Virus record (IMG/VR): IMGVR_UViG_3300005663_000753 | Coordinates: 21,802-62,983 of that record | Length of the DNA: 41,182 bases | Strand: one strand, 5' to 3' | Origin: a virus | Shown: positions 1-41,182 of the stretch, piece by piece | Numbering within the stretch: the first letter of the stretch is position 1 | How the letters are laid out: every line of letters begins with the position of its first letter | Translations under genes and position numbers: made by a program | The notes under the pieces: generated by a model | Database searches by the model: none | Seen by the model: only the letters and a program-made list of their open reading frames with translations | Told to the model about the DNA's origin: nothing

Positions 1-2
1 CT

Positions 3-1817
3 GTAGGTGGATTTGAAAATACAATTTATATGTTCATTGCATTTCCAGAGAGCGGAAAATGTTTAGGTTATGGTACAGAGGTATTAATGTCAGATGGTTC
101 TAAGAAAGAGGCGCAGTTAATACAGGCTGGAGATTTTGTAATGGGCGATAAGGGTCAGGCGGTTAGAGTAACAAGTATTGGTGGTGGTAAAGAGGAAATG
201 TATAAAGTAGTTCCAAAAAAAGGTATACCCTGGGAGTGTAATAAATCACACATATTGGTAGTTAACTATAACACATCCAGAAATCTTACTTTAGAAATAT
301 CGGTTAAAGATTTCCTTGCTAAGAGTGAAGCATTTCAAGAAAGATGTAAACTAATTAAAACAAAGGTAGAGTTCCCAGAAATTCCTTTAGAATACGACCC
401 ATACTTTATAGGCTTTTGGTTAGGAGATGGGTCAGTAGATTCTCCCAGTATCACACAGAAAAGCAAATATCTAGATAGCTATTTTAAACTCTTTGCTGAA
501 AACCACAAACTCAAATTTACACGAAATTCCTACTTAGCTAGATGTGATAGATTATGCTTTACAGGTACTCACGGAAGTCCTAATAAACTAACATCTGAAC
601 TGCGAACACTTTACTTTGAAGGCTCTAAACGAATTACTATTAAATACTTAAGAAATTCAAGAACTAATAGATTGCAGTTATTGGCGGGTCTAATAGACAG
701 CGATGGCTACATAGATAAAAACTGCTATGAGATATTTACAAAATGGAAATCATTATCAGGGGATATTGCAGCTTTAGCACAATCTTTAGGTTTTATGGTT
801 ACTATTAAATTGAAACACAACAAAAGGTTTAATAAAAACTATTACAGGGTTTGCATATTCGGAGAAACCTCTGAAATACCTGTTAAGTATGATTATAAAA
901 AAGCCACTAAGAGAGTTAGCAGGAGAAATGCCATGCATGTGGGCTTTAAACTAGAGCCTATAGGTGTAGACGACTACTATGGTTTTACTTTAGATAAAAA
1001 TTCTAATGGTAGGTTTCTTTTAGGCGATTACACCATAACACATAATACTACAAAATTAATTAACTTTACGATGAATCTACTAAGAGACCCTAGAAATTAT
1101 GTTGCTTTTTATTCTTTAGATGATGGTGCTAAGAGGGCTATACTACCTCGTATGATGAGTATGGTAACTGGTTTAACTTCAAAAGTTATTAAAGACCCAA
1201 ATGAAAAGATACAGGATAAATGGCATAAGGGTATGAAACTTTTTCATTCTCTCAAAGATAATTTTATGCTTAAAGACGGTTCTCACATAAGAACTCTTAA
1301 GGATTTAGATAACTTTATAAAGATACATTATGCAATAGCAAACGAAAATGGTAAAAAATTTATTATCGTAATTGATAATTTACATGCCATAACTGCATCC
1401 TATAGGTTTGAGTCTACAGAGAACACAGAGAGAGTGGCAAACTATTTAAAGAGAGTTCCACAGCAATTTAATTGTCCTATTATCTGTACAGCAGAAGTAC
1501 CTAAATCCTCAAGTAAAAAACCTACAGGGAAGGATATTAAGGCTAGTATTGATTTATGGTATGCTGCTAGATTTGTTGGAGGTATTTATAATGATTTTAA
1601 CGAGAAAGGACAATCAAATCTTATTTGGCAGTTTACAAACCCTGAAACAAATGAGGAAAGAATGTTCCCTATAATGGAACTGTATGTATCTAAGAATCAA
1701 ACTGGAGATTGTTGGCATGGTTCACTATACTACAAATTTAATCCTATAACTAGTATTATTACCGAGTGTAGCGCAGATGAAACTAAGTTACTTAGAGATG
1801 GGCAATTTTTATATTAA
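3..1817 (+). CDS. DnaB-type replicative helicase with intein (5' partial)
   Basis: Hexameric RecA-fold helicase that would unwind phage DNA at the fork. The reading frame is open to the left edge (codons from position 3, before the first ATG at 30), so the true start lies outside the window. Without the intein the exteins read FPESGK + TTKL, a Walker A P-loop. After it come a DnaB H1a-like motif (FYSLDD), Walker B (IIVIDNLHAI), an H3-like strand (PIICTAEVPK) and an arginine-finger-type segment (SKNQTGDCW). The 3' extein is about 256 residues, close to a DnaB C-terminal domain. The ssb gene follows after 10 bases with a strong SD, which supports a replication operon. The ATPase fold is clear. 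Helicase rather than another RecA-like ATPase rests on the DnaB-style motif order and the neighbouring ssb. Confidence 0.85.
   Translation, partial: VGGFENTIYMFIAFPESGKCLGYGTEVLMSDGSKKEAQLIQAGDFVMGDKGQAVRVTSIGGGKEEMYKVVPKKGIPWECNKSHILVVNYNTSRNLTLEISVKDFLAKSEAFQERCKLIKTKVEFPEIPLEYDPYFIGFWLGDGSVDSPSITQKSKYLDSYFKLFAENHKLKFTRNSYLARCDRLCFTGTHGSPNKLTSELRTLYFEGSKRITIKYLRNSRTNRLQLLAGLIDSDGYIDKNCYEIFTKWKSLSGDIAALAQSLGFMVTIKLKHNKRFNKNYYRVCIFGETSEIPVKYDYKKATKRVSRRNAMHVGFKLEPIGVDDYYGFTLDKNSNGRFLLGDYTITHNTTKLINFTMNLLRDPRNYVAFYSLDDGAKRAILPRMMSMVTGLTSKVIKDPNEKIQDKWHKGMKLFHSLKDNFMLKDGSHIRTLKDLDNFIKIHYAIANENGKKFIIVIDNLHAITASYRFESTENTERVANYLKRVPQQFNCPIICTAEVPKSSSKKPTGKDIKASIDLWYAARFVGGIYNDFNEKGQSNLIWQFTNPETNEERMFPIMELYVSKNQTGDCWHGSLYYKFNPITSIITECSADETKLLRDGQFLY
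60..1046 (+). mobile_element. Intein with LAGLIDADG homing endonuclease
   Basis: A 329-residue protein intron lies inside the helicase P-loop, between Lys and Thr of GK|TT. It starts with Cys (CLGYGTEVLMSDG, splicing block A), has an NKSH version of the block B TxxH motif, and ends with a block F/G segment (YYGFTLDKNSNGRF through DYTITHN) before extein Thr. Two dodecapeptides, FIGFWLGDGS and LLAGLIDSDGYID, mark an apparently intact two-motif LAGLIDADG endonuclease in the middle. Catalytic Cys1, penultimate His, terminal Asn and a +1 Thr are all present, so splicing competence is expected. The endonuclease would cut intein-free alleles of the helicase gene and spread the element between related phages. 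Confidence 0.93.
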
Positions 1818-1827
1818 GGAGGTAAAG

Positions 1828-2268
1828 ATGAGAGTAAATCTAGTAGTAGTAGCAGGAAATTTAACCAGAAATCCAGAGCTTCGTTATACACCTACTGGTA
1901 AAGCAGTAAGTACTCTAGGCGTAGCAATAAATAATGATTATACTGACTCTAATGGTGCTACCAAAAAAGATACAGTTTTTATTGACATAGCTGTATGGGG
2001 TAAACAGGCTGAAGCTTGTGCTAAGTATTTAACTAAGGGTAGACCTGTGTACATAGAAGGTAGGCTGAAACAGGATAGCTGGCAGAATGAAGAAGGTCAA
2101 AAAAGGTCGAAGATTAAACTTGTAGCAACTAAAGTACAATTCATAGACTACAAAAAGTCTACAGAAGACAAAGAGGTTAAAGATAACATCAAGCCTGACG
2201 AAGAAACTATCACCCCAACTGTAGATGGTACTGATGGTATAGCTGAGTTGGATAAGCTAGACTTATAA
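1828..2268 (+). CDS. ssb: Single-stranded DNA-binding protein
   Basis: A 146-residue OB-fold SSB that coats single-stranded DNA during phage replication. The N-terminus MRVNLVVVAGNLTRNPEL and the stretch RYTPTGKAVSTLGVAI are hallmark bacterial/phage SSB sequence, followed by VFIDIAVWGKQAEACAKYL and VYIEGRLK. The C-terminal 35 residues are acidic and low in complexity, ending LDKLDL. This lacks the exact DDIPF tip that recruits host partners, so a phage-specific partner is possible. The start at 1828 is chosen because AAGGAGGT lies 5 bases upstream and the protein then begins at the SSB consensus. A longer frame from 1777 would overlap the helicase and adds no SSB sequence. Confidence 0.95.
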   Translation: MRVNLVVVAGNLTRNPELRYTPTGKAVSTLGVAINNDYTDSNGATKKDTVFIDIAVWGKQAEACAKYLTKGRPVYIEGRLKQDSWQNEEGQKRSKIKLVATKVQFIDYKKSTEDKEVKDNIKPDEETITPTVDGTDGIAELDKLDL

Positions 2269-2288
2269 ACGTAGTACAAGGAGTTAAA

Positions 2289-2471
2289 ATGAAATTTAGA
2301 GAAGAAAAATTTGATACAATAAAAATAAAAACAGGAAGTGAAGAAGACGTTACAAAAGCCATTGAAGAAATTTCTGTTACACACATAATTATTGACATGC
2401 AATATGGGTTTACAGTGGACAGAGACAGTGTTATGTGGTATAGTGTACTAATCATAGCGAGGAAGAAATGA
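2289..2471 (+). CDS. Hypothetical protein, 60 aa
   Basis: A small protein I do not recognise, with an alternating charged N-terminal half and a hydrophobic C-terminal strand ending IIARKK. AAGGAG stands 7 bases before the ATG. Its TGA overlaps the ATG of the kinase gene (ATGA at 2468-2471), so the two are probably translationally coupled. No transmembrane helix or cysteine motif is visible. The upstream spacing of 20 bases to ssb and the shared strand put it in the replication operon. Confidence 0.7.
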   Translation: MKFREEKFDTIKIKTGSEEDVTKAIEEISVTHIIIDMQYGFTVDRDSVMWYSVLIIARKK

Positions 2472-2944
2472 GCAAACCTAAACTAATTTTAATGGTGGGC
2501 AATATAGGTTCTGGTAAATCTACTTATGTAAAAAACTTTGTTAAAGAAGGTTATGTAGTAATCTCTAAAGATGATATACGCTATATGATAGGAGCGGGTA
2601 GTTATATTTTTAACCCTGATTATGAAGAAGCTATACACGAAGCTGCAATGGAGTTGTTCTGGGAATTTTTAGAGAAGGGTGTAAATATAGTTATAGATGA
2701 GACTAATATGGATGTAGCTACCAGGAAAATCTATTTATCATTGGCATACTCTTCAAAATATACAACAGAGGCTATTGTAATGCCTAAACTATCTATGGCT
2801 GAGTCAGTCAAGCGCAGACTTGGAGCTAATCATGGTAATGCATCTAAAGAAGTTTGGGAAGAGGTTTATACTAGGAAGGAAGCTGCCTTTGAAATGCCAA
2901 CTCTAGAAGAGGGTTTTGATAGCGTAATAACTATGCAATTATGA
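2468..2944 (+). CDS. P-loop polynucleotide-kinase-like protein
   Basis: A 158-residue AAA_33/zeta-toxin-type kinase resembling the kinase half of T4 Pnk. Walker A is GNIGSGKST (residues 11-19), followed by VVISKDDIR, the usual substrate-side Asp-Asp segment, and by NIVIDETNM, where the Walker B strand runs into the T/N substrate motif of this family. A lid region with arginines (VKRRLGANHGN) follows. The phosphatase half of T4 Pnk is absent. The likely activity is 5'-phosphorylation of nucleic acid ends or of a small molecule. A nucleic-acid role fits the neighbours but is an inference. It is coupled to both flanking genes by ATGA overlaps. Confidence 0.75.
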   Translation: MSKPKLILMVGNIGSGKSTYVKNFVKEGYVVISKDDIRYMIGAGSYIFNPDYEEAIHEAAMELFWEFLEKGVNIVIDETNMDVATRKIYLSLAYSSKYTTEAIVMPKLSMAESVKRRLGANHGNASKEVWEEVYTRKEAAFEMPTLEEGFDSVITMQL

Positions 2945-3093
2945 AATGTACTAACTGTAATAAAGAATTTGATTATCCTGAGATAAAGGGTGATGGAAAT
3001 TTTCGTTACCATCCATTCTTAGGTGAGATAGAAGATACAGTAGATTGTTGCCCATATTGTCAAAGTATACTTCCACATGGTATACTAGAGTAG
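2941..3093 (+). CDS. Small zinc-ribbon protein, 50 aa
   Basis: Starts MKCTNCNKEF and ends near CCPYCQSI, giving two CxxC knuckles about 30 residues apart, enough for one structural zinc site. The ATG overlaps the stop of the kinase gene (ATGA at 2941-2944), and the next gene's SD lies at its stop codon. The CxxC spacing, the position in a tightly packed operon and the absence of other reading frames support a real gene. Function is unknown. Small phage zinc ribbons often bind nucleic acid or host polymerase, but nothing here shows which. Confidence 0.75.
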   Translation: MKCTNCNKEFDYPEIKGDGNFRYHPFLGEIEDTVDCCPYCQSILPHGILE

Positions 3094-3101
3094 GAGTTAA
3101 T

Positions 3102-3347
3102 ATGAAGAATAATAACTATTTAATTAAAAAATATCGAAAACAGATAGCGGAAATACTAGCAGATAGGGGTTATATAACATGTCCTAGTTGCGGCAGAAGT
3201 AATCTTGAGTATTTTAGATGTTTATATAGAGATTGTTCAGAGTATCATAAGGACTTAGAGACTATATCTTACCAGATAAAAAAAGCGCAATATCTAAATG
3301 ATACGCTGGAACTGCTAGAGATACTTAAAAAGGAGAAATTATTATGA
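3102..3347 (+). CDS. Zinc-finger-like small protein, 81 aa
   Basis: A basic N-terminus (NYLIKKYRKQI) leads to CPSCGRSNLEYFRCLYRDC, a CxxC...CxxxxC cluster that could bind zinc, then a helical, coiled-coil-like C-terminus. The start at 3102 is preferred over a longer in-frame start at 3045, because TAGGAG lies 5 bases before it and the longer form would overlap the preceding zinc-ribbon gene. The stop overlaps the next start (ATGA). Function is not recognised. Confidence 0.65.
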   Translation: MKNNNYLIKKYRKQIAEILADRGYITCPSCGRSNLEYFRCLYRDCSEYHKDLETISYQIKKAQYLNDTLELLEILKKEKLL

Positions 3348-3781
3348 AAGAAAGAATAAAAAAATTATTAGCTAAGATATTGGTGATGTTAAATGACGAT
3401 ATTATTAATTTCAACACATATGATATCGATTATAACGAAGTAGATGAGTTATACAGATACTTATTACATAATGAAGTAAGTACAGTTGAAGTTAGAGATA
3501 AAAATGAAATTCCCAATATGGTTAAAGATGAGCTTAGTAAAATAGCAAAAATAACTTTAAGTGTAACAGAAGCAGAATTACTCGACTTTATTAAAGCCTC
3601 AGAAGATAAAGTAACTATAAAACTAATTGAAGAAAAGTTAGGAAAATCATTTACAGGTGCTTTAGGTAAACTATTAGGTAAAGAACTGATAGAGTCAAAA
3701 AAATATAGAGAAGACTTTAGTCCACTATCTCCTACTAAGATGATTAAATATTATGCTATTAAAGAGAGAATAAAGCAATGA
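3344..3781 (+). CDS. Hypothetical protein, 145 aa, possible winged helix
   Basis: An unrecognised, mostly helical, charged protein. Residues about 75-130 (SVTEAELLDFIKASEDKVTI followed by KLIEEKLG...GALGKLLGKELIES) look like a helix-helix-helix-wing arrangement seen in small DNA-binding domains, with a KLIEEKLG recognition-helix-like segment. This is a pattern impression only. An SD (AAGGAG) lies just upstream, and the gene is joined to both neighbours by ATGA overlaps. Confidence 0.6.
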   Translation: MKERIKKLLAKILVMLNDDIINFNTYDIDYNEVDELYRYLLHNEVSTVEVRDKNEIPNMVKDELSKIAKITLSVTEAELLDFIKASEDKVTIKLIEEKLGKSFTGALGKLLGKELIESKKYREDFSPLSPTKMIKYYAIKERIKQ

Positions 3782-4230
3782 TAACTTTAAAACTTTTATT
3801 ATGGGTATTTATGCTTGCTGCATGTTATAGTATGGTTGAGGTGCAGGTGGAAGGGAAAGATGGCTGGGCAAAAAAACTACCTACATTCAGACTTAATATA
3901 TTTATAACTAAATTATTAATAGGAAAACCTCTTACTGGGTATCATATATTCATGCTAGCTACATTTGTAACAGTGTTTCATGGAGTATATATATTCATGC
4001 CTTGGTCTAAATTTGTAGAGGCTCAGGTATGGGGCTGGTTATTTATTTATTTTATTTTGGAAGATTTTCTTTGGTTTGTTTTCAATAAACATTATGGTAT
4101 TAAAAAATTTAAAGAGGGAAAAATTCCTTGGCATAAAAGATGGTTATGGAAATTACCTTTAAGCTATTGGACTTTTGGTATAGTAGGCATAGGTCTATTA
4201 TATTATGGTATACAAGGAGGTATAGTGTGA
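3778..4230 (+). CDS. Multi-pass membrane protein, 150 aa
   Basis: About four hydrophobic segments are visible: residues 3-20, 55-75 (FMLATFVTVFHGVYIFMP), 84-102 (WGWLFIYFILEDFLWFVF) and 128-148 (SYWTFGIVGIGLLYYGIQGG). Conserved-looking His, Glu and Trp residues lie near the membrane faces (ILEDFLWFVFNKHYG, PWHKRWLWKLP). I do not recognise a family. It could act at the host inner membrane, for example in superinfection exclusion, but its place in the replication-side operon says nothing specific. ATGA overlap with the preceding gene. Confidence 0.65.
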   Translation: MITLKLLLWVFMLAACYSMVEVQVEGKDGWAKKLPTFRLNIFITKLLIGKPLTGYHIFMLATFVTVFHGVYIFMPWSKFVEAQVWGWLFIYFILEDFLWFVFNKHYGIKKFKEGKIPWHKRWLWKLPLSYWTFGIVGIGLLYYGIQGGIV

Positions 4231-4487
4231 ATAAGATAAGGAGAAATAAAATGAAAAAAATATTTTCTTTAATCCTATTATTAACTATAGCATTTAATAT
4301 AATAGCATCACCTGTTGAGTTATATTTTATAGAGACTAGAACCTATCCTCAGATGAAAAGAATGGTAGTATATTCTAAGCATGGTAATATATGGAAAGTA
4401 CATATAGAAAGTGAACCTTTACCTATTTTTATAGATATAACTTGCTATATTGTTTATGATAAAGATGGTAAGTTATTGGGAGGCTGA
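4227..4487 (+). CDS. Secreted small protein with two possible starts
   Basis: A short protein with a clear export signal: KK then FSLILLLTIAFNIIAS, cleavage likely before PVELYF. It leaves a mature domain of about 59 residues with no recognised fold. Two starts are equally supported. GTG at 4227 overlaps the preceding TGA (GTGA) and has AAGGAGG 6 bases upstream. ATG at 4251 has its own AAGGAG 7 bases upstream and lies in frame. The longer form adds MNKIRRNK, increasing the positive charge before the hydrophobic core. The product would act outside the cytoplasmic membrane. Confidence 0.65.
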   Translation: MNKIRRNKMKKIFSLILLLTIAFNIIASPVELYFIETRTYPQMKRMVVYSKHGNIWKVHIESEPLPIFIDITCYIVYDKDGKLLGG

Positions 4488-4490
4488 GAA

Positions 4491-5648
4491 ATGAAACAGA
4501 TACAAGTAAAGAAAAAGGGAAATAGTACTTGGGTTGGTATAGTAGTACCTGTAGGTTCTAGAGATGAAGAAAATAGAATAAAGGGGATATCTCATTTTAC
4601 TGAACACATGTTATTTAAAGGAACTAAGAATAGAACTAAAGAACAAATTAAAAGAGAGATGGATGCCTATGGTGCAACATTAAATGCATACACAGGGGAG
4701 GAAGTAACCTGTTACTGGGTTCAAATAGATAATAAGTATAAAGATAAAGCTGTTGATTTATTAACTGATATGGTAGAAAATCCAGTATTCGATAAAATAG
4801 AATTAAATAAAGAACGAGAAGTAATCATGCAAGAATTAAAGATGTATGAGGATAATCCACTTTATCATATATGGGATTTGTCGCAGACAAGTATGTTTCC
4901 ATTAACATCGGGATTAGGAATAACTATTATAGGAACCAAAGAATCATTATATAAAATTAATCAAGAAGAGTTTAAAGTGTTTCATGAGAAGTACTATAAA
5001 AATCCTACATTAATAATTGTAGGAGACATCGAAGAAGACGTGATAGATGTGTTCCAGCATGATGTACGATTTGCTCAAGAATTGAAGTATTCATATGACA
5101 CAGTAATAAAAGAACGTGAGGGAATTTCGCAAGCGTGTATGACAGTTTCGGGTGTTGTACCTTTTCTCAGTCATAGTTCAATTAGCAGTTGCTTTTATTT
5201 AGAAATGATGAAAGCGTTATGTAATGCATTTTCAGGTAGAATATTTGATGTGATTAGAGAAAAGAATAATTTAGTTTATTCTACTTATTTTACATATGAG
5301 TTACTAAACTGTGGAACAATAATATGGTCAGTATTTGCAGGATTAGATGCTAAGAACATTGACAAAGCAAGAAGATTGATAGACGAAGAGCTAACAAGAC
5401 CATTTACCTCAGAAGAAGTAGAATTTTCATTGAAAAAGAGAATCGGAGAAATATCATTAATGGTAGATAGTACAGCGACTTACGGGAATAGAATAGTTAA
5501 ATCGCTAAATAGACAAATTCCTTTTCAAACTTATAATAACGATTATAAACTAGCTTTAAATGATGTAAGTTATAAAGTAAATGATTACCAAAGAGGGATG
5601 AAATTTAATAGGAATAAGCTAGTAGCAATAGTACCAAAGGAGAAATAA
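4491..5648 (+). CDS. M16-family zinc metallopeptidase
   Basis: A 385-residue peptidase of the pitrilysin/MPP (M16) family. The inverted zinc motif HFTEH lies at residues 35-39, within ISHFTEHMLFKGT. Glu115, in EREVIMQE, is placed as the third zinc ligand with Glu108 seven residues before it, as in the family. AYTGEEVTCYWVQI and the second-half EKNNLVYSTYFTYELLNCGT match M16 N- and C-lobe landmarks. The length fits a bacterial single-chain M16B protein. It has no signal peptide, so it probably acts in the cytoplasm on small or unfolded peptides. The target is unknown: it could be phage precursor processing or a host regulator. M16 genes are not standard phage equipment. Confidence 0.88.
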   Translation: MKQIQVKKKGNSTWVGIVVPVGSRDEENRIKGISHFTEHMLFKGTKNRTKEQIKREMDAYGATLNAYTGEEVTCYWVQIDNKYKDKAVDLLTDMVENPVFDKIELNKEREVIMQELKMYEDNPLYHIWDLSQTSMFPLTSGLGITIIGTKESLYKINQEEFKVFHEKYYKNPTLIIVGDIEEDVIDVFQHDVRFAQELKYSYDTVIKEREGISQACMTVSGVVPFLSHSSISSCFYLEMMKALCNAFSGRIFDVIREKNNLVYSTYFTYELLNCGTIIWSVFAGLDAKNIDKARRLIDEELTRPFTSEEVEFSLKKRIGEISLMVDSTATYGNRIVKSLNRQIPFQTYNNDYKLALNDVSYKVNDYQRGMKFNRNKLVAIVPKEK

Positions 5649-5987
5649 ATGTATACTATTAAACTAAGAATTATAGACATAAGAGATATTAAAAATTTTT
5701 TTACTAGAGTATTTGATAGGATTAAATTTATACTATCTAGACCTAAGTATTGTGTAGGAGTTACATTTACTGCTTTTGAAGAAGAGCACACTGTTACCAG
5801 CATAGAGAGAGACTGGAAATATAATGCCTGGTACTATACAGTAAATAACTCCGAATCAGAATATAGTGAATCTTTAGTATATTTTTATCTAAACTATGAT
5901 AAGCTAGATTATTATTTAGTAGACTATCCCCGCAAGAAAGCAGCTAGAACAAAACTACCTTTAAAAATTTATTATTTCCCCTTCTAA
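5649..5987 (+). CDS. Hypothetical protein, 112 aa
   Basis: An unrecognised protein rich in aromatic and charged residues (WKYNAWYYTVNNSE, VYFYLNYDKLDYYLVDYP), probably beta-rich. It starts directly after the M16 stop (TAAATG), with AAGGAG 6 bases upstream, so it is coupled to the peptidase gene. It is the last gene of the plus-strand operon before the convergent non-coding zone. Confidence 0.6.
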   Translation: MYTIKLRIIDIRDIKNFFTRVFDRIKFILSRPKYCVGVTFTAFEEEHTVTSIERDWKYNAWYYTVNNSESEYSESLVYFYLNYDKLDYYLVDYPRKKAARTKLPLKIYYFPF

Positions 5988-6282
5988 CTCGTAAAAATAT
6001 ATAGGTCTAATATGCCTACACCTATCTACTCTCTAACCACCTAATAGGTGTTTAACCCTCTCTTATACATATCCTATCCCTATAGCCCACAACCCCCTAT
6101 TCTAGGGGCTTCTGAGCATATCTCATACATTCTCTCTATATATCTCTTTATATCTTACTTGCCCTATACTGGGGGCTTCTATGCCCCATCGCCTATGGCG
6201 AAGCTAGTATTTACTAGCTAATCATAGAGCCTCTTCTAGAGGCTTAAACATACAATACTATGTATTGATGCATACATATATC

Positions 6283-6298
6283 TGTACGTATACGTACA
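6283..6298. repeat. 16-bp perfect palindrome
   Basis: TGTACGTATACGTACA is a perfect 16-base palindrome without a loop, in the middle of the convergence zone. It is flanked by related TGCATACATA and TACATATTTGTGTACA sequence. Perfect spacer-less palindromes suit a dimeric DNA-binding protein better than an RNA hairpin. No regulator that would bind it is identified. Confidence 0.4.
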
Positions 6299-6617
6299 TA
6301 TTTGTGTACATTATGACCTTTAGGGAATTGACTGCCGAAGGCAGCTATGAACAACTGTGAATAGAAACTCTAAAGCTCTCTTAGAGCTGAGGATGTATCG
6401 CCTTTGGCGAAGATATATATAATATGTATGGGGGTATATATAGCCCGAATGGGCATAGATATATAAGAGCATGAGGCGAGGATTGAGCGTATGCGAGTTT
6501 AAATCGAAGTGAGCAAAGCGAATCTGAGATTGAAAACTCAAGCGTTTCCCGCTTTTCTTTGCCTGGTAAGGAATTAAACTATGCGGGGAATTATGTTTCT
6601 TATGCGGATTTGCTTTT

Positions 6618-6659
6618 AAAATAGAAAAGAGCAGCTACCTAATTAGAAATAGCTGCTCT
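6618..6659 (-). terminator. Rho-independent terminator of the minus-strand late genes
   Basis: A 10-bp perfect stem (6628-6637 pairing with 6650-6659, AGAGCAGCTA/TAGCTGCTCT) with a 12-base loop. On the minus strand it is followed directly by TTTTCTATTTT. No T-run follows on the plus side, so it acts on leftward transcription. It sits 30 bases beyond the stop of the last minus-strand gene. Confidence 0.85.
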
Positions 6660-6688
6660 CTCCTGACCCATATGTTAGGGTTTATGAA

Positions 6689-6952
6689 CTATATTCTGTC
6701 TATCGTTTTACCTTGATTGTTTAACACGTAACATACTCTGTCTGTAAGAATCGTTCTTAAATGATTTTTTTCTGTTTCTAAGCCCAATCTTTTAATCGCA
6801 GTATCTACTGTGATATCTACCTCTTTTCTTTCTAGGAGATTAATACACTCTCCTCTGTCTGTAGCTTTTTCCAAAGTTGTCCAAGTTGAATGGATAATCT
6901 CACATTCAAAATACGACCAACCATCCTTACTATTTTTAATCTTAACTATCAT
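6689..6952 (-). CDS. Hypothetical protein, 87 aa
   Basis: The last gene of the leftward transcript. AAAGGAGGAGAGT directly precedes its ATG. The N-terminal half (MIVKIKNSKDGWSYFECEII) looks like a small beta-sheet, and the rest is helical and charged. No motif is recognised. Its position after the baseplate hub gene and before the terminator makes a small late or regulatory protein possible. Confidence 0.65.
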   Translation of the reverse strand: MIVKIKNSKDGWSYFECEIIHSTWTTLEKATDRGECINLLERKEVDITVDTAIKRLGLETEKNHLRTILTDRVCYVLNNQGKTIDRI

Positions 6953-7007
6953 ACTCTCCTCCTTTCTTTCTACCTATCTACCTATATACAATGGATACAA
7001 CCCTATG

Positions 7008-9698
7008 TTATACCCTTCTTACACCAGTTCTTAGATATTCATTAGTTAGTTTAGCTATTTCTACCTTATTAGCTGACCTAGCTCTAGCTATCTCTCTCTC
7101 TACATCAAAGAAAGGTAATTTATAAAAAGTTTTATTGGTAAGTTCTGCTGTAGTTTTTTTATTACTTACATCATATAATATACTGTGAATAACTAAGTTA
7201 TCTGATTCCTCTGAAGGTAATGAAGTATTAGTTATAGATAGCTTACCTAAAAGTGTTAAGTCTGTATCTAAACCATCTATTTCTAAAGAGCCTCCAAATT
7301 CAGGTTTATAGAAATTCTTTAATTGATTTAAATAGGCTAACATTAAATTAGTGTCATCTATGGGGGAACTAGAAGAAACTACCTTTTTAAAAGCCGATTC
7401 TTTTATAACTCCTACTCCACCAGGATGTCCTGTAGAAATCGTAACTTTAAGCGGTTCGTCTTCTCTAATAGCATATCTATAGCTTATAGTAGTTTGTGTT
7501 GGTCTTAATATTTTATTCCCTCTCCATGAATTCATGATACTAGCAGCTCCTGGGGAAACTTTATCAGTAATATAAATAAAACTATGCCCTGGAATAGTGT
7601 TAATATGTTCTGGAGTCATAGTCCAATCTCCAATTAGAGGTAAAATATTTCCTGGAGTATTATCAAAATCGTGTACTGCGCCTGTTATGCCCAAGTTCCC
7701 TGAATAAATATCATTTAATTTTAAAAACTTAGCTGCTATATCGGGGTTTGAGGGTAACTCTGTTACTAGTGTTTTTCCAGGAAAATACATAAAGTAATAA
7801 ATGTATCTATCATATTTAGTATCCAAGAAACAAAATATACCTGTTTTAGTATTAAGCTTAGGGTCAATTATAAACGCATCTGTCGGTTTATAACCAGTAA
7901 TCTCATTTAATGTCCATGCTACCTCTAATGTTGGGTAATCAAAGATACCCTCTCCTGAAATTTCTCTTACTGGGAAATCACCGACAAGTACTAACTTACT
8001 TCTTGACCTTGAATGGTCTTCTATGGGGCGAAAACTTAAGACCTTAGTGATGCTCGATACAGACTCCCCCCTAGAGGGTATCCTAAAACTTTTAATTAAA
8101 GTGCCTGAAGTAAATTTTTCAAAATTAAGTACTCCACTCTTATCTATATAATATACATGGTCTCCAAAATATCTAGCAGCCCACTCTAATACTGTTTGCA
8201 CACTCTCGTATGTCCATTCTACTTGAGGAGCCATAGTTCCTGGTAAGTTTATATTAGCGCCATTCAATCCTGCTCTAACAAGTATATCCTTAACTATAGT
8301 TTCTAGAGTTACAGTATTCTGAGAATTCTCACTATCTGGCGGTATATATGTAAAATAGGCTGGTGTAATATACTGGCTTAAGTAATTCTTTAAATCTCTG
8401 CATGTATATACTATTGATTCGCCTTTACCAGTTAGAGTTCTCTTCTTACTGGAAATAAACCCAGTAAATGAACTTTCGTAATCTCCACTTTGGTTTATAA
8501 TATACCCAAAAATTCTTTCACCTACGGTTAAGAGTGCTGTTGCATCAAAATCAGAAATTTGTATTACAGTCATTGTGCTGCCCTCTATAGATAAGTGTAT
8601 ATTATCTATATAGATAGCTGCTCCATTTGCAAATATTCCTGATTCTGTTACTATACCACCTCCGCCAGCTACAAAATTATTATAATTTCCTGAAGTAAAG
8701 TATATAGAATCAAAAGGTAATACAGAGTTACCTATAAAAACCTGAACGGGGTTATAACCACCACCACTGAACGTCCCCATATTAGAATCTCCTCCAGGCA
8801 TTGTTATAATATCCATACGGCTTAAGTTACTAACACTATTACTAGGTTCACTGGAATTAGAGCTATCATTTACATTTACAACTCCACCTTCTTCGGGGTC
8901 ATCTAAAGGAGCAGCTTTATCACCTAGCCACACTGTAATACTCATAGGCAACATGAATGAGCTAGTTTGACATTCAAAACCATCCCCAGATGTTTCTACT
9001 ACCTGTGCTGAATCATTAAGAGGTTCTACAGTTAAATCATCGTATACAGGCACAGTACCCGTACCTCCATCGGGAAGGGGTTTTTGTTGTATATCCCCCG
9101 CCAGAATCATGTTATCATTAAACAAAGTGCCATCTGAACCTGAAAAACTACCACTTAAGTTACCGTAACCAAAGTTTAGTGCGGGTAAGGTTAAAGTACC
9201 ATCTAGAGTTAAGTCAAACCCGTTATCTCCATCCTCAAAAGTAATACCTAAAATTTGTTTATTTAATCCCAATGGAACTAAAGTCTTTAATTGACTATAA
9301 AAATTACTCCAATCTATCTCTACATCTTTTTTTGTTATTCTATAACTATCGTGGCTGCTCCAAACATTCCATACAAGAGTTGCGGGTGGATTGTCTAGCC
9401 AAATTTCTCTGCGTATAAATACATCTCCTGCTGCTGGAGACTCTTCATGACAGCTTTGTTTTTGAATCTCAGCCGTACCACCTATTTGCCAAGAACCTTC
9501 GACAGTTTCAGCTCCAGGGCATATAAAGCCAGCACCACAACCAGGCGTAAAACTTGCGGTGGATAAGCGTATGTCTGAACCTAGTAAGCGCATAGTAGTT
9601 GTGCTTTGCCTCCACCTTAAAGGTATAGTTACTTGTGTACCACCTAAAGCTCCTGAATTAGTATCATTAGCTGGATTTATATAAGGATATAATGACAT
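7008..9698 (-). CDS. Tail/baseplate hub-like structural protein, 896 aa
   Basis: A large virion protein read last among the tail genes. The middle (about residues 380-450) holds ISDFDATALLTVGERIFGYI then SFTGFISSKKRTLTGKGE and YTCRDLKNYLSQYITPAYF. This resembles the barrel and insertion domains of gp27/gpD-type hub proteins, which recur in Tal-like proteins of siphophages. The N-terminal third is Gly/Ser/Asn-rich and may be appendage-like. The C-terminus is a charged helix (EIARARSANKVEIAKLTNEY). It starts by TAATG overlap with the preceding gene. Hub/tail-tip role is inferred from its position after the tape measure and from these motifs. Confidence 0.6.
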   Translation of the reverse strand: MSLYPYINPANDTNSGALGGTQVTIPLRWRQSTTTMRLLGSDIRLSTASFTPGCGAGFICPGAETVEGSWQIGGTAEIQKQSCHEESPAAGDVFIRREIWLDNPPATLVWNVWSSHDSYRITKKDVEIDWSNFYSQLKTLVPLGLNKQILGITFEDGDNGFDLTLDGTLTLPALNFGYGNLSGSFSGSDGTLFNDNMILAGDIQQKPLPDGGTGTVPVYDDLTVEPLNDSAQVVETSGDGFECQTSSFMLPMSITVWLGDKAAPLDDPEEGGVVNVNDSSNSSEPSNSVSNLSRMDIITMPGGDSNMGTFSGGGYNPVQVFIGNSVLPFDSIYFTSGNYNNFVAGGGGIVTESGIFANGAAIYIDNIHLSIEGSTMTVIQISDFDATALLTVGERIFGYIINQSGDYESSFTGFISSKKRTLTGKGESIVYTCRDLKNYLSQYITPAYFTYIPPDSENSQNTVTLETIVKDILVRAGLNGANINLPGTMAPQVEWTYESVQTVLEWAARYFGDHVYYIDKSGVLNFEKFTSGTLIKSFRIPSRGESVSSITKVLSFRPIEDHSRSRSKLVLVGDFPVREISGEGIFDYPTLEVAWTLNEITGYKPTDAFIIDPKLNTKTGIFCFLDTKYDRYIYYFMYFPGKTLVTELPSNPDIAAKFLKLNDIYSGNLGITGAVHDFDNTPGNILPLIGDWTMTPEHINTIPGHSFIYITDKVSPGAASIMNSWRGNKILRPTQTTISYRYAIREDEPLKVTISTGHPGGVGVIKESAFKKVVSSSSPIDDTNLMLAYLNQLKNFYKPEFGGSLEIDGLDTDLTLLGKLSITNTSLPSEESDNLVIHSILYDVSNKKTTAELTNKTFYKLPFFDVEREIARARSANKVEIAKLTNEYLRTGVRRV

Positions 9699-12430
9699 TA
9701 TATTCTGTCCTCCCTAGTAATGGTATATGTTAAATCTGTTTCAAAGTGTATTTGCCCTGGTTTTATTATATTACTTAAAGCATCTGTTACAACTAATGTA
9801 TAATAATTAGTAAATAAAGTTTCTATAGTTTCTCCTTCAAAAGTTAATACTCTTCCAGCTATATCATAAACCTTAACAGATACATCATGCGAACCTTCTG
9901 TAGATATTGCTATTTTAGGAGGTTCTTGTCTTTCATCAATACCATTGAATAACACTGTACCTGGAAATCGTATATCTGGAGTGTCTAAAACAGTGTATGT
10001 AGAATAAAATACTTTATGTATAATTAATAAATATGAAGGAAGATTTTGTATAGTTCCCATTAAATCGGAATATACCTCTACCCATTCAAAAGAGTTAGTA
10101 CTGGTATTGAAACAAAATAGAGCCAACCAATATGGACTTACAGCTACGTTTGCAAGTAAAGAATAAACACTAGAACTATATGCATAAGCATTATTTTTAT
10201 AATATACAGTTCCTAAGCTCATTTGTAAAGTACGCTCAGATTCATCCTTAACTAATGTATCAAAACCAGTGAAACTAGTGGGATTAATTGTGTCTGCTAA
10301 GTTACCGTCATAATAAACTTCAATTTTATCTATAGGTACTTCATCAGAGTAATCCAATTCTAATACATTTTTTCCAAATATAACATTTGAATTTAAAGTA
10401 CTTGTATAATATGCAATAGGTATACTTTCAGAGTATACAATAGAACCATTAGAATACTGCATGTATAAAACTATATTTCCTTCTGACTGGCTAGAAAAAT
10501 CTATATCCAAAGTATTATTTATCGGACTACTAGTTGCGCTCCAGCTTATCTCATCAAAACTATATCTATAGCTTTCTATATTTAGAATAGATAAAACAGT
10601 AAGTGAAGTACTGGTTACATATGGAGGAAAAACACTAGCATATTTAGAATGATTTATATTAATATTAAAAGACTGAGACTGCCCCAAAGTATCCTGTAAA
10701 ATTATTGTAAACTTAGATAAAGCTAAAGCTGAATAAGTATTTATTTTAATTCTACTGTTCTTGAATAATCCATTTTCTAAAGTGGGTGTAAAAGAAACAA
10801 TATCTGTATTTATTCCCAGAGCCTCTACCGAACTAATAGATTTAATTGGTTGATTAAACTCTATAACCCAATAATCTGCAGAAGATACTATTAAGTTGTA
10901 GTCGGTTCCTGTTACAAGACTACCATCTTTCAAGTTACCCACAAATAGGGGCTCAATTTTAAACGGAAAACTCATCTGGTATATATTAACTTTTAGTAAA
11001 GAAGAATTTTCTGCAACCTGTATGACTTTAACTGTCAGTTCATCTAAGGTTTTAAGTTCATCTGTCATTCCAAAATAATAAATGTCGGAATACTCGCTAT
11101 TAGCTGCTGCAATAGTAACAGTTTTCTTTAAAACTCCCGCAGCGTAAATATTTAATATAGTTGAACCAGCAGAACCAGTATCCTTCATAAAAATGCTATA
11201 ACCATATAAACAGCCATACACTGTTATGGGGGAAGTACTTACATTGATTGTAGGTATATCCCATTTGTATTCAAAATTAATAAGATTTGGACAGAATTTA
11301 TTTTCATATATTGATTTCCACTGAAACTCAGGATTAGGTATTAATGCGTGCCTATCAACTCCAGCAAATTGAAAAATTGGAGAAAGTTGGTTTGTGGCAG
11401 AAATTATTGCCGAATCAAAAACTATATCATAAGAGTTTATTCTAGTCCAAACAGTGTAAATTTTACCCGATGCCGAGCTTTCTATGGCTGCTATCCGAGT
11501 ATCCTCTACAGCATCATCGGTTAGGTTAACTTGAGCCCCCCAGCTTCCAGCACTATTAGTTTTGTATGCTACGTTGTAATTACTTCCATCATAATCCTTC
11601 CAAACTATAGCCACGTAAGTCTGAGATGTGCCTAACGAAGGTTGAGTATCATTTACATTATCTGATATAGCCGTACCCGCATCCCAGCTTGAGCCATTAT
11701 AAGTGTAGAGTACTATTCCCGATGCTGTATTAGTAGCTATATATATTTCTGAATCACTGACTTTAAGAACATTAACTGTTCCGTTACTGACAGGTAATGT
11801 ATTGGTTATTACATCAGATGCCCAGGAACCACTCCATTTTAGTATTACTAACTCAGCCCCATCTCTAACTATAAACCATATATCCGAGCCTTTAGGAATT
11901 ATATCTGTTAGATTGGGATTACTTGCTGTAGCTGTTTCCGCTCTTTTAACCCAATTAACCCCCTCATCTACCGAATCCCAAGCCCATACTTTATTAGTAG
12001 ATGAATGATTTGCACCTATCCAAATATCTCCATTAGCTCTCCTTGTAATACAAGGTATTTTTGCATTTCCTGTTCTTACTGTATATATTGTTCCATTACT
12101 CCACGAACCACCAGAGTAAGTTAATTTTCTGTATTTTATACTTGCACCAGTAGATACCGACCAAGTTAATAAAATATCATTGTTGGTATCTATATAGATA
12201 TCGAAGTCGCCTGGATTATCTGCTACATCACCAACAGCCAAAGCAGCATTCCAAGAAGACCATGTAGTTCCCCCATCAGTAGATATTTTGTATTTAATAT
12301 CTATACCTACTGCACCCTCTACTCTAGAAAATAAAACTATAGTTCCTAAAGTAGTTTCTACTAGTTTTCTTTGGTTTGAATCTATGGTAGGGTTTGGTGT
12401 GGTTACTGTATCTATCAATGTATAAGCCAT
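9698..12430 (-). CDS. Tail-tip protein with Asp-box beta-propeller, 910 aa
   Basis: The first about 350 residues contain repeated W-rich blades with Asp-box (BNR) motifs, clearest in STDGGTTWSSW (near residue 50) and SVDEGVNWVKR (near 155), with similar blades later such as YNGSSWDAGTAISD. This is the signature of a sialidase-type propeller. No catalytic Arg triad of a sialidase could be assigned, so glycan binding is more likely than cleavage. The remaining about 560 residues are beta-rich with no recognised family and probably attach to the tail tip. A good SD (AAGGAGATAC) precedes the ATG. Its position next to the hub gene suggests a receptor- or surface-binding tail protein. Confidence 0.55.
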   Translation of the reverse strand: MAYTLIDTVTTPNPTIDSNQRKLVETTLGTIVLFSRVEGAVGIDIKYKISTDGGTTWSSWNAALAVGDVADNPGDFDIYIDTNNDILLTWSVSTGASIKYRKLTYSGGSWSNGTIYTVRTGNAKIPCITRRANGDIWIGANHSSTNKVWAWDSVDEGVNWVKRAETATASNPNLTDIIPKGSDIWFIVRDGAELVILKWSGSWASDVITNTLPVSNGTVNVLKVSDSEIYIATNTASGIVLYTYNGSSWDAGTAISDNVNDTQPSLGTSQTYVAIVWKDYDGSNYNVAYKTNSAGSWGAQVNLTDDAVEDTRIAAIESSASGKIYTVWTRINSYDIVFDSAIISATNQLSPIFQFAGVDRHALIPNPEFQWKSIYENKFCPNLINFEYKWDIPTINVSTSPITVYGCLYGYSIFMKDTGSAGSTILNIYAAGVLKKTVTIAAANSEYSDIYYFGMTDELKTLDELTVKVIQVAENSSLLKVNIYQMSFPFKIEPLFVGNLKDGSLVTGTDYNLIVSSADYWVIEFNQPIKSISSVEALGINTDIVSFTPTLENGLFKNSRIKINTYSALALSKFTIILQDTLGQSQSFNININHSKYASVFPPYVTSTSLTVLSILNIESYRYSFDEISWSATSSPINNTLDIDFSSQSEGNIVLYMQYSNGSIVYSESIPIAYYTSTLNSNVIFGKNVLELDYSDEVPIDKIEVYYDGNLADTINPTSFTGFDTLVKDESERTLQMSLGTVYYKNNAYAYSSSVYSLLANVAVSPYWLALFCFNTSTNSFEWVEVYSDLMGTIQNLPSYLLIIHKVFYSTYTVLDTPDIRFPGTVLFNGIDERQEPPKIAISTEGSHDVSVKVYDIAGRVLTFEGETIETLFTNYYTLVVTDALSNIIKPGQIHFETDLTYTITREDRI

Positions 12431-12504
12431 GTATCTCCTTATAAATGGAATTTTAGTATTTTACTACTTAGATTATCTATTTTAGTACTGCTCATAGTTA
12501 TACT

Positions 12505-12897
12505 TCAGAGACTTTTAACAAATTCCATAATAAAAGTATTCGATTTAAGGTCGCTAGATTCCTGTGAATAGCTTTTTAAATAGCAGTCAGGTAAAGTATA
12601 TGTATTACTTGTAGATGTATCTGTTATAATTATATCCCCCACTTCATTTAACGAAAATAGGGAATCAAAGTTATTAAAGTATTCTTCCAAGGCTATTCTA
12701 GAATTCCTTGCTACAAAGCCAGTTACGGTTATATTTGTTTTACCTCCACCCAATTCATAAGTAGACCATATTTTAATACCCTTTGCTCTGGGTATAATAC
12801 GTTCATCTGTATTGCCAGAGTAATTAAAAGTTATAAAGGCATGGTCTCCTATTTTAACATTTCTCCAAGCAATCTCATATTTACTGGTTACTGTCAT
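12505..12897 (-). CDS. Small tail-associated protein, 130 aa
   Basis: Lies between the tape measure and the tail-tip genes, where distal-tail or baseplate connector proteins are encoded in many phages. The sequence is beta-rich (KIWSTYELGGGKTNITVTGF, DIIITDTSTSNTYTLPDCYL) and has no enzyme motif. AGGGAGAT precedes the ATG. Distal tail or tail-tube-cap role is inferred from synteny and size only. Confidence 0.5.
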   Translation of the reverse strand: MTVTSKYEIAWRNVKIGDHAFITFNYSGNTDERIIPRAKGIKIWSTYELGGGKTNITVTGFVARNSRIALEEYFNNFDSLFSLNEVGDIIITDTSTSNTYTLPDCYLKSYSQESSDLKSNTFIMEFVKSL

Positions 12898-12905
12898 ATA
12901 TCTCC

Positions 12906-14966
12906 CTATTCATTTGCTTGTTGTGTTTTAAACCTACTTAGGGTTTCAGCTAGGGTCTCAATTTTATAATTAAGACTGGTGTAATGTCGTACTAAAACTT
13001 TTAAAAATTTAGTTATAGTGGCATCGTTCTTAGCTAAAGGTGCTCTTAATGCAGGTACAAGGGATAGTATACCTCCTGCAGTAGTTGTAACTCCCGCAGC
13101 TAGAGCATTAGAAGGCGCACTTACCATTCTAGATGCATTCGATGACCACCTATCCATCATACCCTGAGCTATCCAGCCACCTATAGTCATGAATAGTTTA
13201 ACTTTTGTATGTAATGTAGCAGCAACAGCATCTCCCAATGCTTTCCCAATAGGCGCAAACTTAGGCGCTAATGCTTCAATGCCTATACCTATATTGAGTA
13301 TCATTAAATCTATTAAACTAGAAAATAACGCACCTAATTTTGTAAGAGTATCACCTGTAACTCCCTTTGTACCAGTTTTAATTATTTTACCCTCTCCCCC
13401 ACCTGGAAGTACTGCTCTTCCGTATTCTGCCACTTCAAAAGTAGTTGATTTATTTAAGAGTGCATCTAAAGATTGTATTCCATCAGTTAATAACTTTACA
13501 AAATTTCTGGCAATAGGCTCTAAAGTTTCTTTTAAGTCTCTAGCAATACTTTTGAAAACACCTTTATTACGCTTAATAGTTTTAAAAACATTATCTAGAG
13601 CCCCTCTAAAAATTATCAAAATATCCAATAGCTCAGGTGCAATCGCATCAAACATAGTGGAATAGACGGCTTTAAATATATTACCTATTCTACTTGCCTC
13701 TACGCTTACACTGTCTCTAACCCTTGCAAACATTTTTTCCAGCATACTTGTAGGTGCTCTATCTGCTTTTTCTATCTTTGCAAGTTTTACTACTAGCTTA
13801 TCTAAGTTATTTAATAAAATAGTTATACCCGTACCACTTCTAACACCAAATGCTCTAGCTATTACCTCTGTAGGTACACTTTGTTTTATCCTTTTCAAAG
13901 CCTCCGCCATAGGTTTTAGTTTACCCCCAGCTAGTGCAAACTGAGTATCCGCACTCGACATACCTTTATTTAATATGTTCATTTTGGTACTAAGGTCGGA
14001 TATTTTATCAGTTATCTTTGCATATGACTCTGATGTAGTATCTCCAGCTAGTGCCATATCTAGTTGTGTCTGTTTTAAGCCATTCATGTCTTTCTCTAGT
14101 TCAGTTATTACTGTTCTACCCTTAACAATGGTATCCCAATACTGTTGACTGGCTGCATTAACTTCAAAGATATTAACTCCGTACTCAGCAAACACTCTGT
14201 TAGTTTTAGATGAAGCAGATGCTAGTTTTTGAAATGCACTCCTTAAGTATATACCTGATTTTGAAGCATTTAAACCAACATCTTGTAAAGTCATAAGTGC
14301 TGCCAAAGTCTCTTTAATTGTTCGTGTACTTTCTCCAAAAGCTGTAACTGCTATTGGTGCAACATATTTCATTGATGTGAACAAATCTTTTAGTGTCATC
14401 TTAGAATTAGTAAATGCTGCTGTCATAATATTGGCTATTCTAGGAACTTCTTCCATAGTAACATTAAATGCCTTAAATATACCTATAGAATCATTAATAA
14501 CATCATTAATTTCCATACCACTTATAGTAGCTAGTTTCATTGCGGATGTAGCTAAAGTTATAGATTCCTTAAGACTAAAACCAGCTATTGCTGCTGTGTA
14601 TAATCCAGATTGCACCTTTTCCATAGTAAATTGAGCTTGTATTGATAGTGCTCTAGCTGCATCGGTAGCTCCTTTAAAAGCACTCTTAAACAAAGCCCCA
14701 CCCTTAGACATAACTGCAGCAGTTAATTTTCCAGCCAGGTTAAGTTTGACCATTTCACCAGTAAGAGATTTTATATCTTGCACAAACTTAGAAACAGCCT
14801 GTGTTACAGCTCTTATAGCCATAAAAAAAGCAAATACTACTGCCGTTCTAAATACTGCCCGTAATGAGGAACCTAATAATCTTAAAGCTCCGCCTAACCT
14901 GCCTACACCAGCAGTTGCTTTGCGTGTTCCTAAGATTACCTCAATCATTAACTTTCGTGTTACCAT
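12906..14966 (-). CDS. Tape measure protein (TP901 type)
   Basis: A 686-residue tail-length ruler. Residues about 100-300 match the TP901 tape-measure core: sequential LSIQAQFTMEKVQSGLYTAA, ALSIQ/SAMKLATISG and GIFKAFNVTMEEVPRIANIM segments, then LAALMTLQDVGLNASKSG and RSAFQKLAS. A hydrophobic stretch at about 42-60 (AVVFAFFMAIRAVTQAV) and a long helical body follow. At roughly 0.15 nm per residue this length would give a tail near 100 nm. The start overlaps the stop of the chaperone-like gene (ATGA). It lacks obvious lysozyme or peptidase domains. Confidence 0.9.
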   Translation of the reverse strand: MVTRKLMIEVILGTRKATAGVGRLGGALRLLGSSLRAVFRTAVVFAFFMAIRAVTQAVSKFVQDIKSLTGEMVKLNLAGKLTAAVMSKGGALFKSAFKGATDAARALSIQAQFTMEKVQSGLYTAAIAGFSLKESITLATSAMKLATISGMEINDVINDSIGIFKAFNVTMEEVPRIANIMTAAFTNSKMTLKDLFTSMKYVAPIAVTAFGESTRTIKETLAALMTLQDVGLNASKSGIYLRSAFQKLASASSKTNRVFAEYGVNIFEVNAASQQYWDTIVKGRTVITELEKDMNGLKQTQLDMALAGDTTSESYAKITDKISDLSTKMNILNKGMSSADTQFALAGGKLKPMAEALKRIKQSVPTEVIARAFGVRSGTGITILLNNLDKLVVKLAKIEKADRAPTSMLEKMFARVRDSVSVEASRIGNIFKAVYSTMFDAIAPELLDILIIFRGALDNVFKTIKRNKGVFKSIARDLKETLEPIARNFVKLLTDGIQSLDALLNKSTTFEVAEYGRAVLPGGGEGKIIKTGTKGVTGDTLTKLGALFSSLIDLMILNIGIGIEALAPKFAPIGKALGDAVAATLHTKVKLFMTIGGWIAQGMMDRWSSNASRMVSAPSNALAAGVTTTAGGILSLVPALRAPLAKNDATITKFLKVLVRHYTSLNYKIETLAETLSRFKTQQANE

Positions 14967-15322
14967 CAGAACCTCACGTCTCCAGTTTTCAGTTTCTTGT
15001 CAAACTCTGCTAAAGGTTTTCCAGACATAGTCCATAATTGTCTTAATTGATTTATTAATTGTTCGGAAGATTTTTCTGGGTTTTCAGTATCAACTTCCTC
15101 TGGAAATATTGAATCTAACTTCTCTAGTTTACCATTAAAGGCACAGGCACATGCCATACCTATAAGCTTAGTCATAATCGAATACTCTCTTTTTTTCCTA
15201 GAAGCTATTAGTTTGTATAAGTTTGAAATTACATCTATAGGAAGCTCTAGAATATCTGGTATTGTCCAGGAGTATTCTGAAGCGAGGGTATCAACAATTT
15301 CTAATACATCTTTATTCTTCAT
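14966..15322 (-). CDS. Tail assembly chaperone-like protein, distal
   Basis: A 118-residue helical protein directly before the tape measure gene, where the second tail chaperone reading frame is usually found. It contains YSWTIPDILELPIDVISNLY, similar in style to tape-measure chaperones, with a charged C-terminus. It begins 8 bases after the previous gene's stop with AGAGGT as SD. In many phages this protein is made by frameshift from the preceding frame, but here an independent start is present and no slippery heptamer was seen. Confidence 0.6.
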   Translation of the reverse strand: MKNKDVLEIVDTLASEYSWTIPDILELPIDVISNLYKLIASRKKREYSIMTKLIGMACACAFNGKLEKLDSIFPEEVDTENPEKSSEQLINQLRQLWTMSGKPLAEFDKKLKTGDVRF

Positions 15323-15330
15323 TCTTACCT

Positions 15331-15645
15331 CTAAGCTATTACTGTACTGTCGTTACCTATAGAATTCATTTGACCACATGCTGTCTGAATTATAATTAAA
15401 GCTGCCTTTAAAGGAAACTTTTTAATTTCGGCTTTAGTAATAGTATTATAATCTTGTAGTACTAGCAATACTGCATCAGCCATTATATCTACTTGTTTTT
15501 TCATGTCTGTTTCAGTCTCTAGCTCTTTCAGCATAGAACTTACGTCTATTACCCCCTCTAAAGATATAGGGTGTACTTTAACAACTCTTCCATCCAGTTC
15601 ATACTCAGTTATTTCTGATAAAGAAATTTTTTTCTTTCCTTCCAT
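15331..15645 (-). CDS. Tail assembly chaperone-like protein, proximal
   Basis: A 104-residue acidic protein: KKISLSEITEYELDGRVVKV then a helical body with LVLQDYNTITKAEIKKFPLK. Size, composition and position (two genes before the tape measure) match the first tail chaperone (gpG-like). Such proteins coat the tape measure during tail assembly and are absent from the virion. An SD (GGAGG) precedes the ATG. Confidence 0.6.
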   Translation of the reverse strand: MEGKKKISLSEITEYELDGRVVKVHPISLEGVIDVSSMLKELETETDMKKQVDIMADAVLLVLQDYNTITKAEIKKFPLKAALIIIQTACGQMNSIGNDSTVIA

Positions 15646-15674
15646 TTTAAACCTCCGTGTTAGGTCAACATAAT

Positions 15675-15695
15675 ATACCTAGAACATCTAGGTAT
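15675..15695. repeat. Inverted repeat between tail genes
   Basis: A perfect 9-bp inverted repeat with a 3-base loop (ATACCTAGA-ACA-TCTAGGTAT). Beside it, at 15696-15707, is the 12-base palindrome CAACTTAAGTTG, which covers a stop codon. No T-run follows on the minus strand, so it is not a standard terminator. It could stabilise or process the transcript, or be an operator just upstream of the chaperone genes. Confidence 0.45.
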
Positions 15696-15699
15696 CAAC

Positions 15700-16113
15700 T
15701 TAAGTTGTTTCATCTAATATATAAGCATATGTAAGTTCAAACCAGTATTCTTGGGCTGTGTCATCTGTTTTTAATCCAGTACTATCAAGTCTAACCATGC
15801 TTATTATCTTATAAGTAGAATCTGCTAAACTAGACTCGCCCTTGTTTATAAGGTAATCCACCCTACTAGCTATATCTATACATACACTATGAGCATTTTT
15901 TATTGTACGAGAAACTACTGCTTGAATATCTAATTTACCTATATCTGCAGGAATGTTATTCTGGTCTTCTCCTACGTTTGTAGATACTACCACATATTTT
16001 TCCTTCCGTATGGGAGACTCTTGAATAAAAACACTATTAGCATCAGTGAGTAATGCTATTAGTGTACTGTCATTTCTAAGTACTTCAATAATTCTTTCAG
16101 CTAAAATAGTCAT
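15700..16113 (-). CDS. Tail terminator/completion-like protein
   Basis: A 137-residue protein with the layout of gpU/DUF3168-type tail completion proteins: an N-terminal helix (TILAERIIEVLRNDSTLIAL), a beta strand with PIRKEKYVVVSTNVGED, a central helix (SVCIDIASRVDYLI) and a C-terminal strand ending in YWFELTYAYIL. These proteins cap the tail tube and join it to the neck. Its place between the HK97 gp10-like gene and the tail chaperones is the usual one. Confidence 0.65.
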   Translation of the reverse strand: MTILAERIIEVLRNDSTLIALLTDANSVFIQESPIRKEKYVVVSTNVGEDQNNIPADIGKLDIQAVVSRTIKNAHSVCIDIASRVDYLINKGESSLADSTYKIISMVRLDSTGLKTDDTAQEYWFELTYAYILDETT

Positions 16114-16118
16114 AATTA

Positions 16119-16646
16119 TTATCCGTGAGCGATTATATTAACAATACGTTTAGTAGCAGCATATTGCGTTCTGTCAAAGTATTTTAATAAGTCTTTATAC
16201 GCCTTATCCCTAAAGAACCTTCCTTTAAACTTTCCACGTTTTACCGATGTAAATACGAATTTTCCGTCTTTTGCTTTTGCCATTAACACTGAGTTACCCC
16301 TAGCTTTTTTCCAGTTTGAGGCTGAGAAAGTCATTCTTGGGCTACCTTCTATTCTACCCTTTCCTTTTTGACCTCGCTCTATAACAAACTGATATTTAAT
16401 ATGCTCTGGAACAAAGGCAATGCCTGAAATACTTTGTGTTTTAGGCGTTACTATGGAGGTTATACCTCCCTTTAACCTTCCTGTTGACCTATTAGTTCTA
16501 GGAGCATGTAACTTCATACGCTTCTCGGCATACTGGGTTAGTTTAGCCACAAAGTTTAAACCTACATTATATATTTTTATCTCTGCAGTGCTTAATGATA
16601 GTATAAAAGCTTTTAATTGTGAATCATTGACAGCTACTGCTTGCAT
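16119..16646 (-). CDS. HK97 gp10-like neck/tail-completion protein
   Basis: A 175-residue basic protein with the family's features: an N-terminal helix ending YAEKRMKLHAPRTNRSTGRL (the conserved AP...TGRL segment), then GITSIVTP...GIAFVPEHIKYQFVIERG, a strand pattern typical of HK97 gp10. These proteins sit at the head-tail interface and help tail completion. It starts by TAATG overlap with the preceding gene. Confidence 0.75.
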   Translation of the reverse strand: MQAVAVNDSQLKAFILSLSTAEIKIYNVGLNFVAKLTQYAEKRMKLHAPRTNRSTGRLKGGITSIVTPKTQSISGIAFVPEHIKYQFVIERGQKGKGRIEGSPRMTFSASNWKKARGNSVLMAKAKDGKFVFTSVKRGKFKGRFFRDKAYKDLLKYFDRTQYAATKRIVNIIAHG

Positions 16647-16993
16647 TAATTATTCTCCATCTTTTTTAAATAAACCTCGTAATGATGATTTTGTCCTGCT
16701 GCATCGTCTATATTAATTACCTGATACTTTACATTATTAAATATTACTATAGAGTCTAAACTAATATTAGCTGTAACTTTAAAGAATCCTAGATATGTGG
16801 CTAACTCAGATTTACCTTTAACACTAAACTCTATAGTTTGACCTAAATTTTGGATTAAACAGGGTTCCGATGCTTCAGTCTCTGCGATTGTCTCTGTAGG
16901 AACTCCGAATCTGTCTATATCTCCGCTATTGTATGTTCTAGAAAGTATAGTCGCTGTCTGAGTAAGTAAATCTGTAAAACTTTGGTCTGACAT
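16646..16993 (-). CDS. Head-tail joining (head-closure-like) protein
   Basis: A 115-residue beta-barrel-like protein. The pattern of an early ATILSRTY strand, RFGVPTETIAE, and late IVIFNNVKYQVINIDDA and HYEVYLKK strands is that of the phage head-tail adaptor/stopper family (SPP1 gp16, HK97 gp9-like). It would close the portal channel after packaging. Position between connector and gp10-like genes agrees. Confidence 0.7.
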   Translation of the reverse strand: MSDQSFTDLLTQTATILSRTYNSGDIDRFGVPTETIAETEASEPCLIQNLGQTIEFSVKGKSELATYLGFFKVTANISLDSIVIFNNVKYQVINIDDAAGQNHHYEVYLKKMENN

Positions 16994-17000
16994 AATATTC

Positions 17001-17585
17001 CTATTGAATTATTCCTGTTTTAAGTTGTCCGTCAAAGCCGAAATACATATCTCTAAGATAATATAACTCCATATCTAAACTATCTATAAACTGCTCTAGA
17101 TTACTGGCTACTGTTCCGTAAGTTTTAGAATACTTACCTATAGTTATTTTTTTAACTGATGCAGATACTACGGTAGGTTGAAATATTGCTAGATTTTTTA
17201 GGGTTAAGGTGCTTACTATAGCATCATTTATATAATTAGGAGTATAGGCATTTATAGTATATCCTACCACAACCTTATCAGAAAAACCTCCAGAGTACCA
17301 TAACATACCCGTGTCTTCATTAACTTTAACATTAGTGCCTATATTTATAGAAACTGTAGTAGACCCCACAACTAAGGAGTCTATACTCTTTATATCCCTA
17401 TCTCTAAGAGCAATCCAGGAAGTAGATTGACCTATAAATTCCCTATGTGTTCTAGTCGTGTCAGCAGCTTTTATTCCTAACATTGCCAGCATTTGAGCCA
17501 CAGCCCAGTTATAAACCGCATCTGGTATAGTATCTGCAGAAACACCTATAACAGCTGCTATATCGGATTTAGAAATTAAACTCAT
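17001..17585 (-). CDS. Head-tail connector (adaptor) protein, gp6/gp15-like
   Basis: A 194-residue protein with an N-terminal helix-rich part (SKSDIAAVIGVSADTIPDAV, then YNWAVAQMLAMLG) and a beta insertion containing LRDRDIKSIDSLVVG and LWYSGGFSDKVVVGY. These are typical of phage head-tail connector adaptors that dock beneath the portal. The ATG at 17585 is chosen because GGAGGAGAAGG lies just upstream and it overlaps the previous stop as TAATG. A TTG five codons earlier is less likely. Confidence 0.7.
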   Translation of the reverse strand: MSLISKSDIAAVIGVSADTIPDAVYNWAVAQMLAMLGIKAADTTRTHREFIGQSTSWIALRDRDIKSIDSLVVGSTTVSINIGTNVKVNEDTGMLWYSGGFSDKVVVGYTINAYTPNYINDAIVSTLTLKNLAIFQPTVVSASVKKITIGKYSKTYGTVASNLEQFIDSLDMELYYLRDMYFGFDGQLKTGIIQ

Positions 17586-18022
17586 TACCTTCTCCTCCAA
17601 GTATCAAGAAAAAAAGTTCTTAATCTTGTTTTATCTATATTTTTTAAAGTTTCAGATATTGTTCTTTTAAGGTCTTCTTTGGGTACATAAAAAATACCCG
17701 AAAAAATGTAAATTTTGTTAGTAACTACCTCTTTAACTGCCAGATTATCCTCGAATAAAATTGCTCCAAAAGTCTTAATCTTGCGAATAACCACCAAAGG
17801 CTTAGTTAAGTCCTTCTTAATATATGCACAAATTTTATCTAAATCTGCATTAAAAAGGCTATTGTTTATTACTATAATAAGATTACCCTCTTCAGGTTTA
17901 ATCCTAGATAAATCAACCCTTTCTCCAAGATGCTCCGACTCAATAGTGAGTGCTTTTTGGACAGTGGCTAATATAGCCTTATCTCCTACATTGTGTCTAC
18001 CGTATATCCAGGCTTTCAACAT
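17585..18022 (-). CDS. Nucleotidyltransferase-like protein lacking its NTP-binding start (uncertain)
   Basis: A 145-residue protein at the border between the sugar cassette and the connector genes. From about residue 50 it reads like the centre of a sugar-1-phosphate nucleotidyltransferase: NSLFNADLDKICAYIKK, then FGAILFEDN and NKIYIFSGIFYVPKEDLKR, which parallel the strand-helix-strand and IYVF landmarks of that fold. The usual N-terminal GGxGxRL loop is missing: instead there is WIYGRHNVGDKAI. It may be a shortened, diverged or non-catalytic relative. Assignment is a pattern judgement and could be wrong. It is coupled to the connector gene by TAATG. A conserved element (18033-18069) lies just before its SD (AAGGAGG). 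Confidence 0.35.
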   Translation of the reverse strand: MLKAWIYGRHNVGDKAILATVQKALTIESEHLGERVDLSRIKPEEGNLIIVINNSLFNADLDKICAYIKKDLTKPLVVIRKIKTFGAILFEDNLAVKEVVTNKIYIFSGIFYVPKEDLKRTISETLKNIDKTRLRTFFLDTWRRR

Positions 18023-18032
18023 AATATCCTCC

Positions 18033-18069
18033 TTACACTATTAAAAACGAATAAGTACTGTCCTAAAAT
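18033..18069 (-). promoter_or_regulatory. Conserved element copy A (putative promoter or module border)
   Basis: Read on the minus strand: ATTTTAGG, 11 bases, TCGTTTTTAAT, then AGTGTAA. The same 8-mer and 11-mer with the same 11-base spacing recur at 35723-35760. Here the element overlaps the end of the GT4 gene and leads straight into the SD of the next gene. It could be a phage-type late promoter. A recombination border is the alternative. Confidence 0.4.
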
Positions 18070-18911
18070 AGGTTATTTACAGTATTCCAAAATTTTATGT
18101 CCGATTGTGTTACAGCTTCTCTAAGTCCTTTAGTATCAAAGTAATATGAAAGTATACCTAAATTACCATTATGGATTAATTGGCAGCCACAAAGTAAAGC
18201 TTCTGCTGTAGTTCTGCTAAAAGATTCATATATATTAGGTAAATGAATGTAATATTTATACCTATTATACACCTCTGGTAAGCTTTCCATAGATATTCCC
18301 CCTTTAAATGTGGTATTACCCAGCCACTCTATAGCCTTAAGCCACTTATCGGACTGACAATAACCATAGAAATCTATCTTTTTAGGATTGTTTTTAGCGT
18401 AATTAATTACATTACCTATACCTTTACCCTCATGCAGAAATCCTACAAATAATATTTTATCCTCTCTCTCTGTATTTTTATTTTTGAATATGTCTGGTAC
18501 TGTTGGGGGTATGCATACATGTTTCTGTTCGGGAAAATGTTTTAGGTATATATCACGCTGTCCTGGAGACATATATATATTTAATATAGAATTTTTAAGT
18601 AGGTCAGGTGTTTGAAGACAGGTATTCATCCATCTGCCACAATCTTGAACTAAGCAAATATACTTTTTATCCCTCATAATATAATCTCTATTACGCAAAG
18701 ATAAATTAAAATTATTGCTAAGAATTATTAATTCTGAATCGTCAATATTTACTTTATTAACACTATCACAAAGTACTGGAGTTATATTGGCTATTAATTT
18801 TTTACCTCTCTTTATCAGTAAACTATCAGTTATTTCAGCACCTCCATAAGGATATTGCCACAAAGAAAAATCCGAAATCCAAAGTATCTTTTTTCTAATA
18901 AGTTTATTCAC
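18063..18911 (-). CDS. GT4-like glycosyltransferase
   Basis: A 282-residue GT-B glycosyltransferase. The C-terminal half has ILFVGFLHEGKGI (start of the donor-binding domain) and ESFSRTTAEALLCGCQLI, the Ex7E motif of family 4. An early GGAEIT segment matches the acceptor-domain glycine loop (YGGAE). It is shorter than the usual 350-400 residues. The start is a GTG inside AGTGAATAA, which overlaps the stop of the reductase gene, with GGAG 7 bases upstream. It would add a sugar from an NDP donor to a growing glycan. Donor and acceptor are unknown. Confidence 0.8.
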   Translation of the reverse strand: MNKLIRKKILWISDFSLWQYPYGGAEITDSLLIKRGKKLIANITPVLCDSVNKVNIDDSELIILSNNFNLSLRNRDYIMRDKKYICLVQDCGRWMNTCLQTPDLLKNSILNIYMSPGQRDIYLKHFPEQKHVCIPPTVPDIFKNKNTEREDKILFVGFLHEGKGIGNVINYAKNNPKKIDFYGYCQSDKWLKAIEWLGNTTFKGGISMESLPEVYNRYKYYIHLPNIYESFSRTTAEALLCGCQLIHNGNLGILSYYFDTKGLREAVTQSDIKFWNTVNNLF

Positions 18912-19758
18912 TGGTATTCTCCATAAAATATCTTAATTCTTCTAATTGTTTTTTGTAACATGGTATTTTCTGACCATACTTAATTGGTTTACTACACAGC
19001 AATGTTTTATTCTGCACTAACTCATCACAAGGTATTAGTTTAATATCGGACTTTAACCATAATTGTTGTATGAAAAATAATAACTCAAACTTACTTATAG
19101 AAAACATAGGTGCTAACTGATAGAGCCCCGTAATATTAGATAGCATTAACTCCTCTAATCTCTTAGCCAACTCTAGAGTAGTTACGCCATTCCAGAAAAC
19201 CTTTGTATACCCTTTTACTTCTCCACTCTGATTAAGAAACCAATTAAATAAACCAGTACCATTGCTCTTTAGTTCATCACCTATTATAGACATCCTAATA
19301 GTTAAGTCTTTTTTATTATTTATTTCCCCTTCTCTTTTAGTTACTGCATAAGCACCTGTGCCATCGGGTGTATCTGTATCCTTATACCAACCAGAACCCT
19401 CTCCAGAAAATACACAGTCTGTGCTTAAATGTATCACCCTAGTCTTAGGTTTAACTGTAATATATTCCAGAAAATGTGGGAAACATCCGTTTATTTCCTG
19501 AGCTAATTCTATATCTTCTTCGGATGCCTTAACTAATAGCCCCACGCAATTAATTAGGTAGTCGAACTTTTCTGTTAATACTATACCCCTAAGTGCTTCT
19601 ATATCAGAGAGTTGTGAAAAATCTAGTTTATAGTCAGGTTCTATCAGCTTACTATCTCTGGCTGTAGTTTTTATCTCATACTTATTTAAAGATTTAAGAT
19701 ACTTTACTATTGTATGCCCCGCCATACCAGAGGCTGCTAGGACTAGTATTTTCAACAT
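18904..19758 (-). CDS. RmlD-like NDP-sugar reductase (SDR)
   Basis: A 284-residue short-chain dehydrogenase with Rossmann start ILVLAASGMAGHTIVKYL, LINCVGLL, HLSTDCVFSGEGSGWY and the catalytic Y-x3-K in AYAVTKREGE. It closely follows the RmlD/sugar-nucleotide-binding pattern, including RMSIIGDEL and GLFNWFLNQSGEVKGYTKV. Proteins of this kind reduce 4-keto-6-deoxy NDP-sugars. With the adjacent 4,6-dehydratase and UDP-GlcNAc 2-epimerase it could form a three-enzyme route to a 2-acetamido-2,6-dideoxy-L-sugar (WbvB/WbvR/WbvD style). The product is inferred, not shown. Confidence 0.82.
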   Translation of the reverse strand: MLKILVLAASGMAGHTIVKYLKSLNKYEIKTTARDSKLIEPDYKLDFSQLSDIEALRGIVLTEKFDYLINCVGLLVKASEEDIELAQEINGCFPHFLEYITVKPKTRVIHLSTDCVFSGEGSGWYKDTDTPDGTGAYAVTKREGEINNKKDLTIRMSIIGDELKSNGTGLFNWFLNQSGEVKGYTKVFWNGVTTLELAKRLEELMLSNITGLYQLAPMFSISKFELLFFIQQLWLKSDIKLIPCDELVQNKTLLCSKPIKYGQKIPCYKKQLEELRYFMENTSE

Positions 19759-20735
19759 TTTAAAAATCCTCCCTTGTCCAGCATACTTCGTATCTCAGCT
19801 AAACTCATAAGTTTATCATTAGAGGTAAATTTTTTAAAAGTAACCTTCTTCCCAGAATAAATATCAGATGTATTGGGCATTACTATAAAATATTTATTAT
19901 TATACTCATAAGCTTTTGGAGCTTCATGTTCACTCAATAACATTTCATGTATTTTTTCGCCCTCTCTAATTCCAATAAGTTTAATCTTAGTATATTTGTT
20001 ACCGTAGTATTCAGCAAGAACTTTAGCTAAATCTGTAATCTTACAAGATGGCATATTCATAACAAATAAAGCCCCTGAAATATCACAAGTTGCTGCTGTA
20101 AATAATAATGAGACAGCCTCTGGTAGTGTTAAAAAATATCTAGTCATTTCTGGGGAAGTAACAGGTATAATATTATCCCTTTTAATTTTATCTATAAATA
20201 AAGGAACAACACTCCCATTTGACCCTAGAGCATTACCACCTCTAATAACTATAAACTTTGTAGTATCAGAATTTCTACCAGCCTCTTGTATTATGTGTTC
20301 TCCTAGAGCTTTAGTAATTCCGTATACATTGAATGGTTGACACGCCTTATCAGTAGATACATCAATTACTTTATCAACTTTATTTTTTAAAGCAGCCTCT
20401 ACTATATTTTGAGTTCCAATTATATTAGTTTTAATAGCTTCATCTGATTGTTCTTCACAAATAGGTACATGCTTTAGTGCTGCTAGATGGAATATAAAGT
20501 CAACTCCTTTGCAAGCTTTATCTACAGATTTAAAGTCTCTCACATCTCCTATAATATATTTTAGTCGTGAGTTATTATTAAACAACCGCTTCGATTTAAC
20601 CTGAGCATACTCGCCTCTCGAAAACATCCTTATTTCCTTAGGTCGAAATTCTAGTAGCTGTTTAGTAAGTTCTGTGCCCCATGAACCCGTAGAACCAGAT
20701 ATAAATATAGTTTTATTTTTGAAAAGTTTTTTCAT
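19752..20735 (-). CDS. NDP-GlcNAc 4,6-dehydratase-like SDR (PseB/CapE family)
   Basis: A 327-residue extended SDR. It shows TIFISGSTGSWGTELTKQLL (cofactor loop), YIIGDVRD, FIFHLAALKHVPICE, VSTDKACQPFNVYGITKALG with catalytic Tyr-x3-Lys, and the family's EMTRYFLTLPEAV and IGIREGEKIHEMLLSEHE. This is the Polysacc_synt_2 family (PseB, CapE, FlaA1), which converts UDP-GlcNAc to a 4-keto-6-deoxy sugar, often with C5 inversion. ATG at 20735 is chosen, with GGGAG 10 bases upstream. A GTG three codons earlier is too close to that SD. The gene overlaps the end of the kinase-like gene by 23 bases and the start of the reductase by 7. Confidence 0.85.
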   Translation of the reverse strand: MKKLFKNKTIFISGSTGSWGTELTKQLLEFRPKEIRMFSRGEYAQVKSKRLFNNNSRLKYIIGDVRDFKSVDKACKGVDFIFHLAALKHVPICEEQSDEAIKTNIIGTQNIVEAALKNKVDKVIDVSTDKACQPFNVYGITKALGEHIIQEAGRNSDTTKFIVIRGGNALGSNGSVVPLFIDKIKRDNIIPVTSPEMTRYFLTLPEAVSLLFTAATCDISGALFVMNMPSCKITDLAKVLAEYYGNKYTKIKLIGIREGEKIHEMLLSEHEAPKAYEYNNKYFIVMPNTSDIYSGKKVTFKKFTSNDKLMSLAEIRSMLDKGGFLKC

Positions 20736-21363
20736 CTGCTTCACACTCCCAAGGTATAATCAAATCAGCATATTTTTTACTTTGGCGAACACATGCTGCC
20801 TCTCGCTCAACTACAAATTTTCTAAATTTATTATCTGGATTTTCCTTACCTCTACCTTTTCTAAATTGGTAAGTATCCGAAGTAGTACCATCTAAGTAAA
20901 CCCTATAATCTGCATCTGCATAACAGGCATATAAACCCTCAATTATTAGAATATCTATATTTCTACCTGAGCTTATGCTATACTCTATAGAGTTTAAAAA
21001 TTTATGAATTCGCTGTATGTATAATTTTCGTTTTCCTGCCCTAAAATCAGAAAATATTTTATTAATTTTATCCCAACTTATTTCCTCTTTGCCTATAATC
21101 TTAGTTTTCCTTCGCACCTCATTGCGATTTCCCCAAAATGTAGAATAAAAGTCATCTATATGTATTATTTTTATATGTAAATTAGCTTGGTAAAAAAGAT
21201 ACTCTTGCACAAGGGCTGCTACCTCACTCTTACCCACTCCACTGATTGCACCAATAGCGAGTATAACTTTAGATTTACCCTTGTAGAATTTTAAAAATTC
21301 AGGTAAAATTAACTTGGCTTTAGTGTAGTGCAAACTTGTAAAAATAAGTCTATCCCCGACCAT
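20713..21363 (-). CDS. Uridine-kinase-like P-loop protein
   Basis: A 216-residue P-loop kinase. Walker A is GAISGVGKSE, followed by IIHIDDFYSTFW (the DDFY substrate motif of uridine kinase/phosphoribulokinase) and DILIIEGLYACYADADYRVY, the Walker B strand with the EG signature. The C-terminal RDRxxR-like lid region is FRKGRG...FRKFVVEREAACVRQSKKYAD. The substrate could be a nucleoside or a sugar/nucleotide precursor for the cassette. Phosphorylation feeding the CTP or UDP pool is one possibility. GGAG lies 8 bases upstream of the ATG, and the start overlaps the end of a small zinc-ribbon gene. Confidence 0.75.
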   Translation of the reverse strand: MVGDRLIFTSLHYTKAKLILPEFLKFYKGKSKVILAIGAISGVGKSEVAALVQEYLFYQANLHIKIIHIDDFYSTFWGNRNEVRRKTKIIGKEEISWDKINKIFSDFRAGKRKLYIQRIHKFLNSIEYSISSGRNIDILIIEGLYACYADADYRVYLDGTTSDTYQFRKGRGKENPDNKFRKFVVEREAACVRQSKKYADLIIPWECEADEKTFQK

Positions 21364-21511
21364 CTGCTATCTCCAATATGGTTTTATCTAGTTTAGGGTC
21401 AAAATAATAATCTATTCTTATTCCACAAGGACAGACTACGGTTGCATCTTCCATCACTGTTTTAATATCAATCCTTCTACCACACCTGCAGGTTCCAAAT
21501 AATTTAGACAT
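21350..21511 (-). CDS. Small zinc-ribbon protein, 53 aa
   Basis: Begins MSKLFGTCRCGRRIDIKTVM and contains CPCG about 20 residues later, so two CxC knuckles could hold one metal ion. AGGAG lies 4 bases before the ATG, and its end overlaps the start of the kinase-like gene by 14 bases, arguing for coupled expression. It resembles other tiny cysteine-rich proteins scattered in this phage. Role unknown: an RNA-binding translational regulator or a partner of the kinase are both possible. Confidence 0.65.
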   Translation of the reverse strand: MSKLFGTCRCGRRIDIKTVMEDATVVCPCGIRIDYYFDPKLDKTILEIADGRG

Positions 21512-21518
21512 TTTTCTC

Positions 21519-22586
21519 CTATTTAGATAGTAATAACTTAGTAACTATAGAGCTAGTAGGTTTTAGATATTCTGTAGGAATCCCTTCTAACTCTAACTTT
21601 AATACAGTATCTACTCCTCGTAGTATATCTTTTGTGCCAGTTCCGCATAAAACCATTTGAGACACTTCCAGTAATTCAGTTCTCTCAGTTTCATCCCGTA
21701 TAACAACACATTTAGTATTTAACATAGCAGCCTCTTCACACTCTCCACCAGAATCACTAATAATTAAGTCTGAGTAATACATTAAACTTAAAAATTTGGA
21801 ATACTTTAAAGGCTCACACAACAATATTCCTTTATCTTCAAATAGACTTTCTATATTCTTATTGTTTAGTTTAGCAGCTAAAGACGGATGTGTACTTAAT
21901 ATAATTGTATACTTTTTAGATAGTACTTTTAATGCATTGGTTACAGACTGTAGCTTAGAATAACTATTTATTGTTTCATGTCTATGCAAAGTCATTAGAA
22001 TATAAGGCTGCTTAATTTCTCTGGGTACAGATATGTCAAAGTAAGTTTTAACAACCTCCCCTAAAGGATTTCCAGTTACTATTATATCCCTGGGATTATA
22101 CCCCTCAAATAGCAAGTTCTCTCGGCTCCTTTGACTGTAGCATAGTAACTTATATGCCATAGAGTCTACACATTTTCTATTAATCTCTTCAAGAATATCT
22201 TTGCCAGCCCTATTACCACTTTCATTATGGTATATCCTGAACCCCATTCTCTTAGCCACAAAAGCCGATGCAAACGCACCATTAACATCACCCAACAAAT
22301 TTATTACTGTGTTACTAGTGTTATATTTAGTAAGGATTATTTCTATATTGTTCATACAACTGCCGATAAAATCATAGTTGTTTAGCTTTTCGACTATGTT
22401 AAATATATAATCTGGGGTTCGCAAACATAAGTCTTTTAAAACTATACTATATAAGTTTTTATCATAGTTCTGACCTGTGTATATAATTGTATGCTCTGTA
22501 CCAATTAATGAATCTAGTTTTTTGAGTATTAAACTTTGTCTTATTAACTCAGGTCTGGAACTTAAAATACTTATTACTTTACCCAT
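21519..22586 (-). CDS. Non-hydrolysing UDP-GlcNAc 2-epimerase-like protein
   Basis: A 355-residue GT-B-fold epimerase of the WecB/WbjD family. Landmarks are SILSSRPELIRQSLILKKL, INLLGDVNGAFASAFVAKR, HNESGNRAGKDILEEINRKC (the usual H-E-A-G-x-R segment has Ser in place of Ala), LMTLHRHETIN and ISDSGGECEEA. It would epimerise C2 of a UDP-HexNAc. Next to the dehydratase and RmlD-like reductase it could make the final step of a UDP-N-acetyl-6-deoxy-L-hexosamine route. On its own it would make UDP-ManNAc. An SD lies inside the end of the upstream gene. Confidence 0.85.
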   Translation of the reverse strand: MGKVISILSSRPELIRQSLILKKLDSLIGTEHTIIYTGQNYDKNLYSIVLKDLCLRTPDYIFNIVEKLNNYDFIGSCMNNIEIILTKYNTSNTVINLLGDVNGAFASAFVAKRMGFRIYHNESGNRAGKDILEEINRKCVDSMAYKLLCYSQRSRENLLFEGYNPRDIIVTGNPLGEVVKTYFDISVPREIKQPYILMTLHRHETINSYSKLQSVTNALKVLSKKYTIILSTHPSLAAKLNNKNIESLFEDKGILLCEPLKYSKFLSLMYYSDLIISDSGGECEEAAMLNTKCVVIRDETERTELLEVSQMVLCGTGTKDILRGVDTVLKLELEGIPTEYLKPTSSIVTKLLLSK

Positions 22587-23623
22587 TCAAATCTCTCCTT
22601 TAATTCCTGTTTTAATGCTGTATCTACTGGGCATTCTATCAACTTCTCAAACATTAAGTCATATATAAAACCATAGTATTTGTTCTCTGGTCTAAAATAA
22701 CTTACTTGTAATAGTTTTCTCGCCATTCCATTATCCCAATCAATAAACTTACACGCTACTGCAGTAGTGGAGTTCTCTGGGTCTATATGGACTCTAGCAT
22801 CCTCAGCAAAGTAAATTCTATTCCTATTCTCTGCTGGTAACTTTTTAGTTAGTATGTAGTTAAACATATCTGAAATATTAATATAAGGAAATTCATTAAA
22901 AGTTTTTCTAGTATTATCTTTGATAAATCCAGTAGTTAAACAGTTGGGGGGTCTGCATAGCTTATCTATTTCCAAGAAGTTATCATGGTCTGAGAAAATA
23001 TAGAATATAGAATCAGGAGCATCGAAATCGATATAATCAAGATTTAATTTTATCCTTTCTATAGCTACTTTTAAACTTTCTCCAGTAGCTAATGCTTGAT
23101 GGTACTGGAGGTTTTTTATAAAATAAAATTCATTTACATCTACATCCTTCTGCGCAGCCTGAATGTATCGTTTATTACGAGAATAGAATGCATTATTTTC
23201 AGTAGTATTAGTTAAAAGTATTTTAGTAAATTCTTTGGTTGCTTTAAACTCATCTGCTTTGTGTAAACCACAATCTAGTGAAGTTGATTTACAGATATAG
23301 TTATCAGCGCAAATTGTTAAATAAAACCAAGAAGCATTGTTTATATACACAATCCAACCCTTATCATATAGTTTTTTGAGTAACAATCTATGCTTCCAAG
23401 GATAGTCTATTATCCCATCTGTCTTATACCTATAGTGAGTATGATAAGCTATACCACCTGGAACTAAATCAGATGGCATCTTACCTGTAAGTAAAGATAC
23501 TACAGAAGTAGTGGTAAAGCAATTACTTATCTGGGTTAGCTTAGTGAACCCTTTACCATCAAAGTAGTTATCTAATAGACTCCCATATGGAACTGAATCA
23601 TTCAAAATAAAAAATATCTTCAT
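22574..23623 (-). CDS. Alkaline-phosphatase-superfamily protein (sulfatase/phosphotransferase-like)
   Basis: A 349-residue soluble protein. It shows FFILNDSVPYGSL with a metal-ligand Asp (residue 9), CFTTTSVVSLLTGKMPSD with candidate nucleophile threonines 37-39 at the site used by sulfatases and phosphoethanolamine/phosphoglycerol transferases, and FYIFSDHDNF with a metal-binding Asp-His pair (212-213). A Thr nucleophile, not Cys, argues for a transferase or phosphoesterase over a sulfatase. No signal peptide or membrane helix is visible, so it is probably cytoplasmic. In this cassette it is a candidate for moving a phosphoryl or phosphonoyl group, such as HEP, onto a sugar. That role is inference. 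TAATG couples it to the upstream SDR. Confidence 0.6.
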   Translation of the reverse strand: MKIFFILNDSVPYGSLLDNYFDGKGFTKLTQISNCFTTTSVVSLLTGKMPSDLVPGGIAYHTHYRYKTDGIIDYPWKHRLLLKKLYDKGWIVYINNASWFYLTICADNYICKSTSLDCGLHKADEFKATKEFTKILLTNTTENNAFYSRNKRYIQAAQKDVDVNEFYFIKNLQYHQALATGESLKVAIERIKLNLDYIDFDAPDSIFYIFSDHDNFLEIDKLCRPPNCLTTGFIKDNTRKTFNEFPYINISDMFNYILTKKLPAENRNRIYFAEDARVHIDPENSTTAVACKFIDWDNGMARKLLQVSYFRPENKYYGFIYDLMFEKLIECPVDTALKQELKERFEWVK

Positions 23624-24462
23624 TATAATCCTTTAATATACTCAGTTACACTTAGAGTAGGTTTCCAGCCCTTAGCTCGTAGCTTAGAATTCTTTAATAA
23701 AATATAACCTACTTCTGGGTTTGATTTACCAAACTTATAGTCCACACCTGACAATTTAATTAAGTCTAGAGTTCTGTGCGCCTTAGAATTACTTACTTGA
23801 AAAATATCTTTATCTTTAACAGTAACTAAAGCTTTAACTACATCTTTAACATAGATATAATCTCTATAGTCCTGACCTTTATTATATACAGTCATGGTCT
23901 TTCCATTCTTCTTACGGTATTCTATAACTCCAATAAGCCCCATTTTTCTACTGCCATTTTGCCTCTCGCCAAATACATTACCAAATCTAAAGATAGTATA
24001 ATTTTTACAGTGTTTTTTGATATGTAATTCATTCAGCCATTTAGAACAGCCATATGTACTTATAGGGCTGAACTTAGATTTTTCTGTAACTAACCTTTGA
24101 TTACCATACACAGCACAGCTAGAAGAAAATACTATTCTACCATTTGGTTTAAGTAATTTCACTACAGCTCTGGTAGAGTCTATATTATCAATAGCTTCTT
24201 CGTCTCCGACTGCCCTGGTATTAGCTTTAGCTGCTAGATGATATATCGTATCAAAGAAGGGGTTAACTAAATCTTCGTGTACATCCTGTACTCTCACAGG
24301 AAGAAAAAACGCCAGACTCCGAAATACCTTTTTAATATTCCTCCAATTACCTGTAGATAAATCATCTATAACATAAACCTCATTTAATGGATTTTTTACC
24401 AGTTCTTCTACTAGGTGTGAACCTATAAATCCAGCTCCGCCTGTAACTAATATTTTATTCAT
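23623..24462 (-). CDS. GalE-like NDP-sugar epimerase/dehydratase (SDR)
   Basis: A 279-residue extended SDR with ILVTGGAGFIGSHLVEELVK, VYVIDDLSTGNWRNIKKV, TIYHLAAKANTRAV, VFSSSCAVYGNQ and catalytic Tyr-x3-Lys in TYGCSKWLNE. Later landmarks are FRFGNVFGERQN and QDYRDYIYVKDVVKAL. These fit UDP-glucose/GlcNAc 4-epimerase relatives, slightly shorter than typical GalE (about 310-340). It would supply one of the NDP-sugars used by the neighbouring glycosyltransferases. The exact substrate cannot be read from the sequence. Confidence 0.82.
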   Translation of the reverse strand: MNKILVTGGAGFIGSHLVEELVKNPLNEVYVIDDLSTGNWRNIKKVFRSLAFFLPVRVQDVHEDLVNPFFDTIYHLAAKANTRAVGDEEAIDNIDSTRAVVKLLKPNGRIVFSSSCAVYGNQRLVTEKSKFSPISTYGCSKWLNELHIKKHCKNYTIFRFGNVFGERQNGSRKMGLIGVIEYRKKNGKTMTVYNKGQDYRDYIYVKDVVKALVTVKDKDIFQVSNSKAHRTLDLIKLSGVDYKFGKSNPEVGYILLKNSKLRAKGWKPTLSVTEYIKGL

Positions 24463-26059
24463 GTTTATCTCCGTTTACAAATAGCAGTGAAATTTCCTCG
24501 TTAACCCCTTTATTCTTATAACCATAAATATTTTTTGTATCTATTATTTCTCCATTTAGCCATCTACTATTTAAGTCTTCCTTAGTATATGAAAACTTTA
24601 TACCAAAAGGATTAGTAGGACAGACAGTTTGAACTTGGTTAACAGGTATATTAAGTATCCTGCCAGTCTTAAAAGAAAGAATATAAGGCGCAAACTTATC
24701 CCTATTAGTATTAAATAAAAATTCCAATTCATTTGGATTATCAAAAGTAAAATCCTTAATCATATCTCTGTACCATTGTGTTCTGTATATATGTATATTA
24801 ACTGCTCCAGGATAACCCCAATCAGTAGCGGGGTCTGCCTCAGACCATTTCCATTTTAGAAAATTTCCCTCGCATGGATAAAACTTAGGTAATGGGGTGG
24901 GTTTATTTGTACCATAACAATAGGTTATGTGCTCTCCCATACGCATAGATACAGCAGCTACATCCTTAGTATAAAAATGCATTATATCCTCTAGATTAGT
25001 GGGTATAACAAATACGTCATCATCACAAATAGCTACCATAAATGTAGTTTTCATACTAGCTAATATACCTTTAGTATCTTTTTCAAAATCAGTTCTTTCA
25101 ATAAACTCTATATTTAATCCATAATCCTTAGCTATTAATTTTGCGTAGCCTTGTTTAAATGCTTCAGTTGAATAGTCGTATCTAAAGTATATTTTGTTGT
25201 AACTTTTAAAATTATCTTTTATGCTTCTAAGTAATAAATCAGCTTGACACGCTCTGTCTTTTGTCCATACAAGTATATCTATATTAATATCATTAGCGAT
25301 TATCTCTTGTTTATTATACTGTTTATACTTAGGTTTATGCCTTATTTCAGAATAAATAGCTAATTGTTTAGCTGGACAAACTCTCATATCATTAAGACTA
25401 CTAGTATTATTATATACATACATTATTTTATCTAAGCATTTTCTATGCTTGTGTCCTGCCATCTCTATCATAGGTACAGCTACGACAACATCTCCAGCAG
25501 TAGTATAGTAGTTTCCTTTTGAGTCTCTTAAATCTTCTTCTTTTATACCTTTAAATAGAAAGTATTTGTATGTTCTTAAGTGAGAAAAATAGTATCTAAG
25601 CATGTGAATTCTATGAAAGTCTTTGTCTACATCTATACACCAGTTTTCTTCCTTAAACTTACATATCTTGTTGGTAGACAGTAACTTAAACTGCCCCCAT
25701 GTAATCCAAGTATCATCTTGATATGCTCCATTTAAATACTCTAAAACATCATTTGATGGCAGCCAATCATCTCCGTCTAGAATAACAATTATATCTTCGT
25801 CTGATTTACAGATAGAATGAATGCCTATCACTGTATTTTCTAAAGCACACTTCTTAACTGTATTATCAATGAAGTTAAATCTTGTATCATTTTTTATTTC
25901 TCTTTCAATTATTTCTGCTGTCCTATCATTAGAATAATCATTAATTACAACTACTTTATAATTTTTATAAGTTTGGTATTTAATAGAATCTAAACACTTT
26001 TTTATCCATTTTTCAGAATTAAAAACTGGAACTACTATTTTAAAATTATTTTTGACCAT
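24455..26059 (-). CDS. Double-domain glycosyltransferase (GT2 + GT-A-like)
   Basis: A 534-residue protein with two GT-A-like units. Domain one (about 1-240) is a family 2 transferase: FKIVVPVFNSEKWIKKCLDS, VVVINDYSNDRTAEI and the metal/nucleotide motif ILDGDDW (Asp95-Asp98). Domain two (about 262-500) begins INIDILVWTKDRACQADLLL and has FMVAICDDDVF, a second candidate DxD. Fused pairs like this often add two sugars in succession. The ATG lies 14 bases inside the preceding gene, so the two are translationally coupled. Donor and acceptor are unknown. Confidence 0.75.
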   Translation of the reverse strand: MVKNNFKIVVPVFNSEKWIKKCLDSIKYQTYKNYKVVVINDYSNDRTAEIIEREIKNDTRFNFIDNTVKKCALENTVIGIHSICKSDEDIIVILDGDDWLPSNDVLEYLNGAYQDDTWITWGQFKLLSTNKICKFKEENWCIDVDKDFHRIHMLRYYFSHLRTYKYFLFKGIKEEDLRDSKGNYYTTAGDVVVAVPMIEMAGHKHRKCLDKIMYVYNNTSSLNDMRVCPAKQLAIYSEIRHKPKYKQYNKQEIIANDINIDILVWTKDRACQADLLLRSIKDNFKSYNKIYFRYDYSTEAFKQGYAKLIAKDYGLNIEFIERTDFEKDTKGILASMKTTFMVAICDDDVFVIPTNLEDIMHFYTKDVAAVSMRMGEHITYCYGTNKPTPLPKFYPCEGNFLKWKWSEADPATDWGYPGAVNIHIYRTQWYRDMIKDFTFDNPNELEFLFNTNRDKFAPYILSFKTGRILNIPVNQVQTVCPTNPFGIKFSYTKEDLNSRWLNGEIIDTKNIYGYKNKGVNEEISLLFVNGDKHE

Positions 26060-28214
26060 ATACTTTACTCACTGTTTTACTTAATACACTATCAAAATCA
26101 TTGTAATTTAAGTGTGTTAAATTATTAATAAACCTTTTAGCTAAATGATGTCCAGCATACCAGTGTAGTCCTAGTGATTCCCTAGTGTACCTGCCCATAT
26201 CCCCATAGTTATAGATAGTAGGTATTACTAATGCATCATAAGCATACACAGTCTTTATATCTATATTAGCCACATTATTCCTCAATGCTGGAAACTTATC
26301 TTCTATTGAAGCTACTGTAGGAAACTCTTTATTAATTAGATTAACTCCTATACTCTGGTAATCCTGTGGATTAAACTCTCTACGAGCTCTATCCAATATA
26401 TATTTGTAATATTTATTATGCTGACCCGATAACATAAATCCTACTGAGTGTTTATACTTTGGATGTAAAGATACGGCTGTATTAATATTACCATTAGCCC
26501 TAATATTTATATCTAGATTATTCATTGAACTAAAATACATTATATCCATATCTGACCATAAACCCCCTACTGTACTCAGAAGATACCATCTAAGAAAATC
26601 CGACCTATAAACTTCCTGCCTAGATAAATATTTAGAATGTAAGCCCTCACAGACGTTCTCTACAAATCCAAACTTCACTTTCTTTATATTAATGCCTAAA
26701 CTTCTTAGATTATTATAGTAATCTCTTCCAGTAAAATCAAAAGCTCTCTGGGTGTCAAGACACCTCCCAGTATACTTATGTTCAGGAACATACACAGTTA
26801 TTTCCCAATCTGGATTATGCATCTTAAAACTAAGAATAGATAGATACCTGAGATAAGGTAACTTAACATTACCCCAGTAAAAATGTACCTTCCTGGGTAT
26901 TTTTTTAAGTTCCCATTCTCTTACTGCAGACACAGGATTACCTTTAGGTCTATTTTTAGGATTTAATTGACCCCAAGTATGCTGAGTATTACTAAATACA
27001 ACCCCCTGTCTATCCTTATGTTCATATAAGTTTTTATTATGCACATACCTAGACCATATTTTAGGGTCTTTAATATTATGCCTGGGATGGTATAAGTGTA
27101 CTATCGTAGAATCTATATTGATAAACTTGCAACCATACTTTCTCAGTCTTAGAATAAAATCAGTATCATCATAAGCCCAACCAATAAAATCTTCATCATA
27201 ACCACCTACACACAAATAGTCTGATTTATTTATACCTAGAAAAAAGGGCATCTCAGTATTTAAATTTTCCACCTGATTTAAGTCAAATGCGGAAGTAACT
27301 TCACCTTTAGTATCCTTTACATGAGTCAAGAAGGTATTTCTTTGGTCATCTTTACCTTTAGGTTTAACTAGAATTTTTATCTCAGACTTTAAAGCTTCTA
27401 TAGTTTTCTTTACAGCAAATTTATCTAGATGAAAAATCTCTGCATTAGTAAGGATTAAGTATTCTGCATAAGCTTCCCGCATTCCTATATTTAAACAAAA
27501 ACCTGGACACCTCCATATCAGACTACCTGGAGAGTTTCTTTGTCCAGTATAAATATACCTAATATTTAGTTTATCCTTATATTCGTTGCATAGTTCTTCT
27601 GTGCCATCAGGTAATCCATCATTGAGTATTATAACCTCAAAAGGATATGGACACTCCTGCTTAGATAAAGAATATAAGCCCCATTTGAGTAAAGGTATTT
27701 TATTAAAGCAAGGTATTAATATAGATGCTACAGGCTTATCTATCTTTACAGACAGTGCTTTTTTAAACCTGGTGTGTATCTCCATTCCCGATAAAGGTAT
27801 CCTACCTGGCTTTTTAGTTGTAGTAGTTATTTTGATAGTCTTAGTATTGGGTGCTAGTAAGTCGAAGTTTATTTTATTTGAAACTGTGGGTTGCCCTCCT
27901 GTAGACTCATGGCAATTATTATCTAAAATGAAATGTTGTAGGTTACTTGGGTATAGGTCGCTATGTGTAACCAGTGAACCCAGAGACATTAAAGCTGAAC
28001 CATCTCCATTTATAACAAACACCTTTCTACTTGTATTAAGTGCTAAACCTAAACCTATAGCCAATGTAGAACCTAAAGCCCCCATATTATAGAAATTTAA
28101 ATCTCTATCCGATAAGTTATATAATTCTCTGCTAATAAGTCCAGTAGAAGATACTATTATATCCTGTTCTTTAACACCTGCTAATATTTTTATTATGGCT
28201 TCTGTTCTATTCAT
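26046..28214 (-). CDS. Phosphonopyruvate decarboxylase beta domain fused to GT2 and GT32-like glycosyltransferases
   Basis: A 722-residue three-part fusion. Residues 1-155 are the TPP-binding half of phosphonopyruvate decarboxylase: VFVINGDGSALMSLGSLVTH (GDG at 70-72, partner Asn 99/100), ESTGGQPT and a C-terminal RIPLSGMEIHTRFKKAL as in Ppd. Residues about 161-410 are a family 2 transferase: ASILIPCFNKIPLLKWGLYS, IILNDGLPDGTEEL, then GGYDEDFIGWAYDDTDFILR. Residues about 438-700 resemble GT32/OCH1: IPRKVHFYWGN, YRSDFLRWYLLSTVGGLWSD and DMD (555-557). The alpha subunit is the preceding gene, separated by one base. Fusing a C-P bond-forming step to two sugar transferases is unusual and links phosphonate supply to glycan building. 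The frame is continuous, with no stop or frameshift seen. Confidence 0.82.
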   Translation of the reverse strand: MNRTEAIIKILAGVKEQDIIVSSTGLISRELYNLSDRDLNFYNMGALGSTLAIGLGLALNTSRKVFVINGDGSALMSLGSLVTHSDLYPSNLQHFILDNNCHESTGGQPTVSNKINFDLLAPNTKTIKITTTTKKPGRIPLSGMEIHTRFKKALSVKIDKPVASILIPCFNKIPLLKWGLYSLSKQECPYPFEVIILNDGLPDGTEELCNEYKDKLNIRYIYTGQRNSPGSLIWRCPGFCLNIGMREAYAEYLILTNAEIFHLDKFAVKKTIEALKSEIKILVKPKGKDDQRNTFLTHVKDTKGEVTSAFDLNQVENLNTEMPFFLGINKSDYLCVGGYDEDFIGWAYDDTDFILRLRKYGCKFINIDSTIVHLYHPRHNIKDPKIWSRYVHNKNLYEHKDRQGVVFSNTQHTWGQLNPKNRPKGNPVSAVREWELKKIPRKVHFYWGNVKLPYLRYLSILSFKMHNPDWEITVYVPEHKYTGRCLDTQRAFDFTGRDYYNNLRSLGINIKKVKFGFVENVCEGLHSKYLSRQEVYRSDFLRWYLLSTVGGLWSDMDIMYFSSMNNLDINIRANGNINTAVSLHPKYKHSVGFMLSGQHNKYYKYILDRARREFNPQDYQSIGVNLINKEFPTVASIEDKFPALRNNVANIDIKTVYAYDALVIPTIYNYGDMGRYTRESLGLHWYAGHHLAKRFINNLTHLNYNDFDSVLSKTVSKVYGQK

Positions 28215-28215
28215 A

Positions 28216-28575
28216 TTATTCTCTTACTAAAAAATAATCCTTTCCTTCTACTAGCCTCAAGAGTTTTAATAAATCCTCTGTTATCATCCCACAAAATTCA
28301 TGATGCTCTGGTTTAGTTCGTAAACTAATTAGTAATGGTATCTTTATTCCATATGGTTTACACAGAGATGTTAGTATATCAAGGGTATTCATAAAACCGC
28401 TACTCTGAACAAACACTAGAGGTTTCTTACCAGACAAGTAAGCCCCCACAGCAAGGGCAACACCTTCATCTTCCCTGGTAACTATAATGCAGTTGCTATA
28501 GTCTAAAATATTCTTAAACTTACTACATGGAACTCCAACTATAATATCATAATCAGTTAAATCTAGTTTATTCAT
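28216..28575 (-). CDS. Phosphonopyruvate decarboxylase alpha (PYR-domain) subunit
   Basis: A 119-residue TPP-enzyme PYR domain, as in Ppd or sulfopyruvate decarboxylase ComD. It has DIIVGVPCSKFKNIL, then IIVTREDEGVALAVGAYLSG, with the Glu that activates TPP, and LVFVQSSGFMNTLDILTSL, plus PEHHEFCGMITEDLLKLL. It would pair with the TPP-binding N-terminus of the next protein to decarboxylate phosphonopyruvate to phosphonoacetaldehyde, the step that drives the unfavourable PEP mutase equilibrium. Most phosphonate pathways carry this as a single chain, so the split is notable. Sulfopyruvate decarboxylase is the main alternative, but the adjacent PEP mutase favours phosphonopyruvate. Confidence 0.85.
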   Translation of the reverse strand: MNKLDLTDYDIIVGVPCSKFKNILDYSNCIIVTREDEGVALAVGAYLSGKKPLVFVQSSGFMNTLDILTSLCKPYGIKIPLLISLRTKPEHHEFCGMITEDLLKLLRLVEGKDYFLVRE

Positions 28576-29824
28576 AATTACTCATTCTCTGTTTAGTTGC
28601 TTCAATCGGAGTTAGACTTCTGAAGTCTTCCAAACTACAAATACAATTCTCTATTGCTTTACCATTCTGTTCTGTTTTTAAAACTTTAAGCATCTGTTTA
28701 ATCCCGAATATCTTGGAGCGAAGGGTCTGATTGGCGTAAATAATTATAGAATATCCTGTGTTAAATAACTCTGAGTTCGTTAAGTGCGGAAATTTTGTAG
28801 GAATTATAATTAATGGAATACCCCTGTTCAGCTTCTTAGGAACACTCAATGCCTCTCTACCTGTAGCATCTCTGGTATGTAGTAATAAAATATCTGCTCC
28901 ACAGTCTGCATAATAATTAGCACGTTTAATTGCCTCATCCATACCATAATCTCTAATTAACGCCTCTGTTCTAGCTATAATACAAAAGCTCGAACTTACT
29001 CTAGCGTTAACAGCAGCAATAATTTTATTTCCATGATTTTCCATAGTTGCTATAGCCTTCTTACCGCCCCATAAAGAATTGGTTTTTGGATACACATTAT
29101 CCTCAATGCATATAGCACTAGCACCAGCATTCTCCAATTCCCTGACAGCTCTAACTACTTGTTCAGTATCCCCGTAACCTGTATCCGCATCAACTATAAC
29201 GGGTAAATTAGTTGAATTGACTATAGGTCTTACTGTGTTAACCATATCAGTTAGATTTATAGTTTCGTTATCCACTAACCCCATATTTGCACTAGACTCA
29301 AAAGAAGATACCCATATACCATCAAAACCAAATTCCTCTACAAGCTTTGCTGTAATGGCATCATTAGCCGATACAACTACTAACTTTTCGTTTTTATTCA
29401 GAGCTGATTTTAGGGTATTCTTTTCTCTTATTTTTTGTATTAGCCTAGTAGTAGAAGTATACGGGTAGTAGGGTACTTCCTTAACTTCACATAAGCCCAG
29501 CTCTCGCACTTTTGAATATAGAGGTGGAAGCCAATTACCTGCATGCACTAATACATCAACCTTATAGGTAAGAATATTATCTAACATTTTAGGTGTTCTG
29601 TAATCCATACAGTCTTCTACAACCTTAGCCACCCCTTCAATAGATTCAATAATTTTTTGTCTATCTTCAAATTTAATTATAGGTTTTCTTTTGTACTTAG
29701 TTATAACATCATCGGGATGTAAACCAATAATAATATAGTCGCCCTCAGCCTGAAGTTTCTTAATAAACTCAAGATGTCCTCTATGAAATAAGTCTCCAGC
29801 CATAGTAGCATACACTACTCTCAT
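28568..29824 (-). CDS. pepM: Bifunctional cytidylyltransferase / PEP mutase (Fom1-like)
   Basis: A 418-residue fusion. Residues 1-135 are a glycerol-3-phosphate-cytidylyltransferase-type domain: VVYATMAGDLFHRGHLEFIK with HxGH at 14-17 and STTRLI at 124-129. Residues about 140-410 are PEP mutase: VIVDADTGYGDTEQVVRAV, ICIEDNVYPKTNSLWGG (PKTNS holds the catalytic Lys and Asn), CIIARTEALIRDYGMDEAIK, LLLHTRDA and LIIIPTKFPHLTN. The mutase makes phosphonopyruvate from PEP. In Fom1 the fused N-domain converts 2-hydroxyethylphosphonate to its CMP ester. The first Lys of the family's EDK motif is Asn here. ATG at 29824 is chosen (AGGAG 8 bases upstream, TAATG overlap with the dehydrogenase). Confidence 0.93.
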   Translation of the reverse strand: MRVVYATMAGDLFHRGHLEFIKKLQAEGDYIIIGLHPDDVITKYKRKPIIKFEDRQKIIESIEGVAKVVEDCMDYRTPKMLDNILTYKVDVLVHAGNWLPPLYSKVRELGLCEVKEVPYYPYTSTTRLIQKIREKNTLKSALNKNEKLVVVSANDAITAKLVEEFGFDGIWVSSFESSANMGLVDNETINLTDMVNTVRPIVNSTNLPVIVDADTGYGDTEQVVRAVRELENAGASAICIEDNVYPKTNSLWGGKKAIATMENHGNKIIAAVNARVSSSFCIIARTEALIRDYGMDEAIKRANYYADCGADILLLHTRDATGREALSVPKKLNRGIPLIIIPTKFPHLTNSELFNTGYSIIIYANQTLRSKIFGIKQMLKVLKTEQNGKAIENCICSLEDFRSLTPIEATKQRMSNYE

Positions 29825-30702
29825 TAAACACACTCCTGTATTAGCTCACTAAGTAACTCATAAACTACATTCTCATCTAGATTCATAACAGTATTACTAG
29901 ATTTAGAATATTTAAATGCTTCATGTACAACATATTTCCAATCTACAGCAAGCTCTTTAATATTGACCGAGTATGCAGGAAAATTTTGCTTTAGATGCCA
30001 GACTAAACTAGATAAGTCTTTATGCTTAAAGTATTTATGCATTCCGCAGTCTCCGAAATAATCTATAAAATATGGGAGTACTAGAGCACAAGCAATTCCA
30101 TGAGACATTCCATACTTAAGCGTAAGCGGGTAGGTTATTGCATGAACTATATTTGTTTCTACTATCTCTATAGCTTGTCCAGCATAGTTGCCACCAATGA
30201 TTAATTTCTTTATATTTCCAGCAGTATAAAATTTACCTATATTTTGTATAGCTAAAATTGACAATATGTTGCTCCTAGCTGTTGAATGCTTAGACCACAA
30301 ACACTCGAAGCTGTGAGATAGAGCATCAAACATTGTAGCTATCTGTATTGTTGTATCTAATTTTATTTCGGAATATTTAGGAGTCTTAACTATAGGTTTT
30401 CTGGTTGTGATACTCCTCTTTGTAGCTCCCCACACTGTAGCATAGGAAGTCATAGCTGCTCCTGCAGCAGTAGTTGGTATGACTAAAGCTCTTTGGTCTC
30501 CTGCAATTATTTTAGCCATATCTATAACGCTACCCCCACCTATACCTATCACTAAATCATATTTATTTGGTATTGTAGTAACATATTCTTTAGGTGTTCC
30601 TGATACGCAAAGAAATATAGGGTCTTCATATTCTATACCTATCCTCCTAGCATACGCTTTAGTGCTATTACTATGTAGTATTAAAACCTTTTTACTTTGC
30701 AT
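29824..30702 (-). CDS. Iron-type alcohol dehydrogenase, probable phosphonoacetaldehyde reductase
   Basis: A 292-residue group III (iron-dependent) alcohol dehydrogenase. The NAD(P) loop is DLVIGIGGGSVIDMAKIIAG, followed by VIPTTAAGAA. All four metal ligands can be placed: Asp126 and His130 in MFDALSHSFECLWSK, His188 in VHAITYPLT and His201 in GMSHGIA. The DALSHxxExxWS segment is typical of the phosphonoacetaldehyde reductase (PhpC/HEP dehydrogenase) branch. Next to PEP mutase and the decarboxylase, it would reduce phosphonoacetaldehyde to 2-hydroxyethylphosphonate. It is shorter than usual (about 350-380), mostly at the N-terminus. ATG at 30702 is chosen over a start at 30819 because the longer form would run through the zinc-ribbon gene in another frame, and AAAGGTAAG precedes 30702. 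Confidence 0.88.
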   Translation of the reverse strand: MQSKKVLILHSNSTKAYARRIGIEYEDPIFLCVSGTPKEYVTTIPNKYDLVIGIGGGSVIDMAKIIAGDQRALVIPTTAAGAAMTSYATVWGATKRSITTRKPIVKTPKYSEIKLDTTIQIATMFDALSHSFECLWSKHSTARSNILSILAIQNIGKFYTAGNIKKLIIGGNYAGQAIEIVETNIVHAITYPLTLKYGMSHGIACALVLPYFIDYFGDCGMHKYFKHKDLSSLVWHLKQNFPAYSVNIKELAVDWKYVVHEAFKYSKSSNTVMNLDENVVYELLSELIQECV

Positions 30703-30829
30703 TTTTCTTACCTTTGTAAAATAAACTTGTATGTTTCTGTTTACACTTTGGACACTTAATTTTTCCCTTAGAACCTGTTTCCATTTTAAGTAATTTACCA
30801 CAGTAACAGTAAAATTCAAAAGTACTCAT
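30692..30829 (-). CDS. Com-like small zinc-ribbon protein, 45 aa
   Basis: Reads MSTFEFYCYCGKLLKMETGS then KIKCPKCKQKH. CxC plus CxxC knuckles, with GKLL after the first and KCPKC in the second, give the layout of the phage Mu Com family of zinc-binding translational regulators. It overlaps the start of the dehydrogenase gene by 11 bases and follows the HAD gene by 2 bases. A small RNA-binding regulator of the phosphonate genes is possible. The resemblance is by eye only. Confidence 0.65.
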   Translation of the reverse strand: MSTFEFYCYCGKLLKMETGSKGKIKCPKCKQKHTSLFYKGKKNAK

Positions 30830-30831
30830 AA

Positions 30832-31215
30832 CTACCTACTCCTGTATTTAGTGCTATTGATACTACTTCTTATGTACCTAATCCAAAGCTCTATAAACCT
30901 AACTGTACACCAGTCTCTATGTGAACTGAATAATCTATCGCCTATAAATATATCATAATGTGGTTTATTGGTTATCAGCGAATCATAAGGTATATTATGT
31001 TCATCTAACCAAAGTTTAGTTAACTTCCTTGCATCCTTACCACAAGAATCCCTACTAGTGAATATAACTATTTTATGCCCTCTATTTTTAAGTTCTCTGA
31101 TTATGAGTAACCATTTCTGTCTAGGTTTTACTCGTAGGATATCTTCTGGGTGTTTAACTCTAATAGAGCTGCACAGTGTATTGTCCAAATCGAAAGCAAT
31201 GGTTTTTACCCGCAT
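30832..31215 (-). CDS. HAD-superfamily phosphatase
   Basis: A 127-residue HAD hydrolase without a large cap. Motif I is AFDLDNTLC (Asp9, Asp11), motif II is IVIFTSRD (Thr53), and late motifs are NKPHYDIFIGDR (Lys84, Asp93). It resembles the small HAD phosphatases found in capsule and polysaccharide clusters (BcbF-like). It could dephosphorylate a sugar phosphate or a pathway intermediate. ATG at 31215 is preferred over 31227, because GGGAG lies 5 bases before it and the protein then starts right at the first HAD strand. It overlaps the end of a tiny membrane protein gene. Confidence 0.8.
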   Translation of the reverse strand: MRVKTIAFDLDNTLCSSIRVKHPEDILRVKPRQKWLLIIRELKNRGHKIVIFTSRDSCGKDARKLTKLWLDEHNIPYDSLITNKPHYDIFIGDRLFSSHRDWCTVRFIELWIRYIRSSINSTKYRSR

Positions 31216-31361
31216 AACTTCTCCCATATAAGCTTATACCATTGTATTAGTTGTTTTATATTAAACCGCCTGTTGCGTGCAAAAATAATACAAAAAACTA
31301 TAGGCATATATAATATAATCGATGCAGTAATAATAAAAGATAGTAATAAAATTTTAAGCAC
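31206..31361 (-). CDS. Tiny membrane protein, 51 aa
   Basis: A GTG-started frame within AGTGCTTAA that overlaps the stop of the GT9 gene and, at its other end, the start of the HAD gene, so all three would be translationally coupled. GAGG lies 10 bases upstream. It reads LKILLLSFIITASIILYMPI then VFCIIFARNRRFNIKQLIQW and ends KLIWEKLCG: one long or two short hydrophobic segments followed by a basic amphipathic tail. It might anchor cassette enzymes at the membrane. It is not recognised as a family and no homologue check is possible here. Confidence 0.5.
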   Translation of the reverse strand: MLKILLLSFIITASIILYMPIVFCIIFARNRRFNIKQLIQWYKLIWEKLCG

Positions 31362-32664
31362 TGTTTTTTAACCTCACTAAGTAATCTAGTATACTGTTCC
31401 AGTCAAAAAAATTATAACAAGATTCTTTATGACACCTCTTTTTAGAGCTGTGTACAAACTGAGAGCCTGCACATGGGTAACAGCTTACTGAAGGGGTATA
31501 TACCTTTAGATTTTTATATGTGGAAGTTCTCCATTCAGGTTCAAAATAATTAATAAGTCCTACTCCTTTTAGACCCAAACCCCCAGCAATATGTAAAAAT
31601 GCACTATCTACTGTCAATACATAATCCATTATAGATATTAAAGAAAATAAATCCCTTATACTTAATTTTTCTGATAGGTTAATACAATTTTTAATATCAC
31701 ATTGCTTTAAGGAAGAAGTAAATACTGTAAAGTCTCTGTCCACAAGATAATCTATTATATATTGAACTCTATCTAAAGTTATTCTGGTATCAGGTCTGGC
31801 GCTATCGAAACCTAAAAATATTTTATTTTTATAACTACCATAACTATCCTTAAAAAATTTAGACTCTTCGTCTGTAACCAGTATATCTGGAATATCTATA
31901 GATAGTTGGTCTTTCCATAAATTACAAACATTAGCAACTGCATAAATTCTATTTTGTTTATTTAAGTCTAGTCTATAGTCATTTAAAAGTTGTCCAAAAT
32001 GTAACCAATATATTCTATCAAATGCAGCTACATTAATCTGTTCCCTGAAAGTATAATATTCAGATATGTAACTAAGATTTTTAAAAACATCTTTTCTGTG
32101 CGCATCGGCTAAAATATTTATCTTATAACCCTTATCAGCTAGTGTTTTAAGTGTAGGTGTGCATAGCAGAAAATCCCCTACTCCTCCAGTAATTTCAAAT
32201 AATAAGTTATTCGTATTTTCCTCATGTACCGTAGTTACGTCTTTAACATCTTTAATCGTGGTAATAACGGGTATATTATATTTAGTAAAACTACTAAAAG
32301 CCCTGGCTAGTTTAGAAAAATTTGTACATGAAAAACACCCTTTAAACTTAAGGGGGTTTATGAATAAGGTGTGAATCATCCATTTCCAAGAGACTACCAC
32401 GTAAACTATATTTTTATGTACTAAAGGATTGTTAGGAAGCTTATCACATAAATAAAAAACACCGATATCATTAGCTATAGCCTCTTTAACAATAGGATGA
32501 TTTTCTTTAGGTACATCTCCGACATGTTGAATAAATCCAACAATACTGAATCTCCCATAAGGTTCTGGAATAATATAAGTAGCTTTTTGTTTTATAAGAT
32601 AGGTATTAGTAATATCTGGATAATGCAATACAGCTTCCGATGTGATTAAACGGATTGCGCTCAT
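31354..32664 (-). CDS. GT9 heptosyltransferase-like glycosyltransferase
   Basis: A 436-residue protein. From about residue 150 it reads as an ADP-heptose-LPS heptosyltransferase-family GT-B enzyme: LLFEITGGVGDFLLCTPTLK then LADKGYKINILADA, with MDYVLTVDSAFLHIAGGLG in the donor domain and a Cys-rich end (SCYPCAGS, KKRCHKESCYN). The first about 150 residues are of unknown origin. GT9 enzymes usually build the inner core of Gram-negative surface glycans, which hints at a Gram-negative-type donor, but the sugar is not defined. It is the first gene of the cassette. The SD is weak (GGTGA). Confidence 0.82.
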   Translation of the reverse strand: MSAIRLITSEAVLHYPDITNTYLIKQKATYIIPEPYGRFSIVGFIQHVGDVPKENHPIVKEAIANDIGVFYLCDKLPNNPLVHKNIVYVVVSWKWMIHTLFINPLKFKGCFSCTNFSKLARAFSSFTKYNIPVITTIKDVKDVTTVHEENTNNLLFEITGGVGDFLLCTPTLKTLADKGYKINILADAHRKDVFKNLSYISEYYTFREQINVAAFDRIYWLHFGQLLNDYRLDLNKQNRIYAVANVCNLWKDQLSIDIPDILVTDEESKFFKDSYGSYKNKIFLGFDSARPDTRITLDRVQYIIDYLVDRDFTVFTSSLKQCDIKNCINLSEKLSIRDLFSLISIMDYVLTVDSAFLHIAGGLGLKGVGLINYFEPEWRTSTYKNLKVYTPSVSCYPCAGSQFVHSSKKRCHKESCYNFFDWNSILDYLVRLKNSA

Positions 32665-32807
32665 TAGAGTTCACCAAATATTTGTAAGTTTAAATGGGTA
32701 TAGTATGAAAGGTAAGAATTTATTATATAATTTAACACTTTTAACTCCTTTATTATTTAAAGGAAATAGGGGCTGGTTAATACCAGCCCCTAGATTAAAG
32801 TCAATGT
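32665..32807 (-). other. Intergenic gap between capsid gene and cassette
   Basis: 143 bases between the end of the capsid gene and the GT9 start. It contains the terminator at 32761-32792 and, further downstream on the minus strand, an AT-rich stretch with TATATAATA (about 32719-32727) that could be a -10 box. No convincing -35 hexamer was found. Cassette transcription may therefore come from read-through or from a weak promoter here. Confidence 0.4.
32761..32792 (-). terminator. Terminator-like hairpin after the capsid gene
   Basis: A perfect stem of 10-11 bp (AGGGGCTGGT pairing with ACCAGCCCCT) with a TAAT loop, 16 bases past the capsid stop codon. On the minus strand it is followed by ATTTCCTTT, a broken T-run, so termination is probably partial. 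That would separate high capsid expression from lower cassette expression. Confidence 0.7.
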
Positions 32808-33749
32808 TTAGCTTGCAGATTTAGAAATCTTAACAAGTCCTTCTGCTTTAGAAGAAGAGTTTAACAAAGCCCATTTGAAATCATACCAGAAGGTAATAAC
32901 TAACAAATCTGCTCTGCGACCAGCCTTATGTTCTACATCAATCTCTAATTTACCGTAGTAACCAGAGAAAGCACCTTTCAGGTTAGCTAGAACTGCCTGT
33001 TCGCCTGTTAACTGTCGTCTTTTAATTACAGGAATACCATCAATATGAACAACTTTCTTCAAGTTGAGCGGTGCATAATCTTCAAGGGCAAATCCTATAT
33101 AATCTTTGTTTGCTGATTTCTTAGCTGAGGAATAGAAAGTACCTGATGCAAAAATAACTAGGTCTTCTATATGCTCCGTATCTCCGTAAAGCCCAATGTT
33201 TTCTTGTGCTTCAATTACAGCATTAATTATGCTTTGTGAGTCTGAAGTTGTATAAGTAACTGCTGTAGATGCATTTAGAGTACCAGAAGCTGCTATAGTA
33301 GCAATACCATTAGTAACATTAAGCGTATTGGTTGCCCCAACAGCATCAGTATTTCCGATAAGGGTTATCTTATCTGCTGTACGAGCTATAGCGTTAGAAA
33401 TTTTTTCTCTAAACAATTTATCAAGTTTTAACTCAGGATACTGAGCTACCTGTTTTCTCTTAAGGTACATATAAGTACCTAACTCAACGGGGAATAAATC
33501 AGGACTTTGAATATCAAAATCATTCTCAGTAAGGGTAGTAATGTCTGTAGTAGTGTCAATTCTATAAACCTTATCTAAGTCTGTTGCTCCTAAAACAGGA
33601 ACAGTACCTTCATTAACTATCTCGATGTAGTGGTCTCTTGATTGCATAAGTTTAATAAATATACTTTTCTCCACCGCCAATTCAACAATTTTGTCAACCA
33701 TTTCTTTTGGTAAATTTGCAGCCGAACCTGCAGGAATTACGAAATCCAT
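32808..33749 (-). CDS. Major capsid protein (HK97 fold)
   Basis: A 313-residue capsid protein. It begins MDFVIPAGSAANLPKEMVDK, a short N-arm, followed by E-loop-like DLDKVYRIDTTTDITTLTE, spine-helix-like RKQVAQYPELKLDKLFREKI and A-domain sequence IDGIPVIKRRQLTGEQAVLA. The end (ADLLVITFWYDFKWALLNS) is typical of HK97-fold capsids. It follows the protease/scaffold gene, the standard order. AAAGGAGGAG precedes the ATG. A glycan acceptor on this protein is one testable role for the next genes. Confidence 0.88.
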   Translation of the reverse strand: MDFVIPAGSAANLPKEMVDKIVELAVEKSIFIKLMQSRDHYIEIVNEGTVPVLGATDLDKVYRIDTTTDITTLTENDFDIQSPDLFPVELGTYMYLKRKQVAQYPELKLDKLFREKISNAIARTADKITLIGNTDAVGATNTLNVTNGIATIAASGTLNASTAVTYTTSDSQSIINAVIEAQENIGLYGDTEHIEDLVIFASGTFYSSAKKSANKDYIGFALEDYAPLNLKKVVHIDGIPVIKRRQLTGEQAVLANLKGAFSGYYGKLEIDVEHKAGRRADLLVITFWYDFKWALLNSSSKAEGLVKISKSAS

Positions 33750-33775
33750 AGTCTGTCTCCTCCTTTAAATTAATA

Positions 33776-35269
33776 TTATTTACTATATTTCAAAAACTTA
33801 CCCCAAGGAAACACTTCCCCAGAATTAGTTTTATTACTTTTTAAATCTATTTCTCTAATAGTATCTAAGTCAGTAGTAGATAACTCCTTAATAATGCCTT
33901 CAAAAGCTTGTTTAAGTTTAGATACATCCTCGTTTACACCTTGTAAGCTGGCTAGTTCCTTAATTAGTTTAGCAATTAAGTTTTCTGCTACTTCTAATCT
34001 AACTTCTAAGTCTTTAGTAGACTCTTTATCTGAAGTTTTATCAATAACTGGTAAATTGGCTTTAGGTGCTTTTTTAATATCTGCTTTAAAAGAACCTTGT
34101 TCAAAGATATAAGTAGGAGAATCATCTTCTTTATCTTTCTTGTCTTCAGATTTTTCATCCTTTTTATCTTCTTTATCCTTTTCATCTGCAGGTAAAATAT
34201 CATCAACATCTTTGTCATCTTCAACTACGTCTGACCCTGAAATCTTTTTGTCCTCAGCCTTGTCCTCAGCCTTGTCTTCTTTCTTATCCTCAGCCTTGTC
34301 CTCAGCTTTGTCTTCTTTCTTATCCTCAGCCTTGTCCTCAGCTTTGTCTTCTTTTTTGTCCTCAGCCTTGTCCTCAGCTTTGTCTTCTTTTTTGTCCTCA
34401 GCCTTGTCTTCTTTCTTATCCTCAGCCTTGTCCTCAGCTTTGTCTTCTTTTTTGTCCTCAGCTTTGTCTTCTTTTTTGTCCTCAGCTTTGTCTTCTTTCT
34501 TATCCTCAGCCTTGTCCTCAGCTTTGTCTTCTTTTTTATCTTCAGCCTTGTCCTCAGCTTTGTCTTCTTTTTTGTCCTCAGCCTTGTCTTCTTTTTTGTC
34601 CTCAGCCTTGTCTTCTTTCTTATCCTCAGCCTTGTCCTCAGCTTTGTCTTCAGTTAAATCTCTAACAGAACCAGCCTCAACCTGGGTTAAAAGCCCTCTT
34701 TTAACTAGCTGTACTTTATGCTCATCTTTCTGAGCCATTGTTAAAGCCTCTGGATTACCAGGAACGGGTACTGCTGAATATTCGTGCAATTCCCATTTTG
34801 TTACAACAAAAACACCCCAACGATGTTTTTTTAAATCTGCTGAAGATAAACTAAGGTTATATAGAGTATTTATAGAATCTAAATTCTCTTCAGTAACCTC
34901 TACCCATTTTTGCGGTGCAAAGCCTATTGACCAGGCACTCAAAAATCCATCTCTGTAAGCTTGAAAAAGTTTAACAGATAATGGGTCATTTCTATTAAAC
35001 TCAGTTTTTGTTTTAATAGCATCTTCATCTATATCAAGTTCTAAACACCTAGCTATAGGTATTTTAACTGAAGTATCATCCATATTATGCAACCAAAGAA
35101 CTACAGGATTTTTTAAGAAATTCTCTACACTTGCAGCTTTTGGTAAAACTACTGTTCCATAACGGTCAAGAGTTTTAGTATTAACTATATGTTCTATAGT
35201 CATATCCTCTGCACTCACAGTCCTAACATGAGTAGTTTGAAAGCTTCTTCGCTTAGTTTTTAAGTCCAT
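33776..35269 (-). CDS. Prohead protease fused to charged repeat linker and scaffold
   Basis: A 497-residue maturation protein. Residues 1-180 are an HK97-type (U35) prohead protease: FLKNPVVLWLHNM with catalytic His61, GFLSAWSIGFAPQKW with Ser114, and KWELHEYSAVPVPGNPEAL. Residues 206-341 are 34 tandem tetrapeptides of the type AEDK or KEDK. Residues about 410-497 include a predicted coiled coil (DLEVRLEVAENLIAKLIKEL) fitting a scaffold domain. It would cleave itself and the capsid scaffold during prohead maturation. Fusion of protease and scaffold is known in HK97-like phages. The long repeated linker is not typical. Confidence 0.88.
   Translation of the reverse strand: MDLKTKRRSFQTTHVRTVSAEDMTIEHIVNTKTLDRYGTVVLPKAASVENFLKNPVVLWLHNMDDTSVKIPIARCLELDIDEDAIKTKTEFNRNDPLSVKLFQAYRDGFLSAWSIGFAPQKWVEVTEENLDSINTLYNLSLSSADLKKHRWGVFVVTKWELHEYSAVPVPGNPEALTMAQKDEHKVQLVKRGLLTQVEAGSVRDLTEDKAEDKAEDKKEDKAEDKKEDKAEDKKEDKAEDKAEDKKEDKAEDKAEDKKEDKAEDKKEDKAEDKKEDKAEDKAEDKKEDKAEDKKEDKAEDKAEDKKEDKAEDKAEDKKEDKAEDKAEDKKEDKAEDKAEDKKISGSDVVEDDKDVDDILPADEKDKEDKKDEKSEDKKDKEDDSPTYIFEQGSFKADIKKAPKANLPVIDKTSDKESTKDLEVRLEVAENLIAKLIKELASLQGVNEDVSKLKQAFEGIIKELSTTDLDTIREIDLKSNKTNSGEVFPWGKFLKYSK
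34247..34654 (-). repeat. Tandem 12-bp repeats encoding (A/K)EDK, 34 units
   Basis: About 34 imperfect 12-base units, each encoding AEDK or KEDK (the first is TEDK), in the middle of the protease/scaffold gene. Units are nearly identical in DNA, with only a few synonymous changes, which implies recent expansion by slippage or unequal recombination. The product is a polyampholyte linker (net charge near zero for KEDK, -1 for AEDK). Repeat number is likely to vary between isolates and may be misassembled. Confidence 0.95.
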
Positions 35270-35284
35270 AAAAAAATCTCCTTA

Positions 35285-35683
35285 TTAAGTATCAGACTGC
35301 TTGCTTAAAATAACTCTTGCTTTTACTACATCGCCTTGACGAGAAGTAACAGTATATTGAACTACTACACAGTTAGTAAAAGTAGTTGCTGGTATACCTC
35401 CACCTCTATAACCCGCTAAAAGGACTGCATTTACTGCAGCACCACTCTGAGCTATAGTCTCAAAAGCAAAAGCTTCAGAAGCTGTAAATTCAGCACAATC
35501 AATGGTAATTGTTAATTCACTATTTCCGTGTGCTACATAGACAGGAAATTGTCTGTCAGCAGCAAAGTGCTTAATAGCATTATAATCATAATCAATTTCG
35601 ATTCCTTCACAATACGCTAACTCATGCTCATCTACGCCTGAACCAATAGTGATTCTGCCTACGTTAGCTTTTAAACTGGGCAT
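35285..35683 (-). CDS. Tail-tube-like or capsid-decoration protein
   Basis: A 132-residue beta-sandwich-like protein: an early GRITIGSGVDEHELAYCEGI, a middle SELTITIDCAEFTASEAF and a late VVVQYTVTSRQGDVVKARVI. The GIEIDYDYNAIKHFAADRQF and QYTVTSRQGD segments resemble tail-tube monomers. Its position before the protease gene, away from the tape measure, is unusual for a tube and would also suit a head decoration protein. AAGGAGGT precedes the ATG. A conserved element (35723-35760) lies upstream. Confidence 0.45.
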   Translation of the reverse strand: MPSLKANVGRITIGSGVDEHELAYCEGIEIDYDYNAIKHFAADRQFPVYVAHGNSELTITIDCAEFTASEAFAFETIAQSGAAVNAVLLAGYRGGGIPATTFTNCVVVQYTVTSRQGDVVKARVILSKQSDT

Positions 35684-35722
35684 TAATACCTCCTTATCGC
35701 AATTATATTTATAGTTTTCCCT

Positions 35723-35760
35723 TTACACTAATTAAAAACGATTAAACCCTTGCCTAAAAT
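35723..35760 (-). promoter_or_regulatory. Conserved element copy B (putative promoter or module border)
   Basis: Minus strand: ATTTTAGG, 11 bases, TCGTTTTTAAT, then TAGTGTAA, matching copy A at 18033-18069 with the same spacing. It lies in a 90-base gap before the tail-tube-like gene and is followed by AT-rich TATAAATATAATTG and the SD. This gap has no gene, so a late promoter here is plausible. Confidence 0.45.
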
Positions 35761-35773
35761 GCACTTTTTGCAC

Positions 35774-36010
35774 TTATAGGGCTAATTTTCTAATAGAATC
35801 ATAGGGTAATGCAACCTTGCCTGACCAGCTCGCCAAGTCAAAACCCCCATTAGCATATAAGGTTTCAGTTCCTGCGGTGTTTCTACGCATAATGTAGCTA
35901 TTTCCTGTAATACTTAAATACGCATAATAATCATATCCATCCAGGGCTAGTACAGCATCATGTATAAAAAAATTTTTTTGTCCATCTCTCAACTCATTCT
36001 CAAGTTCCAT
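35774..36010 (-). CDS. Hypothetical structural protein, 78 aa
   Basis: A short unrecognised protein between the repeat-rich surface protein and the tail-tube-like gene. Beta-rich character (LALDGYDYYAYLSITGNSYI, MRRNTAGTETLYANGG) resembles small virion proteins with a repeated TGN/TAGT pattern. A good SD (AAAAGGAG) precedes the ATG. Confidence 0.55.
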   Translation of the reverse strand: MELENELRDGQKNFFIHDAVLALDGYDYYAYLSITGNSYIMRRNTAGTETLYANGGFDLASWSGKVALPYDSIRKLAL

Positions 36011-36049
36011 AGTTTTACTCCTTTTTGTTATTAGTGTCTGTAGTATTTT

Positions 36050-37327
36050 TTATTTCCAACCAGCAGGTATATCTCCATAATTCGATAGTCCTGTGTCATT
36101 GTAAAAACAACTAGTGCCTGTTGGTTCTGGTTCTTTTGTCCATAACTCAGGAGCTGCTCCTGTTAAGTCGGTACAAGCATAGAAGCACGAAGAAAAATTA
36201 GTTACTAGTGTAGTGTAATCAAATAAGTTAGCTGGTATAGCAGCTAAGTCTCTACAACCTCTAAAGCATAGGTTAAAAGTTGTTACTAGTGTAGTGTAAT
36301 CAAATAAGTTAGCTGGTATAGAGGTTATAGCATAAAGATGTCTAAAACATGTGTCAAAAGTTCTTACATCTGTATTATAATCAAATAAGTTAGCTGGTAT
36401 AGCAGCTATAACATAGCAATTCTGGAAACAATTAGCAAAAGTTGTTACCGCTGTATTGTTGTCAAATAAGTTAGCTGGTATAGCAGTTAAACTGTTGCAA
36501 CTCTGAAAGCAATATTGGAAATTAGTTACTAATGTATTATAATCAAATAAGTTAGAGGGTATAGAAGTTAAAACGATACAATTCTGGAAGCAATATTTGA
36601 AAGTACCTACTAATGTATTGCTATCAAATAAGTTGGCGGGTATAGAAGTTAAGCTCCTACAATTTCTAAAACATGAGTCAAAAGTTGTTACCGCTGTATT
36701 ATAATCGAATAAGTTAGAGGGTATAGAAGTTAAACTAGTACAATTCTGGAAGCAATATTGGAAATTAGTTATTAATGTATTGCTATCAAATAAGTTGGCT
36801 GGTATAGAGGTTAAACTAGAGCAACCAAAAAAACTATAGAAACAGCTATTGATTATAGTATTGTTGTCAAATATTCCATCTGGTACTGCTGTTAAAGAAG
36901 AACATGACCTAAAAATATTAAACAATGAAGTAACTTGAGTTAATTTTTTAGGCTGTGCTGGCAAAGAAGTTAAATTACTACATCCATAAAAATCTAATGC
37001 TCTAAGATATACATTGCCCCATGATTTAACCTCAGTTATTAATAGACGAGAACCCCCATTATCAAATCTAAATCCTGGGCAAATACCATTAATTCTAATA
37101 GTATAAGTTCCTGCATCTGTATAAGTGTGTGCTTTGTCTTCATCGTCATACGAAGTAATTGTGCTAGAGCTTAAATCCCCCCAAGTAACTGCAAAGTCAT
37201 GGGTGTAGCCCCCTACCGAAACCAAAGGTAAGGTAAATACGGTATCGGGAGCAGAAGTTACTATTTCAAAAGTAAATTCTTTAGGTGAGAGTACTGCTAG
37301 TATTCCTAAACATGCGGAATTTTTCAT
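36050..37327 (-). CDS. BspA-type repeat surface/appendage protein
   Basis: A 425-residue protein. Residues about 20-100 form a PKD-like beta domain (FTFEIVTSAPDTVFTLPLV, DEDKAHTYTDAGTYTIRI). Residues 113-395 carry about nine repeats of roughly 27 residues with a core such as LTSIPANLFDYNT, flanked by CFxxC. These resemble BspA/DUF285 leucine-rich-type repeats of bacterial surface adhesins. It lies among virion appendage genes and would be displayed on the particle. Most repeats keep both cysteines, so metal binding or disulfides may stiffen the solenoid. Confidence 0.75.
   Translation of the reverse strand: MKNSACLGILAVLSPKEFTFEIVTSAPDTVFTLPLVSVGGYTHDFAVTWGDLSSSTITSYDDEDKAHTYTDAGTYTIRINGICPGFRFDNGGSRLLITEVKSWGNVYLRALDFYGCSNLTSLPAQPKKLTQVTSLFNIFRSCSSLTAVPDGIFDNNTIINSCFYSFFGCSSLTSIPANLFDSNTLITNFQYCFQNCTSLTSIPSNLFDYNTAVTTFDSCFRNCRSLTSIPANLFDSNTLVGTFKYCFQNCIVLTSIPSNLFDYNTLVTNFQYCFQSCNSLTAIPANLFDNNTAVTTFANCFQNCYVIAAIPANLFDYNTDVRTFDTCFRHLYAITSIPANLFDYTTLVTTFNLCFRGCRDLAAIPANLFDYTTLVTNFSSCFYACTDLTGAAPELWTKEPEPTGTSCFYNDTGLSNYGDIPAGWK
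36142..36991 (-). repeat. Tandem 81-bp repeats in the BspA-type gene
   Basis: About nine repeated units of about 81 bases (27 codons), most with near-identical cores such as the sequence encoding IPANLFDYNT. The sequence identity between units is high, especially at 36200-36760, which points to recent duplication and gene conversion. Substitutions cluster in the hydrophilic positions between repeat cores. Confidence 0.9.
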
Positions 37328-37330
37328 ATT

Positions 37331-37693
37331 TTATACCCCTAAATTACCATAGACTAACCAAAGGTTAGTTGCTTTTTTGATTAATGCGACTATTGCGTAT
37401 TGTCCTGTAGTTACTAATCCTTCCATATTATTTAAGATTACAGTTCCGTCAACAGGAGTTATTGTTATTACTCCCGCTCCTTTCTGCTCTACAAGTATGC
37501 TTGCGCCAATAGGAAAAGCGACAGAAGAATTGGCTGGAACTGTAAGAGTTACAGCAGTTGCTTTGTCTATATCTACTAGTTTATCTTTGTCAGTTAAAAC
37601 TAAAGTATAATCATCTGTTTGTTCATTAATACTGATAACACTGGCTCCTAAAAATTGCAGCTTTCCAGTAAACGGGTTTAGTACGGTATCCAT
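37331..37693 (-). CDS. Small virion appendage protein, 120 aa
   Basis: Starts MDTVLNPFTGKLQFLGASVI, which shares the TVLNPFTGKLQF peptide with the N-terminus of the next upstream protein. The rest is a small beta domain (TAVTLTVPANSSVAFPIGAS, GAGVITITPVDGTVILNN) found in many phage fibre and appendage proteins. It is likely to be a short fibre or spike attached by the shared N-terminal peptide. Confidence 0.65.
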   Translation of the reverse strand: MDTVLNPFTGKLQFLGASVISINEQTDDYTLVLTDKDKLVDIDKATAVTLTVPANSSVAFPIGASILVEQKGAGVITITPVDGTVILNNMEGLVTTGQYAIVALIKKATNLWLVYGNLGV

Positions 37694-37710
37694 AAGTTTC
37701 TCCTAGGTTA

Positions 37711-38709
37711 TTAAACTAATTCTATTTTTACGTGGTCTCCAGACCCTCTTCTAAATATTAAATACACTCTATTTGAATCATTCGTATCTATCCACACAGC
37801 CATTTTACTATCGGTGTTTAAAGTTGGTTCAGCATCTTGTGAATAAACTTTTATAGTTAATTCTCCAGTTATAGTAAAATCACCAGATGCGCCAGTGTCT
37901 GTATTCTGAGTATGCCTTGCAGAAGTATTAGAATCTACTTCAGCACCATCGGCAGATATATCTCTGCCATCTATAGTAATATTAGCATCAACATCTAAAT
38001 TATTTTTTAAGGTTCCATTTTCAATTAAGTTCACTATTTCTTCACCAGGAGTTCCAGTAGTAGTTATTACAAAATAAGCATCATCATCAGTATAAACTGA
38101 CCAACTTGAACCTCCATCTAATGAATAAATAGCAGTTCCGCTTGTATAAGAATTTACTGTATTATCACCATGAATATTATATTGGTTTGAACTATCTCCT
38201 CCATCACTTGACTGTTCGACTGTAAAAGCATATCTATTCCCTGATGTTATATTGGTTGTTGTAAAATTAGCAGTAACAAAAGAGGCTCCTCCGCTAATAG
38301 TTCCTTTTAGAACTATAACTGAACCTAGCTCTGCTCCTGTAGGGTAATTATCACTCCCTGCATTAAAAACCCTAATAACTAAATCAGTTATACTTCCTGT
38401 AGTTTCTTTAGTTAAACGAAGTTTTATAGAATCTAATGTTCCCGTTTTATCTGCTATAAAAGATTGCCCTGCACGATTCACTCCATACACATTATTTACT
38501 ACATCTCCATCATCGTATACTGTTTGTGAAAGAGATTCATAAGCACCATATTTGACTAAATCATTTAATTGTCCAAACCTTAAGTCAGTTAATTTGACTC
38601 TACCATAAATCGAACCATCAGGTAAATCATCTAAGGTATCTAGTGTTCCTTCAATACTAACAAATTGTAGTTTGCCAGTAAAGGGATTTAAAACTGTTGT
38701 TAATGCCAT
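37711..38709 (-). CDS. Virion appendage protein with jelly-roll-like domain, 332 aa
   Basis: Starts MALTTVLNPFTGKLQFVSIE, with the same anchor peptide as the adjacent gene. Residues about 65-225 (AGQSFIADKTGTLDSIKLRL, VIRVFNAGSDNYPTG, NRYAFTVEQSSDGGDSSNQY) look like a carbohydrate-binding-type beta-sandwich of the kind used in fibres. The C-terminus (TDSKMAVWIDTNDSNRVYLI) matches the usual end of such proteins. Probable receptor- or surface-binding fibre. Confidence 0.65.
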   Translation of the reverse strand: MALTTVLNPFTGKLQFVSIEGTLDTLDDLPDGSIYGRVKLTDLRFGQLNDLVKYGAYESLSQTVYDDGDVVNNVYGVNRAGQSFIADKTGTLDSIKLRLTKETTGSITDLVIRVFNAGSDNYPTGAELGSVIVLKGTISGGASFVTANFTTTNITSGNRYAFTVEQSSDGGDSSNQYNIHGDNTVNSYTSGTAIYSLDGGSSWSVYTDDDAYFVITTTGTPGEEIVNLIENGTLKNNLDVDANITIDGRDISADGAEVDSNTSARHTQNTDTGASGDFTITGELTIKVYSQDAEPTLNTDSKMAVWIDTNDSNRVYLIFRRGSGDHVKIELV

Positions 38710-38871
38710 CTATACTTCCTTTTTATTTGTTATTAAAACTAACTCTAAGCGATAAATACATCTTTTGTAAACTTCTCCAAATCGTAAAAAAGAAAAATAG
38801 TCTACTAACTCATTCTTACACTTAGGACAAAGATTTATATTTTTATTCGTTTTAGTAATTATCCGCCCCAC
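38710..38871 (-). CDS. Small zinc-ribbon-like protein, 53 aa (start uncertain)
   Basis: A minus-strand frame reading NINLCPKCKNELVDYFSFL then EVYKRCIYRLELVLI. It has one clear CxxC and a third Cys, so the zinc site is incomplete or a dimer site. The only start in range is a GTG at 38871, overlapping the end of the holin-like gene, with no good SD. Its stop is next to the ATG of the fibre gene. It fits the compact gene order but the start is weak. Confidence 0.4.
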   Translation of the reverse strand: MGRIITKTNKNINLCPKCKNELVDYFSFLRFGEVYKRCIYRLELVLITNKKEV

Positions 38872-39086
38872 TTTAGTACAGAAAAACAAATTATTACAAT
38901 CGCTGTTTGTATATAACTTATTATATCTGATTTTCTATGATTAGACAAATGATTTTGATGTGCTATTTGTAAATTCTGCATAGACTCCACCAATTTACCT
39001 AGCATAGTTGCTATAAAAAATGATTGACCCACTTTTTCTGGTGTTATATCATCTGCCTTTATATCCAGTATACGTTGTTCTTCCAT
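38859..39086 (-). CDS. Single-pass membrane protein, holin-like topology
   Basis: A 75-residue protein with a charged helical N-terminus (ITPEKVGQSFFIATMLGKLV, ESMQNLQIAHQNHLSNHRKS) and a single C-terminal hydrophobic segment (IISYIQTAIVIICFSVLKW). The layout resembles XhlA-like lysis-associated proteins, but no endolysin gene is visible in the window, so lysis is only one possibility. A GGAG-type SD precedes the ATG. Confidence 0.5.
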   Translation of the reverse strand: MEEQRILDIKADDITPEKVGQSFFIATMLGKLVESMQNLQIAHQNHLSNHRKSDIISYIQTAIVIICFSVLKWGG

Positions 39087-39184
39087 GTGTAACTCCTAAG
39101 TTCTTTTAACTCTGTGTAATAGCCAAATGTTTTAAATGTTTTATTCCTATCAATCATTAATAAGACTTTGTTTTTATACTAAAA

Positions 39185-39688
39185 TCACACCTCATCGTAC
39201 ATTAAAATAAAATCAACAGAACCTTCCAAAGGTGTTGCTGTATCATCTACCTCTAACTGAAAAACTAAATAATTAGAATAATCTCCTATGTTGTTAAGTT
39301 CCCCTGCTACATAAATATAATTAGATTCACTATCTTTAGTAGTAAAATCTATTCTTGTTCCTTTTCCTGATTGAATATCTACTGGAGCTACATAGGTAAC
39401 TACTGCATCTGAATTAACTGTAATTGTATATCCAGGTTTTCCTACCATTCCTGAATCATACCAAACTTTAAAATTAAAAACTTTAACTGCTGGAGCTACA
39501 TCACATCTAACTCTTAACCAAACTTCATAAGAATAATTAGTTCCCGATGAGGGTACTACTATTGGATTAGTAGCAGGTGTAAGTAATCCGCTATCAATAT
39601 TTAAAAAGTAAAATATGTTCTTTGCCACTTCTGAAGGGTCTCCGTAGACCTCCCCGTAAGATTGTGAAAGTACTATTACCGATGCCAT
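39185..39688 (-). CDS. Virion-associated beta protein, 167 aa
   Basis: A beta-rich protein with no enzyme motif, containing SYEVWLRVRCDVAPAVKVFN, FKVWYDSGMVGKPGYTITVN and late VFQLEVDDTATPLEGSVDFI. It resembles small collar or appendage proteins and stands among virion genes. Its exact position in the particle is unknown. AGGAG-type SD precedes the ATG, and the start adjoins the stop of the preceding gene. Confidence 0.5.
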   Translation of the reverse strand: MASVIVLSQSYGEVYGDPSEVAKNIFYFLNIDSGLLTPATNPIVVPSSGTNYSYEVWLRVRCDVAPAVKVFNFKVWYDSGMVGKPGYTITVNSDAVVTYVAPVDIQSGKGTRIDFTTKDSESNYIYVAGELNNIGDYSNYLVFQLEVDDTATPLEGSVDFILMYDEV

Positions 39689-39987
39689 TATATCTTCTCT
39701 CCTTTAGGGTTTATCCAATAAGAAATTTCCTTGTTTTTATATTTATAACCTATTCTATATTTAATCTCCATACTTACTGGAGTAAATAATTTAATCTTTA
39801 TTTTTTTTCTTTTAAAATATACAGGTTCATAACCAGTGTGAACTCTTATACATGTACTTTTACACACAAGTACAAAAGGTTTTTCCAGAGTATAGCACAT
39901 ATGCGGTTCATATTCCTTTCCATCCTTAATAACCTTTATAGGATTTTTAGGTTCGGGTAAATTAATATTTAAAGTTTTTTCTTGCAT
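39688..39987 (-). CDS. Hypothetical basic protein, 99 aa
   Basis: A lysine-rich, beta-rich protein of unknown function: KVIKDGKEYEPHMCYTLEKP, VYFKRKKIKIKLFTPVSMEI. GAGGGTGAT precedes the ATG. Its basic surface and position next to virion genes would allow binding to DNA or to acidic virion parts. Nothing specific can be concluded. Confidence 0.5.
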   Translation of the reverse strand: MQEKTLNINLPEPKNPIKVIKDGKEYEPHMCYTLEKPFVLVCKSTCIRVHTGYEPVYFKRKKIKIKLFTPVSMEIKYRIGYKYKNKEISYWINPKGEKI

Positions 39988-40001
39988 ATCATCACCCTCT
40001 G

Positions 40002-40139
40002 TTATTCTTTACTTGTAGATAGTTTAAGCTTATTTATCTCACTTACAATATTTCTTTTACATTCTTGCACCTTACTTTGTAGTATTTCTTGCTGAATCAA
40101 TAACTCTCCATATTGTCTGTAAAGTGTATCTAAATCCAT
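40002..40139 (-). CDS. Small coiled-coil protein, 45 aa
   Basis: Reads MDLDTLYRQYGELLIQQEIL then QSKVQECKRNIVSEINKLKL, an amphipathic helix with heptad spacing. A strong AAGGAGG lies 5 bases before the ATG. It lies between a fibre gene and a basic hypothetical gene. It may be a small assembly factor or a regulator. Confidence 0.6.
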   Translation of the reverse strand: MDLDTLYRQYGELLIQQEILQSKVQECKRNIVSEINKLKLSTSKE

Positions 40140-40220
40140 AAATCCTCCTTTTTAAGTATTATCTTCTTCTATTGCTTCTGCTACTACCCTTGCTTGGTAT
40201 TATAAATGAAATCTCCATTT

Positions 40221-41182
40221 TTAACTTCCAATCATTACTGCCACTATATGTAAATCATCCACAGTTAAGGTTGGATTACCTGAGTCTACTGTTCTAATCA
40301 CGCCCTCTATTGTTTGCCCTGCAGTTATTGTGATTAGAGTGGAATGACTTTGTTGTTGCTCTACATTGGCAAATTTTGATTCTGTACGTATATGTGAAGC
40401 CATGTGTGGAGTTCCTGCCCCGTCAACACTTATTCCAAATTCCGTATGCTCATTAGCACGAGGGCTTTCCCAAACAAAAGAGTAACTTACCAGATAAACT
40501 CCTGCTTTTTCTAATGTTAATTTTCCGTTTCCATCATGGGTCATTAGGTTTAACTCATCAGTAACCATATCAGAATCACTAACTTTATACCAAGTATTTT
40601 GTACCGCAACTTGTGTCCACGCTATTGCATCACCATAACACTCACCATATGGAAGTCCTGAACCTGCACCTTGAAAAACCAAATCTCCTAAGAATTGAAC
40701 ATTTCCATTAACCTCTAATTTTTCGTTGGGTGATAGTGTTCCAATTCCTACATTTCCGTTTCCTAAAATAGTCATCTGTGTAGTACCATTTGTTCCAAGT
40801 GTAAGAAGGGCATTTCTTCTATTTAATAAAGTAATATTTGAATTGCTACCTGACGAGCTTCCAAGATACCAAAGTTGCTGGTCAGGATTTCCATTCGCAT
40901 CTGATTCATAAGCAGTAATAACTACATTGGCGGATAAACTATTAGTAGGACTCTGAATAATTAATTGCCCTGCTGCGTGAGACCCAACTGTTCCTGACGT
41001 ACCTGCTTTAATATGCAATGCGGAATCTGGAGAATTGATACCAAGACCTACATTGCCACCGTTGGACTGCAATAAAACTGGAGCGTAACCAGATGGGTCA
41101 TTAGCTGCATCTCTTCCTTGCCCACCTTGGAGAGATATTTCTCCTCCACCACCACCTATTCCACCATAATGCGTTGTTTTTG
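40221..41182 (-). CDS. Tail fibre/appendage protein with C1q-like tip (5' partial)
   Basis: The frame is open to the right edge of the window, so the start is outside. It has fibre repeats of the type NVGLGINSPDSALHIKAG and NVGIGTLSPNEKLEVNG, preceded by a glycine-rich segment. It ends in a domain with AGVYLVSYSFVWESPRANEH and TLITITAGQTIEGVIRTVDS, typical of C1q/TNF-like trimeric jelly rolls. Such ends trimerise and bind host receptors. No intramolecular chaperone (S74 peptidase) domain is seen. It is followed by the small coiled-coil gene after about 80 bases that show nothing else. Confidence 0.75.
   Translation of the reverse strand, partial: KTTHYGGIGGGGGEISLQGGQGRDAANDPSGYAPVLLQSNGGNVGLGINSPDSALHIKAGTSGTVGSHAAGQLIIQSPTNSLSANVVITAYESDANGNPDQQLWYLGSSSGSNSNITLLNRRNALLTLGTNGTTQMTILGNGNVGIGTLSPNEKLEVNGNVQFLGDLVFQGAGSGLPYGECYGDAIAWTQVAVQNTWYKVSDSDMVTDELNLMTHDGNGKLTLEKAGVYLVSYSFVWESPRANEHTEFGISVDGAGTPHMASHIRTESKFANVEQQQSHSTLITITAGQTIEGVIRTVDSGNPTLTVDDLHIVAVMIGS

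Follow-up and report, generated by a model that had tools for sequence, protein, structure and literature searches.

The window analysed in this study, a stretch of 41,182 bases, spans bases 21802-62983 of an IMG/VR record (IMGVR_UViG_3300005663_000753) of 62,983 bases that is linear and possibly incomplete. At 26046-30702, its minus strand carries the four genes that a preliminary description, made from the letters alone, had read as a phosphonate block: an iron-type dehydrogenase (FeADH), a fusion of cytidylyltransferase and PEP mutase (CyT-PEPM), and the split alpha and beta subunits of phosphonopyruvate decarboxylase (PpdA and PpdB). All four are present and stand at the head of a glycan cluster of 14 genes (18063-32664; Table 1), in which GT9-like and HAD genes are followed by FeADH, CyT-PEPM, PpdA, PpdB-GT, GT2, SDR, alkaline-phosphatase-like (AP-like), UDP-HexNAc 2-epimerase, P-loop kinase-like, CapE-like, RmlD-like and GT1 genes. 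The eight genes from FeADH through the WecB-like epimerase gene overlap by 1-14 bp or are parted by gaps of 1 bp. The glycan cluster, the fusion of PpdB with glycosyltransferase domains and the spread of the cassette in phages are not mentioned in the preliminary description.

Table 1. Features of the glycan cluster and its flanks (window positions).
Feature	Position	Strand	Evidence
Major head protein, flanks cluster upstream	32808..33749	-	phrog_617 7e-6
Intrinsic-terminator-like hairpin between major head protein and cluster	32767..32792	-	11 pairs, 7 GC, then TTTCCTTT
GT9-like (heptosyltransferase fold) glycosyltransferase	31354..32664	-	PF01075 4e-6
HAD phosphatase, EcbF/BcbF-like	30832..31227	-	family profile match
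Compact iron-type alcohol dehydrogenase, PsrA-like; probable phosphonoacetaldehyde reductase (HEP-forming)	29824..30702	-	TIGR03405
Cytidylyltransferase (HxGH)-PEP mutase fusion; likely start ATG 29824, 418 aa	28568..29833	-	PF01467 + PF13714
Phosphonopyruvate decarboxylase alpha (PpdA), 119 aa	28216..28575	-	TREDE and QSSG motifs; Ppd/ComD profile
PpdB-GT, 722 aa	26046..28214	-	Ppd beta (residues 1 to ~127-157), GT2 (164-~380), sugar-binding-DXD GT (~440-700)
GT2 glycosyltransferase with second weak glycosyltransferase-like domain	24455..26059	-	profile matches
SDR-type NDP-sugar epimerase/dehydratase	23623..24462	-	PF01370 1e-34
AP-like protein, candidate HEP transferase	22574..23623	-	D9, T37, D212-H213, E274-D275
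UDP-HexNAc 2-epimerase, WecB/WbjD-like	21519..22586	-	PF02350 1.7e-63; conserved in L007/L008
PRK/uridine-kinase-like P-loop protein	20713..21363	-	PF00485 3e-7
CapE/WbjB-like UDP-GlcNAc 4,6-dehydratase/5-epimerase	19752..20744	-	PF02719 1.6e-94; 53-56% identity in L007/L008
RmlD-like NDP-4-keto-sugar reductase	18904..19758	-	PF04321 3e-15; 47-50% identity in L007/L008
GT1-type glycosyltransferase	18063..18911	-	PF00534 5e-7
Head-tail adaptor, downstream of cluster	16646..16993	-	phrog_1059 6e-5

The cluster is bracketed by the genes for the major head protein and the head-tail adaptor, with head genes to one side of it and tail genes to the other side. Metabolic genes of cellular type, met with on a contig from a metagenome, may bring to mind an assembly chimera or bacterial contamination. 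We consider this scarcely credible and reject it: GC content and strand are uniform around the cluster, the flanking genes are those of a phage, and in other phages the cassette lies beside TerL, portal and protease genes. In addition, a 101-kb record (L007) shares with the window record both the cassette and at least eight left-arm genes, and is thus a true relative. Since a strong terminator-like hairpin parts the head protein gene from the cluster, co-expression with the capsid is uncertain.

The fusion protein combines a PF01467 domain (E=4e-12) with a PF13714 PEP_mutase domain (E=3e-50; 171 bits against a cut-off of 31.5), and its best PDB match is the Mytilus PEP mutase 1m1b (7e-54). The cytidylyltransferase domain is placed N-terminal to the mutase, carries HxGH (as FHRGH) and STTRLIQKI motifs, and matches PDB entry 5x3d (4e-16). 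The chain of that entry is named PEP phosphomutase, and we take it to be the cytidylyltransferase domain of Fom1; 2-hydroxyethylphosphonate (HEP) is the likely substrate predicted for a domain of this type. Compared with the Mytilus enzyme, the mutase keeps W44, S46, D58, D85, D87, E114, K120, T121, N122, S123, R159 and H190, while K116 is changed to Asn and H240 to Gln. Retention of N122, an Asn and not the Thr of the hydrolases, favours a mutase, and phosphonopyruvate hydrolase was rejected on this ground. An isocitrate-lyase relative, one of the outcomes that would have spoken against the preliminary description, was rejected as well, given that the protein groups with PEP mutases in a tree of 94 viral and cellular rows. 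There it pairs with L007 (support 100/97) within a purely viral clade of seven (100/100) on a long stem, and the closest cellular rows are PEP mutases of Nitrospira, KSB1 and Omnitrophota (96/87); because of the long branches, the deep placement of this clade is unsure. The remaining viral mutases (L015 with L019, L021-L023, L012 and L013) branch elsewhere in the tree, and this scatter suggests that viruses acquired the gene several times.

The window mutase reads EDNVYPKTNS at the place of the EDK(X)5NS motif that published pepM censuses require (PMC8931226; PMC6697681). EDN also replaces EDK in L007, L010 and L011 and in one cellular mutase (L064). As the surveys demand EDK, the clade of the window is invisible to them.

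The decarboxylase is encoded in two halves, both present, and not as the single chain of about 370 aa found in the sampled cellular clusters. The TPP site (GDG...NN) and the catalytic Glu of the alpha subunit are kept despite the small size of the viral subunits. PpdA matches PDB entry 9iz3, a 'putative phosphonopyruvate decarboxylase alpha subunit', and the beta part matches TIGR03297 (E=5e-37) with GDGS...NN and HESTGG motifs. This beta part is joined in frame to a GT2 domain and a sugar-binding glycosyltransferase domain. In L007 and L008, PpdB and the glycosyltransferase are encoded separately, and the roughly 2 kb between them holds two LicD genes and one gene without a Pfam match; the fusion therefore probably arose by deletion.

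Subunits that are split, as is typical of ComDE, could also point to a sulfonate pathway, with a sulfopyruvate decarboxylase and a sulfoacetaldehyde reductase. The profile scores are divided: the beta subunit scores higher with Ppd (128 bits) than with the sulfopyruvate family (114), while the alpha subunit scores slightly higher with sulfopyruvate decarboxylase alpha TIGR03845 (73 bits) than with Ppd (66). Against the sulfonate pathway, the mutase falls among PEP mutases, which yield phosphonopyruvate and not sulfopyruvate, and FeADH reaches 85 bits with PsrA compared to 28 with the sulfoacetaldehyde reductase SarD. We therefore reject this pathway as most improbable and retain the phosphonate reading, all the more since dozens of viruses carry Ppd in physical linkage with PEP mutase.

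The dehydrogenase gene occupies an open reading frame at 29824-30819, within which the ATG at 30702 fits the starts of homologues and gives a protein of 292 aa; the gene overlaps the start of CyT-PEPM. The four metal ligands (Asp/His/His/His) described earlier are all kept in FDALSH, NIVHA and MSHG, together with a GGGS nucleotide motif. The best NCBIfam model is TIGR03405 (Phn_Fe-ADH/PsrA), at 85 bits, with lactaldehyde reductase next at 45 bits; the score of this shortened protein lies below the cut-off of 423.7. PEP mutase, beta subunit and reductase thus each score best with phosphonate families, and none of the refuting outcomes of the preliminary description that we examined was seen. 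Their scores remain under the equivalog cut-offs, also for the mutase (TIGR02320 as top model, 243 bits against 319.6) and the beta subunit (cut-off 312.5), which marks them as divergent family members.

The absence of a 2-aminoethylphosphonate (AEP) transaminase, noted earlier for the window, extends to the whole 63-kb record, in which no class V aminotransferase (PF00266) was found at E<=1, a record that is possibly incomplete. The absence is informative because the closest relatives, L007 and L008, do carry an AEP-type transaminase; PF00266 is present in L007, where FeADH was not recognised. HEP and CMP-HEP are thus the likely products, as judged from gene content. These same relatives, with their LicD transferases, and the possible incompleteness of the record leave some room for AEP as the head group, made by a transaminase of the host or of an unsequenced part of the phage, with FeADH in another role. 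We regard this as improbable, since FeADH adjoins the PEPM/Ppd genes in 33 of the 39 viral loci that we examined, compared to four with a transaminase, and is itself tied to CyT-PEPM by the overlap described above. Between the window and L007/L008, the head-group enzyme (FeADH or transaminase) and the transferase (AP-like or LicD) switch together, a pairing that is not strict across all contigs. Pfam and profile searches recognised no LicD-type transferase among the cluster proteins, which include the AP-superfamily protein instead.

Scans of IMG/VR with the mutase or the head protein as a single query gave no near relatives, whereas alignment-based scans succeeded, first with 17 PEPM loci and later with more. 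PEP mutase was found in at least 39 further virus contigs, nearly all with a split and shortened decarboxylase. Such repeated co-occurrence, together with the E-values, excludes chance. Besides FeADH and the transaminase, the 39 viral loci, a few of which are near-identical (e.g., L014 and L016), include eight with LicD and 13 with the AP-like gene. A split Ppd is found in 34 of 36 viral loci and a single chain in 60 of 61 cellular loci, the split also occurring in a Nitrospira locus (L041). The 80 best cellular loci, a sample chosen by similarity to the query and not a census, have FeADH in 52. PpdA, PpdB and FeADH are shorter in viruses than in cells (median for FeADH 260 aa against 373 aa), with approximate viral sizes of 260 aa for PEPM, 120 for PpdA and 260 for FeADH.

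Searches for terminase, Gp23 and sheath recognised hallmark phage genes in the records of L009, L010, L011, L014, L015, L021, L023, L123/L141, L150 and L159. Head, terminase or tail genes were recognised in part of the contigs; for the others, viral status follows the IMG/VR classification, supplemented for L007 and L008 by shared genes. Two entries named 'Bacteriophage sp.' (MT837901 and MT836947) resemble gut bacterial fragments in gene content and were counted as cellular.

Taken together, the enzyme set for phosphonate synthesis and nucleotide loading looks complete but shrunken. The K116N change and the shortened enzymes are the main doubts over its activity. With the Gln at E114 in some relatives and the loss of the cassette from one contig (L122), they would fit decaying genes captured from bacteria, or a chemistry altered by the change from EDK to EDN and by shortening. 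We consider such degeneration unlikely: across the seven-member viral clade the residues kept in the window are invariant save T121 and E114, the latter being Gln in L009 and L014, EDN also occurs in a cellular enzyme, and the frames are open and overlapping. Moreover, dN/dS values of 0.03-0.28 for the AP-like gene, PEPM, PpdA, PpdB and FeADH, obtained within the L118/L119/L123 group only, indicate that purifying selection maintains the cassette in these viruses.

The AP-like protein has no Pfam match, and phmmer found no match for it in the PDB. Relatives of it were found in nine virus contigs, and in eight of these the CyT-PEPM/Ppd cassette is adjacent. The remaining contig, L122, matches L118 at 96% identity to either side of a 2.79-kb gap, which takes in CyT-PEPM, PpdA, PpdB and FeADH except for its end, and represents a deletion of the cassette relative to L118. 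None of the 80 sampled cellular loci has an AP-like gene. D9, T37, D212-H213 and E274-D275 are invariant among the relatives. The AlphaFold (AF2) model improved from pLDDT 43 with two sequences to 70 with eight, and Foldseek matched the latter to YejM (5e-9), LtaS (3e-7) and also sulfatases. By predicted fold and by its metal and nucleophile residues, the protein belongs to the alkaline phosphatase superfamily, at moderate model confidence. Whether it is the HEP transferase, as its gene context suggests, we regard as evenly balanced; it may instead be a hydrolase or a sulfatase.

The best fit to families, kept residues and gene linkage is the route from PEP to CMP-HEP that the preliminary description put forward, and we consider it probable that the phage encodes this synthesis and feeds it into a glycan as phosphonyl tailoring. 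We infer the catalytic steps, and with them a transferase, an acceptor and a biological role, as follows. PEP mutase would convert host PEP into phosphonopyruvate, which the split thiamine-dependent decarboxylase, formed by PpdA and the PpdB domain, would turn into phosphonoacetaldehyde and CO2. The compact PsrA-like dehydrogenase would reduce this aldehyde to HEP, and the cytidylyltransferase domain would load it as CMP-HEP. In parallel, the CapE/RmlD/WecB-type set suggests a UDP-2-acetamido-2,6-dideoxy-L-hexose (QuiNAc/FucNAc type), a product that we presume by likeness to the Wbj/Wbv and Cap5EFG pathways. Several glycosyltransferase domains would assemble the oligosaccharide, onto which a transferase, most likely the AP-like protein, would move HEP from CMP-HEP.

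The glycan would sit on the virion, which we slightly favour, or on the host surface. The latter, serving superinfection exclusion or a receptor change, concerns the last step only and is a serious possibility, although not one we would call probable: cell surfaces are the presumed target of phosphonyl tailoring in bacteria (PMC6697681; PMC8931226) and the sugar genes resemble those of capsule and O-antigen, but the cluster proteins have at most one hydrophobic segment each, which leaves the cluster without a flippase or polymerase, and the cluster is placed between the genes for the head protein and the head-tail adaptor. Returning to the virion, we tentatively suggest that several tailed-phage lineages may coat their capsids or tails with self-made phosphonoglycans by means of miniaturised enzymes and a previously undescribed, soluble AP-superfamily CMP-phosphonate:glycan transferase, their mutase clade escaping EDK screens.

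Phosphonate synthesis is known so far from cells. Our searches, which reached few subscription journals or preprints, found no published report of it in phages, and the surveys that we consulted, of phage genes or of phosphonate metabolism in the sea, do not mention it for viruses. A recurrent phage cassette would give this trait a new way to pass from host to host, might contribute to marine phosphonates, and would bring new chemistry for modifying virions or host surfaces. The EDK(X)5NS filter, in turn, overlooks a whole viral clade. The small split enzymes and the AP-superfamily candidate open the transfer of the phosphonate from its CMP ester to glycan, the last step of tailoring, to direct testing.

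Similar to Fom1 of fosfomycin producers, the fusion protein unites a predicted N-terminal HEP cytidylyltransferase and a PEP mutase in one chain, yet it belongs to a glycan cluster and not to an antibiotic cluster, and no homologues of Fom2-4 were recognised in the window. The HEP phosphonoglycan clusters of Glycomyces and Stackebrandtia are bacterial and presumably lead to the product predicted here, a polysaccharide that bears HEP as an ester. The AP-like protein shares with the LtaS/YejM/EptC branch a predicted fold and an Asp/Thr/Asp-His signature, but has no membrane domain, is only about 12% identical and is linked to CMP-phosphonate genes. Vibrio phage Va2 (MW073017) is an isolated phage that is likewise annotated with a PEP mutase and has a single-chain TPP enzyme of Ppd-like appearance; its mutase is distant and lacks a cytidylyltransferase domain, no FeADH is adjacent and the gene order differs. 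In bacteria, CMP activation by PEPM-fused PF01467 cytidylyltransferases is established (Rice et al. 2019, PMC6697681), and marine pepM cassettes move horizontally and have surface-glycan genes as neighbours (PMC8931226). The bacterial clusters with CyT-PEPM (PMC6697681) share with the window the fusion, a decarboxylase, a reductase or transaminase and the glycan neighbours, whereas the cassette described here is phage-borne, has a split and shortened Ppd with PpdB fused to glycosyltransferases, carries EDN for EDK, and lies next to an AP-superfamily gene that is absent from the cellular loci sampled.

In two virus contigs that are 96% identical, the phosphonate cassette is present in one (L118, 7175-9967) and wholly deleted in the other (L122, 7164-7245), where the AP-like gene, encoding an alkaline-phosphatase-superfamily protein, and approximately 70 bp of FeADH are left as a remnant. 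This difference is a natural deletion.

Further features are listed in the table. Sulfotransferase-like and APS-kinase-like genes adjoin the AEP-type cassette of L007 and L008, the closest relatives of the window, and suggest that their glycans may be sulfated in addition to phosphonylated. In L007 (11593-12813) the PpdB frame carries an HNH-endonuclease-like segment at its N-terminus, and in L008 (10639-10747) the CyT-PEPM reading frame is broken near DADTGYG; both may represent either homing insertions or sequence errors. The genes accompanying the cassette in the sister phages L009, L011 and L014 could belong to a methylated (Fom3-like) phosphonate, or to a phosphonolipid/glycolipid route.

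Features beside the cassette and elsewhere
Feature	Locus	Positions	Match
Sulfotransferase-like genes, APS-kinase-like gene	L007; L008	6037-7934; 5489-6235	
B12-type radical SAM proteins, CDP-alcohol phosphotransferase	L009; L011; L014	3733-4494; 2436-8866; 1918-9304	
Insulinase-family (M16) peptidase, phage-encoded	window	4491-5648	PF00675, 3e-33
Prohead-protease/scaffold protein, long low-complexity (KKEDKAED)n repeat	window	33776-35269	
Hint/LAGLIDADG intein-like inserts in DnaB-type helicase and 940-aa protein	window; L003	30-1817; 3452-6274	
Ppd-like TPP enzyme, annotated PEP mutase	L006	5089-6189 and 9890-11194	

The 940-aa protein with an intein-like insert is probably the large terminase. 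In the cultured Vibrio phage Va2 (L006), a possible laboratory model, the Ppd-like enzyme and the annotated PEP mutase flank ribonucleotide reductase genes.
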